From assembly GCA_025602905.1 (NCBI GenBank), contig JAHLKI010000005.1:1116001-1180000 (forward strand): 64,000 bases of DNA, in the 5' to 3' direction. Positions 1 through 64,000 of the stretch are shown piece by piece (the first letter of the stretch is position 1; the number at the start of each line of letters is the position of its first letter). The notes under the pieces were generated by a model. It had not been told where the DNA came from. It made no database searches and saw nothing but the letters and a program-made list of their open reading frames with translations. The position numbers and the translations under genes were made by a program. Source of the stretch: Phlyctochytrium arcticum (Eukaryota > Chytridiomycota > Chytridiomycetes > Chytridiales > Chytridiaceae).

Positions 1-236
1 CGGCTTCGATAATGTTTGATGGAAGCGGAACACCGCAAGTCCAGTATCTCACAAATGCTACTCAGAATTCAGTTCTCACTATGAATCGAGGGGTCACTGC
101 TCCATTGACATGGACTGGGTATCTGGTAGCCGGAACAAACATATCTTGGACAGTTAAAGCACCGATGATGGCCAATCTTGGCATTCCAAATGGAAGTAGC
201 ATCATCATTTGCCTCTTGTATCAAACAGTTGTTTAA
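1..236 (+). CDS. Partial gene entering from the left edge, beta-rich C-terminus, possible virion protein
   Basis: The frame is open to the window edge, so only the C-terminal part is visible (about 78 codons, stop TAA at 234-236). The visible protein alternates polar and hydrophobic residues (for example LTWTGYLVAGTNISWTV) with many Thr, Asn and Gly, as in beta-sandwich head or knob domains of fibres and capsid-associated proteins. There is no catalytic motif. It converges on the gene at 269-664 with a GC-rich hairpin between them, a compact virus-like arrangement. Calling it a structural protein is inference from composition and from the virus-like elements nearby; the family is not recognised. 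Confidence 0.4.
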   Translation, partial: ASIMFDGSGTPQVQYLTNATQNSVLTMNRGVTAPLTWTGYLVAGTNISWTVKAPMMANLGIPNGSSIIICLLYQTVV

Positions 237-237
237 A

Positions 238-256
238 TGGGGGTTTCGCCCCCCCA
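238..256. terminator. GC hairpin between convergent genes
   Basis: A run of five G followed by TTTCG and a run of C can form a short perfect stem exactly between two convergent stop codons (236 and 269). The position suggests a shared transcript end. Whether it works as a terminator in a eukaryote is inference. Confidence 0.35.
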
Positions 257-268
257 CGACGAACAAAG

Positions 269-664
269 TTAGTCGCCCTCTAGTTCTACCAATAACTTAT
301 CGAGCATTTGATTTCCATCAGTTGCGCTAAATAGAACATCTTTGCAAATACCTACAAACCCGCTTCGATAGAGAAACTCTTTGTAGTTTCGACGGTGCCG
401 AGGCAATTGTAGATTGGTACAAATCTTGGCAATCTCGCGAAATATATGGCGATTTTCAGGAGTAACTTTGACATATATTAGTACCTTTTCTTTATCGGGA
501 GTTTGCATAGTTTTGCAGATATTCTCTAATGTGTTCCATGAGATGCAAGTTCTTGTGAAATTCAGCACTCGATGGCCTTCCATAACGCGTTGTATCGTCA
601 TTGTATATCTTGTTGCAATATAATGATAGTCCTGAAATATGACTTTAAACTGTTTCACTACCAT
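269..664 (-). CDS. Small protein of unknown function, virus-like context
   Basis: This is a 131-residue reading frame starting at ATG 664-662 and ending close to the partial gene on the other strand. The protein is basic, with several aromatic residues in its N-terminal third (QDYHYIATRYTM) and no membrane segment or signal peptide. The middle part, KVLIYVKVTPENRHIFREI, looks like a small alpha/beta fold. I recognise no family. Its compact convergent arrangement with the left partial gene and the AT-rich base composition match the virus-like elements further right rather than a typical intron-bearing fungal gene. Confidence 0.45.
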   Translation of the reverse strand: MVVKQFKVIFQDYHYIATRYTMTIQRVMEGHRVLNFTRTCISWNTLENICKTMQTPDKEKVLIYVKVTPENRHIFREIAKICTNLQLPRHRRNYKEFLYRSGFVGICKDVLFSATDGNQMLDKLLVELEGD

Positions 665-2368
665 TGCAAAAGGGTAGATAAATTTCCTCCTGAGCCATTT
701 TGAATATGAGTATTCTCAAGAGCCCATTTGACAAGGCAACCTTACCATAAAGAAATATTGTCAAAAAGGAAACGGCCCTCTTCCTACTAATAATGTTGAT
801 GGGTCAACCAAGAGGAACAATGAATAAGATTGTTGCTTTTGAGAGAGTGGAGTGGCTAAAGAAACTATGAAAGTCTATGTTCCCCAATACGGAAAGGGGA
901 AGTTAATTATACCCGAAGGTTGTCAACAATGTGGAGAGTGTGGGACTGTGATGCCAAATGTCTAAAGCAAAAAGGTTTCCTTCGGAGTCTCCGTAGGCTT
1001 TGGAGAGTTGTTTCGAGGTACTGGAGCGGGGAAAAGGCAAAGTTCTAGAAAGGAGAATGTATGTGACAAAGCAGACAAAACGAAGGAGAAACTGCGGGTA
1101 GGATTGCGGGGAGATTTTGGCAAGATTCAAGGAGTATGATTGGCTTGATAGCATGGAGTTCTTGGTTATCAATGTTGAAAGATTTAGAATTATGCGGCAA
1201 ACTAGGAATTCAAGGGGTGGAAACTGTGGGTAGGATTATTAGTGATTCAAAAAGCCGAAAAAGTAGCGTTTTGCATCGATTTCAGCATGGTTTTTGTCCG
1301 ATTTTGTCATGTTTTATGTTGATTCAGCGAATTCTCAGTATAAAACAGGTGTTTATCGCCTAAAAACACCTCCTTTTCACACTTTTGCATTTTGGATGAC
1401 CGTTTTTCGCTGGTTTGCTCCATGAATTCAGTTTTGTGAAATTTTGAAAATTTTTGAAATCATGAAGAGAACGCTCTTCATAACACTCGATGATTTTCAA
1501 GTATCAAACGTATTATTTTCTATCGCACTCCATTGGTTGGTGCGCAAAAAATAATCCCAACATAATCCGAAAAGGAACAAAAGAATGGTCGCTCGATAAT
1601 TACTCGATGAAGAGTTGGGCATTATTTTCCATCCACTCGATAGGCACATAAAAAAATCGTTGCATCTGACGGCATTCCCTCCATCGGACTCGACGATTAC
1701 GTGAGAGTAGCGCAGCAATGATGTGACATGGAGGGCGGTTCGAGGGAGGGTAGTGAGGGTGGTCAATTGCGGGTAAACCGGCTCCGTATATATACTACTT
1801 GAGTACTATCGTGGCAGATTTGCCACTGACTTTGCTAGCGGACTTTGAATTTCTGAAACGGAGACGTACCGGAATGGCTAATTTGGCCGGTTTCAGATCC
1901 GCGGCCTCAATTAGAGGTCACAGAATTTTGATTAGAGGTGACAAGTGGCTTGCAAAATGGCCGTTGTAAGTCGATTGCAAGCGTTTATTACGGCCAGCCA
2001 GCCATGTTCAAGGCCGAATTTTTATATGCTCCTCGATGAATTGGTTTTGAAGGGTCGGAGTTTTGGACGCGTTCCCCTGCGCCACACATATAGGTACAGT
2101 ACATTTTTGGCTAATGATCCACAACCCCAGACAACCCCGGCCGCAGCCCGGCTCTGTCTCGCTGTCGACTCTCGCAGACTCTCCGGCTCTCTCTTCCTCT
2201 CTTTTCTCCCTTCTTTCTCTCCCTCCTCCCTCTCTTTTTTCTCTCCTCCCGGCGAAAAGCCGTAGCTACGGGAGTGTAGCCCCTTTTCCGAATCTCACCG
2301 GCATCCCTTCTTTGAACATTAAGTCTCGCTTTTTGCACATTAACCCATTACAAAAGACCTTGACCTCA
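665..2368. other. Stretch without a supported gene
   Basis: Reading frames here are short, lack motifs, and look like chance. A TATA-like run lies at 1787-1796 and a long pyrimidine-rich tract at 2150-2255, which may be the promoter and 5' leader of the gene at 2369. Nothing else is supported. Confidence 0.5.
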
Positions 2369-3697
2369 ATGTCTTCCTTTCCATCAACTACGGTGCCTCA
2401 ACAATTCGCGCGCTTTGAGAACAAGCTGGTCGCCTCGCGCCCCATTCCCTCTGGCCAGTTCGCCAGTCTGGGTGACATCCAAGTATGGGCTTTCGAGCTG
2501 ATCCGCGAGGTGAGGAAAATCCCCAAGAGCGCCATGTCGACATTGAACATCTTCACCGCCTCCAAGAGAAAGCTGGATTGGACAATTCTGGCGAATGACA
2601 AGGCATTTGAGGACGCGCTGAAGGAGGAGGGCGTAATTTTTTATTTCTCCTTCAAAAAAACCGTCGACGAAAAGGTTTCGCAGGAGCTGTTAACCGGCCT
2701 GCCGCGCAAGGCCTCCCTCTATCGATCTTTTGTCAACGCTCTGCGCCAAAAAGACCCAAGCATTCCAGAGTGGCCCGAAGATTGCGACGATAGCAAGGGG
2801 CGCGGGCTATTCAAATCCACCTTAACGTCCGTGTTGGCTAAGAGAGCCACCATCATATACGATGAGATTCAAGCGCAGCCTCAGTTTACACGAGCGCTGA
2901 TGCGTGTGATTGCCGACGCGCGAACAGATCCCACAGACCGCATGCGCATTTGCAGTTTCGCGCTCGTTGGCACACCGCCCTCGGTGCTGTCTCCCGATGC
3001 CATGATCTTCGCCACAGACGAGTTCAACAAGATCGATGAGCGGATCACCATAAGCCCTTTCGGCATCAAAAGCTTTATCCGCGCCATTGAACAAGCCGTA
3101 GGATACCTCCCTGCTTTTGAGCTCTTGATCCTGTGGACTGTGACAGGAGGGATCGCTCGGCATCTCCAAAGCCTTCTCGGTGCCCTCGCTTCGTCTTACG
3201 CCATCAAAGAAAACAAAGCGCGCACATTCGGGTCTCCTCAATATTTCGCAATCAGGAAATGGCTGCAACAGCGTGCCCGCACAATGGAGACCGAGCTCAA
3301 GAGCGCCGAGTGGCAGTTTTTGCGCAACATGACGAACGGTCAGAGCGAGGGAGCAGACGTTGTGAACTCTCCCCTTCTCGATGACTTCCTTGCCATGGGT
3401 GTGTTTGCGCCGCTCTACAGCGATCTGTCCGAGTATACAATCGCTTCGTACACCGTCAACAACTCCTACATTCGAACGATTGCTCGATCATTGTCCCTGA
3501 TGAAAAGGACGCCGAAGCAGCTGGTGATGGATGTCTGCGGTTTCGGATTGGAAGATTTTATGGAAAAACTTTTTGCTGAGTGTCGAGAAGACGCACAAAG
3601 TTTGAGGGCAGCAAATGAGGATGACGAAGATGACGAAGACGACGACGAAGACGACAACGGACAGAAAGACTGTGATAGTGCACTTAAAATCCCATAG
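2369..3697 (+). CDS. ATPase-like protein, 3' end formed by element A palindrome
   Basis: The frame is open from further upstream, but the first residues typical of a folded protein follow ATG 2369, giving 442 residues. A stretch reading TIIYDEIQ resembles a Walker B strand (hhhhDE). It is followed by FALVGTPPS (sensor-like) and ILWTVTGGIARHLQ, which resembles the lid helix of STAND/archaeal-type AAA ATPases. I see no Walker A loop, so this is either a degenerate or non-catalytic member or the C-terminal part of a larger protein. The acidic tail (DDEDDEDDDEDDN) is followed by about nine codons and a TAG that lie inside the 3670-3731 palindrome, so the natural C-terminus is probably lost. Similar ATPase modules occur in Crinkler-type proteins, which is a possible but unproven identity. 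Confidence 0.45.
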   Translation: MSSFPSTTVPQQFARFENKLVASRPIPSGQFASLGDIQVWAFELIREVRKIPKSAMSTLNIFTASKRKLDWTILANDKAFEDALKEEGVIFYFSFKKTVDEKVSQELLTGLPRKASLYRSFVNALRQKDPSIPEWPEDCDDSKGRGLFKSTLTSVLAKRATIIYDEIQAQPQFTRALMRVIADARTDPTDRMRICSFALVGTPPSVLSPDAMIFATDEFNKIDERITISPFGIKSFIRAIEQAVGYLPAFELLILWTVTGGIARHLQSLLGALASSYAIKENKARTFGSPQYFAIRKWLQQRARTMETELKSAEWQFLRNMTNGQSEGADVVNSPLLDDFLAMGVFAPLYSDLSEYTIASYTVNNSYIRTIARSLSLMKRTPKQLVMDVCGFGLEDFMEKLFAECREDAQSLRAANEDDEDDEDDDEDDNGQKDCDSALKIP

Positions 3698-3731
3698 TAT
3701 ATACTATGGGATTTTAAGTGCACTATCACAG
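3670..3731. repeat. 62-bp perfect palindrome, left tip of element A
   Basis: Two 31-nt arms meet between 3700 and 3701 with no mismatch and no loop. The outer 13 nt (CTGTGATAGTGCA) and inner 13 nt (AATCCCATAGTAT) of each arm are shared with the palindrome at 12742-12807. The central 5 nt of the arm (CTTAA) differ from the other tip. The right arm is the outermost part of the long TIR; the left arm overlaps the end of the 2369-3697 reading frame. The structure resembles a resolved hairpin telomere or replication junction. Confidence 0.85.
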
Positions 3732-4450
3732 GGGGAGATTCCAACTATACCCAACTATACCCAACTATGCCCCAACTATGCGGCAACTATGTGCCACATT
3801 ACACCGGACTTTACACCGGGCTTTACACCGTGTAATATACGGGACTTCCAGAAAATTTACAGATTTCACACTAGAAATTTCACAAAAATCACACTCGAAA
3901 ATTTCACACTAGAAAATTCACAGATTTCTTCTGTCCTTACGTCAATTTATTACAACGATTTATTACAAGCCTTTACTCCAATCTTGTCCTTTTTGGCAGT
4001 GGTTCTTCGGCTTCCTCCAATTCCTCTACTGAAACATTTCTCATCCATACATCTGACGCCTTCATATGGGCGTCTCGTATATCCATTGGTAAAGACCGCA
4101 CATCCACTCGGTTCATTTTTCGAATGTTGAAGAATAATGTCTTCATTTCATTCCCATCCTTTATTGACACCTTGGTTATTTCGAACTTCTTCATCTCTTC
4201 CTTGATAAAATCCAGAGCCGCTGTATGCTTCTTCACGACTCTATCCGCTGCTTTGAATTCCTCCGATATGTCCAAATTGATAAAGTCCAGTACTCGTTGT
4301 TCCAATCGCTCCATTCTTCTCCTGCGATGGTTGGTATTGTCGAATGACTTCTCCGTTATGGAGCGGCCTCTTTACGGGACTTCCAACCCTTTATAACATT
4401 CTCTGTTATCGATATCATTCTGAATTCATTTCTGGATAAGACATATCGAT
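3701..4450. repeat. Left terminal inverted repeat of element A
   Basis: This region matches, inverted and with indels, the stretch 12100-12774. Shared landmarks in order from the tip are the palindrome arm, GGAGATTCCAACTAT, repeated CAACTAT units, ACACCGGACTTTACACCGGG, ACGGGACTTCCAGAAA, the small gene at 3973-4314 (only a remnant on the right side), TTCTTCTCCTGCGATG, ATGGAGCGGCC, and the CTTTATAACATTCTCTG/ATCGATATC block. Several short TIR units repeat within the arm. Confidence 0.75.
3973..4314 (-). CDS. Small conserved TIR-borne protein (copy 1)
   Basis: This is a 113-residue protein starting at ATG 4314. It aligns over nearly its full length with the product of 18132-18473: both have a start followed by a heptad-like helix, EFKxAxxxxKxHT, a basic stretch, RVD, RD and W[MV][RK]NV near the end. 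It lies inside the left TIR of element A and is read towards the tip. A frameshifted remnant occupies the mirror position in the right TIR (12242-12330). Two charged helices suggest a nucleic-acid or protein-binding role such as terminus recognition. That role is inference; no known family is recognised. Confidence 0.65.
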   Translation of the reverse strand: MERLEQRVLDFINLDISEEFKAADRVVKKHTAALDFIKEEMKKFEITKVSIKDGNEMKTLFFNIRKMNRVDVRSLPMDIRDAHMKASDVWMRNVSVEELEEAEEPLPKRTRLE

Positions 4451-4477
4451 ATCAAGATACTGCTTAATTGGTGACAC

Positions 4478-4870
4478 TTTTTTAGGGCAGTTTTTAGGGC
4501 AGTTTTTAGGGCAGTTTTTTTTACTCCATGTCTCGAGTGAGAGACATTTTTATTATATATTTCCCTCCACTTTACATGTAGTAGGGCAGTTAGGGCAGTT
4601 TTTTTGAGGTAAAGTCCCTGGGGATATAGTTTTTAGACTAGTGAGAAGTAGTTCACACGTTCTGTGAACTTCTGCTCACTCATAAAAAATTCTATAAGAT
4701 TTATAAACATACAAAAAAACTGCCCTAACTGCCCTGTTTTGTTTTACTCCATAGAAAGAAACACTACACAACTTTATTAATAATTTTTTTTTTCTACATG
4801 TATCGAGTCAGGGCAGTTTTTTAAAACACCTGCCCTAAAACTGCCCTGACCTGCCCTGACTCCATCCATC
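4478..4870. repeat. Clustered GGGCAGTTTTT / CTGCCCTAA repeats
   Basis: The unit GGGCAGTTTTT occurs in tandem on one strand at about 4483-4520, again near 4583-4605, and as the reverse complement at about 4725-4735 and 4812-4862. The two orientations face each other across an AT-rich core of about 150 bp. The cluster sits between the TIR and the 3' end of the D5 helicase gene, so a replication-origin or transcript-end role is possible. The function is inference. Confidence 0.6.
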
Positions 4871-4876
4871 CCCGAT

Positions 4877-7351
4877 TCACTCATTCTTCCATTCTATCCC
4901 TACAAAGTATCGAGCGCCATTCGTCTTCTTTTCGGGAACTACCGCTCTCAGTTCTTTGTAAAATGTGTTTCGCTCACAAAGATTTGTGGATCCAACATTA
5001 TCGGCCAGATACTTATCATAGATTGCGGTTCTTTCAATTTTGTCCTCGGGGTTGTTTGTCAATTGGTAACTCATTTTGAACCATTTCGCAACTGTTAAAG
5101 AATTCACCAGATTCTTCTTCGTGTACTCATTGACCTCCTCTGGAACTTTTATCGAGAAATCCAAACTTCCATCTTTCTTTACAAACTTTGATTTAAAGAA
5201 TCTCATTAGTATGAGAATAAATGTGTCTCGATATTCTGGAGAGGAGAATAGTTTTTTAAGGTTTGGATTAACTTGACGAACAATTTGTTCATCTTCATCG
5301 TCGTCTAATTCAACGGCCATATCCTCTTCTTCATCATTACATTCTGCATATGTAACGGTGTAAGGAATCATTTTCGCCGAAAGAGCAATAGCAGTATCGA
5401 TACGGTCGAATTTTGGATCTTCGTTTGTTTGCATATGGAGAGCGCCAGTCATAGGGAACGTAATAGGTTTGCCGTGAAGTGTCCGAACCGGATAAGGGTC
5501 ATTTCCTCGAATGATTTTAATTTCATCAGAAGCAAAAGATTGACCAACTTGAGGTTCAGAAGTAGCGAGGTATCTCTTACCAAAACAATTAAACATTTGC
5601 GCATTTGGGGCATCACGTTGACCTTTGCTGCGAGTAGTAATATTTTCAGGTTTGATAAAGTAGAAATAAGTGCCAAAAGTAGATGTAATTAGCGTGGTTT
5701 CAGCCCCTTTACCATTGCGGCCACCTCCTTTTTGTACGTAAAAGGACTCTTCGACAACCTTTCCATGTAAACATCGTACAAGTTGAGCGATACGATATTC
5801 ACGTATTTTATCGCATGGAAAGATGCTTACAAAGAATGACGAGATTGCCTCACTAATCTCCGTAACTTCTCCCCCGCTAGGGAAAGGATACCCGCAAGTG
5901 TGCAAGATGTAATCCTTTGCTTCAAACGGACGAAACTCTCCTTTGACAAGGTCGTAAACGCCATCGGTGAATGCGAACAGATGAGGATTTGAAAGAAAGA
6001 GTTCGATACAATTGTCGTTTTTAACAGAGAGTCTATCGACATTTTTAGCCACATTTCCAGAGAAATCATTCATTTCGATTGTACGTTGAAATTGTTTAAA
6101 CACATCTTTACGGTCGTTGACATTTTGCATATCGTCCTCTGCTTCCTCGATAAGAGATTTAAAGGAGGACACAAGAGTTTCGGCAACTTGAATATTTAAG
6201 TCACTTGCTCCAATAGTGTCATACTCGCGCCAGATATTGTCTTTCCCGAGGATATAGAGAAAACCGCTCGTATGTTTCATGATACTATCGGCACTTTGTT
6301 CTTCAATAAACCATTTTGCGGCGTTGAGATGGGTTGGAGCATAAAGTCGCTTGAAATCGAAATATTTCCTTTTGCCAGATGGTAAATCCCGCAACGCTTC
6401 AAAATCAAGGTCATCTTTTTGCTTTTTCTTGGGTGGCTCAGCATCATCCTCCTCATCATCTTCTTCCTCCAAAGGTTCATACTTCAAACGGAATTTCTCC
6501 AAAAACGCATCAGATACAACAAGTGGTTTTTCCGCCAGTTTAATATGAATACCACATTCGTCAAAGACGAATTGTGAACATTCATCAAGTAACTCTTGAG
6601 TCATATCATGACCCTCTCTTTTCCTAATCATTCCACCATCAAAGATTAGAGCATCAACCGACCACCCCCTATCGGTGAAGAATCGATCCATTAAAAGTGT
6701 CACTTTGTTTTCGAGGGTTTGGGTAACTTGTGCGATAAAACTACCTTCGCGATTGCCCTTAATAGTAGCATCCCGGGATGTTCTGACTTTTTCCCAAATG
6801 TCGGGATACTCGTTTTTTAGAATGGGGCAAAGTGTGGTGTAAATAACTGAGTGTATTTCAGAAAAGAAAGGGTCACTGATTTTACGCCCAGCGAATAACA
6901 TCATGGAAACGACCTCTTGTTTGTCAATTTTCTTTTCTGTTAAGATAGTAGAGCGATTTTCGACATAGTGAGTTAGAGCATCACAAGTGATAGAATGTTG
7001 TTTAAAGAGATGAGCAATTAAAGTAAATATAGAATTTACTTGGTCTATATCATGATATCGTCCTGCTGCTAGATACTGTCTGAAATGATTATTTCTTGCC
7101 TCGAGATTCTGAAGAGACAGTCCTCTAGCCCATAATCGGCCAATTTGCTCTAGGCTCCCTTTTTCGGAATAAGCATACTCGGTGCGATAAAGATTTTTTC
7201 CAACTTTGCGATGCTTAAGAGCACGCAAACGGGTCTTCAGTTTGTGTAAAACGAATGGACTCTGAAGACAATATTTGATATGAATGTCATTGATATACTC
7301 GAATTTTTCGAGTGCGGTATCGCTTGATAATTTTGGACAAAAGTCAGACAT
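4877..7351 (-). CDS. D5-like primase-helicase (SF3), 824 residues
   Basis: A single uninterrupted frame runs from ATG 7351. The C-terminal half is a superfamily 3 helicase: Walker A QKGGGRNGKGAETT (about residues 545-560), a B-type motif around FGKRYLATSEP, and motif C/sensor ALHMQTNEDPKFDRID. That order is characteristic of poxvirus D5, virophage and Polinton-like-virus replication helicases. The N-terminal half contains DALIFDGGMIRK, seen in many virus D5-like proteins near a polymerase/primase-like fold, and an acidic linker (EEEDDEEDDAEPP). It would unwind DNA, and possibly prime, during element replication. The gene ends with TGA and uses TGG for Trp (EWKNE), so the code is standard. No intron or lesion is visible, in contrast to segment C. 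The gene is compact and AT-rich, unlike fungal genes. Confidence 0.85.
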   Translation of the reverse strand: MSDFCPKLSSDTALEKFEYINDIHIKYCLQSPFVLHKLKTRLRALKHRKVGKNLYRTEYAYSEKGSLEQIGRLWARGLSLQNLEARNNHFRQYLAAGRYHDIDQVNSIFTLIAHLFKQHSITCDALTHYVENRSTILTEKKIDKQEVVSMMLFAGRKISDPFFSEIHSVIYTTLCPILKNEYPDIWEKVRTSRDATIKGNREGSFIAQVTQTLENKVTLLMDRFFTDRGWSVDALIFDGGMIRKREGHDMTQELLDECSQFVFDECGIHIKLAEKPLVVSDAFLEKFRLKYEPLEEEDDEEDDAEPPKKKQKDDLDFEALRDLPSGKRKYFDFKRLYAPTHLNAAKWFIEEQSADSIMKHTSGFLYILGKDNIWREYDTIGASDLNIQVAETLVSSFKSLIEEAEDDMQNVNDRKDVFKQFQRTIEMNDFSGNVAKNVDRLSVKNDNCIELFLSNPHLFAFTDGVYDLVKGEFRPFEAKDYILHTCGYPFPSGGEVTEISEAISSFFVSIFPCDKIREYRIAQLVRCLHGKVVEESFYVQKGGGRNGKGAETTLITSTFGTYFYFIKPENITTRSKGQRDAPNAQMFNCFGKRYLATSEPQVGQSFASDEIKIIRGNDPYPVRTLHGKPITFPMTGALHMQTNEDPKFDRIDTAIALSAKMIPYTVTYAECNDEEEDMAVELDDDEDEQIVRQVNPNLKKLFSSPEYRDTFILILMRFFKSKFVKKDGSLDFSIKVPEEVNEYTKKNLVNSLTVAKWFKMSYQLTNNPEDKIERTAIYDKYLADNVGSTNLCERNTFYKELRAVVPEKKTNGARYFVGIEWKNE

Positions 7352-7420
7352 AATTGTGTTATTGAATGTTTAGTAACTTTCCTTCTTTAAACAAGAGTTT
7401 TATTTCTCTAAATAACAATT

Positions 7421-7575
7421 AAACGCAACATCGACATTCAAAACGGTATTGGTCATAATCCATCACATACATCGAAATTCGAGAAATTCCGATGTAAACG
7501 CAACATCGACATTCAAAACGGTATTGGTCATAATCAATCACATACATCGAAATTCGAGAAATTCCGATGTAGACG
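7421..7575. repeat. 75-bp tandem duplication upstream of the D5 gene
   Basis: The unit beginning AAACGCAACATCGACATTC occurs at 7421 and 7496, nearly identical over 75 bp, with a short third start at 7571. Each unit contains ATACATCGAAATTCG followed by GAAATTCCGATGT, a degenerate inverted pair. It lies in the intergenic space between the divergent D5 gene and HTH gene, so it is a candidate promoter or origin with iterated binding sites. Confidence 0.75.
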
Positions 7576-7662
7576 ATGACTCTTTCAAACGCAACAAATG
7601 AAATATTGATTCATATTTAAAAAGATAGTAAAATAGTATAGCATTATTGTAATATTCTCGCA

Positions 7663-7980
7663 ATGACTGGGTCAAAAAGCATTTATACAGCAGTTGTAAC
7701 CTTTCTGGGAGAAGAACGAACGGTCGAAGCACGAAGCATTCGACAATTGGCTAGGAAACTCGGTGTGTCCTATCCAACAATTCATAAAATGCTCAACAAT
7801 CGCGAAACTACTCTGGATGAAGGCTGTAATCACAGAAAGACCAAAGAATACAGAAAAGTGATATCTTTAAGGGCTATGAGGAAAAGGGGGGGTCAAATCG
7901 ATATTCTTGATAATCTCGATCGTGTAGGAACATTAGGAACATTAAGATTATCGATATTACCCCCCACCTCCCATAAATGA
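7663..7980 (+). CDS. Small helix-turn-helix protein (copy 1)
   Basis: The predicted product of 105 residues starts at ATG 7663. Residues about 24-47 (ARSIRQLARKLGVSYPTIHKML) read as a classic helix-turn-helix with a preceding beta strand (YTAVVTFLGEERTV). The product of 30661-30909 in segment C has the same plan (EASSLRQLGKLLKLDRATVTNIL). It would bind DNA and could regulate the divergently transcribed D5 gene, or act as an excision/replication accessory factor. The last 30 residues are encoded by the AT-rich inverted repeat at 7886-7974, so the true C-terminus may be read from repeat sequence. Confidence 0.6.
   Translation: MTGSKSIYTAVVTFLGEERTVEARSIRQLARKLGVSYPTIHKMLNNRETTLDEGCNHRKTKEYRKVISLRAMRKRGGQIDILDNLDRVGTLGTLRLSILPPTSHK
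7886..7974. repeat. AT-rich inverted repeat, copy 1
   Basis: The stretch opens with GGGGGGTCAAATCGATA and closes with TATCGATATTACCCCCC, with GATAATC and GGAACATTA units inside. The same structure recurs at 9015-9112. Both lie at the 3' end of a plus-strand gene, suggesting a conserved transcript-end or element-specific stem-loop. Confidence 0.6.
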
Positions 7981-8120
7981 CATGGGACATTTTGTAAAAA
8001 CAAAGTCCAAACTCTGACATAATGTCGGACATTTTTAAAGTTTGTGTTATTTGCTAGACTTATCAGGATACAAAAGAACAACAAGACGACCAGAATCATT
8101 GCTTTAACCCCCCATTCAGA

Positions 8121-8990
8121 ATGTACCGCACGGCTCTACAAACTCCAAATCTCATCGAGAATGTGTACAAGAACTTGAAGAAAATAGACGATTCTGTTTG
8201 GGCAATTGGTGAAAGGGCTGAACCAATGAGTGAGATTATCGAAAGATGGGCTCCAATTCATGAAACCGGACAGTACATATTCGAACATTTGGATTCTATT
8301 CGCGAAATTCAAAAGTCTTTTGACCAACTTATGAAGATTCCCTTGGAGTTTGACGAAGAAGAAGAGGATGAGGCAAGACATCTCTACAATGAAACGGAAC
8401 TCCTAGTATTTGATATTGTGGCAAACATTGACTCGGTTTCACCGGACATGTTTAAAAAACCGCCGACACCTACACCAGCACCAACACCAGCACCACTCCC
8501 TTCAACCCAGCCAGTACTTCAACAAATGCCTGTGCCCGACCCCATACAAGAGATTGAGAATCCACACCCTTCGCCAAGTAAACATGAACTGAAGAAAAGG
8601 GAACGTTTTCAAAAGGAAAGAGAGAGTCTGGTAGACACCATGCGAAATGTTGTCAAATCTTTTAAAATGGATGGACATTACGAGAGCCAGGAGAATTTCA
8701 AACGCTTTTTCTTTCTCAATCTGTCAACACATACAAAATCACGAGGCACCAATAAGAAGATCACCAAAGAATCGGTTTGGAGACTATACGAAACAGTGAT
8801 GGAAACGGACGGATTTGTACAAGTTCATCAGTATTTCTGCAAAGAATGTGACAATTTCTGGAAAAGAGGATGCTGCGATAAGTACAAAAAGTCAACTCGT
8901 GGAAATCGACTGTGGATTGTCAAGAATGCATGTTTTCCAGACAAGTTTCATGAGCATTGTCGCGAAGGCGCAAAATGGGGAAAATGTTGA
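8121..8990 (+). CDS. Cys-rich C-terminal protein of unknown function
   Basis: The 289-residue product starts at ATG 8121. The N-terminal 110 residues are helical and acidic (EFDEEEEDEARH). Next comes a Pro/Thr/Ala linker (TPTPAPTPAPLP), a basic helix, and a C-terminal module with Cys and His in FCKECDNFW, GCCDKY and EHCREGAKWGKC that could bind zinc. The layout (oligomerisation, linker, small zinc module) fits a DNA-binding or virion-core protein, but I recognise no family. It follows the HTH gene on the same strand and ends 26 nt before the second AT-rich inverted repeat. Confidence 0.5.
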   Translation: MYRTALQTPNLIENVYKNLKKIDDSVWAIGERAEPMSEIIERWAPIHETGQYIFEHLDSIREIQKSFDQLMKIPLEFDEEEEDEARHLYNETELLVFDIVANIDSVSPDMFKKPPTPTPAPTPAPLPSTQPVLQQMPVPDPIQEIENPHPSPSKHELKKRERFQKERESLVDTMRNVVKSFKMDGHYESQENFKRFFFLNLSTHTKSRGTNKKITKESVWRLYETVMETDGFVQVHQYFCKECDNFWKRGCCDKYKKSTRGNRLWIVKNACFPDKFHEHCREGAKWGKC

Positions 8991-9014
8991 AAGGTAGTTT
9001 CAAGGCTTGAGAAC

Positions 9015-9112
9015 GGGGGGTCAAATCGATAATCTTGATAATCTTGATAATCTTGATAATCTCGATAATCTAGGATTATCAGGAACATTAGGATTATCGA
9101 GATAACCCCCTA
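9015..9112. repeat. AT-rich inverted repeat, copy 2
   Basis: It begins GGGGGGTCAAATCGATA, contains five GATAATCTTG/CGATAATC units in tandem, and closes with GGATTATCGAGATAACCCCCT. It is a length variant of the repeat at 7886-7974 and sits just after the stop codon of the 8121-8990 gene. Confidence 0.65.
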
Positions 9113-9154
9113 TCCCCCATAAATCGTGCTTTTGCTTCTGCCGAAATATTTTCA

Positions 9155-9540
9155 TCACCCCGCTCCATTTCGTTTGGAGAAACCCTTAACTGTCTGAAGA
9201 TTATTAACCCATTTTTTATCATTATTTGACCCCATGATTTGGTCTAACTGACGTTTAATATCGCCTCCTCTTCTCTCAACGTACGCATTACTTTGCGGTC
9301 TGGCTACTTGTGAATAAAAATGTTTGATTCCACTATCACCGAGTTCCCTTTTGAAGATTTGTTGAAAATGCGCGCCTTGATCCGTTTGCATTATTGAGAT
9401 TTTCCTTCCTTCTCGTCGACCCTTGCCAAGGCACTTCTATAATGCTTCGGTCACTTCTTCTTCACTTTCGCCTCTAAGTGGAGCAGCATATCCTTTTAGC
9501 GACATGGATGAAATGTAGAATGTTGTGTGGATTGTATAAA
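9155..9540 (-). pseudogene. Fragment of a retroviral-type (RVE) integrase core
   Basis: Reading leftward from about 9540, one frame gives GYAAPLRGESEEEVTEAL, an in-frame TAG near 9438, then GRKISIMQTDQGAHFQQ and SNAYVERRGGD. The second Asp (TDQGAHF) and the catalytic Glu (NAYVER) of a DDE integrase core are recognisable; the first Asp region is missing. It resembles the Polinton/Maverick integrase seen intact in layout at 35296-36567. The chromodomain piece lies upstream on the same strand (9587-9881) rather than downstream, so the gene has been scrambled. Confidence 0.65.
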
Positions 9541-9586
9541 TCAAATGTATTGTGATCTTTCCTATGTAAATGATCAATTATTCGGT

Positions 9587-9881
9587 TCAAACTGCTTCCC
9601 TATTGTCTCCAAAATCTCCAAGCGGAACCCACGAATTGTCTTGTGGGTTGTTATACCCGACCCACTTTACAAGGAATTCGACCCCTTCCTCTCCATCTAC
9701 CATGCGAGTTCGCTTGTCAATGATGTAGTCTACCTCGTAATATCCTTCCTGAGTTGGTGGAGGATTGACGGGCTGAGCGGGTAATGGAGTCGTTTGTGTT
9801 GGACAAGCCGGCAAAGTGTATGCTGGAAAAAGTCCCTGGAGGGCGTTTCCCTTGAGAATCTATATGAATGCACTGTACTGG
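9587..9881 (-). pseudogene. Chromodomain fragment of a Polinton-type integrase
   Basis: Reading leftward, the frame gives KGNALQGLFPAY, a Pro-rich linker and then a chromodomain: GYYEVDYIIDKR, EFLVKWVGYNN, NSWVPLGDF. The same order (PGLYPAY, linker, GYFEVEALLDK, EYKVLWRGYELEDSTWEP) is found at the C-terminus of the integrase at 35296-36567. The aromatic cage residues Y and W are partly kept. The integrase core expected before it is absent, so this is a detached end. Confidence 0.6.
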
Positions 9882-10069
9882 TTCTAGTGCTGCCTCTAGT
9901 ACTGCCCTCTGTACAGAACCCATGTTTTCACGCCGCCCACGCCCTACTTTTTGATATCTGTGCCACTGACATAAGCCACCTGCGGGGCGCCTGCAGTTGT
10001 TGACTGACCGACCATTCCAGTAGCCGAAATACGGCGAAATACCGCAAGCAAGATTCATAGGAAACCACC

Positions 10070-11525
10070 ATGACGACAATTTGGTTTCAACTAACTACTG
10101 CCAACGGCAAGAAAGCACTTGGAACCGCCACCTCCATTTCTGTCTCAGAAACCTCGACTGTGGACAATCTGCGAAAGCAAGTGAAAAAGGAGTTGGCAGA
10201 CGAACCCTCTCTTCAAGGAGTACCGCCCCACCGCCTCCTCGTCTACGCCAGCGCAGAAGCACTAGAGAAAGACAAAGACGAACCCGAACCCAAGCACTGG
10301 TTGAAAGCGGGGAAAACGCTGGAATCGGTACTGGAAGAAGCACAAGACAACTCAGATGATAACCCGCTGTTGATTGTGGTGCCGGAGCGGAGTCAGCCGA
10401 CTACAAGTGGTAAGGGAGGGATTCGGTTGGATAGTTCATTGCGCAATTGACTTATCTGATCCTACTGGTGACTTCAGAAATTGAAAGCGAAGAGCGCTTA
10501 GTTAATAAAGTCCTGGAAAAGTTGAAACGTCAAGATGGTAATGTTTGTTATTTGTTACACTGTCTAGTTACGACTTACCGTCAAGGAAAACATTGCAGAA
10601 AAGACAAGGCATGGTTCGAGTATCAACAGCGGCGACCTTAATGACGTTTTGAAGTTCACTGGCGTTGCCCTTCTAAAAGAAGTTAGCACGAGTTGTCCAC
10701 GCAGGCGTTTTCGCTCTTTGCTGATCCTTCTCGTAGGATGCTGTTGCCCTGAAGAAAGTACCTTCTGTAGCCGGGACTATGCCCTTCACCTGGGGTTCCA
10801 ACGTTGAGCATATGCAAACGCCTCAGACGATCGAATGGTTGAAGAATGCCCTTCAATTTGAAATGGATTCTCAAGTGACTATTGAAGCGTATCACACAAC
10901 GAAGAAGGCGCATTTCGGCTTTCCACTGAGTGCAAAAGTTGATCTTAGAGTGGCGGTCGCAAACAATTCAGTATGCTTTATTGAATTGAAGAAATCGGTC
11001 GACCCTCAGGCTGAACGACAAGCGGTTGCTGAAGCCTGTCTGTTTTTACGAGATACAACGCCGGAGATATCTGCAACTGGAGTCATTGTCCTAACAGATT
11101 TGCATGATTTCTGGCAAGTGTTATATTTTTCAGCAGCAGAATCGGGTGCCTCCACAAAGAAGTTGCATGTGGTCAACGTTGATCGGGAGAAAGGACTCGG
11201 CGCCATCAAATTGGCCGTTTTGGAATGCACGAAAGAATTGTATGAGTTCGGCGTTCATGTGGAGCGTATGGATAGGATCAATCGCGAGATCGCTGAATTT
11301 CCCAACAGTCCACTCAAGAAACGCATCAAGTTGGTTCATTTGTCGCCGGAGAGTTCACAACTTATTCGAATGCAAGACTTGGCCGAGAGCGAAGAAGAAC
11401 GGTCTCTTTTGCGAAAGCGGCTGTGGCTGTCATTGTTTGCCGATAATTGTGAGCCTGAGGAACAACGTACATATCGCGATACGGAGCAGGGGATGCGGAA
11501 TGAATGGTTACCCATGTATGTGTAA
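10070..11525 (+). CDS. Crinkler (CRN)-type protein with PD-(D/E)XK-like domain, four exons
   Basis: Best model: exons 10070-10409, 10478-10537, 10599-10681 and 10737-11525, with GT-AG introns of 68, 61 and 55 nt; every junction keeps the frame, giving 423 residues. The N-terminal 110 residues form the ubiquitin-like header of Crinkler proteins: MTTIWFQLTTANGKK, DNLRKQVKKELAD, HRLLVYASAEALEKD, LKAGKTLESVL and PLLIVVPE. Exons 2-3 encode a helical linker ending SGDLNDVLKFTGVALLKE. Exon 4 has KVDLRVAVANNSVCFIELKK, the Asp and Glu-x-Lys of a restriction-endonuclease-like fold. CRN proteins are known as nuclear effector or conflict toxins in fungi and oomycetes; no secretion signal is visible here. 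The introns show eukaryotic expression even though the gene lies inside element A. No lesion is visible. Confidence 0.75.
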
Positions 11526-12099
11526 GTTAGCGGTTGGGAGGGTGTTGGCGACAAAGTGGAGATTGCGATTGTTTGTCTCGCTTTGCAAAAGAGTGTTCAA
11601 GGGCGTGGCATATGAAAAATATCATACGACCATCCGAGAGTATAATTCATGTTGTGCATCGTTTGTCATGTTGCGGTACTCGATAAGTTTTGGATGCATC
11701 GGAAACGAGAAAATATCGGAAAGTTTCGCCATAGGATGCATCGGAAACGAGAAAACATCGGAAAAAAACATCGGTGGAACATAAATGTCGGTAAATAGCA
11801 GATTTGAGTAAGAAAAAGGGTGTTTTTGACACAAAAAGGCGAGAAAGAGAGATTTAACATATGAAAAGTGCCAGACTGCGATGTAAAAGCCGCGTAAAGC
11901 AATTGTTTCAAAAGTGGGTAACGGAACGTTTACACGGGGGAACCCTTTAAGAGTACGACGTTGTAAACGTTCCGTTACCCACTTTTTGTCGTTCCAGTAA
12001 AATGGAGGGAGTCAGATATGTTTCAGGGTAGTTTGCTCGAAGAATGGAGAGAAAGCAGAATGGGGAGATTAAAAAATGACACACAGAGATGTCATGATC
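11526..12099. other. Non-coding stretch with short repeats
   Basis: No gene is supported. A direct repeat of about 30 bp (GGATGCATCGGAAACGAGAAA) occurs at about 11693 and 11736. A strong inverted repeat lies at 11910-11986 and is listed separately. Confidence 0.5.
11910..11986. repeat. 25-bp perfect inverted repeat with 27-nt loop
   Basis: The arm AAAAGTGGGTAACGGAACGT continues to TTACA (11910-11934) and is exactly complementary to 11962-11986. The spacer is 27 nt and GC-rich. It lies between the CRN gene and the right TIR of element A. It could be a transcript terminator, a replication signal, or the ends of a tiny foldback insertion. Confidence 0.7.
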
Positions 12100-12774
12100 G
12101 AGAAAAGAATTCGGAATGATATCGATATGACATCGATATGATATCGATAGCAGAGAATGTTATAAAGGTTTGAAAGTCCCGTAAAGGGGCCGCTCCACAC
12201 CGGAGAAATCATTCGAAAATATCAATCATCGCAGGAGAAGAATGGAAGCGACATTTATTGAGAAGAATTGATAGACTGGGAACATTCCGAGGGATTCAGG
12301 GAAGCATCAACACGGTACAAATATTTGTACATGTAGCGGGGAGATGTGAAAATACTTCGGCGACCCGATGATGGATGTAGCGAGAATGTTGGGATAAAAG
12401 ATTGGGATAAAAGATTGGGATAAATCGTTAGGATATGGAGTAAAATCTATGGATAAAATGCTGTTTTTGTGTGAATACTTGGTCAAAATTCGACATAAGA
12501 AATTGAAAGTCCCGTAATGAGCGTATAACACGGTGTAATGAGCGTATTACACCGGTGAAGACTTGTAAATGGTGCGAAGAATATTCTTCGCCGACTTGTA
12601 AGGTGTCAAAATTTGACAGAAGAAATTTGTGAATTTCTGGAAGTCCCGTACACAGCGTATTACACGGTGTAAAGCCCGGTGTAAAGTCCGGTGTAATGTG
12701 GCCCATAGTTGGCCCATAGTTGGCCCATAGTTGGAATCTCCCCTGTGATAGTGCATAACCAAATCCCATAGTAT
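12100..12774. repeat. Right terminal inverted repeat of element A
   Basis: This is an inverted, diverged copy of 3701-4450, with the CAGAGAATGTTATAAAGG and GGCCGCTCC blocks at the inner side. Four to five ACACCGGTG/ACACGGTGT units and three CCCATAGTTGG units lie near the tip. It is not identical to the left TIR, so the two have drifted or been rearranged. Confidence 0.75.
12242..12330 (+). pseudogene. Remnant of the small TIR gene in the right TIR
   Basis: An ATG at 12242 in the mirror position to the start of the 3973-4314 gene is followed, in a shifted frame, by LIDWEHSEGFREAST. This matches FINLDISEEFKAAD of copy 1 and LIDLDQSPEFKSAS of the copy at 18132. The rest is lost. Confidence 0.5.
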
Positions 12775-12807
12775 ATACTATGGGATTTGGTTATGCACTA
12801 TCACAGG
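12742..12807. repeat. 66-bp perfect palindrome, right tip of element A
   Basis: Two 33-nt arms meet between 12774 and 12775 without mismatch. Compared with the left tip, the middle of the arm reads TAACCA instead of CTTAA, yet both arms of each palindrome agree perfectly with each other. The outer arm encodes the last residues (CDSA) and TAA stop of the truncated Helitron frame. Confidence 0.85.
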
Positions 12808-14199
12808 AGGGAGGGCCGAATTTTCGAGCCAGAGTTAAAGCGCAGGCCACCTGGTCACTGCACCATTTCTGAGAGCCGTGAAAGGATTTGGGAAGGAAGA
12901 GATGTGATTCTTCCTGGGGTCCACCATCTACATCATCGTTCATAGAATGGCGATTGTTGAAGATGAAATTGAGTTTTTGGTCCTCAGTCCTGGAGAACAT
13001 GTCCACCAGGTATTCGCCGGCCAGACGGCCCAACAGAGAAAAGCGCGGTTCTTGCAATAGTCTGATGCGATACCAAATAATCTGAGAAAACCCGAAGGAA
13101 TTGTCCATTGTCCAGCCAGGGGTGCCATGGGGGAAGAGAATCGGGTACTGCAATGGTTCGTAATGAGAGCTCAAAATTGGCACGAATGTGGGAGTGGCAT
13201 CAGAGTGCATCCATACTACAATGTTGCGATCCACCATAGTAGCCGAGTCGGGAGTGCCAATGACAGCCGCGATTTCAGAGTTGTGAGTGTCTTCATTTAA
13301 ATGAATTGAGTAATCCGGACGGAGTTGCTGGACGTTGCCCGCAACATGAACGGCACGCGAAAATTGGGACACGTATGGATTGACATCGTCCAGAAGGTTT
13401 TCAAAGACCGCCACAATGTTTGAAGGCACATTGTAGTTGCTGGCGACAGAGTAGCGCTCTTCCGCATCATACAGAAACCAATGCATTGAATGCCCCGGAG
13501 AAGCGAGCGGTAGCATGCGGTGGTAAACCCTCCCAGATATGCACACTGAAGAAGGACCCCGGAAATTTGCGAATTTGCCCGTAACACCGATTGCCGTGAA
13601 GGAAAAGAGGTTATTAAGGCGGCGGGACATTTGTGAGACGTTGGCGGTAGTCAGTACGTTGGCGATAGGTGGAGGATAGGGAGGGAGACGTGGAAGAGTC
13701 CACCGACCAGCGTTGCAACAGAAAGCTTTCCGTTCCGAGGACAGCAGGAAGACACCGCAGAATGAGCAGGGCAACACATTCCAGACAGCGTTGTGGCGCG
13801 ACGGTAAATGAAGTACACAATGTGCGGACCACCATTGGGGAATGCGAGCTGGAGAATGACATTGGACCTGGATGAAGTATACTTAAAATCTGGAGGTGTG
13901 CAGTGAAGAAGATGAGTAATATTTACGTGCGCAGTAGATGTGTGGGAAGGCGCATGGATCCCGGAAGAGGAAAGCGAATGAGGAGAATGGGCGGCAAAGG
14001 CCGATGGAGGCGAAACAGAGGTTTGAAAGGAAGATGTAGACTGTAACAGAGTCAGTGATGCGCTGCAGACCGTGGGGAGGAAACAAATACATACGGACTG
14101 AAGGACAGATGAAATCATGCGTTGTTTCTTCAAACGGCGTGTTTCGGAAGCCCTACGATGGATTTCACGTCGCTTGGCAAGGTAAGTTTGGGCGTCCAT
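12791..14199 (-). pseudogene. Helitron Rep N-terminal region, truncated by element A
   Basis: Exon 1 (14199-14095, MDAQTYLAKRRE) is followed by a GT-AG intron at 14094-14041. The frame then continues, with a one-base shift near 13805, into CSFCGVFLLSSERKAFCC, FSFTAIGV and EPLQYPILFPHGTPGW, the hallmark of the Helitron helicase-like N-terminal domain. The frame breaks off at ALTLARKFGPPS, just where Helitron proteins normally continue into the conserved FxTFTCNP motif with the Rep catalytic region downstream. The break coincides with the outer arm of the 12742-12807 palindrome. The Rep tyrosines and the Pif1 helicase are therefore absent from this window. Confidence 0.75.
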
Positions 14200-15409
14200 G
14201 GTGGGGGGAGGAGGGGGGGGAAGGGGGGGCTACAGATGGATGCGGGGGAAGAAGAAGGGAGTGGCCATTTTAAAGGGTTCAGGGAACAGAGAGGCCGTAA
14301 CTGGATAGTTAAGCATGAAAGAAAAAATAACAGAATGAACCGCAGCGCAGATAGGTACATCGGAAAGTAAACAGCCACCCATTCAAAATGAACATGGACG
14401 TGACAGTGAAACGCTCATAAAATTTACATGGAAACAACAGCGAAACGCCCATCAAATTTATGAGACATGAAAGAAATGGCGTTGAGAAAAATGCAATATA
14501 AAGAAACAAACGCGAACGCCAAGTGGGTCAATGTGTTAAGTCTTCCAAAGAATGAGGAGGAAGATAGAATTGAAGAAGGTAATCAGATACCGGCAAACAC
14601 GCGTCGCACGGTTAGTGGGAAATTGACGGAAACATCCCCCAAGTGGTAGAGAAAGATATTACAAACAGAGTGGACAGAAGCATTCAGAAAGCAGATTTGG
14701 GTAATAAGATAAAAAGCAAGGAAGAAGGAAATGAGAGGAGAGGAGCGAGATAGATAATTAGGACGAATGGAAACACAACAGATGGTATGAAGGTCAAGGG
14801 AATTGGACGACAACCATATTGAAGTTTGAAAAGGAGTAAAGAGCAGAGATAAGATCGGCAATGTATAGACGTAGTGTGTTTATGAGAATGAAATAGTTTC
14901 GGGAAAAATGCAATAGAAAGAAACATGAAAGAATGAAACGCAGCGGAGATAGGATCATCGGAAAGTAAAGAGCCACAAAACCAAAGTGAATAAGGAGAGA
15001 ACGCCTAAAAGAGCCACACATTCAACGTGAATATGGAGCGAACGCCCATCAAATCAAGGGGCGTGAAGGAAATGGTGTTGGGAAAAATGCAGTAGAAAGA
15101 AACATAACAGAATGAAACGCGGCGGAGATAGGTTCATCTAAAGTAAAGAGCCACACATTCAAATCAAATCAATGGGCGTGAAGTAGTGGGGAAAAATGCA
15201 ATAGAAGGAATGGAACCCGAACGCCAAGTGGGTCAATGTCATCAAAAGAATGAGGAGGAAGATAGAAATGAAGAAGGTAATCAGATACCGGCTCACACGC
15301 GTGAAGGCGTTGCAGATTTGGTGGGAAATTGACTGAAACAGCCCCCAAGTGGTAAAGAAAGAAACAACAACAGAGTCATGAAGAAATGAAGGGGAGGGAC
15401 GGAAAAAGG
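14200..15409. repeat. Degenerate purine-rich repeats upstream of the OB-like gene
   Basis: Blocks recur about every 400-600 bp: AATGAAACGCAGCGGAGATA at about 14333, 14932 and 15110; AACGCCAAGTGGGTCAATGT at about 14515 and 15218; and AAGAAGGTAATCAGATACCG at about 14573 and 15267. No gene is supported. The block probably derives from duplication of the upstream region of the neighbouring gene. Confidence 0.6.
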
Positions 15410-15418
15410 TATAAAAAG
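15410..15418 (+). promoter_or_regulatory. TATA box of the OB-like gene
   Basis: TATAAAAAG lies about 100 bp before the ATG at 15516, followed by a short leader. This is normal fungal TATA spacing. Confidence 0.5.
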
Positions 15419-15515
15419 AAGGCACTGTCGGGCGGCCCTCCTAGCGAAACATCTTCAACAAAAGACAGTAACAACAATCACCGCAAAGCACCACTTGAAG
15501 CACACACAACTCGGA

Positions 15516-16373
15516 ATGTACACCATCACTAGCACATGTTTTGTCACGGACATCATCAAGATCGACCGACTCTCATACGACATTAGTGTCATCATCCCCA
15601 TCGGAAACGTGGAAACCGCCGAAGTCGTTGTCAATGTATTCGCATGGCGCCAGCTCCAGAAACCTATCATCGGGGACAACTACTATCTGATAGCCAGCGC
15701 GGCATATGAGCCCAACACCTTCAAAGCAAGCGCGTTCAGCGGCAGCAAGATTTGTATGGATGACTACGACAGCGGCATATTAGATGCCGTGGCAGCAACC
15801 TTCAACCTCACAGGGAAAGTGTCCGGAGTACAGGGGGACACAGTTGTTGTCCAGTACAACGTATGGCATGACGTGGATCGGCGGGAGATAGAGCGGCGCT
15901 GCACCATCAGCATGTCGGGAAAGTACTGGGAAAAAAGGAAGAACAAAGTGAAGGCAGGGCTGATCGTGAACGTGATTGGAACATTGGGGGACGGAGGGGT
16001 GTTGAAATCGGAGCTGTTCTGGATCCCCACTGGGCAGTCAGATGTGGACCGGCTGATCGTGGCACCGGCGACACCAACCTCGACGGCGGGAGAAGCGGTG
16101 GCATCTTACTTTGGAAAAAGGCTCAGTCCCAAAAGATTGAGGACGGAAGAGGAGGCCAACACGGGCATGGTGCAGGTGGAGGACAACATGTTCGCGACAG
16201 CAACCAGCAGCCAAGCCGGCCCCAGTGCTGTCGGCGAGGACTTGGAGGAACCGGTGACACCACCTCGAAGGAAATGCGGCCGCCCTAAGGGATCGAAGAA
16301 CCGGCCGAAGGGAACCGGGAAAGGCAAAGGGAAAGCCGTAGCGGAGACAGATGACGAAGACAGTGATATGTAA
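15516..16373 (+). CDS. OB-fold-like protein with AT-hook tail, possible Helitron RPA-like partner
   Basis: The start is ATG 15516 (285 residues); an in-frame TTG 21 nt upstream is less likely. The N-terminal 190 residues are rich in beta strands (ISVIIPIGNVETAEVVVNVFAW, NYYLIAS, GDTVVVQYNVWHD, GLIVNVIGTL) in the pattern of one or two OB folds. The C-terminal 90 residues are disordered and contain GRPKGSKNRPKG, an AT-hook, and a Gly/Lys tract. RPA-like single-strand binding proteins accompany Helitrons in several lineages, and this gene lies about 1.3 kb from the Helitron fragment in divergent orientation, so such a role is plausible. No family-specific motif proves it. Confidence 0.45.
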   Translation: MYTITSTCFVTDIIKIDRLSYDISVIIPIGNVETAEVVVNVFAWRQLQKPIIGDNYYLIASAAYEPNTFKASAFSGSKICMDDYDSGILDAVAATFNLTGKVSGVQGDTVVVQYNVWHDVDRREIERRCTISMSGKYWEKRKNKVKAGLIVNVIGTLGDGGVLKSELFWIPTGQSDVDRLIVAPATPTSTAGEAVASYFGKRLSPKRLRTEEEANTGMVQVEDNMFATATSSQAGPSAVGEDLEEPVTPPRRKCGRPKGSKNRPKGTGKGKGKAVAETDDEDSDM

Positions 16374-16777
16374 ATAGTTCTGAAATATTTGAAATACATG
16401 TTCATAAGAATGAGATAGTTACAATTTCGTAGCGAAGCTTTTACAAAGTCGATACAGGTCCGTGTATACAGGCAAAGGGCAGCGGGGATGGGAATGACAG
16501 GAGCAAAGGTGCAGGGTAAGGAGCTGTGTAAGGTGAAATGCAGTGTCGAAACAGGGCCAAGTCCGATAGGCCAAGTCCGATGCAGATGAAGCAAGAGGGG
16601 AAGGAAAAAGCAGAACCGAGGACACGGAATACGGGGTGAAGGTAGGGTTCCCAGTCACGGGGGTTGATTCTGAAACATTTTGAAGTTTAAATCTGGTTTT
16701 CTGATTGGCGTACAATGATAGGAGATGAGTACGCATTCATCAGCGTGATTTGAAGAATATCGTATGACAAGGTAAAG
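16374..16777. other. Stretch without a supported gene
   Basis: Nothing recognisable. The left boundary of element B may lie in or near here, since base composition turns AT-rich towards 16778. Confidence 0.3.
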
Positions 16778-17218
16778 ATGAATTTACCAATTGAGCTAGT
16801 GTTACAAATAGAATCATGTAGTGACATTGATACCAAAATCAAACTGAGAAATGCTTTTAAATGGCCACCAAAGGAACTCAAGATCCCCTTGGAACATAGA
16901 GAATTACTTGAAAGCTACATCACAAAGTTTCTACAAATCATATGGAAAAAAGTAAAAGATTATGCAGAAGTAGGTACGAATGTGAAAGAATGGTTTGCAA
17001 GAATTAAACTTGGTGATGTGATAGAAATTGAGAGATCGGTACGAATAACAGTAATAGTACATCCCGGATGGGGCCAGCCTTTTGATAGTATTAGAATAAG
17101 GTATACTGGGAAGCACTATTTTGCGTTTTGGAATGAGGCAGACAATAAGATGTCAAGCCTCATACATGATGATTTAGAATCAGAATATGAGGATTCAGAA
17201 GATTCAGAATATGACTAA
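16778..17218 (+). CDS. F-box-like small protein (paralogue 1), virus-like
   Basis: The product is 146 residues from ATG 16778. The N-terminus MNLPIELVLQIESCSDIDTK followed by IKLRNAFKW resembles the short F-box-like motif (LPxELhhxIhxhxDhxxxhxLR) common in poxviruses and giant viruses, where such proteins recruit the SCF ubiquitin ligase. The rest is unrecognised and ends in an acidic tail. The next gene is a clear paralogue. They form a tandem pair about 1.5 kb inside the element B hairpin. The ubiquitin role is inference from the motif alone. Confidence 0.5.
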   Translation: MNLPIELVLQIESCSDIDTKIKLRNAFKWPPKELKIPLEHRELLESYITKFLQIIWKKVKDYAEVGTNVKEWFARIKLGDVIEIERSVRITVIVHPGWGQPFDSIRIRYTGKHYFAFWNEADNKMSSLIHDDLESEYEDSEDSEYD

Positions 17219-17268
17219 TACTCCAGTCCGCGCCAAACCATCTGTAAATTTGCAAAGCTTTGTTAAAG

Positions 17269-17772
17269 ATGAGATTTCTAATTTAAATAGTGTTGCATAT
17301 AGAATCATGTGGTGACATTGATGCCAAGATGAAACTGAGGGACGCTTTTAAATGGCAACCCAAGAAACTCGAGATTCCCGTGGAACATAGAGAACTGCTT
17401 GACAAGTACATCACAAAGTACTTGAACATTAAATGGGAAAAATCATATCTATTTCCCCCTAACAGTATAATACTAGATCAATGGCGGGCCACAGTTACAT
17501 TTGATGAGGATAAACGTATTTATAACCCAATACATACAATTTCCGATTACCAATATAATGATCCGCTTAAGGACATGCACCCTTGTGAAATTGCCATGAT
17601 AATGTATACACAAGAGGTTGTTCTCAACGCTAGTTATGGACTTGGACTACGTTACCAACAATGGATAAGTCGTGGGTCATATGCAATATTTGAATTATCA
17701 AAATTCGGTCGAGAGAATATGGCGGCGATACCCAAGAAGCAGAAGGGGCAGAAGAAACGGAAGAAGCAGTAG
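17269..17772 (+). pseudogene. F-box-like paralogue 2 with early in-frame stop
   Basis: The frame from ATG 17269 carries TAA at 17284-17286, then continues open for 160 codons (IESCGDIDAKMKLRDAFKW, VEHRELLDKYITKYL) in close parallel to the 16778 gene. Only GTG/TTG starts follow the stop, so either the gene is broken or translation begins at a non-ATG codon. The C-terminal half differs from paralogue 1 and ends in a Lys-rich tail (PKKQKGQKKRKKQ). Confidence 0.5.
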
Positions 17773-17884
17773 ATTCATAAGATCCAGGCCCCTCCGTCTC
17801 ATTAGGTAAAATTACCCCACACAATCCAAAATATTGCAGCGAGCATTCCTGGTCTTGTTTTCTATATTCGATACCACTTGACAC

Positions 17885-17966
17885 CATGAAAAGTTGGAAA
17901 AAACACGTATTTGTGGGAAACACTTAGATGTAATGTACAAATAGATGAAATTTCCAACTTTTCATG
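17885..17966. repeat. 16-bp perfect inverted repeat, 50-nt spacer
   Basis: CATGAAAAGTTGGAAA at 17885-17900 is exactly complementary to 17951-17966. It lies between the F-box-like pair and the small TIR gene of element B; it may be a terminator or a regulatory stem. Confidence 0.6.
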
Positions 17967-18050
17967 TAACAAATGTAACACACTGGACAATGAACCATAC
18001 ATGAACCATACATGCCGCTTTTGTATCGATAGAAAGGGAAGGAATCGGAA

Positions 18051-18058
18051 TATATAAG
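18051..18058 (+). promoter_or_regulatory. TATA box of small TIR gene copy 2
   Basis: TATATAAG lies about 80 bp before ATG 18132, followed by three ACACAA/CAAGCTACA units in the leader. Confidence 0.45.
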
Positions 18059-18131
18059 CAGACGTGCCCCACCCAAATCCCTCAGCTTCACCAGACCCCA
18101 CAAGCTACACACAAATCACACAAGCTACAAT

Positions 18132-18473
18132 ATGGATTACCTAGAGAAGAAAATGGAACGTCTCATTGACCTAGACCAGTCACCAGAATTCAAGTCAGCG
18201 TCAAAATTGATCAAGGAGCACACAGATCTACTAGCAACAATCAAGAAGACAATGAAGTCAAAGAATATAACAACATGGCAGATCAAGAGAGGGACACTTG
18301 TGAAGAAGCTGAAGTTCAAGATTCAATTAAGTTGTCGCGTCGACACATCAGCAATGCCAGAAGAAGTGCGGGATCTATACATGACTGAAAGTGAAATGTG
18401 GGTGAAGAATGTTGACATTATAGATATGGGGGGTGATGTTATAGCTGGAGATACTAGTACAGAGTCGTCATAA
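18132..18473 (+). CDS. Small conserved TIR-borne protein (copy 2)
   Basis: The product is 113 residues from ATG 18132, homologous to the 3973-4314 product (same length; EFKSASKLIKEHT against EFKAADRVVKKHT, SCRVDTSAMPEEVRD against MNRVDVRSLPMDIRD, MWVKNV against VWMRNV). As in element A it is read towards an element tip, with the hairpin starting 214 bp downstream. The shared position, direction and size across two diverged termini point to a function tied to the ends. No known family is recognised. Confidence 0.65.
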   Translation: MDYLEKKMERLIDLDQSPEFKSASKLIKEHTDLLATIKKTMKSKNITTWQIKRGTLVKKLKFKIQLSCRVDTSAMPEEVRDLYMTESEMWVKNVDIIDMGGDVIAGDTSTESS

Positions 18474-18686
18474 CAATAGATTAGTTTTGCATTCAAGTGG
18501 TTATGTATATATTGATATATCTATAATAGCAAGCTCGGCTTATGTGCAGCATTTTGTAACTTGATATAAAACATGGAGAGAACAGGTTCTCTGGTTATTG
18601 AACATGTAACTCTACATGATACAGCCACGTGCACTTATGTAGATCCCTACCACCTCAAATATGAACCTATACAGTATAAACCCCTA

Positions 18687-18752
18687 GTGTCACAGTGCAT
18701 ACCCGCGAGATAGCCTCTTACAAGGCTATCTCGCGGGTATGCACTGTGACAC
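18687..18752. repeat. Hairpin tip of element B: 30-bp perfect stem, 6-nt loop
   Basis: The arm 18687-18716 is exactly complementary to 18723-18752, with loop CTTACA. The outer part TATGCACTGTGACAC differs at only three positions from TATGCACTATCACAG of the right tip of element A, so the termini are related. Left of it is the small TIR gene; right of it, four bases on, the fibre reading frame ends. It therefore marks a junction between two virus-like segments. Confidence 0.8.
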
Positions 18753-18756
18753 GATG

Positions 18757-19443
18757 CTATCTTACCACTGCTATTGATTCGTATGGTACTGTTGTCAACT
18801 CGTTATATGTGAAGTTTGAAGTACGATTCAATCCGCTCAAACCTGAATCATACGGGATTTCTCCTAAACCAGTGGAACGGAATGCCAACTTGTTTCCAGT
18901 CTGCTGAAAATTATTAAGGTCGATGTCTAGTTTTACTAATGAGCCGTCAAGATATTCTGATATATCTTTATAAACACTGATGGCACCCGCGCCTGTTAGT
19001 GAATTTGAAACATCTTGCTTTTTTGCTTTCAACGTTCCATCATCTATTTCAAGCGAATCTTCATCGATTCTCAAATGAACTTCATTTTCAATCTCGTCTA
19101 ATGGTTCATGGAACACTAGTTTCTGAGTGATTCTAGCGGTTAGGCGGCCAGTATCTACGTCAAGCGTGTCATCATCGATTTTCAATGATAATCTATGCAA
19201 ATTTAACGCATTGAAATAAAAGGGGTCGGCTATCTTCAGCGAGAGACCTTTTTTGAACATCGATCCGTCTAAATCCCATATACCATCATCATCAAAGAAG
19301 CATGAAGCGTATCTTAATTCGATCTTATTATCGTCATTGAAAAAAAGAGGAGAATCGAGTTCTATTGGATCTGGTTGTATGGAAGATAGTTCATTTTGGT
19401 CATTTAAGAATAATGTCGAATCATCATACAAAAGACTTAAAAA
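18757..19443 (-). pseudogene. Fibre-like protein, C-terminal part (shaft repeats), split by retrotransposon
   Basis: The frame continues without a start from the retrotransposon boundary (19443) to TAG 18757. Several repeats of about 17-20 residues match the triple beta-spiral pattern of adenovirus fibre shafts, with alternating hydrophobics and a D/G turn: LSLKIDDDTLDVDTGRL, LRIDEDSLEIDDGTLK, LSLKIADPFYFNALNL. After them comes a more globular end (YKDISEYLDGSLVKLDIDL). Such shafts form elongated trimeric attachment fibres. The N-terminal part lies beyond the gypsy insertion at 25927-26174. The end abuts the element B hairpin, so the natural head domain may be missing. Confidence 0.6.
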
Positions 19444-19944
19444 CCCATCGTACTCCCCCGGTTCTCAGCTCCAATCTTTGCATATATGCTCTTGTAGGAT
19501 AACCTTGTAGTTTGGTAGTGTCAGTAATGAGCGAGGGGACTTAGGCATTTCTCGGACATTCCTCCCAGCGCGCCCTCGAACCAATGTGTCAGCAAGCTAA
19601 GCTGCCAGGACGCGTCGCGCGTGGCCAGAGATGCGGCCTAGCAGCTATCTCACTCCCTCCAGTAGAAAGACCGCACTAGCATAGACATTGGGCCTGGGCG
19701 AGAACACTGTGGCAGAAAAGATGCCAAGGCAAGGAAAGGAAGGTTGGCAGAAGTAGGGGCCAAGACGCCCCTTTGCAATCCCCCTCCCTTAAGTAGGAAT
19801 TGTTGTAGAAACACTAAAAAAGCGAGGCTCTGCCTCATCCCCTCTGTACATAATAACCGGCCTCTGACCTTGATCAATAGTATTACTTCTACTCAATTAC
19901 ACATCCCCTGAACTAGCGAGTCATCCGTCCCTGTTACTCTTATA
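19444..19944 (+). repeat. 5' LTR of gypsy element, 36 bp short at its start
   Basis: This is nearly identical to the 3' LTR (25390-25926) from CCCATCGTACTCC onward, but the first 36 bp of the LTR, including the TGTAACAG end, are missing. It ends GTTACTCTTATA just before the primer binding site. It contains the degenerate TATATATGC promoter-like box near 19477. Confidence 0.85.
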
Positions 19945-19958
19945 TGGTAGCACCACAA
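19945..19958 (+). promoter_or_regulatory. Primer binding site
   Basis: TGGTAGCACCACAA follows the LTR directly. TGG is the usual start of a sequence complementary to a tRNA 3' end; the tRNA species was not identified. Confidence 0.5.
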
Positions 19959-20427
19959 AACTCGATCCTGACACCCCGGCTTTGACACCTCGACCTTGAC
20001 CTTGACCCCCTCGAACACCCGGCCCCCAATTTATGCCAGACCAGCAAACCCAGCTTTTTCACCCATACGCACGACCCCCACGACCCAAGCTTATCCATCG
20101 TCACGTCCAAGCAACCATCACCCACGTATCAAAGGAGCACAGCTTCCTCGGAGCAACTCGCCGGCCTCGTCCACTCCTCCTCAAAGAAGCATTCAGCAGC
20201 CACCTCGGTAGTTTCAAGCACATCATCGAACATCTCTTTGACACCAGCATCGGGGAGACCACTCTTCAAGCCCTTTGTTTGCAGTTAGAAAGCTTCTATT
20301 TTTCTGTAACTAGTTAGTTTGTACCCAAGGAATATTTGCAAATATTTGTTGGTCTCCTTGATTCACCCAGTTTGCACCTAAAAACTGCAATAGCCACCCA
20401 CGTCGGTTCCACTGATTGCACGCCTGC

Positions 20428-21376
20428 ATGTCCACCGCTGAAGAACAAGTCGCTGAGAGCGTCAACGAGTTGAGTTTGGACGAGCTCAGACAAATGGTAT
20501 TCCACGCCCGTGCGCAGCAACTCCACGCTCCAGCTCCTGCTCCACCACCGCCACCGCCTCCACCACCCGTTTCTGTTCCCGCTGCCCGAAGTGATCAGTT
20601 TGATGAAAGTCCTGCAAAGTAAACTCAAAACGTATCAAGGCACGCGCAATGTGAAAGATCTCCGCACGTGCATGAAACGTCTAGACAAATATTTTCTTGC
20701 GGCCCCACAGTTTACCGCGGCCAACCAGTTACAGGTGGCATCCATGTACTTAGAGTCGTTTGCGGAAGATTGGTGGAACGCCCATACGCAAAACCATCCT
20801 GCCGGCTCTCCCAGCCGCATTGTCACCTGGGAACAACTGAAAGATGGTCTGCGCCACGCCTTCACACCCGTAAATGCCATACGTGCAGCGCGCAACCGCC
20901 TGTCCCAAGTGCGCCAAATCACCTCGGTTCAGGACTATGTAAACAAGTTTAACAACCTCTGCGTGGAAGTAGACAATCTCTCCGACACCAAAAGGTTGTA
21001 TACCTTCATCCAAGGACTGAAGCCGCGGATCCAGGAACAACTAGCCCTGAACCCTGCCAGCGCAACGGACATTGAAACCGTTACTGCCGTGGCTGATTCC
21101 ATTGCCCAAATTCACCAAGTATTCCGGAATAAAGCCGCGTCAAACAACACCCCGCAGTACAACCCCACCAGTGCTCCGCGACAAGGCCCCCAAGGTGTCA
21201 TACCCATGGAAATCGACAATGTATCCTCGCAACCCCGGCTGCAACGTCTCACCAAAACCGAGAAGATGGAATTACGCGCTACCGGAGCGTGCTTCCGGTG
21301 CCGTCAACCGGGACACGTGTCCGCCAACTGCCCCCTCCGCCGCGTCCAACAGGGAAATGGCGGAACAACTCGCTAG
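20428..21376 (+). pseudogene. Gypsy Gag with CCHC zinc knuckle, frameshifted
   Basis: ATG 20428 opens MSTAEEQVAESVNELSLDEL with a Pro-rich stretch and stops at 20622. The adjacent frame continues with KLKTYQGTRNVKDLRT, the retrotransposon gag core (YLESFAEDWWNAH, WEQLKDGLRHAFTP), and the zinc knuckle CFRCRQPGHVSANC. A frameshift near 20600-20630 separates the two parts. Gag packages element RNA. Confidence 0.8.
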
Positions 21377-21857
21377 AGGCCGTGGGCCCTACTGAGGATT
21401 ACCGACACCCCCACACCCAACGAAATCTTAACCTGGCATATAATACTGTAAATAGACAACCCGACACAATACTGGACAACAACAACCTTACCTACATCAA
21501 CGGACGCATCATGGGGCTAACGAGCACCATGCACCTCGAAAAACAAGAAAAACAAGAAAAAGAAAGCCACAACAACTACGACAACCCAGAAAACAACGAA
21601 AACCAAGCAAACCACGACACCTCCGAGACCCCCGAACCCCACGCACCCCACGAAACCCAGGCACCCCGCGCAACCCCGGCAACCCAAGTAACTCAAAGCA
21701 CCCCAGACACCACGGAAACCAAGACTCACGACCCCGTAGGCAGAGTAGACGTAGTTCTAGCAAAGCCCAGCCCTGTAACATTGAACCAGATTAGCATAGA
21801 CACTGCACCAGTACTCCCAGATTTTGAGTCCGCACCTTACTGTATCGGTTAGAGACG
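21377..21857 (+). other. Gag-pol spacer, low-complexity coding remnant
   Basis: A frame overlapping the gag end runs to 21852 with a Glu/Lys/Thr/Pro-rich stretch and ends PDFESAPYCIG just before the protease frame. It is probably the N-terminal leader of Pol, out of frame with the protease. Confidence 0.5.
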
Positions 21858-24800
21858 GTGGAAGGACCACTGCTGCCCCAGAGTAAATTATTGGTTGTAA
21901 AAGGAACTGTAAATGGACTCCCTGTAAATATTTTATTAGACAATGGCGCCGATCAAGTCTATATCAGTTCAAACTTTGTTAGGCGCGCAAATCTTACCAC
22001 CAAACCACTGCCCGGCCTGGAAATCTCGATGGCAGATGCCTCGAAACAGATAGGCGCGGCCTATGTACCCTCCTTGAAATATTCTGTGGGAACCTTCACC
22101 GAACAAGCTGATTTTATAGTCGCCAATCTCAAGTACGATCTGATCTGGGCATCCCATGGTTCATGTGGCGGAACCCCAAATTCGACTATCTCCAGGGAAC
22201 AATCAGCTTCGTATCAGAGCAACACCCCCGAGTCCGCTGGATGACAACACCAGCTCCCGATGCCCAACCGACCACATCTTCGCTGAACGTCATATCTGCC
22301 AAGTGCGCCGTACGCATTGCGCTAAAGAAGAAAGCGACCGCATACCTGGTCCAATGCATCGATTCGACCGCACGCAAAGCTGGTAAATTGTCCTGCCAAG
22401 TACAACGGCTTTTAGATCAGTTTACAGACGTCTTCGTTGAAGACTTACCACCAGGATTGCCCCCAGAAAGACCGGTGGATCACCGTGTCGAACTCACGGA
22501 CCCAACCCAAATGCCATGGAAACCCACCTATCATATGTCGGCGCTAGAATTGAAGGAGTTCCGACAACAGCTTGCCGCGTTGTTGGAAAGCAGATTCGAC
22601 CGTCCAAGAGCCCTTTTGGTGCCCCAATTTTGTTTATTAAAAAGAAGGAAGGATCCCTACGCATGTGTGTCGATTACTGGGCACTCAACAAGATAACTGT
22701 GAAAAACCGCTACCCACTACCCCGGATCGCCGAGTTAATGGACAGGCAGATAGGCGCCAAGGTGTTTACGAAACTGGACCTGAAATCGGGATATCATCAG
22801 ATTAGAGTGCACCCAGACGATATTCCCAAAACTGCTTTTCGTACCCGATACGGCCATTTCGAATTCTTGGTCATGACATTTGGCATGACTAACTCCCCGG
22901 CAACGTTCATGACATTGATGAATAACGTCCTCCGCCCGTTTCTGGATGACTTCGTCATTGTGTACCTGGACGATATCTTGGTATTTTCGAAAACTGAAGA
23001 GGAACACGTCGACCACCTTTGCCAAGTCCTGGAAGCCCTACGAGAGAACAAGCTGTATGCCAACAGCAGCAAGTGTGAATTCGCCACGAACAGCGTCGAC
23101 TTCCTGGGCCATGTAGTGTCCGGCAAGGGAGTTAGCTTGGACCCAAAGAAAGTTGCCGCGGTCCAAGATTGGCCACCTCTGAAAAATGTCGCGGAAGTAC
23201 GCCAGTTTATGGGCTTAGTTAACTATTTCCACACGTTTTTGAAGGACCTTGCCGCACCGTTGCCGCACTGTTGACCGACTTGTTGAAGGGGGAGAACGAT
23301 TTGAAGTGGGACGATGCCCAGATATCGGCCTATGAAACATTGAAACAGCTAGTGACACATGCGCCAGTACTGCGCCAGTACAACCCAGACCTCAAAAGGG
23401 TAGTTTACCCGGATGCATCAGTCTTTGCGGTCGGAGCTTGGCTCGGTCAGAAGGACGAGCATGGCTTGCGTCCTGTTGCGTTCCATTCCAGAAAACTGAC
23501 ACCAGCCAAAACAAGATATGATACTCGCGAACAGGAACTATTAGCTATCCACGATGCACTCCGAGTTTGGCGGCCATACTTAGAGGGAATTAAGTTTACG
23601 GTGGTGTCGGACCATGAAAGTTTGAAGTATCTGCAGAATCAGCGCTTCTTGACCAGACGACAGGCCCGTTGGGTAATGAACTTTCAGTCGTATGATTTTG
23701 ACATTGGCTATGGGGCCGGCAAATTGAATACCGTTGCCGATGTACTGTCCAGAAAGCCAGATGTGGCCCCTCGATGCGTGAAATGCCGTAATGTCCTAGA
23801 ATCAGAAGTCAATGTCATAACTTTGGAACTGTTTGATACTGCCGGCTTTAAGAATGCTCTTTCGGAAGCTGCAAAACATGACGACTACCTGGAGGAATTG
23901 ATGTCCTACTTGAAAGATGATACACTGCCGGTCCCCAAACATCTTGCCCACCTCATGTTGCATTTGTCCTTGCAGGATGACATTGTTTACCACCAAGACC
24001 GCATACACATCCCAGACAGCCCGGAGATGAAAATACAGCTCCTGGAGAAACATCATGATATTCATTATTATGGCCACTTTGGCGTAGGACGCACATTTGC
24101 AGCAATTGCCCAGTCCTATTACTGGCCCACTTTGTACAAAAATGTAACCAAGTTTGTTCTGAGTTTCGACTCGTGCCAGCAAAATAAACCCAGTCAACAC
24201 AACCCAACAGGCCTTCTGCAACCAATGCCCTTGCCTAAACGCCGCTGGGGAAGTATTGCCATAGACTTTATTCCAGACCTCCCAGTAACCCCGAACGGCT
24301 TTAACGCGATCTGCGTGGTGGTTGACCGACTTTCGAAACGAGCGCACTTCATTCCCACCACAACCACGGCTACTGCCAAAGATACCGCGGATCTATACCT
24401 GGCGCATATTTTTAAACATCATGGACTCCCCGATGAAATGGTTTGCGATTGCGACACAAGGTTCCGTTCCGTGTTCTGGTCCAGGTCGATGAAACTCCTC
24501 GGCTGTGATATCCAAATGGCAACTGCTCGTCACCAGAATACAAACGGATTAGCAGAACGGACCGTCCGCACAATCAAGACCTACTTACGAGCCTTTGTGG
24601 ACTATGACATGGACAATTGGGAAGGACTGTTACCGCTCGGCGAATTTGCTTATAACAACACGGCCTCCACCGCTACCACGTTCACTCCGTTTTACCTGGA
24701 AACTGGCCAGCAACCCCGTACACCTTTGTCACCGCCACCGGAACTTCTCAACGAAATGTTCCCTCCTTCGGCCGACTTCTTCACCCGACTTCTTCACCCG

Positions 24801-25360
24801 GTTACAAGATACGCTGAAGATCGGCCAGGAACACTTGATCCACGCCCAGGAGAACCAGGCCGCCTATGCCAATCGCAACCTACGGTCAGCTCCTGTTTTT
24901 AAGGTGGGGGAGAACGTGATGCTGAACCGTGCAGGCATCAAAGTCTCGGAGGAGGTGCAAGGCCCAACTCAGAAGCTACTGTCAGTATGGCTTGGGCCGT
25001 ACAAGGTGCTGAGTCACGATAGCCTCCACAATTACACGTTGGACTTGCCACCGACCATGAAGATACATCCAACGTTCCATGTACGTGTGCTGAAGGCATA
25101 TATATCAAGAGCCCACCACCGACTTCCCAACACAAACTGTACCAGAAGAACCTCCGGCCGAGATCATTGACGGCGAGGAATACCACGAGGTAGAAAAGAT
25201 CTTGGACAAACGAAGAAATCTGTACCTAGTCAACTGGCAAGGATGGCCATCGTCCGCGAACACGTGGGAACCCCTGGAAACTCTGCTGCCAAGCGCCGCG
25301 GACCCCTTAGCCGAGTTCAACACCAGACCCCCAAAGCAACACCGACATAAGAAGAAATAG
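21858..25360 (+). pseudogene. Gypsy Pol: PR, RT, RNase H, integrase, chromodomain, with frameshifts
   Basis: Protease: ILLDNGADQVYI near 21940. Reverse transcriptase (22516-23274): LDLKSGYHQIRVHP, FGMTNSPATFM and the YLDD box. RNase H starts about 23400 (YPDASVFAVGAWLG). Integrase: zinc region HYYGHFGVGRTF with SFDSCQQ, catalytic DFIPD, DCDTRF and NGLAERTV. The chromodomain is EYHEVEKILDKRRNLYLVNWQGW near 25180. Frameshifts lie near 22145, 22510-22600 and 23270. Another at about 24783 is caused by a 13-bp tandem duplication (ACTTCTTCACCCG). The frame changes once more before the chromodomain. The protein is not producible as one chain. Confidence 0.9.
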
Positions 25361-25381
25361 GCAGGGTCCTGTTCTTTTTAG

Positions 25382-25389
25382 TGGGGGGG
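25382..25389 (+). promoter_or_regulatory. Polypurine tract
   Basis: TGGGGGGG directly precedes the TGTAACAG start of the 3' LTR. Confidence 0.6.
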
Positions 25390-25926
25390 TGTAACAGATA
25401 GTCATCTGTTCGTCTTGTAAATAGTCCCATCGTACTCCTCCGGTTCTCAGCTCCAATCTTTGTATATATGCTCTTGTAGGATAACCTTGTAGTTTGGTAG
25501 TGTCAGTAGTGAGCGAGGGGACTTAGGCATTTCTCGGACATTCCTCCCAGCGCGCCCTCGAACCAATGTGTCAGCAAGCTAAGCTGCCAGGACGCGTCGT
25601 GCGTGGCCAGAGATGCGGCTTAGTGGCTATCTCACTCCCTCCAGTAGAAAGACCGCACTAGCATAGATATTGGGCCTGGGCGAGAACACTGTGGCAGAAA
25701 AGATGCCAAGGCAAGGAAAGGAAGGTTGGCAGAAGTAGGGGCCAAGACGCCCCTTTGCAATCCCCCTCCCTTAAGTAGGAATTGTTGTAGAAACACTAAA
25801 AAAGCGAGGCTCTGCCTCATCCCCTCTGTACATAATAACCGGCCTCTGACCTTGATCAATAGTATTACTTCTACTCAATTACACATCCCCTGAACTAGCG
25901 AGTCATCCGTCCCTGTTACTGTTATA
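25390..25926 (+). repeat. 3' LTR of gypsy element, 537 bp
   Basis: It starts TGTAACAGATAG and ends CTGTTACTGTTATA, then the fibre gene resumes. It is the complete reference copy for the truncated 5' LTR and for the inverted copy at 37007-37532. Confidence 0.85.
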
Positions 25927-26174
25927 ATATCGAGACGAGAATTATATATATTTAAAGAAATGGTTGCCTCTCCATTATCAAGATTGGTTGAAAAAGGTAA
26001 ATCGGACGTTACAGAATTTACAAGAATTTCACCATTAGCATTCGATACTTTTGCTACATTTATTGATGAATATTCATCACTGCCCCTTAATTCACCACTG
26101 ATGAAACTATTCTCTAGTATAGTGTCATTTAGAGTTCGTAAACCTGATGCATTTCTCGAGTTTATACCGGACAT
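25927..26174 (-). pseudogene. Fibre-like protein, N-terminal part, split by retrotransposon
   Basis: ATG 26174 opens MSGINSRNASGLRTLNDT, with short beta-like segments (GEILVNSV, ATISLNIYNSRLD), up to the LTR edge at 25926. In the uninterrupted gene it would run on into 19443-18757; the frames are compatible by position and composition. It probably holds the virion-attachment tail and the start of the shaft. Inference: one gene of about 310 codons before the insertion. Confidence 0.55.
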
Positions 26175-26206
26175 TATATTTACTTAAAGGATACATTTAA
26201 AAGATA

Positions 26207-26728
26207 CTACTCTATCTCGTATAGCTTGTACATCATGCCATATTTCTCATTCAGTTCTTTAGCCTTTTCTAGATACGCTCGAGCCGCTTCTTCCTTGGTC
26301 TCAAAGTAACCAAGGCAACACTGTTTTCCCTGGAACTGAATATTGGCACGCCATTTTTTGTCTCGTTTGCCCCATGTTACACCTTTGTACCCCGAGGTAT
26401 TGTTTTGATTTTTATCACGCCACTGTAAACTCTGTTGCTGTGTAACAACCTCTAGGTTATCGATTCTACTATCCATTCAAATATGGTTAATGTGATTAAA
26501 TTGTTCCTCTGATTTAAGTTTGATTCCGTAAAATGTTTTGTAGATGTAACGATGATTCAAGATCATTTCCTTATTGTTCCAGAAACATAAATACCCTCTA
26601 CTGTTAACACTCCCGATATACTCGCCGGTCTTATTAGCTCCTCCAGCCTGGAGATTCTTGATTTTTCCACGATCGGGATACACCTCGAATCCGTCCACAG
26701 TCTTAATGGTGATTTCTGGAATATTCAT
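26207..26728 (-). pseudogene. HNH endonuclease with AP2 domain, one in-frame stop
   Basis: ATG 26728 opens a frame with an HNH core (NHRYIYKTFYGIK, EQFNHINHI). TGA at 26477-26479 interrupts it, and the same frame then continues with MDSRIDNLEVVT and an AP2 DNA-binding domain (GYKGVTWGKRDKKWRANI, CCLGYFETKEEAARAY). HNH-AP2 proteins are free-standing homing endonucleases in phages, giant viruses and algal/fungal virus-like elements. Without the stop the protein would be about 173 residues. Its ATG overlaps the stop of the small membrane protein gene (ATGA). Confidence 0.75.
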
Positions 26729-26838
26729 GTCTCGAGTGACTGAATGATACTGGTGAGAAAGAGCACGAGAAATGAAAGGACTATTATTCCAAAGAACTGG
26801 TTGAATACGAGGATGACGAATATCTGCTGCAAATGCAT
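26725..26838 (-). CDS. Very small membrane protein
   Basis: From ATG 26838, 37 residues are encoded. Residues 6-32 (IFVILVFNQFFGIIVLSFLV) form one strong membrane-spanning helix. The stop overlaps the HNH start by 4 nt, suggesting that the two were transcribed together. Tiny single-pass membrane proteins are frequent in virophages and PLVs. The short length makes this uncertain. Confidence 0.35.
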   Translation of the reverse strand: MHLQQIFVILVFNQFFGIIVLSFLVLFLTSIIQSLET

Positions 26839-26878
26839 TTTGGGGGCAGGGAGTCGGGAACAGCTCGTTCTTTTATAT

Positions 26879-27361
26879 TCATCCATTCCTATCGAATCGC
26901 ATAACCTTCGTCTCATACAATTTCTGTGAATATATCTTCTCTGAATGTTTTTTAATCATATGGACCCTTTTTCCGTGAACAGTTCGTGTTCTAAGGTAGC
27001 ACTCCGGAACTACCCAATTGTTTTTGAAATACACCTTGTAATCTAGTGCTATCAGGGCAATAATCCAATCCCCTAATGAAATTGGTTTTTTTATGATGTC
27101 TATGTAAATATTCCGTGAATTTGCTAGTTTCACTTTACTATGTGTTTTTTCAAATATTTGTGGAATAATATTCATTGCCTCTTTGATGTCACATGGATTG
27201 AATAGGATGGCATTTTTATAAGTGTCAGACTTATCACATGAATAACTGATGGTCTTATCAACTTTAAAAGAATCTATTCCGTGTTCGTTGCCATATTGTG
27301 TAAGCAAGACATTTGATGGCAATTTCTCTAGTATTGCCTGAATATCGCGATATTGGATCAT
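26879..27361 (-). CDS. Protein of unknown function, segment C
   Basis: From ATG 27361, 160 residues are encoded, open throughout. The protein is Lys/Ile-rich with alternating alpha/beta segments (FKVDKTISYSCDKSDTYKN, NSRNIYIDIIKKPISLGDWI). No catalytic motif, zinc module or signal is evident. It follows the primase-helicase on the same strand and precedes the HNH gene. I do not recognise it. Confidence 0.45.
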   Translation of the reverse strand: MIQYRDIQAILEKLPSNVLLTQYGNEHGIDSFKVDKTISYSCDKSDTYKNAILFNPCDIKEAMNIIPQIFEKTHSKVKLANSRNIYIDIIKKPISLGDWIIALIALDYKVYFKNNWVVPECYLRTRTVHGKRVHMIKKHSEKIYSQKLYETKVMRFDRNG

Positions 27362-27440
27362 TTTGTTACTAATTGAAACTTATTTTATTTTGTGGAATCA
27401 TGCGGATGGGATTGTACAAAGTGTTACGGGAGAAAAGTGG

Positions 27441-27560
27441 GAAATGCATTGATTTGACTATTACGTTTAAGTGTATATCCCAAATACATGCATTTGCCGG
27501 ATTTTATGTGTGGCAATGTGTAAAGTATGTTGCAAAAAGCACAGAAAGCCCTCGCTGCGA
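27441..27560. repeat. Inverted repeat flanking the primase-helicase, left copy
   Basis: The stretch with ATTACGTTTAAGTGTAT, CATTTGCCGGATTTTATGTG and AAAGTATGTTGCAAAAAGCA returns in reverse complement at 30401-30542, with one insertion of about 15 bp. Inside each copy a GCATTTGCC unit is itself repeated. Confidence 0.75.
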
Positions 27561-30256
27561 CAAGGAGTATATTTTGTGAGGAGAATGATTTTTTGGTTGT
27601 CGAAAGTGATTAATGCACATCAGATTGGTGTTGTAATCATTTGGTGGATGATGAACCTTGAAGGCTTTTTGAATCATGAATAATGGAATGTTTGTCCTCA
27701 TATTCGGGGGAAAGTCTTCTCCTAATAGAGCCTTATTGGTATGGAGAATATCAATGATGATTTCTTGACACGGTGTTGGATTCTCTTTGCGATGAATAAG
27801 AGGTTTCAAAAGTGTAGGGAGTATCAAATAACCATTCCAAAGAGTTGATAAAACATCATTAGGAGTTTTGGGTATAAAATTGCATCGAAAATAGTTCTTC
27901 TGAAGACCAAGTTTATCATTCAAACTGTCATTCATTAATGCAGCACAGTAGTTGATCTGAAACATCGGGAATACGGTTCCAATCCAGTAGCAACTCACAA
28001 TCTTCCATCAGTTCGTCCATAGTCTGTGCAGCCGCGCGCATAGACCATTCCTTGTCCTTTGGTGTCAACTTGATATCCAACATTTCCATGAATAACTTGA
28101 ATGTCTCCCAATTCTTCACATTCTTGTTGGCCGAAATCTCTAATTGCAAATCTTGGCGTAATCTTTCAAACACCGTACAATCGGGAACGTTCATATTGTT
28201 CTCCATTGTTCCATAGAGCGACTTTTTTGTTCTAAATAATCCAATCACATTATCTTTCGGATTGCGAATACGGGTAATCGATTGGAAGAACTCCGTGTGA
28301 AAATCATGGGGGAAAAGAAAGCGTAAACCTCGTCAAAAACATCGGCGGTATCGTAATTGACGCCGACAGAGATAACGGTGTTTGTCACAATACCGCAAAC
28401 CTCTTCATTAGTACACAGTTTTTCAATGTAAGACAATGCCTTTTTTTCCTTTTCTTTTTCTCCAAAATAAGATAGAATCTGTGTGTTGTCTTTCCAGCCC
28501 ATGTGCTTGGCAATAACGGCAGCGATGGCATCGACTCCTTTTTCACCGGATTTTGCCGGTGTAAAGACATAGTGTTTCTTTCCTTTTTTCAAATCATCGA
28601 GAATATCTTGGATCCAAACATCAAAGTCATTGTATTCCAGAAATAATCGCTGTTTGGGTTTCTTTGATGATTTAATGACTTCATAATCCTCAGTGTTGCG
28701 TCTGACTCCATTGATAAAATTGATGGTGAGTTGGGATGTGAAGGTATCGAGAAACATTACTTTGTTCGCGTATCGTATCTGACTCTTGAATATCTCCCAA
28801 TTTGGTACCAAGTTCCTATTGTGTGTTTTGCAATCACCAGAGAATGTTTGCATTAGAGTATCGAATTTGTCAAAGATGATGATATCAAAATTCTTCTTGA
28901 TATAATGCAACGATTGGATACTGCAAATCAATCGCTGACATTTGTCCATAACCCCTAGTTGTTTATTCTTGGTACTGACATCCTTGTAATTGGTACATTC
29001 CAATCCGGCATCATTTAGTCATTGAGTAAGATTAATTGCCAAGGTGATTCGTGGTAAAATAAATAGAATCAATTTGTCCTTGTACAAATGTTTAATCTTT
29101 TTGACAACCAATCCAGTCTTGTTTCCTCCCATAGGTGCGGCAAGCACGGAAAATTTGATATTGTCTGAAATATCCTCATGTTGTAAAAAGGGAGATTCAG
29201 TCATTCGGCTTGGAATATTGAATGATTCTTGTAACTTTCGTGTAGATAGTGAAACGGTAATCTTTGGATAGAATCAGGTCAACAACACATCAACCAATTT
29301 GCCCGAACAGGCGTGTTTACATGTGTCCCACGTTTGTTGGTAGTTGTGGAAACGTTTGGCGCTACTATCTTTTGGTTTGCACCAAGTCCAGAATGATTCA
29401 AACTGGATCCCAACTTGTTTACACCACCTCAAAACATGGTACTGAATATCATGATCAAGATATCCATCGGATCCTTTGTACGGATTGGGTAATAGTTTGA
29501 GCTTTTCGAGAGGATGAGCTTCTAGATATTCAAAATCGTTTGGAATTGGCAAATGTTGTTGAGGCACCGACAAGAGATCCATTTTTAATAGTTGTTTCTT
29601 AGTAATTTTGGCGGTGACTTTGGTATCCTTCCGTTTACTAATCTGCAAATCAGGCAAACTTTTCCAATCCAAAGTGGTAATGTCGATGGCATCAGGTGAG
29701 ATGAGTCTTTGATGTCTGAACTACCATGGAGAATATGTTGAATCGGCGCATCTTTACCGGGTTTAGATTGACCGACGCACTTAAAGTTGCTGTTCTTGTA
29801 ATAAACCAACATATCCCATTTGTGCAGTGCCGTAATGCAAATCAATAGGTTGGTAGATTCCTCATCGTTGCAAACATAGTTGCTAATTACAACATGAATC
29901 GCGAGAAGCGGCTCAAGTCTTCCTGAGATGTGGTATTTGGCGTTGGGGAAGTACTGGTCGAGAATATTCATAACCTTGTCCATAGTAAGAGTTGACTTAT
30001 CGATATCAAAATAGACTTTGCGAGGCAAGTGTTTCAATAAGACTTCAAAGATGTTGCAATTTTCCTTGAGAAGTTTCATAAATTTGTCGTCATTAGCGGA
30101 TCCCCACATTTTGCCTTGGTCTTTGGACCATCTCCAAACGGGTAGTTTGTCTTCTTTCAAATTCTCAATGACGTGGTCCCGTGCTCCTCCATCTTTGCTG
30201 ACATTCTTGAACCAAGTAATTCCACGATATTCTACTTTCTTGAGGGCCGCTGTCAT
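27504..30256 (-). pseudogene. Herpes-type primase fused to origin-binding-like SF2 helicase, broken
   Basis: ATG 30256 starts an archaeo-eukaryotic primase domain: KVYFDIDKS (metal-binding DxD), IHVVIS, and FKCVGQSKPGKD. After a frameshift near 29690 the frame runs with two TGA stops (29274, 29019) through SF2 helicase motif I (APMGGNKTG), a motif II-like IIFDKFD, and motif V (NTVISVGVNYD), as in herpesvirus UL9/OBP-like helicases of giant viruses and fungal elements. Frameshifts near 28290 and 27975 precede a C-terminal region. The intact protein would have been about 900 residues, serving replication initiation. The end runs into the left inverted repeat, so the last residues may be replaced. 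Confidence 0.75.
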
Positions 30257-30400
30257 GGCTTATACTTCTACTATTGAGAATAACATTTTTTCTCCGGAAA
30301 TAATCGAAACGCATTCGTCCTTTTATAGGGTTGGAGGCCTCGATACCATTGATATCATTGTGATGTCATTATTGTGTCACTCTCCTCACGATTTTTATGT

Positions 30401-30542
30401 TCGCAGCGAGGGCTTTCTGTGCTTTTTGCAACATACTTTACACGTTGCAATACGAATCAATATAATGCGACACATAAAATCTGGCAAATGCACGTATTTG
30501 GGAGATACACTTAAACGTAACAGTCAGATCAATGCATTTGCC
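30401..30542. repeat. Inverted repeat flanking the primase-helicase, right copy
   Basis: This is the reverse complement of 27441-27560, beginning TCGCAGCGAGGGCTTTCTGT and ending at CAATGCATTTGCCGG. The 2.8 kb between the copies is almost exactly the primase-helicase gene with its leader. The 30257-30400 stretch holds no gene. Confidence 0.75.
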
Positions 30543-30660
30543 GGATTTTGATGATACATCTATACACCACGAAACATTAGAAACATTTGGAACATTCGGG
30601 ACATCAAGTCTCCAAACGCATCAAACAAAAGAATATATCATGTACTAAGTATAAACCACA

Positions 30661-30909
30661 TTGTTTTTGTATTATACCTATCAAGTAACAGTGAATCGAT
30701 TCGGCACCGAACAGCATTTTGAAGCATCATCTCTGCGTCAACTAGGCAAACTGCTTAAACTGGACAGGGCCACGGTCACCAACATTTTGAAGGGAGGCAA
30801 GTCACACTGGTCAAATTACATTACCATAACGAAACAAGAGAGGCCAATGCGTTCAGGCCCAAACGCACCAAAAAACAGAGAAAAAGAATCTGTGATGATT
30901 GAAGTATAA
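30661..30909 (+). CDS. Small helix-turn-helix protein (copy 2)
   Basis: About 82 codons are open, beginning at TTG with no ATG in frame, so the start is unclear. YTYQVTVNRFGTEQHF followed by ASSLRQLGKLLKLDRATVTNIL repeats the strand-plus-HTH plan of the 7663 gene in element A. The tail is basic. It probably binds DNA and regulates or assists replication. It is divergent from the primase-helicase, as copy 1 is divergent from the D5 gene. Confidence 0.5.
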   Translation: MFLYYTYQVTVNRFGTEQHFEASSLRQLGKLLKLDRATVTNILKGGKSHWSNYITITKQERPMRSGPNAPKNREKESVMIEV

Positions 30910-30942
30910 GCCACGAGAATATGTTTAGTTACAAGCAAAAGC

Positions 30943-31542
30943 TTGCTCTTCTCATATTCTGAATCCGATGAATTCCAATCAGCCCTCGATGAATGGGAGG
31001 TTGTCAGCGTAACGGAAAAGGATAATCATTGTATCTGTACACACCGAATATTAGAAAACTGTCACATATGGAACAAGTTGAATATGATGGAGCTCATAGT
31101 AGGGGATACATGTGTCAAACGCTTCATGAAAGAGGAACATATAAAACAGACTAAAGATATAAAGAAGAAGTTGAAAGACGAGAAACGATTTAAAGAAATG
31201 TATGGTGAGAATGCAAGTATCAAAATGGGTCAACTGTGTCAAAGTGAATATGCGGGAACCAATATAAGTAAACTATGTCACCCATGTTCAGAATGTAACA
31301 ATTTGTGTCAAACATGTGACAAATTCTTTGCCGTCACGCCAACCAATCGCTGGAGAGTGAACTGTACACCGTGCTGGCAAAGAAGTAAAGGTTACAAGGT
31401 CACCTCAGAGACCAAACCAGATCTATATCCAGGCCAAACACATTTTCCGTGTAAGACCTTGGGTTGCAAAAAGACAATTCCCAAGAATGAATCATGGAGA
31501 ACACTATGTACAAAATGTTACTGGGAACAGACATACGGATAG
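30943..31542 (+). CDS. Cys-rich zinc-binding protein, virus-like
   Basis: The open frame encodes about 199 residues with many Cys pairs: HCICTHRILENC with IVGDTCVKRF, CHPCSECNNLCQTCDKFF, NCTPCW, FPCKTLGCKK and CTKCYW. The CIC..I...C......IVG..CVKRF pattern recalls small zinc modules of giant viruses. No ATG lies in frame before the folded part. ATG 30921 is one base out of frame, so a one-base indel near 30950-30960 may have broken the start. The DNA-binding role is inference. Confidence 0.5.
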   Translation: MLFSYSESDEFQSALDEWEVVSVTEKDNHCICTHRILENCHIWNKLNMMELIVGDTCVKRFMKEEHIKQTKDIKKKLKDEKRFKEMYGENASIKMGQLCQSEYAGTNISKLCHPCSECNNLCQTCDKFFAVTPTNRWRVNCTPCWQRSKGYKVTSETKPDLYPGQTHFPCKTLGCKKTIPKNESWRTLCTKCYWEQTYG

Positions 31543-31729
31543 ACCCAATGTCCCGTGCGAGACAAATATTCTCCAAAAGTCTCGCGCGAGACATTTGAAT
31601 ATTTACGGATGGGCCCAATGTCCCGTATCATTGTTGATACGGGTACCCCCCCTTACTGTAAATGACCCTCATGACCCGTCTCAATTGAGACACTCATCGT
31701 TTTTTCATACTTCACAACTAAAACTCATC

Positions 31730-32878
31730 ATGAGCGACAAACTAGTAAACCAGGAGGCACTGATTAGCAGAGAATATCTCCAGCTCAATCCGGTGTACAA
31801 AGTAGAGTGGTTATTGTCATGCAAAGCTCTCCACACCATCATCAGTCAAAAGCTTTATTTGTCTCAGTATTCGTCGGCGGATGTGTATTTGTTTGAATGT
31901 TGGGGGCAATCAAGGGCCAACGGTTATCGTATTTCAATTGCCGGTCAAGTCTTGAAAGAACTAGAGCAAGATTTTCCACGTAATCAGTTACCCACTTCTA
32001 CTCAACTATGTCTTGCAATCAAGAGGCAATCTACTAGCAGAGAATTACCGATCGAAGAGGTTTGGGAGAAGATTTTGTGCCATTTTGTATCAAGAGATAA
32101 TGTGGTTCTCTCCAAATTAAACAATGTCTTTGTCGAGACAGAGTTGATTATTCTGCCTCTCCAGCAACAAATAACACCATCCGCTCTCCCATCAACACCC
32201 ACATCTCCCCAGCAACAACAATATCAACCACCCCCCACAAAAAAGAGAATAGGTGCCAAGAACGAGTATAACATCCCGGCCTGGTTGCTCAATGCAATCG
32301 AGTGTTTTACTTCGCCTCATGGGATAGACTTGGACCCATGCTCTAATCCCGAGACTCTTCTTGACCAAAATATTACCTTTGGAACCCAGGAAGATGGTAC
32401 ATTTGTCAATGCATTGACATTGGGGGATTGGGATAAATCCAATTGGGTGTATTTGAATCCGCCCGGTTCCGCCATGTTTGATAGAGAGCAAGGCCCCAAA
32501 AATTGTTCCAACCTCATCACCGCTTTCATCAACAAGACATTTTCCGAATTGGAAAAGGGAAATATTCAACGCATCATTGGGATAGTTCCGGCCGGGTCTG
32601 CGCGCAAATGGGGAAAGATAATTTACAAGAAGACCCTGACTTGCTCAGTTAACAAGAAAGTTCTTTGGAGATGGACAGCGGCCAGTATGGAGCGAGCGAC
32701 CGATGAATCGGCAACGGCGGGCGACATCTTCTCTCGCGTCATATTCTACATGGATAGTGACCCAACTTTTCCCCATTCCGCTCGTTTTGTTCAGATTTTT
32801 GGCCAGCACGGGTTCATACCCGGTTACAATACCATACAAAAGACGAGGCGCTTCTCGTGGCCGCACAAAAAGTCATAA
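31730..32878 (+). CDS. Phage-type DNA N6-adenine methyltransferase with N-terminal extension
   Basis: ATG 31730 (CTCATCATG) gives 382 residues; the frame is open earlier, but that part is non-homologous. The N-terminal 150 residues are unrecognised. After a Pro/Gln linker (SALPSTPTSPQQQQ) comes a methyltransferase core: IDLDPCSNPETL (SAM-side acidic motif), LGDWDKSNWVYLNPPGS (NPP catalytic motif), and RIIGIVPAGSARKWG. This order matches the phage Dam family rather than the DpnM type next door. It would methylate adenine in element or host DNA. There is no lesion. It is followed within 61 nt by a second, unrelated adenine methyltransferase. Confidence 0.7.
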   Translation: MSDKLVNQEALISREYLQLNPVYKVEWLLSCKALHTIISQKLYLSQYSSADVYLFECWGQSRANGYRISIAGQVLKELEQDFPRNQLPTSTQLCLAIKRQSTSRELPIEEVWEKILCHFVSRDNVVLSKLNNVFVETELIILPLQQQITPSALPSTPTSPQQQQYQPPPTKKRIGAKNEYNIPAWLLNAIECFTSPHGIDLDPCSNPETLLDQNITFGTQEDGTFVNALTLGDWDKSNWVYLNPPGSAMFDREQGPKNCSNLITAFINKTFSELEKGNIQRIIGIVPAGSARKWGKIIYKKTLTCSVNKKVLWRWTAASMERATDESATAGDIFSRVIFYMDSDPTFPHSARFVQIFGQHGFIPGYNTIQKTRRFSWPHKKS

Positions 32879-32938
32879 AAGTCAGTTATAAAGAGGGCCA
32901 TATCACTTGAAATCTGCCAATACTACTAACATCTCATC

Positions 32939-33739
32939 ATGAAGCCAATAGTGGCGTACATCGGCTCCAAGCGTCGCATTATGCCCCAATTAGTATCACA
33001 CTTGCCCCAAGGATTTACGCGCTATTTCGAACCATTTGTTGGTGGGGCATCGATGTTATTTTGCATGGGCAATATTGTTCCTGAACTTGAGTATCATATT
33101 AACAACCTGGAGTCATCAATCATCAACGTGTACCAAGCAGTAAAAAGCGACCACTTGAAGCTGCTCACGACCCTTGATTCACTGGACCAAAAGAAAACCA
33201 AGCAAGACTTTATCAACTTGGTGAATATATTCAATCAAAAGATCACTAGTACTGAGAAAAGCGGTATCTACATCTACCTGACCAAGTTGGCATTCAACTC
33301 GAATTTGAAGCATAGAGCCAATGCAATCAAACCGACATATTCAAAGTCAAGTTCACTCAGCCCCATTCACAATGAGGAGAATATCCGCGAGATTCATCAG
33401 TTTATGCGGAACGTGACAATTAGCAATCAAGACTACAACATATTTATGGGCTCATTTGATTTACGGTCAACGGACTGTATATTCTTGGACCCACCATATC
33501 TCGTGCAGCAAGTGAATGAATATTACCAGTCAATCTTTCATGAAAAAGAGTTCCAAGACCTCAAGAATCTATGCGATCGAATCAATGCGGCCGGTGCCAA
33601 GTTTCTATTAACGACCCACGTTGACAAATTCATAGCAGACCTATTTAAAGAGTACAATGTGACAAAATTAGAGAGACATCCATTTATTAGTAGCGGGAAA
33701 GCCATATCATACAAGTATGTCATCAAGAACTATCTGTAA
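32939..33739 (+). CDS. Dam-type (D12 class) adenine-specific DNA methyltransferase
   Basis: ATG 32939 gives 266 residues, the usual size of the family. Motifs: YIGSKRRIMPQL (N-terminal K-binding loop), FEPFVGGASMLF (motif I, SAM), FLDPPYLVQQVNEYYQ (motif IV, DPPY) and FISSGKAISYKYVIKNYL at the C-terminus. It would transfer methyl groups to adenine N6, probably in GATC-like or other short sites. It is intact, with a short AT-rich leader. Neighbouring genes on both sides are virus-like, and a fungal nuclear genome would not normally carry this bacterial/viral enzyme. Confidence 0.85.
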   Translation: MKPIVAYIGSKRRIMPQLVSHLPQGFTRYFEPFVGGASMLFCMGNIVPELEYHINNLESSIINVYQAVKSDHLKLLTTLDSLDQKKTKQDFINLVNIFNQKITSTEKSGIYIYLTKLAFNSNLKHRANAIKPTYSKSSSLSPIHNEENIREIHQFMRNVTISNQDYNIFMGSFDLRSTDCIFLDPPYLVQQVNEYYQSIFHEKEFQDLKNLCDRINAAGAKFLLTTHVDKFIADLFKEYNVTKLERHPFISSGKAISYKYVIKNYL

Positions 33740-33848
33740 TGTTATATCATATTGTATCAATCTGTATCAAATGCATCAATAGCTTTATTCTTATATAACG
33801 CGGGCCAGAAAGCCTTAAATTTAACTTATTGCACATAAGTATAACCCC

Positions 33849-35285
33849 ATGGACATCTTAAAATACTTCAAGACCTTTGCCGCATCCCGATATAGTATGG
33901 GCAAAAACCTTGCGACATTATTGAGTGATGCCCCTGTTGAACCAAGGATTCTATTTGAGTTAATCTTTGCAAATGTACCGGATTTGCCACAAACACTCAG
34001 AGAATATGTGATTAGCCAAATTGAGTCACGTGAGTCGGCTGAATCATTAGAATCAGAAAAGCGCAATTTGGCTGATTCAGAAGACTCGTATGACTCGGAC
34101 AATGACTCGGACAATGACATGAATATCGAGGCACCACCAGAACCAGAACCATTGAAGATTGCCAAGGACTTTGTTATGGAAAAGTTTCAAGCTGCCATCA
34201 TAGCAAGACCAGAATCAAAAGGAACACTAGTCGCAAATAAAAACAGAATGCTCAACAAATATATGCCACATTTCAAACTGGACCAGAAGATTGCCAATGA
34301 CACTATTGAGGGGGGATGTTATGGATATCTGGAGAATACCATGGTGACGGAGTCAGCTGTTGTGAAGAAGGAGATTCAATGGTTCGTGGACTTGTTGAAG
34401 GGATTCAAAGCGTTTTTCAATCTTCTTACAGAAGAAGAGAGACACGAATTGATTGAGGATGCGGACAAGACATTTGGTACCAAAACTGGACAACTCATCA
34501 CGTTCCTAAATAAAGAAATTAGAACGGTGGAGACAGAGCAGGAATTCAGCGAGAAACAATCTGAAAGATATGTTCCATATGACGAATTACGGACCCAAGT
34601 CGATACTAAATCGAACACCTTAGACAAGACAAATATTCAAGAGGTACAAAAAGGGATCGTTCTCTCATTATACGTCCACTATCCGCCGCGTCGCAACCCA
34701 TATTCAACATTGACTTACGGGACCGGTCTAAACTCATATTCAAATGGTGTCATTATTTTGCGGGATTACAAAACTCACAACGTATATGGGGACTTTAAAA
34801 TATAATGTAACGACATTACGATTGACTTGATTGAGACTTATCATTCACTAGTGGTGGGCGACATGGCAATATTTCCAGAATATCATGATTCTTCAAAGTG
34901 GAGCTCCTTTGTTGCATCAATATTCAAGGAGATTATAGATGTTCCATTGACCTCGACAAACCTACGACAAAATTTCATTAGCTGGAATGTCAAAGAGGGA
35001 CATTTGAAGTTTATGAAGGAAAAGATTGAACTAGCCGATGCCATGGGTCACTCCGTGACGGCACAAACCAGGGCCTACACCTATTGAACAGAGACCACTG
35101 AGGAAACAAATAAGCGGAAGGTCTGGGATGAAGATGAGATCGAACTTTTGAGAAATCTTGGTGCGGAGTATGATGCTTTGGCCCCAGAAGAGAAAATAGT
35201 ATCAAAGGAAGCATTTATCAGAGACTCGGGTAAAATTGATAAAACTCGAGAGCAGATTCGTCAGAATATTAGAAGAATAAACTAG
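33849..35285 (+). pseudogene. Tyrosine recombinase with two in-frame stops
   Basis: ATG 33849 opens a 318-codon frame with an acidic Ser/Asp stretch (about residues 60-95), a helical core-binding region, and the first catalytic Arg in LYVHYPPRRNPYS. TAA at 34803 interrupts it. The same frame continues to the second half, with MGHSVTAQTRAYTY containing the His and the nucleophilic Tyr. TGA at 35085 is followed by a basic tail (KVWDEDEIELLRNLG, SANT-like). Tyrosine recombinases of this sort integrate PLVs, phaeoviruses and Ngaro-like elements. As read, it is broken. Its presence beside a DDE integrase is unusual. Confidence 0.7.
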
Positions 35286-35295
35286 TGTAGTTTTG

Positions 35296-36567
35296 CTAGT
35301 GCGTTCTCTCATATTCTTGTATCATATTCAATCCGTCATATTGTGTTATATGTTCTCTTGGTTCCCAGGTGCTATCCTCCAATTCGTACCCGCGCCATAA
35401 TACTTTATATTCAATGACATTTCTTCGCCCTACACGCCTTGTCAGTTTGTCCAATAGTGCCTCGACTTCAAAATACCCATCCTTTTCAGTTGGTTCATCA
35501 TCATTGTCTGGTTCTGGTTCAGGTTCTTCATTGTCATCAGGTAACGGATTTTCAACTTCATCCACTTTTCTCAATTGATAAGCGGGGTATAATCCCGGCA
35601 TCTCCATACTATCCCCATCAGCAATTTTATAAGCCAATTAATAATTCATTTGTTTCGATTTGACCACAAGAGTCACTGTATATATGTCTCTTCCAAAATA
35701 CCCTTGCTTTGTTCTCTTCCCCAGCTTCCCCATCTTGGTCCATTTCCTTACCAAATCTCCCTCCTTTAAATCTGGCAACAGCTTCATACCTCTACCTTTT
35801 GTTTTACTAGAAAATTGTTTCGGATTGTCGAGAATATCTTGTGTTGTCATTCTATTAGAACCAAAATGTATCGCGCTATTTAAATTTGACACAATCTTTG
35901 GCAATGACCCAGGCCAATCTCTATCACCTAATGCAATAGATTTGAAAATCATCGACTTCATAGATCCATTAAGTCTCTCTATGATACCGTTGCTTTCCGG
36001 CCGACCTGGTCTGGAGAATACCCAGATCACACCGTTTTCATTCACCCACTCTTGAACATCAGTCTTGAACTCTGAACCATTGTCCGAGTTGATATATCTC
36101 ATATAGGTTCCGCCTTCTAGTACTTCATCCAAAAAGTCACGAACTTCTGCCATACTGTTGCTTTTCAATGCTTTCAAGTACACCTTCTTTGTAAACACGT
36201 CGACCATATTAACAATGTAGTTGTACCCATTAATAGACACACTGGTCAAATTGATTGTATCGATTTGAAAGGTCCCCGGTTTACTTGATTAAATTGGTTT
36301 GATATTCCCCTTGGACACCATGGGCCGAGAATATCTTTGGTAAACATCCTGTCTTTTGAGAAACTCGAGAACCGTTCTTTGACTAATGTTACTATCAGGA
36401 TATTTTGCTCTAAATGCAGACCACAGCCTATCACAACCAAAATAGTTCTTATCATCATAATAGAATCGTTTCAAACGGCCTGCATCGAGTGGAGAGAGAT
36501 CACGCGCGTATTGCAAAGCTCTAGATGGTATAATGACTTCTTCATCCGTCTCAATATTACTAATCAT
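35296..36567 (-). pseudogene. Polinton-type RVE integrase with chromodomain, two in-frame stops
   Basis: A single frame from ATG 36567 to 35296 is broken by TAA at 36289-36291 and at 35638-35640. Domains in order: an N-terminal helical region (FYYDDKNYFGCDRLW, ISQRTVLEFLKRQDVYQ) typical of Polinton/Maverick integrases, and a DDE core with MVDVFTKKVYL (Asp), NSDNGSEF (Asp) and NGIIERLNG (Glu). A basic SH3-like region and the chromodomain follow (GYFEVEALLDK, EYKVLWRGYELEDSTWEP). The order is exactly that of Polinton integrases, 423 codons in all. Chromodomains can direct insertion to methylated histone sites. Confidence 0.8.
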
Positions 36568-36584
36568 GTTACAAAATGAAAAAC

Positions 36585-37006
36585 TTACTTTCTCCGTTTC
36601 ACACCTGGACCGAGCAACTGCATATTCGCTTCACGCCGTTCATCTCTTCTTGAATTTATGGAAACCGAATGACACCCCGTAGCAGTTTCAGTCCTTTTGA
36701 CTCTAGGAGGGGGAGGAGGTGGAGGTGCTCGCTGAACAATAGGTGCCGGAGGAGGTAAAAGCGCACGCCGAGTCGAATTAGATGCAAATTCGAACGGTGT
36801 AGATAATCGTCTAGCATTGTTAATTCTCACACTATTCTCTTCAACACGTGCTGGATCAACCATATTCGGATCAGTGACCACATGATTCAACTTTTGTTGC
36901 TTGATGTTCCCTTGCACCGCTTCATCTTGTAATCTCTTGGTCCGTCTTGGGTTCAAATCGGCAAGCGGCTGAAGTCCTTCAGAAGGTCCTGGTACCACTG
37001 GAACAA
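36585..37006 (-). pseudogene. Pro/Arg-rich protein, 5' end cut by LTR
   Basis: The frame is open to the LTR boundary at 37007 without an ATG, so the N-terminus is lost. The visible part is basic with a poly-Pro block (APPPPPPPPRVKR) and ends LGPGVKRRK. It lies just upstream of the integrase on the same strand. The family is not recognised; a basic virion-core or DNA-binding protein is possible. Confidence 0.4.
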
Positions 37007-37532
37007 TATAACAGTAACAGGGACGGATGACTCGCTAGTTCAGGGGATGTGTAATTGAGTAGAAGTAATACTATTGATCAAGGTCAGAGGCCGGTTATTA
37101 TGTACAGAAGGGATGAGGCAGAGCCTCGCTTTTATAGTGTTTCTACAACAATTCCTACTTAAGGGAGGGGGATTGCAAAGGGGCGTCTTGGCCCCTACTT
37201 CTGCCAACCTTCCTTTCCTTGCCTTGGCATCTTTTCTGCCACAGTGTTCTCGCCCAGGCCCAATGTCTATGCTAGTGCGGTCTTTCTACTGGAGGGAGTG
37301 AGATAGCTGCTAGGCCGCATCTCTGGCCACGCGCGACGCGTCCTGGCAGCTTAGCTTGCTGACACATTGGTTCGAGGGCGCGCTGGGAGGAATATCCGAG
37401 AAATGCCTAAGTCCCCTCGCTCATTACTGACACTACCAAACTACAAGGTTATCCTACAAGAGCATATATACAAAGATTGGAGCTGAGAACCGGGGGAGTA
37501 CGATGGGACTATTTACAAGACAAAAAGATGAC
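37007..37532 (-). repeat. Solo LTR of the same gypsy family, reversed
   Basis: This is the reverse complement of the 25390-25926 LTR, from GTTATA (37007) to GTCATC near 37527-37532. The last 11 bp (the TGTAACAGATA end) are missing, and an unrelated dispersed repeat follows directly. No internal gypsy sequence is present, so it is a solo or truncated LTR. It forms the right edge of segment C. Confidence 0.85.
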
Positions 37533-37534
37533 GC

Positions 37535-37780
37535 CTTGGCTGCGCCATGGCTGGCCAAAATCGAGGCGGCAGAGTTTTGAAAAGACATGGGGGCAAAGCT
37601 GGCACAGCCTGGCAAAGCCATGCTGAGTCACCTTTCTAATTGCAATTAGTAAAAAAAATGAGATAAGCATTTGGGTTGGCACAGTCATTGTATTTGGCTG
37701 GCAAAGTCATGTTATTAATTTAATTAGGAAAATGGGCCCCATTTTGGCCAACAACACCTTGGTGAAACCCTCAGCACTAC
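37535..37780 (+). repeat. Dispersed repeat R1, copy 1
   Basis: From CTTGGCTGCGCCATGGCTGG to AACCCTCAGCACTAC it is about 95 per cent identical to 48331-48576 in the same orientation. It includes the GCAATTAGTAAAAAAAATGA and GTTATTAATTTAATTAGG blocks. There is no coding potential; it is probably a fragment of an LTR or a non-autonomous element. Confidence 0.8.
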
Positions 37781-37794
37781 CCCTTTCACCACTA

Positions 37795-38240
37795 ATTTGC
37801 CGCCTGTACCTCCCTCCTTCCCATCTCACCACACTCCTTACTCTACCCCATCCAGACAAGTGCCAAGACTCCACGACTCCTTCCTCTTGACTCTTCCTTT
37901 CCCCGTCTCACCCGACCTCATCTACTTTACTTTGTGCCATCTGTTTGGCCATTTGTCCCCGCATCAGTTAGAATACCTTGTAGTTTTCACCTTCTCCAAC
38001 TCTGTACTTTTTGTTATAAAAGCTGCCGTCGAACGGGCTCCCCTTTGACGGACAAGCTGCCTTCAATACATCTTAATTTACTATCTCTACTTTGTCTTTT
38101 CACATCCCTCGACTTGATCTTGCTCTCAACTCCTCCGAGTCCTTGCGGTGATCCCTTTACTTGCCTCTCGTATCCACGCTTCAATGCGTCCTCAACTTGC
38201 CGGCCAACTTCTGGTCACGTGCACTAGTCTTTACCTTAAG
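37795..38240 (+). repeat. Dispersed repeat R2, copy 1 (LTR-like)
   Basis: It is closely similar to 61754-62235. Shared blocks: CCTCCCTCCTTCCCATCTCA, GACAAGTGCCAAGACTCCAC, GTTTTCACCTTCTCCAACTC, GCTGCCTTCAATACATCTTA and GCGGTGATCCCTTTACTTGC. It precedes a gag-like gene, so it may be that element's LTR. Confidence 0.7.
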
Positions 38241-38382
38241 ACTAAGTTGCTCTTGCTACGGATCCTTCCTTTTCCGTTTCATGGTGGAGAATCCCCTCAG
38301 CCGCCAGCATCAATCAAGTCAAGACTCCCCTACCCCCCATTACCTATGACCCACCTCAGCTTCCCTAGCCCGATTGGCTCCC

Positions 38383-39930
38383 ATGTCAAACCAAGCTGAA
38401 CCCCCTTACTCGCTCCGGAGCTGCCGTTTGCTCCCGTTGCTCACCCCGCTGGTCACGTCCGCGCCCCTCCCTTCCACCGGTCCTCCTGAGACCATGTCAG
38501 CCGTCCTTACCACCGCACCTCTGCCCGCTGCCCTCGGTGTTGCCCCCACCACCTCTTTGGCCCCGATTGCATTGGCTGCCAAACCAACTACGCCCTTGAC
38601 CCCACCGTTCTCGACCGGCCTCCTTTTTCACATGCCCAGCGCCTCCTACAGTCGGCAACTCAAGCGGCCCACCACCCCCGCCACTGCTGTTCGTCCTGAA
38701 TACGCAGCCCTCCTGGATGCCAAGGACACGGAAATCCAGGCGCTACGCGTCCAGCCTCATGCGTCCTTTGGCCCGCCCCCAAACCTTCATCATCAGGTGC
38801 TTACTCTGGGTCCCTTGCCCCCCGTCAGTCCTTCGACCTCTATCCCCATCCAGTCCTACCCCGCCTATCTGGGTTCCATCCCACAAGTCTTGCAAGTCCC
38901 GCAACTTCCTCACCTTGCTCCATTTTCTGTGCCACCCGTTGCGTCCCACCCTCCACCTCACCATGAGCACCCTCCTCCAAGCACTTCATTCCCACCACTG
39001 CCATCCGTCGTCCTTCAGCGCCCTTCCAATCTCCCAACGTTTTCTGGCTCTTCTGACAAAGACATTGACGACTGGCTAAATCAGCTTGAATTGCTAAGCT
39101 CCGTTCACAACACACCGGACTGGCATATGGCTCGCCTGCTCCCCGCCCTGCTGGCCCATGACTCCCCTGCCCACAACTGGTTTTTTCATCTGGATACACA
39201 AATGGCCCGCCTATGGACCTCGGTTGACTGGCAGCATTAGCTGCGTTGCAAATTCGGTGATCCATTAGCTGCTCACAAACTCCGTGCTCTTTATTTTTCC
39301 TGTCAGCCAGATTCCCGAAGCTTCCCAACCTTCCTCAAATTCATTGATGTGAAGACAGTTCTCCACTGAAAGTGTGCCGTCTATGACCTCGCTGGGAACT
39401 CTCCTGAACAGCATTTTTACTATTTGGTTGATGCTCTCCTCGGCCATCTCCAACAGTTTGTATCCCTGCACCGCGTCAACACCCTGTCCCCAACTCAAGG
39501 ACCTCCTCAAGACATACTTCTCCAGCTGTCCTCATGACGACCCCTGTTTCCGCAACCTCCAGGCCCCTCCACCCACCGACCGTGCCCCATTCAACCCCGC
39601 CCGGGCCATCCCCACGCCCAACCCCATGGTAGCCCCGCCCAGCCAACAACGCCCCACGTATCATGCTGTTGCCAACACTCCCCTTGCCCCCACTGCCTTG
39701 GAACTCACCCCCAATCCTCCTGCCACCGCCATCAATCAAACTCTTCACCCTGGCAGCCTTTTTGACAGCGCCCAGTACTTCTTGCCTCACGCGTCTTATA
39801 CCCTCCTCGCCTCAGTCCAATGTCCGGAAGGCCCCGCCACCATGCCGCTCTCCAAGTCCGCCTCCGTATCTGTCAACACCCCCGACCCTCCTCCCTCCTC
39901 CGACCCTTAGCCCTCCATCATCCGTCAAAA
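38383..39930 (+). pseudogene. Retrotransposon Gag-like gene with in-frame stop and frameshift
   Basis: ATG 38383 opens a Pro/Ser/Thr-rich region of about 220 residues. A gag core follows: LPTFSGSSDKDIDDWLNQLE and DSPAHNWFFHL. TAG at 39238 interrupts it, and the same frame continues LRCKFGDPLAAHKLRALYF and FLKFIDVKTVL until 39370. A second frame then carries NSPEQHFYYLVDALLGHLQQ. No zinc knuckle or pol was found downstream. It is a decayed LTR-retrotransposon gag, probably linked to repeat R2. Confidence 0.6.
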
Positions 39931-41602
39931 CGACACAATCAATGAAATCTTCGAGCAATTTTGGTCAATGTACGCTGCGTCGCTGCCGCCTGCGGCTGCT
40001 ATACTGCTCCTCGTTACCCCACGTTGCCGCCCAAAATTCTGGCCCCCTCCGTCTGTCCCCCAGTTCCCAAACCCCGCCGTTGTCCCAGCCGACCTCAGCC
40101 TCCCACCCACTCCCTCCGCTCAGTCCAATGTAGCTCCCCCCGCCTTTCTTCTCTAAAGACTTCGTACCTTGTCTTCTTTGACAGGGGGATGTCACCGCCA
40201 ACGTGATGATTACGCGCAACCCTATTCACCACAAGCCTCCACTGCCACAGTGACTCACCTTCCCATCTCGTCAACTCCTTGTGCATCCGTCCCCTTCCTC
40301 GACTACCCCTTTCACCATTCCCCTGGGCGTGCGCTGCGCGCAAGCAACAGTGCTGAGGGTTTTAAGGTTCCCAGCAGGAGGGAACGATTCAGGAAATGAA
40401 CTCGCAGTAACAACAAGTACGACCTGCAAGTACGGGGAGGGGGTCAGTACAGGTCGGGGGGCCAAGTACGGGACAAAGTGCACTCAGAGACCAAAAAAAC
40501 TCATAGAAAATGTGATATGATATATGTAGGACCGGACTTTCAAAACTAAACATGTAGCTTGATGCAGATTTATATGAGGGACTTATGTGCAAGTAGCATG
40601 CATTTGGTTCCCCTCGCCGCCCTTTGAAATCCAACGAGCTGCTGGCTATTGTTTTTCATCACTGTCTTAGTATAACCACTGGACTCTCAATTGCACACCT
40701 GGCGGGCATTAGCTACATTATGAATCTAAAAGGATACCGGAAATTGTTATTTTAGCTGTCCACCTCTGCCTAACTATAATCATTAACCATTACCTTGGCT
40801 GCAAGCTATCGTTGTATTTCTTTCCATCTATGGCTTACCTTACCTTACGGTCTCTCCATTACACTCCTGGAATACACTATGTACCGCTTGAATCGAACAG
40901 GCCGCCAGATATCGTGATATTCCTGCCATCTCTCTATATTGCACACAAAGAAGCTGCCATTGTTCTTTTCATCTTTGTCATACACGCCCAATAACGGTTA
41001 CTGTGGTATTCTGGTGGCAAGGTGGACAGTGGTATGCCATAAGCTATTCCATATGGATTCCCTGAGAATGCTTTTCGGCTGCCATATAAATACAGACCCG
41101 AAGGATACTTCATAGCATGCATGTGGAAGTTCGATGCCACCTGGCTGCCATAAATATAATGTCCGATAGCTTCCATAAGACCGCTTCTTTATGGTTACCA
41201 CATGTGTCTGCCAGTGGCCAGCCACACGACGCTTGCCTCATAGCGGAGTTCGGGCGGAGTTTTATGGCAGCCAGAAGGCAAGCGCGTCTTCAGGGCACTC
41301 TCGAGGCATTTCCTTCTGACATCCACAAGGATCTAAGTTTTATGTCCACCATGAGTTTTCTTTTGTCTCACACGATGCATTGCAAATCTGCAGTTCTGAT
41401 GTCGTTGCAGTTCCCAAAGTCCAGAGTTGAATGTCCTGTCCTCCTCCCGTCTTCACGTTAAAAGACTTCCAGACTTCCAGACCACCTTGATTGACAACCG
41501 ACACACACACAAATAATCTCCCTTCCATCTGACCACCTTTCGTTCCATCCTTACCAAATACTCCTTCACACTTCATAAACCTCCGCTCCTCACGTTCTGG
41601 GG
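39931..41602. other. Non-coding stretch before Plavaka 1
   Basis: No gene is supported. Between about 40,800 and 41,300, CATATA/GCCATA-rich blocks (GGTATGCCATAAGC, GGCTGCCATATA) resemble those at 46,760-46,960 beyond the Plavaka genes, so they may be subterminal repeats of that element. Confidence 0.4.
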
Positions 41603-44600
41603 ATGGAACTGGACTTATCCGGGGTCTCTGCCGTTGACGAGCAATTCCTGTCTTGCCGGGACGGTGGGAGGCCGATGTGCCTCGCCTGTGACAGAGACTA
41701 CCCGACCATGGGCAACTTGAACTACAAAGAAAACGTGCGAATCGAGTTGGAGCTGCGTGATACTCCAGACCCAATCGCACATGAGGAGCCGTTAGAAGAG
41801 ATCATCAACTTGCATCCACCATTTGACCACAACATTCCGGATTGTCCACCCGTGCATTGGGCTCACATTATGGGAGCAGTTGGCAGCAATCAACCCTCAA
41901 TTCTGTCATCAAGCAAGTCGAGTTTTCACCATCCTGCGGAAGATGACCCGGCTTGCGGATTTGATAATTCCTCCTGGATATCCGAGGACGACTCTTCTGT
42001 CAATAGTGATGAATCATATGACCAAGACTTAGTTGATGAGCAGCGAAGGTCAAGACGGAATAACCACCAAGAGGCTGGCTGGGAGCCATTTGGATCAAAA
42101 AGCATGTTTTTTGCATGTCTTATATGCAATCTACTTCGAAAGCGCATCTCCACCGCAACTCTCAAATTTTTATGGTGGATCATGAAGGAACTTGGTTGCG
42201 AACTTCCAGCTTTCATCTCGTCAAGAGGAAGCAAAGTCAACTTTTCGAACGTCTTGGCAAGTTGTCGGAGCGAAAGGAGTCAGCTCGAGACCGGAAGATT
42301 TTCTATGTCCGTAACATACCGAGATTGCTGCAAAGGGTAGGAGAGAAATCTACTTTACATTGCCGTCCATCTGAAATGCTAACAGATGTATTTAGGAGTT
42401 TGCCAACCCGAAGATCTCGAATCAGTTGGTTACATATCCCGATGATTCGCTGCAGATTGTCAGCGAGATGTGGCATGGCGGAAAATGGCGAACTGCAACT
42501 CAATTTCTGGCACCAATGGCCAAAACGATACTTGGGTGTTTCTGGATTGGGGATTTCGTTGAAAGCAATGGACAAGTGGGACTTGTCGTACGATTTGCCA
42601 GGCGGGGGGGAGACGCATTATATGCCTATGTTCACCCAATTGTGGATCAGATCTTGGATGCGGATATCGTACAACTTTGGGATGTTGAGTCACTCAACCA
42701 GTGTCCCCTACCAGCCATACATTTGGTCGTGAAAAATCGTCAACGGATGCACATCACTTCGGCATGGCCATTTCTACTGGACGCTACCCTTCTGCAGAGA
42801 GTGTCGGAGTTGAAAGCTTGAGCGGGTCATCTTCGCGTTCTTGTCGCGCCCTTGATTTTGTTTTGTGATGATTTGTCTGGAGCCAGAAGCAAGCGGTATA
42901 ACCCTCACATCAACTGGGCACTTCAGTTTGCAGGACTCCCCTTCAAAAGTCAGCAAGAAGATTACAATATCCATCTCATCACAGTTTCGGATCAAGTGGA
43001 GGGTGTTGAGATGGGGGCAGAGTTGGTGAAGCAGATAACCGAACAAGCCGAGAAAGGGGTTCAAGTTTATCACGCAACTTTGCAAGAGGAGGTGCTGGTA
43101 GTGAGTCCTATCATGGCCATACTGGGTGACAACCCTATGCATTCGGAATTGGGGGCACACATTGGACTGAAAGGAAATTTCCCATGCCGTTTCTGTAACG
43201 CGAGCGCGTCCTTCGATTCCGCTGCGGCTTTGGAACGATTTGTTACTGTTGGCCGCCCGCGAAACCCGGATTCCACTCGTATGCAGCTTTTGCAATATAT
43301 GCACCTTGCGGCAATGTCAGGAGCGAAGACCCAAACGCGGAAGATGCAGACGGACTCTGGGATCAAATGCTCACGACAGGAAGTCCTATTAACCAAATTG
43401 TATGAATTCGCCAAATCCAAGCCGACACAGCATCAAAGAGATCAGCATATCGCATCGCTTGGGGACCCAGCGAACTTCATTACCCCACTTTTCCAACTAG
43501 CCGACTTCAACGTCCACGAAGACTTGGCAGTCGACACCCTACACACAGTACTCCTCGGAGTAACCAAGTACCTCACCCGGCATAGCCTCCAAGCGGTCAA
43601 GGCCAATAAGAATAATGAGACCATTCTGGAAGCTCGCATGCGATCGGCTGCCACTTCCACATGTTTCCCAAGGCCACTCGCTGTTCGGAACGTCCTGAAG
43701 TACACGAACTTGCTGGTTGGGAAGGATTTCCGGCACTTTGTTCAGCTCGCTCCATTCTTTTTGGAAGGTCTGGTTCCTCCTGTAGAGCTGCGGATGTGGT
43801 TGGCCTTGGCCCGAATGACTCGGTTGATTTACCAGCGGTCATTCTATACCCAACAGCATGTGATTGACGTTGCGGAAGCCATCCAACAATTCTTGGCTTG
43901 TGCCGTCAACCACTCTCCACGATGGTTAAATAAACCAAAGTTCCACATACTTCTCCACATCCCCCGATGTATGCAGCTGTTCGGTCCACCGGTGCTAGTA
44001 GCTGTGGAAAGATTCGAAGCCAACAATTCCGTCATCCGTCTCAGCTCTTGCCTATCCAACCGTCAGTCACCCTCTCGAGATATCTGCGAAACATTCGAAC
44101 GATTTAGCCTGCTAAGGCATATTGTCTCAGGAGGGTTTTGGCAGAGCGGATCCGGATGGATATGTGCCCAGGTGCATGTATTGGGCATGGGACAAACCAG
44201 AGAAGTTCGCAAGATTTTAGGCTGTTCACAGCAGCACGAAGAACCTTTCCTGGGGCAAAGGATGCAAAACAATGGTCGGTCAGATGGGATGTGGGAGAAA
44301 CGCGCATGTTCTGGAAGTCATCTTTTACCAGACGTCTCGCTTGTGCACAAGCATCAGTCCGTGCGTGGATCTCTTGGAGAAAAGATCCGTGTGGGCTCAT
44401 ACGCTTGTACCAACAACAGACTCCTCCACAAAATCGTAGAAATTGTTTGCACCGATACCAACATTTTCATCATTGGCACCGCGGCTACAATAACCAAAGA
44501 AACCTATTTGAATTGCCCAGTATTCAATGAGGATAAAGCCCTGAGGATCATCCAGAGTACGACTTTGATAGGCCCGGTGAATGTTCAGCATGCTTGTGGG

Positions 44601-44930
44601 CAAGGATACGTGGCCTCGAACACCCGGCAACAGCGAATGGAAAGGGAGCTGGTAGTCTCCTCAACGTTTGTGCCAGAGATCAGACATGCCAACGATGACC
44701 GAATAGCCTTCAACATATTCTGTCATTACACGTCTTGGATCTATGACATCTTCCCCACCACCATCAATGCCGCAGACTTCCAAGTCGACGTTAATAGGGC
44801 CTATCAAAATTACGTCTTGGAACGTGCGATAGCACCGCCCAGTCGAGCAGGCAGCACTGGTGGAGCTCGTCAGCGCGGCCAACGCGCGTCATCCGTTGCC
44901 TCGGGATGGACGAACAACACATTTATCTGA
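41603..44930 (+). pseudogene. Plavaka-type (CACTA superfamily) transposase, copy 1
   Basis: ATG 41603 begins an N-terminal zinc-like region (CLACDRDYP), acidic linker, and GWEPFGSKSMFFACL. The gene continues through other frames (42426-42821, QFLAPMAKTILGCFW, HLVVKNRQRMHITSAWPFL). TGA at 42819-42821 separates this, in the same frame, from the 692-residue core at 42852: LILFCDDLSGARSKRYNPHINW (first catalytic Asp), ILGDNPMHSELGAHIG (second Asp), FPCRFCNA, and LHTVLLGVTKYL. That pattern is diagnostic of Plavaka elements of Agaricomycetes. Parts before 42426 may be joined by introns, but the TGA and frame changes suggest decay. A disordered basic tail (ARQRGQRASS) ends the protein. Confidence 0.8.
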
Positions 44931-45357
44931 GAACTTCCTCGTCATCAAGGCGGCCGAGCTGAACTTTTGTCAAAAATGTGAGTTTTGTTGCCCGCCAAAT
45001 GACCCAAATGACGCAACTCATTTCGTCTTTCGATCCAATCTTCCTAGACACAACCACTTCCATCAACACACAAACAAGGACCGCATCATAGCTATTATTA
45101 TTACTCATATTTATTGTCATCGTTGTTCCGTCAAAGTGACCTAAATGCAAAAAACGTGAACCATCGTTCGGACAGTCTGTTGTGGAATATGAAATCTTAT
45201 TTTTTGTCGTCATCATCACTCTGTCAATGCTGTGAAATTTTAGGTGACAGGGACGAAACACTTCGACTCTCCCGCTGATACAAAAAGGTGAGTCTGGCCA
45301 CGTCCCTTGTATAGATCAGATACTGCCAACTAAAATTACAACCCTTCATCTCAAAAC
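44931..45357. other. Intergenic stretch between Plavaka transposase and accessory gene
   Basis: No gene is seen. It probably contains the promoter of the accessory gene. Confidence 0.4.
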
Positions 45358-46592
45358 ATGTCTCAACACAACATCAACGATCCCTACTTTTACACGACAG
45401 GCGGACTTGGTCCAGATGGACAGCCCAACAGTCCCAGAGCACCAGGCACCTACAACGCTTCACTCAATGGCCCGCACGGCCCAATCCACATGCAGCCACC
45501 TGCAGGGCAGGGGGCTCAACAAGGCCGTCACTTTTACCCACCCAATCAACACCTGCAGGGGCCGGCCCAAGGACAAACAGCAGCAGATAGCCGACGGCTA
45601 GAGGCGGAGCGGGCCGCCCAGCAATTTGGAGCTATGAATGCCGGCAATGGTCAAGGCCTTGGTCCCCTTTGGCCACCGCAAGGTCCCTCTCCCAGGCAAG
45701 GTCGGCAAATCAACCACACCATTCCACCCCCTGGCCCGGTCTTGCCCGCCAATGACGAACTGATGGTTCGGAAAGTTGCAGAGGACCCGGAGGACATCGC
45801 ATTCGTCCGCGATTATATCACGGTCAGTACCTCTTCAATTTGTTTGACCTTAGGACATACAGCTCACTTCTTCTCCGTCATAACAGTGGCCAGAAAAATT
45901 CCAAAGAGCGTACAACGCGGTACAGCTACGCCAGCTTGGAAGTCAATCAAGGCCAGGGAACCAGCGGTGACGGGTCAGGTCCTCCCACTCTCAGTGCCGC
46001 GGTCTTGAAGGGCATCAAGAAGGTCTGTGCCGAGCGAGCCCTTTCCAGTATCTGCCTGGACTACGTCAATCCAATTCCTCCGGTCATCAAGACCCTGGTT
46101 GAAGAAGGCTACGAAAGCAGCCGATACCTCAAGCAAGGAAAGACGGGGCGGGAGACAAAGGCAGAAATAGGTCTCGCCTACTCCAGCACGAAGTCGGGAA
46201 TGAGGAAACGGCTTGTTGGCCACGTCGGAGCGGTGCACAAGTCGGAGCTCAACGCTTTCTCTACCCACCTCTTCCAACGTCAAACCGTTGACCGTGTCAA
46301 CTATCGTCACTTCCGCCGGGCTGCATTACTTCGGGATTACTGCGACCGCTTCCCTAAGGTGACAGGGCGTTGTTTCTGGGAGAATATCACCAAGGAACTG
46401 AAGCGTTTGCATGCCTTGCCCGACAAGGGTGTTCATGATTTGGACGCGCTTGTGGCCGCAGATCGTGCCGAGTACCAGGAGGTTCCCCAGCATAAGGATC
46501 GCTTTGTGGCTCAGAATGAGGACTTGAGTGACGGAGCGGGGGACGACGGGGACAACGGAGAAGACGAAGGGTCTGGTAGTAACGATGTCTAG
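45358..46592 (+). CDS. Plavaka accessory protein, copy 1
   Basis: Exon 1 (45358-45822) encodes a Gln/Pro/Gly-rich N-terminus (MSQHNINDPYFYTTGG). A GT-AG intron at 45823-45886 follows. The second exon begins WPEKFQRAYNAVQLRQL, and the main frame (to 46592) has CAERALSSICLDY, SGMRKRLVGHVGAVHKSEL, RRAALLRDYCDRF and CFWENITKELKRL, with an acidic tail. One more small intron or a one-base shift near 45950-46000 is needed to join them. The product of 56226-57278 behind Plavaka 2 has the same plan (FWESMTNALAEL), so this is a conserved second gene of the element. It may help transposase binding; that is inference. Confidence 0.6.
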
Positions 46593-47174
46593 TTCTATAT
46601 AGATAGCGGTAGCCTGTAGGAGTAGCGGTCCTGAGTAGCGTAGCCGCCAGATGATTTCTTTATTGCCCGATAATATACATTTTTATGACCGAGTTATATC
46701 AACTAGAAGTTCTTCCGCTCATTTGGATTTGCCTGCCGTTCGTTGTTCTTGAACATTTTCCATACGGCATCCTTATGGTGGGCAAGAGGAAGCCATAAGT
46801 ATGTGTGGCGGGCTGCATAGACTGCTATACTATTGCTTGGTGGATGCCACAAGTGCAAGCTATGTAGTATTCCACCCTATGCATTTCGTTCGAAAGCCAT
46901 ATAGCTTTGACTATAGGCATCCATGTAGCGTTCCATCAGTATGCCATAAAGAAAATCTTGCGGCCACTACATGGCCCATAGTTGGGCGTGTACTACTAGG
47001 AGGGAAATGGGTCAAGTGGGGGAAACAGGCTCAGTAAGATGGTGAGAAATCTAGAAGGCCCTACGCCGTATGAAGCAAACAAACTGTACTCAGATATCGT
47101 AATACTCGGAGCAAGTAAAATATTGTACATGTTGACCTTATTGAGCTTACTCAAAGCCGTTACTCACTTATTGA

Positions 47175-47550
47175 GCGGGGAAAACCCCCGCACCCACTTC
47201 AACATCTTGTTGAAACTTACTTGGTGCAGCTTTGTTGAGGTCAGTACTTGGTGGGCGCCCCGCACCCCCCTCCAGAATCTTGTCAAACGTTACTTGGTCC
47301 AGCTTTGTTGAAAGTCATTCTTTATTAATATTGGGCGGAGGAGACCCCCGCACCCCCCTTCAAAATCTTGTCAAGATTTACTTGGTCCAGCTGTGTTCAA
47401 AATCATTACTTATTGGCAAGATTTACTTGGTCCAGCTTTATTCAAGGACATTACTCATTGGGCGGGGGGAGACCCCCGCTCCCCCCTTCAAATTGTAATT
47501 AGTCAAGATTTACTTGGCCGAGCTTTGTTCGAAGCCGTTGCTCATTATTC
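47175..47550. repeat. Degenerate tandem repeats
   Basis: The unit TTACTTGGTCCAGCTTTGTT with a preceding GACCCCCGCACCCCCCTTCA recurs about five times with irregular spacing of 40-100 bp. It sits between Plavaka 1 and repeat R1. Confidence 0.65.
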
Positions 47551-48330
47551 GAATACTTTTGCGATGTCCAGGCAAGGTTTTGCTTGACAATATATATAGT
47601 TCTCTCTGAACACTGCATAAAATACTCTTGCCTGCGAACCTTCCCACCTTATCTATCACTCTGGACCTCTTTGTCCCCTCCCCTCTTGCCATGCCCGTGT
47701 CTTGACATGTTCTTGCTTACCTTCCATATCTTACAGGACTGACTTTTAGTTGTAACATTTAGCTCTCTCCTTTCTCGACAGTACCTGTCCTCTCTTGCAT
47801 AACCTTTCCTTGGATGTGTTTGCCTGTCCTGGCCAGGATGACGCTGGACACTTTTTTGTTGCCTATACAGTATCTCTACTTATTTTTGTTGTCAATACCA
47901 ACAACTGCTACGGTAATTTCTGCTGCCATATTACGCTGCTTTTTGCTAGACTATCCCCCTTTGCTAGCAAAAAAATCGGAGTTCTTAACTAGGGGAGTTG
48001 AATGAAGCAATGGACGTCCAGTATGAGCCAAGGCAGCGCTTACACGGGCGTTTGAATCAAGGGAGGGTGTCCAGTAGGCATCAGGCGAGCTAAATCAGAC
48101 AAGGCGAGGCCCGTATTGTATATATTATAGTGGGTATCAAAAGGATATGGGGTGCTGTAGTATGAGGTCCGCGCCGATTCTGTCCGCAAAAATAGTCAGA
48201 TTCCCGGTTTTGTCCGGCAAGTCCTCCTTGCAAAAAACCCCCTCCAGGCTCTCGCGTCTCTCCTCGCAGTCGTCCTGCCAGTCATCCACGACTCATTCTT
48301 GCCAAAACCCCCCTCTCCCCCCTCTCGCGC

Positions 48331-48576
48331 CTTGGCTGCACCATGGCTGGCCAAAATCGAGGCGGTGGAGTTTTGAAAAGACATGGGGTCAAAGCTGGCA
48401 CAGCCTGGCAAAGCCATGTTGAGTCACGTTTCTAATTGCAATTAGTAAAAAAAATGAGGTGAGCATTTGTGTTGGCACAGTCACTATATTTGGCTGGCAA
48501 AGTCATGTTATTAATTTAATTAGGAAAATGGGCCCCATTTTGGCCAACAACACTTTGGTAAAACCCTCAGCACTAC
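48331..48576 (+). repeat. Dispersed repeat R1, copy 2
   Basis: It matches 37535-37780 in the same direction from CTTGGCTGCACCATGG to AACCCTCAGCACTAC. Flanks differ at both ends, which sets the repeat boundaries. Confidence 0.8.
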
Positions 48577-49159
48577 AGTTGGCGCCGCTTATAATCACAC
48601 CCTCGGTTTCTGTCTCACCTATGATTATAAGCGGATGTGATTGTAACCGATTGTTACATCTTGAGTAACAGTTTTCCAGTCAAAAGACGCGTCCCGGGCT
48701 AAGCCACCGGTTCACAGCATTTTATTGGTCGGATTCACAGCTCTGGAACGCGGTGCAAGTTACCCAGTTTTCATAGGAATCTACATATACCAAAAAGAAC
48801 TTCCTTCATTTCTTAACATAAAATCATTCCTAGACAGTGAAGAGGGGCATATCAGTCTATCAGAGGACCTAGCAATAATATATCTTCCTTGCGTCTTATA
48901 TTTACAATGGTATCATTACATCCTACGCACTGTCAACTATGTTCCCACGGTAGGTAGCGCACAGTAGTTGAATGTCTCTCTTCCATTTAATGCGGTGATG
49001 CGGACAATCAGTGAGAAAATGTTTAAGACTAAGACTATCACCACCAAAACAAGCAGGATGAATGAGTAACGCTAACTGTGACTACTAGCTTACTATGGCA
49101 ACTACGGGATAACTAACCATAAGGGGAGGGCGCAACAACTTCAAGGACATATAAATGAG

Positions 49160-51599
49160 TTAAAACGCGGGTAGCGCATCGAGACTTGCACGAGTTCCGA
49201 CTATGGCGTCAGCTCCCTTTTTCAATTCCTTTTGATAGGCGGGAAGTGTCATATCCCGGTGCCTGCGCTCCCGATCCATGGCAAGCGCGATTGCCTTTCC
49301 ACAAGGCCCACAAGCATAGACTTCCTGGCAGTTGTTACAATTTGGCTGACATGCGCGGCGAATAGCCCGGTAGATGAAATTCCTGTTGCTAAAGAATTTC
49401 CGATCCTTTTCTGCGGCTCGCCAAGCCTCCCTATACAGATTCTGCATGACCCTGACTGATGGCTTACCTGCCAGGCCTCGATCAAACTCCTGCCAGACCT
49501 GCTCAACCGTGGTGAGCTTGCAATCCATGACGATCGCATTGACATCCGGACGTTCTTCAGTAAGAGGGGCACCAGCTGCAGGAGATTGCGTTTCGCCTGG
49601 AACATGTCGCCGTGCGGCCCATCTCTGACCTGCAACTGATTGGGTGATAGCAGTCAGATGGGTGAAAATTTCATCACACATTGCGCTCGAGTCTCCACCG
49701 TCTGGTTGCAGCCTTGTGTTTCTCAACATATCCATCAATCTGTCCATGCGCGCGTCCTCCACTCGCCTCCTTTCCTCCTCCATCTGTCTGGGTTCATCTT
49801 CACAACGTCGGATTTCTCGGACTTCCTGCATCATCTGCCCCAGCATAGCTGAATTGCGATCTATTTTCGTAGACATATTGTTTCCTAACGTGGTTATCGC
49901 ATCTGCGATCACGGGAATCTGCGTCTCAAAAGAGAGCGGATTGCGTGGTCGAGCCTCCACGGCGGCTTGCAACTCGTCAGCAAACTGAATGTATTCCTCG
50001 GACTGAAAAATCTCATGGGTCCAAATGGCGTGCCCTGGATGGGACTTCCGCATGAATACCGAATCCTGGAGAATGACAGTCCTTAGCTGCTGCAGCACCA
50101 GCAGAAATGCCTTCCCAGCAATATTGTGTTTTTGAGTTTGGATGAAATTATTGTGAATCTCTTCCAGCTGACCCTCGACAAAAGGGAAAACTTTCGTCAA
50201 GAGAACCTCAGGCGGGTCGATACAGGCACGGGGAAGAAAATAACCACGGCCGTCTTTAGCCCACCCTGCCAAAGCGCGAATGGGCTGCATTGGCAAATTG
50301 GTGGTATAACAAGCATTCCTCGACCCCATCTTCCATCCAGCCAGACGACTTAACTGATCAGGTTTGACATTCAGGCGTTCCGCCTCTTGGGCTCCCCGGG
50401 CACGAAATGCGTGGGTAACGCGGGATGTCATAATGTTCAGCTTTTGGAAGGCATTCTTTACCGGTAGGTTGTGTTGATCGTAGCTGGGTTGATTGAGGCC
50501 AGGATCTAAGCCGGAAGAGTCAAGATTTTAGGTTTGCAAGGCGCATCATGGGGAGGAGATGTCACTTACACGCTTTTCCGAACGCTTCCGAGCGCTGAGG
50601 CTGCTGCTTGGACTTTACAGCATCACCTGCCGCGTTCGTCCGCCTCTTCTTCTTGCCTTTCTGCGCAACACGCTCCCCTCTGATCAACGGTACTTCTGCC
50701 CAACCAGATGCTTCCGTTACCATGTTTGGGGGGTTTTCTTTTTCAACATGGAATATCCAAAAAAGATAAAACCCGAGACTATTTTGGGCACATAGTTCTT
50801 CATCTGCGTGCCTCATGATACCGGAGATGTCTACTCTGCCGTGAACATTGGTCTTCCGAGAGGTAATACCGATAACGTAGCCTGGGGTAGGGCCTTCCGC
50901 TTTTGGGTCTAAAGCTTGCGACCAGATGTCGCCCCATTCCAGATTTAAAATGAGTCGACTACGACCAATTACAGCCTGTTGCAGAAGGTAGCATACGCGA
51001 TTGCGCAACCTGTTTTCCATGGTGGCCGAATCTTGGTCGAAAAAATGAAAGGATAGGTCGATCTTTTCCTGCTCATTGTATCCGTCAATGGGAGTGTTGA
51101 TTCCTCTATCACGACCACGGGACCGTTGAAACCCTCATCGTTCAACGTCTTCCAGAATACCGGCGACAAGGCCTTTTGTTGGCCGGGGATGTGGACGGCT
51201 GGAGGATTTCTCAATTAAGAAGGAGCAACCAAACCAATACAAGAGCGAGGGAGAGCAGAATCTTACTCACTTGTGTAGAGGGGGGTGCGCGGAAGTTTGT
51301 ACTTTCCACAAATTGACAGCGGCCTTCACATGTTGCTGAACGGTATTGAAGGGGATTGTCGGGTTCTTATGAATGATTTCGTGAAGGTACATCACCAATT
51401 TTGCCTCGTACACGAAGTATCTGTCCGTGAATTGATGCCTTTCACAAAAAAGAATAAATTGATTTCGGCACACTTTGTAGACCCGCAATGTCTCCTCCGA
51501 GAGGAGGGCGTTGCCTGTTCGGAATGCTCTTTCCATTTCTTGCACAAACACATCCTGCTTGGCCATCCATTGATCCTTTATCTCTTGAGAGGTATACAC
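49160..51599 (-). pseudogene. Crypton tyrosine recombinase with GCR1_C domain
   Basis: Reading leftward: the N-terminal helical exon (51599-about 51270, SEETLRVYKVCRNQFILFCE); an intron with GTGAGT donor; GLVAGILEDVER, an in-frame TGA at 51137-51135, then DRGINTPIDGYNEQEK; the catalytic region VIGRSRLILNLEWGDIW (Arg) and TSRKTNVHGRVDISGIMRH; another intron; and the 423-codon last exon with VTHAFRARG (His/Arg) and NACYTTNLPMQPI (Tyr). A coiled coil (MEEERRRVEDARMDR) and a GCR1_C-type DNA-binding domain (VEQVWQEFDRGLAGKPSVR, FFSNRNFIYRAIRR) follow. This is the fungal Crypton layout. The TGA means that the copy is probably dead unless spliced out. Confidence 0.8.
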
Positions 51600-52127
51600 T
51601 CCTAAACCCTCCCAATCTTGATAAAATATTGACCAAAATCCAATGTGGCGTAAAGATTGATTTCGTAATCAGGCAATATTGACTCCGCTTGTTGTGGCAA
51701 TGTTGAAAGCACTGTTGGACGCACATTTCTTCAACGTTCCTCACATCTTCTTTTCCATACCATCTCTCAATGTTGCTCCCAATGTCGTCTCAATGTGCAC
51801 AATCATTCTGTTGCGCAAACATTGACACCATATTGAGCGCATGTTGATTTTCATCCTCCGTCCATATTGTTTTCAACCACCCATCGAGATTAAGCATTGG
51901 ATTGTGGTAATGTTAACGGGCCTCACATTGCTGCAATGTTTTTCCCTTAGGGTTATGGGTGGGGCTTTTGAGTGGCGAAATGTTTTCTTTCGCAGTCCCA
52001 AGTCCAGGCATTCTCTCCATCTCTCCGTTGTTCTTCACCTCTGACCCGAATCTTCAAGATGCCATGACAACAAGAAAGACCGTATGAGGTGGGCGACTTA
52101 CAGCAACTCGAACGACGGGAAGGAAAT
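51600..52127. other. CAATGTTG-rich non-coding stretch
   Basis: Many CAATGTTG/CAATATTG units lie between 51,610 and 51,950; similar units recur at 57,560-57,780. They look like subterminal binding repeats of the Crypton or Plavaka elements. No gene is supported. Confidence 0.5.
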
Positions 52128-55100
52128 ATGCGAAAGGAACTTGCTGCAAACAGAAGAGTTACGGACAAAGTAAACCAGCAATTTGCCATAGTAGAAGGAA
52201 GCAACAACATTGTGCGCTGCACAACGTGCCGAACTTCCATCCAGAACAAATTGTCAGCCAAGAAAATGCATGTGGAAGGCAGAAGCCATCTGCTCTTGCA
52301 AAATGCACAGGCAAATCCAGCGGACAATATCATACCCCCCCAGTTAGCTATCAATGAAACCATTACTTCAGATCATGCTCCGATGGAGGTGGATTTGGAG
52401 GCATTGGGCGTGTACAATCCGAGCACCCAAACGTCCGTACCAGCGAACGGCTTCAACCTCTATCATTACCTTCGCGAGCAGGCCGAAAGAGCGCGACTAG
52501 AAGCGGAAGCTGAGGAGTTGGACGGCCGGAAGAAGGATGAGGAGACATTTAAGTGGGAGAGCAGCCACCCCCAGTAACCACTCATGCACTGCCTCGCCAG
52601 CATGGGAAAGACGACCCAAACTGGTTTCCTTTTCCCAATTGCACAACAGCCCTGTGCGCTATTCTTATGACGATGCCGCGACATCCCTTGTCAAATGCTG
52701 TCTTGAAAATGATTTGGTGGTGGGCAGGACAACTTGGATTGGTATTACCACCCATCGATGCGATTAAGAGATTGCTGGCCAATGTACACACCAAGGTTTG
52801 TCACATCGAATGGAATGCGTACGGCCATCTCTAAATGTATTCTCCAGACTGGTGGACAAGTTGACGAGTATAAGTCGATTCACGGAACACCTTTTCACAT
52901 GAACGACGTCAGCAGCATTGTTGCTCAAGAGGTTGCAAATCCGATTGTTATGCAACATCTGCAGTGTTACGCCGAACGCAACGATGCAGTGTCCGAAATC
53001 TACCACGCCAGTAAATGGCATCAAAATGAAACCATTCAAGCCCCAATGGTTGTCGTGAGATCAATGCACATCTTTGTTCGAGATGTGGTGCGCACACAGG
53101 ACGACTTCTTACTCCAAATTGAGCGGTTCTATAGCCAAGATGGCCAGCTTTTTGCCGAGGGAACGGGTTTGGTGGAGGATCAAGATCATTATGTTTTTTA
53201 CCTCAAACTCGTTTATAACATTAACGATTTGACAGAGGTAGTCGACCTACGCTCTCCCACAGCAACACCTATCATAGGAGTCTTGAGAAGCTCCACTCAA
53301 GAGGGGGATGAAGGCTACACCCTCACTCCTCTGTCCCAATCGTCGTTGGATGAGATCTTGAAGCCCCATCCCCTCAAAGTGCGCGCCAACGGTCACAGAG
53401 TCATCATGGTTCCCATTGACCTTTTCTGTGATGACTCGGCCGGCACCGACTCAAAGAAATGGAACCCATTCTACAATTGGGAGATGCGACTGGGCGGACT
53501 CCGCTCTTCTGAAGGTTTTCGGGACTTCCATACCCATTTTCTTGCTACCAGCAACAAAGCCTCCGCCCTCGAAATGGCTAAGGCTATTGTGGATTCAGTC
53601 AACACCAAGTTGGCAGTCGGTGTGTGGTCCTTTGATTCAGCTTCAATGGAACCTGTGCTGGTGACGGGAGGAGTTGTCTGCATCTTGGGGGATAATCCCA
53701 TGCATTCTGAATTATGTTCCACCATTGACTTCCGACGAGGGACGCGCTTTTGCCGCGTATGTACCGTGGAAGGAAAGCTAAACAACGCGGATCAATTGAT
53801 ACGCTTCCTCTAGCCTGGTGAGCAGCGGAACTGGAATGAGACCAAGGCTGAGATTGTCGAGCAACTCGACAAGGCATGTATCGGAAATGCTTCCGAAGTG
53901 CGCAGGCAACAAACTATCACCGGTGTCAAATGCCAGTTCACACAAATTACCACTGACAAACTGTTGACGTATACCAAAACACATACAGTTGAAGAAACGA
54001 CGGCTTTTCGACATTCACTCGGCAGCGATGAGGATCTCATCAACCCATTTTTCCACTTGCCGTCGTTCAATGGACATCAGGATCTTCCTGTGGAGGTTCT
54101 GCATACCATCTTACTAGGAATCATCAAATGGCTGTCGCGCGCATCACAGAAGCAGCTTTCCGATCGACAGCAACGTGAGCTACTCTTACTCGTCGATGCT
54201 CTCAACTGGCAAGGGTTTGAGCGTCCTTTTTGTGGCAAAGAGATGGCACAGTATGGGGGTTCGCTAGTTGGGAAGGACTTCCGGCGTTGGATTCAGGTCG
54301 CGCCTTTCGCATATGACGGCCTTATCCCAGATCGTTGGATGAGGGCCTGGTTTTGCATGGCCGATGTCTTCCTTTTAGTTTATGCCCAAACAATCCCGAA
54401 CATGGAGCTCTACGTTCGCAATCTCCAAAGGGCTATGACGGCGATGTACGCGTCCATCTGCGACATTGACATTGCCATCTTCTCGCGTCGCAAGTACCAC
54501 GCCCTCGTTCACATCATCGAGGATATTCGTCGTTTTGGTCCGCCGCGGCTTTATGCATCAGAGAAGTTCGAGAGCTTCAATCCGATTGTCCGCAATCAAC
54601 TCAACCATACCAACCGCCATTCTCCTTCCAAGGATGTTTCCATTCGATTTGCCCGGTTCCGAACAGTTTGTCATCTCATCAGTGGAGGTTACTGGGAAGA
54701 GAATGCCTCTTGGGTTAACGCCGAAGAAATGTCCAGGATCTTTTTCGGGATGAGACTGTCAGGAGCGTCTTAGGTGATTCATTGACACAACATGATTGCA
54801 ATCATCGATTAATTTCTGTCCGTTCTCAGGCCTGTCATCGAGTCAGGATACAGTAAAACCCCCAAAGCCCTGTATACTCTCAAACTCGACAAAAAACCAA
54901 TGCCCTATCAAAATACACTCACCCACCAATTCACCACATTCGCTCCCTCTTCCGAACAACAACAATATCAAAGATGGACAAGCGCGATTGTTTTGCATGT
55001 TGTTATACGGGTCCGAATTGGTGACTTTGTGGGATTGTCTGACGGGTCTTTCGGGAGAGTCCTGGAAATTTTGGAACAGATTGTTCCTTGGAACACAAAA

Positions 55101-55930
55101 CGCTACTCCGCACGCTTCCTAATTCAAGAATACGACCTCTCTGGGGAATACCACCACGAATGTCCTGTTATTCATGGACTTGGCTCGTATGCAGTGATAG
55201 CGGGGCGTGACATTCAGGGAGGCATCAACTGCCAGCACTGGTGCTCTGCATCTTGCAAGTCTGGCAAAGAAGATGAATTGGTGCTAGAAGGCCGACGAAG
55301 GACCATTCCCCATGACGCTGGGATCCACTCAGATGAAAAGCGTTTTCTCATTAATGTATTTTGTATGCAGCATGAGTGGGTCAGAAACAGGTTCCCCCGG
55401 CAATATCCAAGTCTTGAGTCGACAAATCTGGAACAACACTGCAGAGACGCGTTTGATCAACAAAGCGAAGAATTGGACCGACTCGAAGCTGTGCTCGAAT
55501 TCCAAGGTACGAGTTCTGTTGCTATATTCCTATGAACATGACCACATAATGATTCCAATTACTCGCAGACGACATTGCAAATTTCGCAAATAATGATGCT
55601 GAAGATGACGTGATAGAAGATCCTTCCCAACCAGCAGCATCTGGCAGCGGACAACGACGTCGAGGTCGGCCACGAAACAGCAGAGGACAAGGCCGCCGAG
55701 GCAGTAAGTATTACATCATTTTTGACTTTGATGCAATGATAGTGACGCAATGACATTTTCCTTTGCCATTTTCCACAGGATCCACATCAGCACGCTCATC
55801 ACCCAGCCGGTCGCCTATAAGTAGCAATCGGGCTTTGCGTCCTCCCCCTCCTGTATCATACAAATCCCAACTTTTTGAGTGGCCCTTCCACATCAGCACG
55901 CTCATCACCCAGCCGGTCGCCTATAAGTAG
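52128..55930 (+). pseudogene. Plavaka-type transposase, copy 2
   Basis: It opens at ATG 52128 with a BED-like zinc region (CTTCRTSIQNKLSAKKMHVEG). A shifted frame carries NWFPFPNCTTALCAIL. The main frame from 52734 has PIDLFCDDSAGTDSKKWNPFY (catalytic Asp) and CILGDNPMHSELCSTIDF. TAG at 53811-53813 is followed in the same frame by GHQDLPVEVLHTILLGIIKWL and KYHALVHI. Another TAG follows at 54771-54773. Downstream exons (54830-55506, 55569-55703, 55779-55930) add VRIGDFVGLSDGSFGRVL and an AT-hook tail (RRRGRPRNSRGQG). The last exon runs into the 106-bp tandem repeat, where the stop lies. Confidence 0.8.
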
Positions 55931-56204
55931 CAATCGGGCTTTGCGTCCTCCCCCTCCTGTATCATACAAATCCCAACTTTTTGAGTGGCCCTTCCACATC
56001 AGCACGCTCATCACCCAGCCGGTCGCCTATAAGTAGCAATCGGGCTTTGCGTCCTCCCCCTCCTGTATCATACAAATCCCAACTTTTTGAGTGGCCCTTC
56101 CACATCAGCACGCTCATCACCCAGCCGGTCGCCTATAAGTAGCAATCGGGCTTTGCGTCCTCCCCCTCCTGTATCATACAAATCCCAACTTTTTGAGTGG
56201 CCCT
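55781..56204. repeat. 106-bp tandem repeat, four near-identical copies
   Basis: Units start at 55781, 55887, 55993 and 56099 (TCCACATCAGCACGCTCATC) and are virtually identical. The first copy encodes the end of the Plavaka 2 transposase. Because 106 is not a multiple of three, each added copy shifts the frame; the stop is reached in copy 2. The identity suggests recent expansion. Confidence 0.9.
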
Positions 56205-56225
56205 GTCACGATTTTTCTCAATAAA

Positions 56226-57278
56226 ATGGCTTCTCATCATCCAAACTCCCCTGCCTCTGGCTCCTCTCAACCAATCACTCCCAACAGAACAGGTTCAGGT
56301 GGTTCAAGCTTTATGCAACGGCTGTCGCTGAATAAGCGGAAAAGAACGGTGTCGATTGACCGGGTAAGTGAAATTATGCTCTGTATACGTATGCCAGTCA
56401 CTGAATCTCCTCAACCAGCATCATGATTCCGATGATGATTCCCGTGGTCCCGACCCCAATACTGGTACCCCAACGCCGCCTGACGGATCGCCCTTCAGGC
56501 CCACATCGGGATTTCCGCTGTCGGTGCAAAGTGCATTAGCGGTGCTCAAACGCCACAGAGTTGACAGGCAGCTCGCGCACGCCGGGATTCAGTTCGCCAC
56601 TATGGGCATGCGAGAACAGCTACTGAGCTTGTTTGTTGCCATTGAGAAACTCGATAGGAAAGTTGTAGGTGTGCAGACGTCCGAGATCCAAAATTTCGAG
56701 ATTAATCCGAGTCTGAAGGTAAGCTTTTTCGAAAATCCATCTGCTTTACCAATCATTAATACCGTTTTTTTTTGAAGGCGAACATCAAAAGAGAGGTCAG
56801 CGATTACGCCCAAAACCCTTTCAAACAACTTTACCACAAAGAATCGGTCGGGGTTACCAACAAAATTTTCGAAGATGAATTTCGAGTCGCCGCTAATCTC
56901 AAATCTGTTCATTCTATCTACAAAGCCGTACAAGCTGCGGTCAGTGAAGAGTTTGCCCAAGTCAAGACGCGAATGAAGAATGCTATCCTGGGAGGTCCTG
57001 GAGGGGATGTCAGTACTTGCCCGTTGGACGAGCTGGCGAACAATATCTTTGGCGCCAATTATTCTATGGACCAACGAAATCGTGCAGCCGTCATGGTACG
57101 TATTCACTGCATCAACGCACATTTCCCCACATTTGCTGATATTTGTTTGTATTAGCGCACCTTGGCAAAATCATTTACGCCCCAGGAGTCTGGTCCCCAC
57201 AAATTCTGGGAAAGCATGACCAATGCGCTGGCCGAGCTGGAAGCAGATCAAGGAGCCGATCTTGCGAGGGAGTGTTAA
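56226..57278 (+). CDS. Plavaka accessory protein, copy 2, four exons
   Basis: Exons 56226-56363, 56419-56718, 56778-57095 and 57156-57278 with GT-AG introns of 55, 59 and 60 nt join in frame to 292 residues. The N-terminus is Ser/Pro-rich (MASHHPNSPASGSSQ). The middle is helical (MREQLLSLFVAIEKLDRKV, SVHSIYKAVQAAVSEEF). The C-terminus has RNRAAVMRTLAKSF and FWESMTNALAELEAD, paralleling the 45358-46592 product. It has the same strand and place relative to the Plavaka transposase, so the gene pair travels together. No catalytic motif is seen. Confidence 0.65.
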
Positions 57279-58828
57279 AGTTCATTTTTTCGGGCCTCCC
57301 GACTTCTCATTATCCATTCATATCCAGCACCGTTGAAGAGATGAGGCGAGAAGATGAGGTACTACACTCTGCTACCTTTTAATCAGACGTTGCTGGGTAG
57401 GCGGTAGCTTATTGAACTAATCGCATTGATACACAGAGAGTGTGTTCATTGTTGCTATCATGTATTTTGACATTCTTTTGTTTTCCCTATTTCCTTTCAT
57501 TTTTATTCGAGAGCTATTTTTTCTGAATAATATATCGCATATCCGGCCATGGCATCATTGACATAAAAGATTGACACAGTATTGGAATCTCAAGGGTGTA
57601 TCAGCATTCCAGGTATCAACATTGCAGCAATACAGATTGAACTGTTGCTACAATGTTTGGAGGCCCATCAATAGGCAATATGGATCAAATTATCTTGCCT
57701 CAACAAAACAGGTGCTATTGAGACAATATTTTATTGACATTGACACAATGCTGGCCATCACATTGCACCAACAGTGGAGACTTTAGGAGTGTACTTAATG
57801 GAAGGGGGCATTTGATCCTGGATCTTGTCCATGGCAACAGCCAAATTGGCTTTTTGCTTAACCACCATACGATCTTCGGCCTCCTGCTGGACTTGCGCGA
57901 GTGATCATACTCCGGCCGGCATGGCTGCTTGCTCAAATGGACGGGCCTCTGGGTCACTCTCATCGTCATCAGAGCCCCTTTCGCCGTCATCGCTGCTACT
58001 ACCGGTGTTGTGATTAGCATCAACCTCATAACGGACAGTCCCTGCGGTTGCGGGCACTCCTCTACGCCGTCCTCTGAGACCGCAAAACTACAATTGTGTA
58101 TAATGAAAATCGAGTTAACAAAAGAGGCATAAACCAGAGGCAGAAGCCAAAGTCAACAACACTAGCGCTGCACCTGCTGATTGTTTTCCCAAATGGGCTG
58201 CTGTTGTCCTGCCTGGGGCCCGCGAGAGGACGAAGACAAAGACGCCTGTACATTGAACATACTTGCAGCTAGATCGGGGTAAACAAAGTAGACTGAGAAG
58301 GAGGGAAACCTCAACTTCTATAGTAGGACTCTCCAAAAAGTTGGTAGTTTCGTTGTGGTGGGTAAATGTTTGTGGGCAGTGGGGGGAGCATGCGCTTGCC
58401 GTTATGTGCAACGCCGACAATTGTTACCGGACGGCGGTTTGAGGTCTTTGTGGAGCTGGGTCATTTAAATCAGAAAGGGTTACATTTCTGTCAGAATGGG
58501 GATAAATTATTGTGAACCAGATGTTACATTGGGTAACACACGGTTCACATTCACAATCAATTGAAAATGACTGGGAACCAACTGGGAACCGCCAGTGAAC
58601 CGTGTCGCTTGGCTTGTGAACGGGACACGGGTTACCCCAGTGGTTACACCAATCCCCCGTGATCTTGCATGACTGTGCCTTTCATCTGTCATTGCGGGAT
58701 TTTGGCAACTTTTCGGTTTTGATCTGGCCAGCAATCTACTCTCTTGCACACTAGATCAGGAAATCCCAGCAGTGAACACATCCAAATGTAAGTAAAAATA
58801 GAAGATCCACATAACCAACCAACAAATA
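57279..58828. other. Mostly non-coding, with one gene fragment
   Basis: CAATGTTG-type units lie at 57,560-57,780 and a gene fragment at 57,785-58,075 (listed separately). GGTTCACA/TGTGAACC and GGTAACC inverted units are clustered at 58,510-58,640. No complete gene is supported. Confidence 0.4.
57785..58075 (-). pseudogene. Gene fragment with acidic and helical segments
   Basis: One minus-strand frame gives SSSDDGERGSDDDESDPEA, a TGA near 57905, and then QVQQEAEDRMVVKQKANLAV followed by KIQDQMPPSIKYTPK. Composition is protein-like, and it adjoins CAATGTTG units as the Crypton does, so it may be a detached N-terminal exon of a second Crypton. The identity is weak. Confidence 0.25.
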
Positions 58829-60764
58829 ATGGGTTTGTGCGTAGTATCTATGGCCAAGTCGGCGGCAAAGCAAAAGGGAAAACGACCAGCGGGCAAGTTG
58901 CCAGCTGGGAAAAGGCAGGGACTAACACTTGCGGACAAGCGATCCATTTGCGAAGCGAAGGCCAATGCGGCCGCCAAGAATGTTCGACTAGAAAATCGAC
59001 AATTAGCTGAGAAGTAGGATTGCCTTTCTTGTTGTTTCTTGCTTTTGTTTTTTTTTAATCAAATCAATGATGTGTAGATATTCCTGCAACATCTCCATCA
59101 TCTGCAAGATTTGGAAAGGCAAGGATAAGTGTTTGAAGTCAAAGCAGGATGACGAAGACCTGAGTGACAAGATTCTCCGACAACGCTCAGGAAAATACCC
59201 GCTCGTGAAGGACGCCCTAACGATTTGGTTGAGAAATGCGGAAGCTATGAAGCTCGCTTTCAATGATTCAACACTCCGCTCTCAAGCAGAAGAAATCGCC
59301 AAAGAATTGAATATTGCGGGATTTACAGCAAACAATGGGTGGTTGCAACGCTTCAAGAAGCACGCCACTGTTGTGCGCCAGAAAACACATGGGGAGGCAG
59401 CCAGCGCACCTTTGGAAGATTTAGATGCCCATCGCCAAGCCCTGAAAGAGGTCCTGCGACCGTACGCTTGTTGCAACATTTGGAACACGGACAAAACGGG
59501 ACTCTACTATTGTATGGCCCCCAACATCACCCTATCCACCATGCGCAACCTTACAACAGCTGGACGAAAAAAAGAGAAAACCAGAGTAACTTTGTTAGTC
59601 GCCACAAACTCCAACGGCACAGAAAAGTTAAAGCCCATCTTGATCGGATCAGCTGCGAATCCGCGAGCCTTTGGCACTAAAGTTTGGTCACTCTTTCCGG
59701 TAGAATATTACCACCAAGAAAATTCGTGGATGACAGCTGACCGCTTTATGCGGATTCTCGACAAATGGAATACGTACTTTGCGGAAAAAAACCGGAAGAT
59801 TATTATGCTTTTAGACAACGCCGCCGTCCATTATTTACCCGGCAAGCAAGTCCCGATTTTCAGCAATATCAGCCTCCATTACCTTCCCGTGAACACCACC
59901 TTGCATTTACAGCTGCTCGACGCAGGCAAGTCGTTCATTTCGCTGCTTACAGAGCGTTTAAGGTACCCATATTTATCAGGAATTATCGCCGCTTTCAAAA
60001 AACATTACAAAGCAAACGTTATGGAACAGATGCGTGAGAAATTCAACAGGAATCCAACTGCGAACGCCTCCAATTACCATAAGATCAACCTTTTGGAAGC
60101 TATATACATCGCTGGGAGAGCGTGGAACCGATTGAGTATGGAGGCCATCGGCCATTGTCGGAGGCACACGAAAATTTTACCCTACATTGAGCAAAGACGA
60201 GACGCCCGCATGGCAATTGACTCCCTTATGGCAGGACCCTCAAACATGGATCTGGACAACGAACTCGAGATTGATCTTAGTAACGAAGACGATGATCCTG
60301 TCATGGAACGGCTTCAGACTTTGATTGACCAATGCTCCTTCTTGCCTGAAGATCAGCGAATGAGTGCGCAAGATTTTGTCAACTTTGACAATGAAGAGGA
60401 TGAGGCCGCCGGACACGTCCTGAGACCGGAAAGAAGGCTGACCATGCAAGAGATAATCGAAACGGTGCAGCCCGCAGAGCCCTCCACCAGCGCAGTTGCA
60501 GACGATGATTCCAAAGTGGAACCAGAGATCACTATCCCGTTGGAAGTTGTATTGCACAGTTGCGAGAATGTCATTCACCACGTCGAGCATGGCGAAGAGG
60601 GGCTTTTTTCAGAGGAGATTTATCGAAGTTTGAAGAATGCCTTGAAAATTATCCGCAATCAGAAATTAAAGGGCAAGTCCCGCCAAGTAACAATTGATTC
60701 TTGGTTAGGTACAGCTTGCTTGTTAAAAACCGTCTCTACCCTAAGTTTCTTAGACTCTATCTAG
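58829..60764 (+). CDS. Pogo/CENP-B-type DDE transposase, two exons, apparently intact
   Basis: Exon 1 (58829 or ATG 58850 to 59013) and exon 2 (59078-60764) join across a 64-nt GT-AG intron to 623 residues. The junction completes the first helix-turn-helix: GLTLADKRSICEAKA in exon 1, QLAEK before and YSCNISIICKIWKGKDKC after the splice. A CENP-B-type HTH follows (LRSQAEEIAKELNI, NNGWLQRFKKH). The catalytic DDD residues are in IWNTDKTGLYY, IIMLLDNAAVHYL and LQLLDAGKSF. The C-terminal tail is acidic. No stop or frameshift is seen, so the gene may encode active transposase or a domesticated protein. Confidence 0.85.
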
Positions 60765-60785
60765 CACGACACGTTGGTCTGTGAT

Positions 60786-61034
60786 GAACCTTCATAGTGG
60801 CTACCCCGTTCAGTTTGTTGCTAGCAACTACTTTTTAGTCGTATTGTTCTAATCTAGCTCCCGATTTTCGGTATTTCCGACCCCTTGATCTTTGTAAAGA
60901 ACCTTCATAGTGCCTACCCCGTTCAGTTTGTCGCTAGCAACTACTTTTTGGTCGTATTGTTCTAATCTAACTCTCGATCTTCGACATTTTCGACACGTTG
61001 ATCTCTGTAAAGAACCCTGATAGTGGCTGCCCCA
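60786..61034. repeat. 113-bp tandem repeat, about 2.2 copies
   Basis: Units starting GAACCTTCATAGTG at 60786 and 60899, and GAACCCTGATAGTGG at 61012, share CCCGTTCAGTTTGT and GCTAGCAACTACTTTTT. They follow the pogo-type gene directly and may be its subterminal repeats. Confidence 0.75.
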
Positions 61035-63398
61035 TTGAGCTTGTACTTAATACTATTGATTCAGCATTCTGAGACCGTCATGGTGTGAACGTCCAAAGAC
61101 TTACCGACTTCCTTCTAGTTTGTTTACAACTGGAATCTTGCCATAATTCTTCCACGATGCCGTCGAATTTCCGAAGATTGGGGTACTTCAGACGATCGGA
61201 TTCTTGAACAAGCGCGATGCAGCATAACCCTTTATGCACTTTCACACAATCCATCGTTTCGGATGGGTCTAAATGTCAAGAGTTTAGCAATCATCAAGCT
61301 CGTTGGAAAACCCCTGGTATTGTATACATACCCTTTAGATCAACTGCCTCGGAATCCGTAAAGTACACCCAGTCCCCCACGTCAAGGACCCTACCGCATC
61401 CGATCGCATGCTTTCGACAGAGCCGACCATTGTCAACCCTTCCAAGCCCGACAATGGTGATTGAAATTAGCGATGTCGCTGTCTTTGGCATCGTGTACTG
61501 TATTTTCTAGCGGAGGGCTACAGTACAGGAAGCATGGGCGCCGCGGGCAAGTGGCAGAACTGCCCGAACTATGACTATAACCGGAGGACTTCAATTAGTA
61601 GCGCTCTTGGTTATGCCTATGATAAGGACTATAAGCGGCTGTCATAGTGACTGTGATTATAAACAGCGATTTTGACTAATTGCTTTTTGTGTTTGCCTAG
61701 CCCTATGACTATAACGCATTGTGACTGTATCCGGTGTGATTATAAGCGGCGCCGACTATAACTTGCCGCCCGTACCTCCCTCCTTCCCATCTCACCACAC
61801 TCTTTACTTAACCCCATCCGGACAAGTGCCAAGACTCCACAACTCCTTCCTCTTGAGTCTTGACACCTCGAAATCCTGACCGTATTTTGAGAATTAGTCT
61901 AGGTCAATTTCACATGGGTGGGTTCAACATTCCACATTTTAATATGTGAGTCCAACTAGACTAATTCTTGACCTAGACTAAATACTGAGTTCAGTGTACT
62001 TTCCTTTGTGCCATCCGTTCGGCCATTTGTCCCCGCATTAGTTAGCCTCATCAGTTAGAATACCTCGTAGTTTTCACCTTCTCCAACTCTGTAGTTTTTG
62101 TTATACAAGCCGCCGTTGTACGGGCTCCCCTTTGATGGACAAGCTGCCTTCAATACATCTTACTTTAATATCTCTACTTTGTCTTTCCACAACTCTCGAC
62201 TCCTCCGAGTCCTCGCGGTGATCCCTTTACTTGCCTCTTGTATGCTGAGGGTTTACCGAAGTGTTGTCAACAAAATTTGAGCACCCGGGCCAAAAACCTA
62301 ACTAATCTTACAACGTGACTGTGCCATGCTGCTTCCATGCCTTTGCCCCCACAAAGCCTTAGATTAATCGCCAAATTCCTGACTTATACTACACCCTCTG
62401 ATTGGTGGCAAGATTAGCGCAAACCACCTTCATGTGCATCGATTTCCCTTCTAGCCCTTCTATTCCCCGAGCATCTGAGCAATGCCAGACGTTAGGGGAC
62501 TTTGACCGCGGTGACTGACTTGGTGACTGCTACTCCAAAACGTTTTTCTATTCCTGAATACATCTCGAGCATCCGAGGAGACAGGCACCAACCAAGACAA
62601 ACCGACAGCAAACTACAACCGACAAAGGACAAGCCTCTTACTCATACTCACCGTACACAGATTTTCCTGCACTGATGACTTCCAAAACAACACTTTCACA
62701 TACACGGCCTCAAATCTCCCAAAAAAAGGAAATACAAAGGAAGCCCAAAAAGTTACAGATGAGAGACAAAGGACAAACTATAATGTCAAAGAGAATATGG
62801 GTGATTCCTTGCGTGATTTATCACATTTCATATCTTCCTCAGTGGCCCAGCCTCCTGAGTACTGACATTGAATCAAGTCAGCATCTTTTATGTCACATTT
62901 GGTCCGAGTATTGCGATATCTGAGTACACCTGGGACTACACTTCGTTCGCATCACACGGTGCGTTTTACTCATCCTACCGAGCATGTTTCCAACTTAGCC
63001 CCCCAGCACACAACTGCCTTTTTCACCGAAATGAACATACCAGCCTTGCTGAGGTAATCAGAGTTTTGACGCGCTCTGCCAACTCAACTTGCGAAATCAA
63101 TATGGACCTGTCAGTGCCCAAAAAATGTAGTAAAGTTGCGCTTAAACCTCCCGAAGTTCAAATATGAGTATGCTAGTTTAGAGATGTGACAATTTGGGCG
63201 GGAAACTGTAGCCATGACATCAGTTGTGTGCACTTTTTCGACCGCAATTGCCATTTTAGATGACCCCCCCTTCCAGGACCTGTAACTTGGTTGCACTGCA
63301 CAGTGAGGTGACGAGAATACTCAGATCCTCCCAACCACCACCTAACCTCGCTCTCTTTCAATTTTCAAGCATATTCACCGGGACACATCCGAGCAATC
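61035..63398. other. Non-coding stretch with repeats
   Basis: GACTATAA/TTATAAGC units cluster at 61,565-61,765. Repeat R2 copy 2 with an inserted foldback lies at 61,754-62,235. A short minus-strand frame at 61294-61491 (GRVLDVGDWVYFTDSEAV) faintly recalls the Plavaka C-terminal GD(W/F)V motif but is too short to call. Confidence 0.4.
61754..62235 (+). repeat. Dispersed repeat R2, copy 2, carrying a foldback insert
   Basis: It matches 37795-38240 on both sides of an unrelated insert of about 135 bp (about 61862-61998). Within the insert, TTAGTCTAGGTCAA (61894-61907) is exactly complementary to 61968-61981, like a small MITE or foldback element. Confidence 0.7.
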
Positions 63399-63810
63399 AT
63401 GGCGGGTAGCCCCCCCAAAAATCAGTCGCCGCTACGACGTGGAGGCAGATTTGTCTCACCCAACGGTGCTGCATCATCACGCAAATCAAAAACTCCCGAT
63501 CGTAAACGAACGGATGCCTTCGCCCCTGGGTGTATCAAGTGTAGGACCAAGAGCAGTCCACAATTCTATCATCGCGATCTAGCCCTACTCAGTCATATCC
63601 AAGCCGAGGGCATCAAATTTCACTTTAACACTGATGCTGGCCACGAGAAGGCCTCGCTATGCAAGACGTGCTGGGTTTTTCTGGATCGAAATCATCCGCA
63701 CCCACTTCTCAGATCCACCCAAGAACAACCTCAAAATCCGTTTGCCGACGTAGAGATTATTTCCGATGTCGGCCGCCAAGATCAAGTAAATGTCGAGTTG
63801 AATCTAGAAT
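63399..63810 (+). CDS. First exon of an unknown gene with Cys pairs, continues past the edge
   Basis: ATG 63399 begins a Ser/Lys/Arg-rich segment (SPLRRGGRF, SSRKSKTPDRKRTD), followed by GCIKCRTKSS and SLCKTCWVFLDRNHPH, two CxxC pairs about 45 residues apart that could bind zinc. A GTGAGTGG donor ends the exon at 63810, and a CCAACAG acceptor at about 63852 opens TATACCAGCAGCTAC, which stays open to the window edge. It is probably a transposon-encoded protein, given the setting. The family is not recognised. Confidence 0.5.
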
Positions 63811-64000
63811 GTGAGTGGGCCCGTTTATTATGATGGAATCTGTTACCAACAGTATACCAGCAGCTACCGGTCCCATTGCTGTCAACAAGACCTTCCAATC
63901 GACTTCCACGCAAACCACATCTTCTTCTTCTCTCCCAGTTGAACTTGTGGATCAACTTCATTTCAACAGCGGTGTTCAGAAGCTCGCAGATTCCGAGTTT

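Follow-up and report, generated by a model that had tools for sequence, protein, structure and literature searches.

The window, that is, the whole stretch of 64,000 nucleotides of Phlyctochytrium arcticum DNA analysed here, contains a 9-kb element bounded by two perfect palindromes, one of 62 bp at its left end (3670-3731, arms 31/31) and one of 66 bp at its right end (12742-12807, arms 33/33). When the window was scanned for palindromes with arms of at least 14 nt and loops of up to 8, these two tips and a third palindrome at 18687-18752 were the only ones found, while in 20 dinucleotide shuffles of the window, used as a control, arms were never longer than 12. If the outer ends are placed at TGT...ACA, the left tip is a perfect 60-bp palindrome (3671-3730, arms 30) of the CTTAAA subfamily and the right tip a perfect 62-bp palindrome (12744-12805, arms 31) of the TAACCAA subfamily. 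The arms of both have TGTGATAGTGCA and ATCCCATAGTAT in common and differ in what lies between these, CTTAAA in the left tip and TAACCAA in the right; the first-pass annotation was thus correct in describing two perfect palindromes that differ in mid-arm. The third tip (18688-18751, 64 nt, 29-nt arms, centre CTTACA) has the outer motif of the other tips and a different inner sequence. All three are predicted to fold into very stable hairpins (z -14 to -18), the left one, as single-stranded DNA, with -30.5 kcal/mol and a z of -15.6.

Between its tips, the element encodes an 824-aa virophage-type replication protein (4877-7351, reverse strand; Pfam D5_N, PHROG DNA primase), which combines a D5/SF3 helicase part with an N-terminal domain that we take for TVpol. 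Its PDB profile matches are ASFV C962R and pox D5, and, ranked by E-value, the Zamilon virophage DNA replication protein comes first in BFVD (1.5e-29, with a TM-score of only 0.32). The other open reading frames are 1) a 113-aa ORF of unknown function adjoining the left tip (3973-4314, reverse strand), with a 113-aa paralogue beside the third tip (18132-18473, forward strand; 41% identical over 96 residues), 2) a 105-aa ORF with a helix-turn-helix-like stretch (7663-7980, forward strand), 3) a 289-aa ORF of unknown function (8121-8990, forward strand) that is multicopy in the genome, 4) a putative cargo ORF with a weakly matching Crinkler-like N-terminal domain (10070-10450, forward strand; Pfam PF20147, E 0.0011, 20.1 bits and hence under the Pfam cut-off of 24.6), and 5) a 248-aa ORF free of Pfam matches (10779-11525, forward strand), which may belong to the Crinkler-like gene as a later exon. 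No capsid genes were recognised in the element, and none of its scanned ORFs matched an A32/FtsK-type packaging ATPase. Beside the third tip lies an adenovirus-fibre-like gene fragment (18757-19431, reverse strand; Pfam Av_adeno_fibre, E 0.00012, 22.3 bits against a cut-off of 22.7).

The left end of the element, whose subterminal region (3731-4700, forward strand) carries GGGGGAGATTCCAACTAT... repeats, is 98.0% identical to the end at C23:391467 and 97.3% to that at C32:11983, and the right end (subterminal region 11900-12743, reverse strand) is 98.9% identical to the end at C7:1034084; the right and left ends resemble each other only in patches (77 nt at 94% and 123 nt at 87%). A target duplication is absent, the flanks being AAGAC and GGAGG. 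By these comparisons, the 9-kb element is a reduced derivative with one end from each of two subfamilies. Since its unequal tips come from two subfamilies, the difference between them is not in itself evidence that one arm was copied from the other, as had been proposed for it.

Full-length relatives are found elsewhere in the genome, and the one read most fully, C4:900741-925880, is by its gene content a Polinton-like virus. It carries an rve integrase domain (50.9 bits, cut-off 32.6) together with a chromodomain, an A32/FtsK-type ATPase (Pox_A32, 39.5 bits, cut-off 22.8) and a fibre-like ORF, and Capsid_N matches a 160-aa ORF weakly (E 0.014, 15.4 against 24 bits), with two neighbouring ORFs unmatched. 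No family-B polymerase was found in 19 of its 22 ORFs of at least 110 aa, amounting to 19.6 kb of the 25-kb element, although an intron-broken gene could escape such a scan. A pox-type resolvase was likewise unmatched in these 19 ORFs, and no resolvase or hairpin nickase was identified. A 334-aa protein, for which the genome contains 14 matches (12 strong, spread over 11 places, and two distant), reads by eye, from a motif, like a tyrosine recombinase; the identity is unsupported by Pfam, PHROGs and PDB, and the structural model is poor (pLDDT 43).

Exact 5-bp target duplications were found in eight of the 14 pairings of ends tried, with one further pairing matching at 4/5 and five having none; the exploratory pairings L055/L014 and L026/L004 showed no duplication. 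In six of the eight elements with exact duplications, the terminal inverted repeats (TIRs) are 99-100% alike. Another, C23:264889-289396 (duplication TTACC, TIRs 92.5% alike), shows unequal tips as the window element does, but with a duplication: its tips differ at 8 of 50 arm positions, and each is perfect. An exact 5-bp duplication (AGCTG) also flanks the solo palindrome at C8:569203, the only such case among 78 distinct tips with both flanks and one for which about 0.08 would be expected by chance, which is suggestive, though only that, of a scar like a solo LTR.

Across the Phlyctochytrium arcticum genome, 127 tips carry an 11-nt motif at both outer ends (116 + 11 places, against 0 in the control), in a search that does not demand inner palindromy but requires the motif intact on both sides, so that decayed tips are missed. 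The 122 tips that were read have 48 different arm sequences of 20-50 nt, and the inner sequences of many families differ completely; nonetheless, the arms are free of mismatches outside the central 8 nt (mismatches within these being scored as centre, not arm) in 118, the exceptions being one tip whose arms differ by indels (C4:1158961) and three with a single mismatch each. When arms up to 6 apart were connected in a minimum spanning forest, 37 substitutions proved to be mirrored, as against four tips with one-sided differences, and mirrored indels are also present. The covariation of arms across copies that the first-pass annotation had anticipated is therefore borne out. Its other expectation, integrated copies that begin at the palindrome centre, found no counterpart in one tip type, where 54 of 57 half-arms make up 27 complete palindromes and the remaining three lie at contig ends. 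A search by core sequence, which does not demand the outer motif, returned 39 places, of which 38 are exact and one has two mirrored changes; none has one or three mismatches. A repeated arm is present in L054, a tip that does not belong to the 127. In IMG/VR, the ATPase has no relatives, and the replication protein has distant D5 relatives only, at seven loci, none having a palindrome with an arm of at least 16. The outer motif in its TGTGA form was found in none of its contigs and in its TGTCA form in two prophage-like ones (L118 and L119), which, with outer arms of ∼13 nt and a non-palindromic middle, were taken as chance or operator-like and not as relatives.

Three contigs end within a palindrome, as would happen if the tips were an assembly or library artefact of reads turning back on themselves; but such reads would run on into flanking DNA, whereas the arms stop at TGT/ACA, followed in the eight pairings above by exact target duplications, and they do so at 127 places, with the 122 tips that were read showing 48 arm sequences, which leaves this explanation a negligible probability. 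The complementarity of the arms could also be kept by selection alone, with the single-stranded hairpin acting as a binding or packaging signal and variety arising through compensatory mutations, in line with the stability of the three window hairpins and with the outer motif common to the tips. The near absence of intermediates (three tips with one mismatch and one with unequal arms among 122, against 37 mirrored substitutions plus mirrored indels) and the wholly different inner sequences of many families argue against this, and selection on pairing would not invert the loop (see below); we regard it as highly improbable.

The centre of a tip comprises 1-8 nt and need not be palindromic. Among 22 tips that could be oriented by element side, identical arms enclose AAC at C7, C10 and C23 but GTT at C52, C78 and C91; the other pairs of centres are AAT (four) versus ATT (one) and TTA (one) versus TAA (two), single-base differences that are obtainable by mutation. 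Two tips with identical arms and opposite loops, L093 and L098, differ at one of 150 adjacent bases and have different target flanks. Both orientations of the centre thus occur on the same arms, that is, as flip and flop, as in hairpin telomeres. A second search of this kind, in the CTTG family, yielded one match with a pattern that was too strict. Both ends carry the same inward loop form in four orientable pairs (C6:97321, C10:1765, C7:648173 and C58:50572, the ends of the last having been assigned to each other solely by their orientation and distance), as they do in a fifth, doubtful pair (C8:317129). Since independent flip and flop would give the same form in about half of the pairs, its occurrence in all oriented ones counts against a hairpin model. 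Some of the places with flip/flop centres may go back to a single, duplicated insertion: a mirrored arrangement of two tips is common to C7 and C23, and the flanks of C88 and C89 are almost identical.

Matched arms and inverted loops could both result from repair of cruciforms or hairpins in the chromosome, by gene conversion between arms and occasional inversion of the loop by recombination, in which case no hairpin-ended genome is needed. The perfect tips of C23:264889-289396, whose TIRs have diverged to 92.5%, would fit such a process. However, the near-identity of the TIRs in six of the eight duplication-flanked elements means that those insertions are young and, therefore, that the mirrored variety among families predates insertion; repair would, moreover, be incomplete in the three tips with a single mismatch and the one with unequal arms, and arms of 20-25 nt offer little length for recombination. 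We thus consider chromosomal repair quite unlikely.

Our preferred reading, to which we assign a probability of roughly 0.65, is that the tips represent hairpin telomeres of chytrid Polinton-like viruses in their integrated state; the linear genomes of these viruses would have their hairpins opened and copied at integration. The replicating genome would be linear, with each end formed by a single arm folded on itself and the centre as its loop; the ends would presumably be covalently closed. With the D5-type replication protein, synthesis would pass round the loop, a mutation in the arm would either be copied into both arms or be lost, and the loop would invert from round to round. Integration of the full palindrome requires that the hairpin be opened at the base, which would yield a CA-3' end; the rve integrase would join this end to the target with a stagger of 5 bp, and fill-in would then copy the unfolded strand and leave the full palindrome between 5-bp duplications. 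As the one element examined yielded no family-B polymerase, the hairpins would also stand in for protein priming. The earlier suggestion of hairpin-ended linear DNA is accordingly supported, with reservations: it gains from the matched arms (118/122) and, independently, from the flip/flop centres, while the unequal tips of the window element reflect the joining of subfamilies, and closure of the ends is our inference.

The same matched arms, loops and flip/flop would equally be produced by rolling-hairpin replication, in which the 3' strand of an open palindromic end folds back and primes, followed by a nick at the base and fill-in, without covalent closure; only the base nick is needed, in agreement with a full palindrome at integration. 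A Rep-type nickase was, however, unmatched by Pfam among the ORFs scanned (19 of 22 in the full-length element), and the relatives of the D5 protein serve closed-end genomes (poxviruses, ASFV), though many others too, so that we hold this alternative to be unlikely. Parvoviruses, which replicate in this way, have hairpin ends with flip and flop, but theirs are small single-stranded DNA genomes with a Rep/NS1 nickase, unlike the elements described here, with their double-stranded DNA virus genes and integrase.

Returning to hairpin telomeres, we would give even chances to the proposition that a lineage of Polinton-like viruses integrates through them, via the opened hairpin, such that each provirus retains the entire telomere in palindromic form, with the two arms proof-reading one another every cycle. 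These viruses would thereby have a way of replicating their ends that makes a protein-primed polymerase unnecessary; solo palindromes would be the scars left behind, and small Polinton-like viruses would be linked, in the chemistry of their ends, to poxviruses and asfarviruses. To our knowledge, it is unsettled how ends are completed in those Polinton-like viruses and virophages that lack a protein-primed polymerase. With more than 100 integrated ends in a single genome that record the process through mirrored changes and inverted loops, the question is testable in a chytrid, and the 11-nt signature can be used to find such ends elsewhere.

Among known systems, poxviruses have hairpin ends (PMC8956199) with flip-flop termini (PMC11788076), and the tips resemble the hairpin telomeres of poxviruses and asfarviruses in the inverted-repeat ends, the small unpaired flip/flop loop and the D5-family replication protein; they differ in that the palindromes are known from integrated DNA alone and come with an rve integrase. 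Endogenous phaeovirus elements encode a telomere resolvase and have a palindromic telRL site, which has been proposed to become closed hairpins (PMC13236599). They, too, are eukaryotic integrating DNA viruses with a palindromic site, but theirs lies within the provirus, which has att sites at its ends, whereas here the palindromes form both integration ends and no resolvase was identified. We know of no palindromic tips in Polintons. Polintons/Mavericks share with our elements the rve integrase, TIRs and short duplications, although the latter are typically of 6 bp (PMC12220804, PMC12747079) and not of 5 bp as here, and Polintons have a protein-primed PolB (PMC12747079), for which there was no match in 19 of the 22 ORFs of C4:900741-925880.

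The closest resemblance in gene content is to Polinton-like viruses, with the rve integrase, A32-like ATPase, fibre-like and (weakly) capsid-like ORFs, D5 replication protein, TIRs and short duplications. What sets the elements apart is that, outside the TIRs, they have perfect palindromic tips whose centres occur as flip and flop. Tips of this kind appear to be unreported, in that neither 'hairpin' nor 'palindrom' occurs in the main texts of PMC4642659, PMC7805220, PMC12220804, PMC8547959, PMC10120064, PMC12721341 and PMC9952930. A Polinton-like virus has been described in the chytrid Spizellomyces punctatus (PMC7805220), and the ATPase of our elements and its counterpart in Powellomyces chytrid fungus MELD virus 2 share 57% identity.

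Both palindromes that the first-pass annotation placed at the ends of the ~9-kb element in the window were recovered (3670-3731 and 12742-12807), each perfect and with unlike middles. Scanned with a minimum arm of 14 nt, the window holds only one other (18687-18752), as compared with a longest arm of 12 nt in 20 dinucleotide shuffles, and each of the three folds into a single hairpin as single-stranded DNA (z -14 to -18). In the 31.5-Mb genome to which the window belongs, the central 24 nt are found at 39 places when up to three mismatches are allowed, 38 of them exact and one with two mutually mirroring changes. A search for stretches of 18-79 nt, of whatever sequence, bounded on both sides by the outer motif returned 127 genome places, against 0 for the reversed motif used as control. 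The covariation of arms proposed from the window alone holds across these copies: outside the central 8 nt, arms match without exception in 118 of the 122 tips read, the others being three tips with one arm mismatch and one (C4:1158961) with indels between the arms, although decayed tips are under-counted because the search needed both outer motifs intact. Among the 122 tips, 48 distinct arm sequences occur, 20 to 50 nt long, and between close arms there are 37 mirrored substitutions (counted on a minimum spanning forest in which the homology of some edges is doubtful) and, beyond these, mirrored indels. The centre is non-palindromic in 73 tips, being a single base in 45 (odd length) and 2-8 nt in 28, the indel-bearing tip included. 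In a further tip on contig C22 (L054 157-270), outside the 127, part of one arm is repeated, as slippage or a template switch during copying would leave it.

The orientation of the centre could be read in 22 tips of the AACC...GGTTTAT group, using the GGGG at the start of the element side. Arms ending AACAACGC enclose AAC and GTT three times each, those ending GAGCATGC AAT four times and ATT once, those ending GAATTGTGC TTA once, TAA twice and ATA once, those ending GATTATGC TAT, AAT and ATT once each, those ending GAACAATGC TAA three times, and the one ending GAGCAATGC ATT; these tips are perhaps not all independent insertions, since the same mirrored arrangement of two tips is present on C7 and C23 and the flanks on C88 and C89 are nearly identical. 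GTT is the exact reverse complement of AAC, and converting one into the other requires three changes. Two loci, L093 (C10) and L098 (C91), have identical arms and opposite centre forms (AAC/GTT), with 1 difference in 150 positions beside the arms and unlike host flanks. Four orientable pairs, plus a fifth, doubtful one, have the same centre form at both element ends, which weighs against independent inversion of each end; this sharing may mean that one end of a genome is copied from the other, a reading also suggested by the near-identical terminal inverted repeats (TIRs).

Judged on these sequences, copying round a hairpin jointly predicts arms that match while their inner sequence is free to vary, centres that do not match, and loops in both orientations, whereas selection for sequence-specific binding or for pairing does not predict the inversion of the loop. 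At integration, the hairpin is probably opened at its base and filled in once it is joined to the target. Integrases of the rve type act on CA-3' ends, and the outer TGT...ACA together with 5-bp duplications fits such an enzyme.

Exact 5-bp target duplications border eight of 14 pairings (CTGAC, CATAG, TTGTG, AACCT, CAGAC, TTCCC, ACAGA and TTACC), one more matches at 4/5 positions (TGGTG/TTGTG), and five have none (the window element, with both flanks compared, C6:103483-127749, one on C8 and two exploratory pairings). In all eight, the entire palindrome lies inside the duplication. Six of them are young insertions, judging by TIRs that stay 99-100% alike across the stretches compared (132-800 nt); in C7:648173-652802 the TIRs can be aligned over 26 nt only, and in C23:264889-289396 (TTACC) they are 92.5% alike over 146 nt. 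Each of the two tips of the latter is perfect, and 8 of the 50 arm positions are unlike between them; the clean example of tips that differ is this element, and not that of the window. Integrated copies starting at the palindrome centre, which the first-pass annotation had suggested looking for, did not appear among the 57 TGTGATAG...ATCCCATAGTAT-type half-arms: 54 pair into 27 palindromes and the other three lie at contig ends. Contigs C5, C22 and C27 (L041, L047, L052) break off within a tip palindrome, in one case 1 base past the centre; this is probably repeat collapse, and hairpin-ended molecules would give the same picture. The flanks of an inner element at C6:103483/127688 (L105, L106) are exact inverted repeats of each other (150/150), with outer tips ~6.1 kb to either side and the TTCCC duplication; this is a virus-like element framed by additional inverted arms, and it is apparently found again on C15 (L107, C15:729592). 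Palindromes without a recognisable element on either side also occur (L090 at C8:569203, L032/L046, L102/L103), that of L090 being bordered by an exact 5-bp duplication, AGCTG, and resembling a solo-LTR scar.

Longer relatives that end in such tips resemble Polinton-like viruses (PLVs), one of which is already known from the chytrid Spizellomyces punctatus (PMC7805220). Interior gene content was read for two of them, the remaining full-length copies being known from their tips and from D5 and 334-aa protein matches alone. C4:900741-925880 encodes rve with a chromodomain, a Pox_A32-type ATPase, an adenovirus-fibre-like ORF, a weak capsid match, an HNH-AP2 ORF, and an F-box ORF directly beside a response-regulator receiver domain (L073 8637-9521); the name of P0027, a relative of the ATPase, assigns it to a Powellomyces chytrid fungus MELD virus. 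No family-B polymerase was found among the 19 of its 22 ORFs scanned; the accessible part of PMC12747079 describes pPolB as missing from most PLVs, which encode helicases. Among the eight ORFs scanned in C13:607553-626669, one encodes a D5-type helicase, one is fibre-like and others are retroelement-like. The 334-aa protein of the longer elements has 14 matches in the genome, 12 of them strong and at 11 places; we take its C-terminal motif to resemble that of a tyrosine recombinase, an identity without support in Pfam, PHROG and PDB searches or in a structure model.

The window element encodes an 824-aa D5-type replication protein, and in the PDB a profile built from it and six relatives matches ASFV C962R and poxvirus D5. 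By E-value, the top BFVD match of the protein's structure model (mean pLDDT 66.8, pTM 0.48) is to the Zamilon virophage replication protein, with a TM-score of just 0.32. The element also holds a helix-turn-helix ORF, two ORFs of 289 and 113 aa and, as cargo between the tips (10070-11525), one with a Crinkler-like N-terminal domain (a weak match, under the Pfam cut-off) followed by a 248-aa ORF. Ends on C23 and C32 are 98.0% and 97.3% alike to the left end of the element, and one on C7 is 98.9% alike to its right end; on sequence grounds the element is best read as two subfamilies joined, with no capsid gene recognised. At 18132-19431 the third tip (18688-18751) has a 113-aa ORF paralogue on one side and a fibre-like fragment on the other, so that a second, decayed Polinton-like element probably adjoins the first one. 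The stretch at ~15.2-16.7 kb is 96% identical to an element on C3 near its 334-aa gene, and the decayed stretch at 20510-25170 contains a retroelement, in which there are a gag ORF of Ty3 type (Pfam) and ORFs that, by eye, resemble RT/RNaseH and integrase.

We found no description of palindromic or hairpin tips in the available literature on PLVs, Polintons and chytrid elements, where an earlier mention is possible. The terms 'hairpin' and 'palindrom' are absent from the main texts, as far as available, of PMC4642659, PMC7805220, PMC12220804, PMC8547959, PMC10120064, PMC12721341 and PMC9952930 (PLV/virophage), and the sole hairpin mention in the accessible part of PMC12747079 concerns giant-virus ends. 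For phaeovirus elements, a telomere resolvase and closed ends have been proposed (PMC13236599, available sections). The outer motif also occurs as an inverted repeat in two prophage-like IMG/VR contigs (L118 3165-3211 and L119 5433-5479), around an unrelated, non-palindromic middle.
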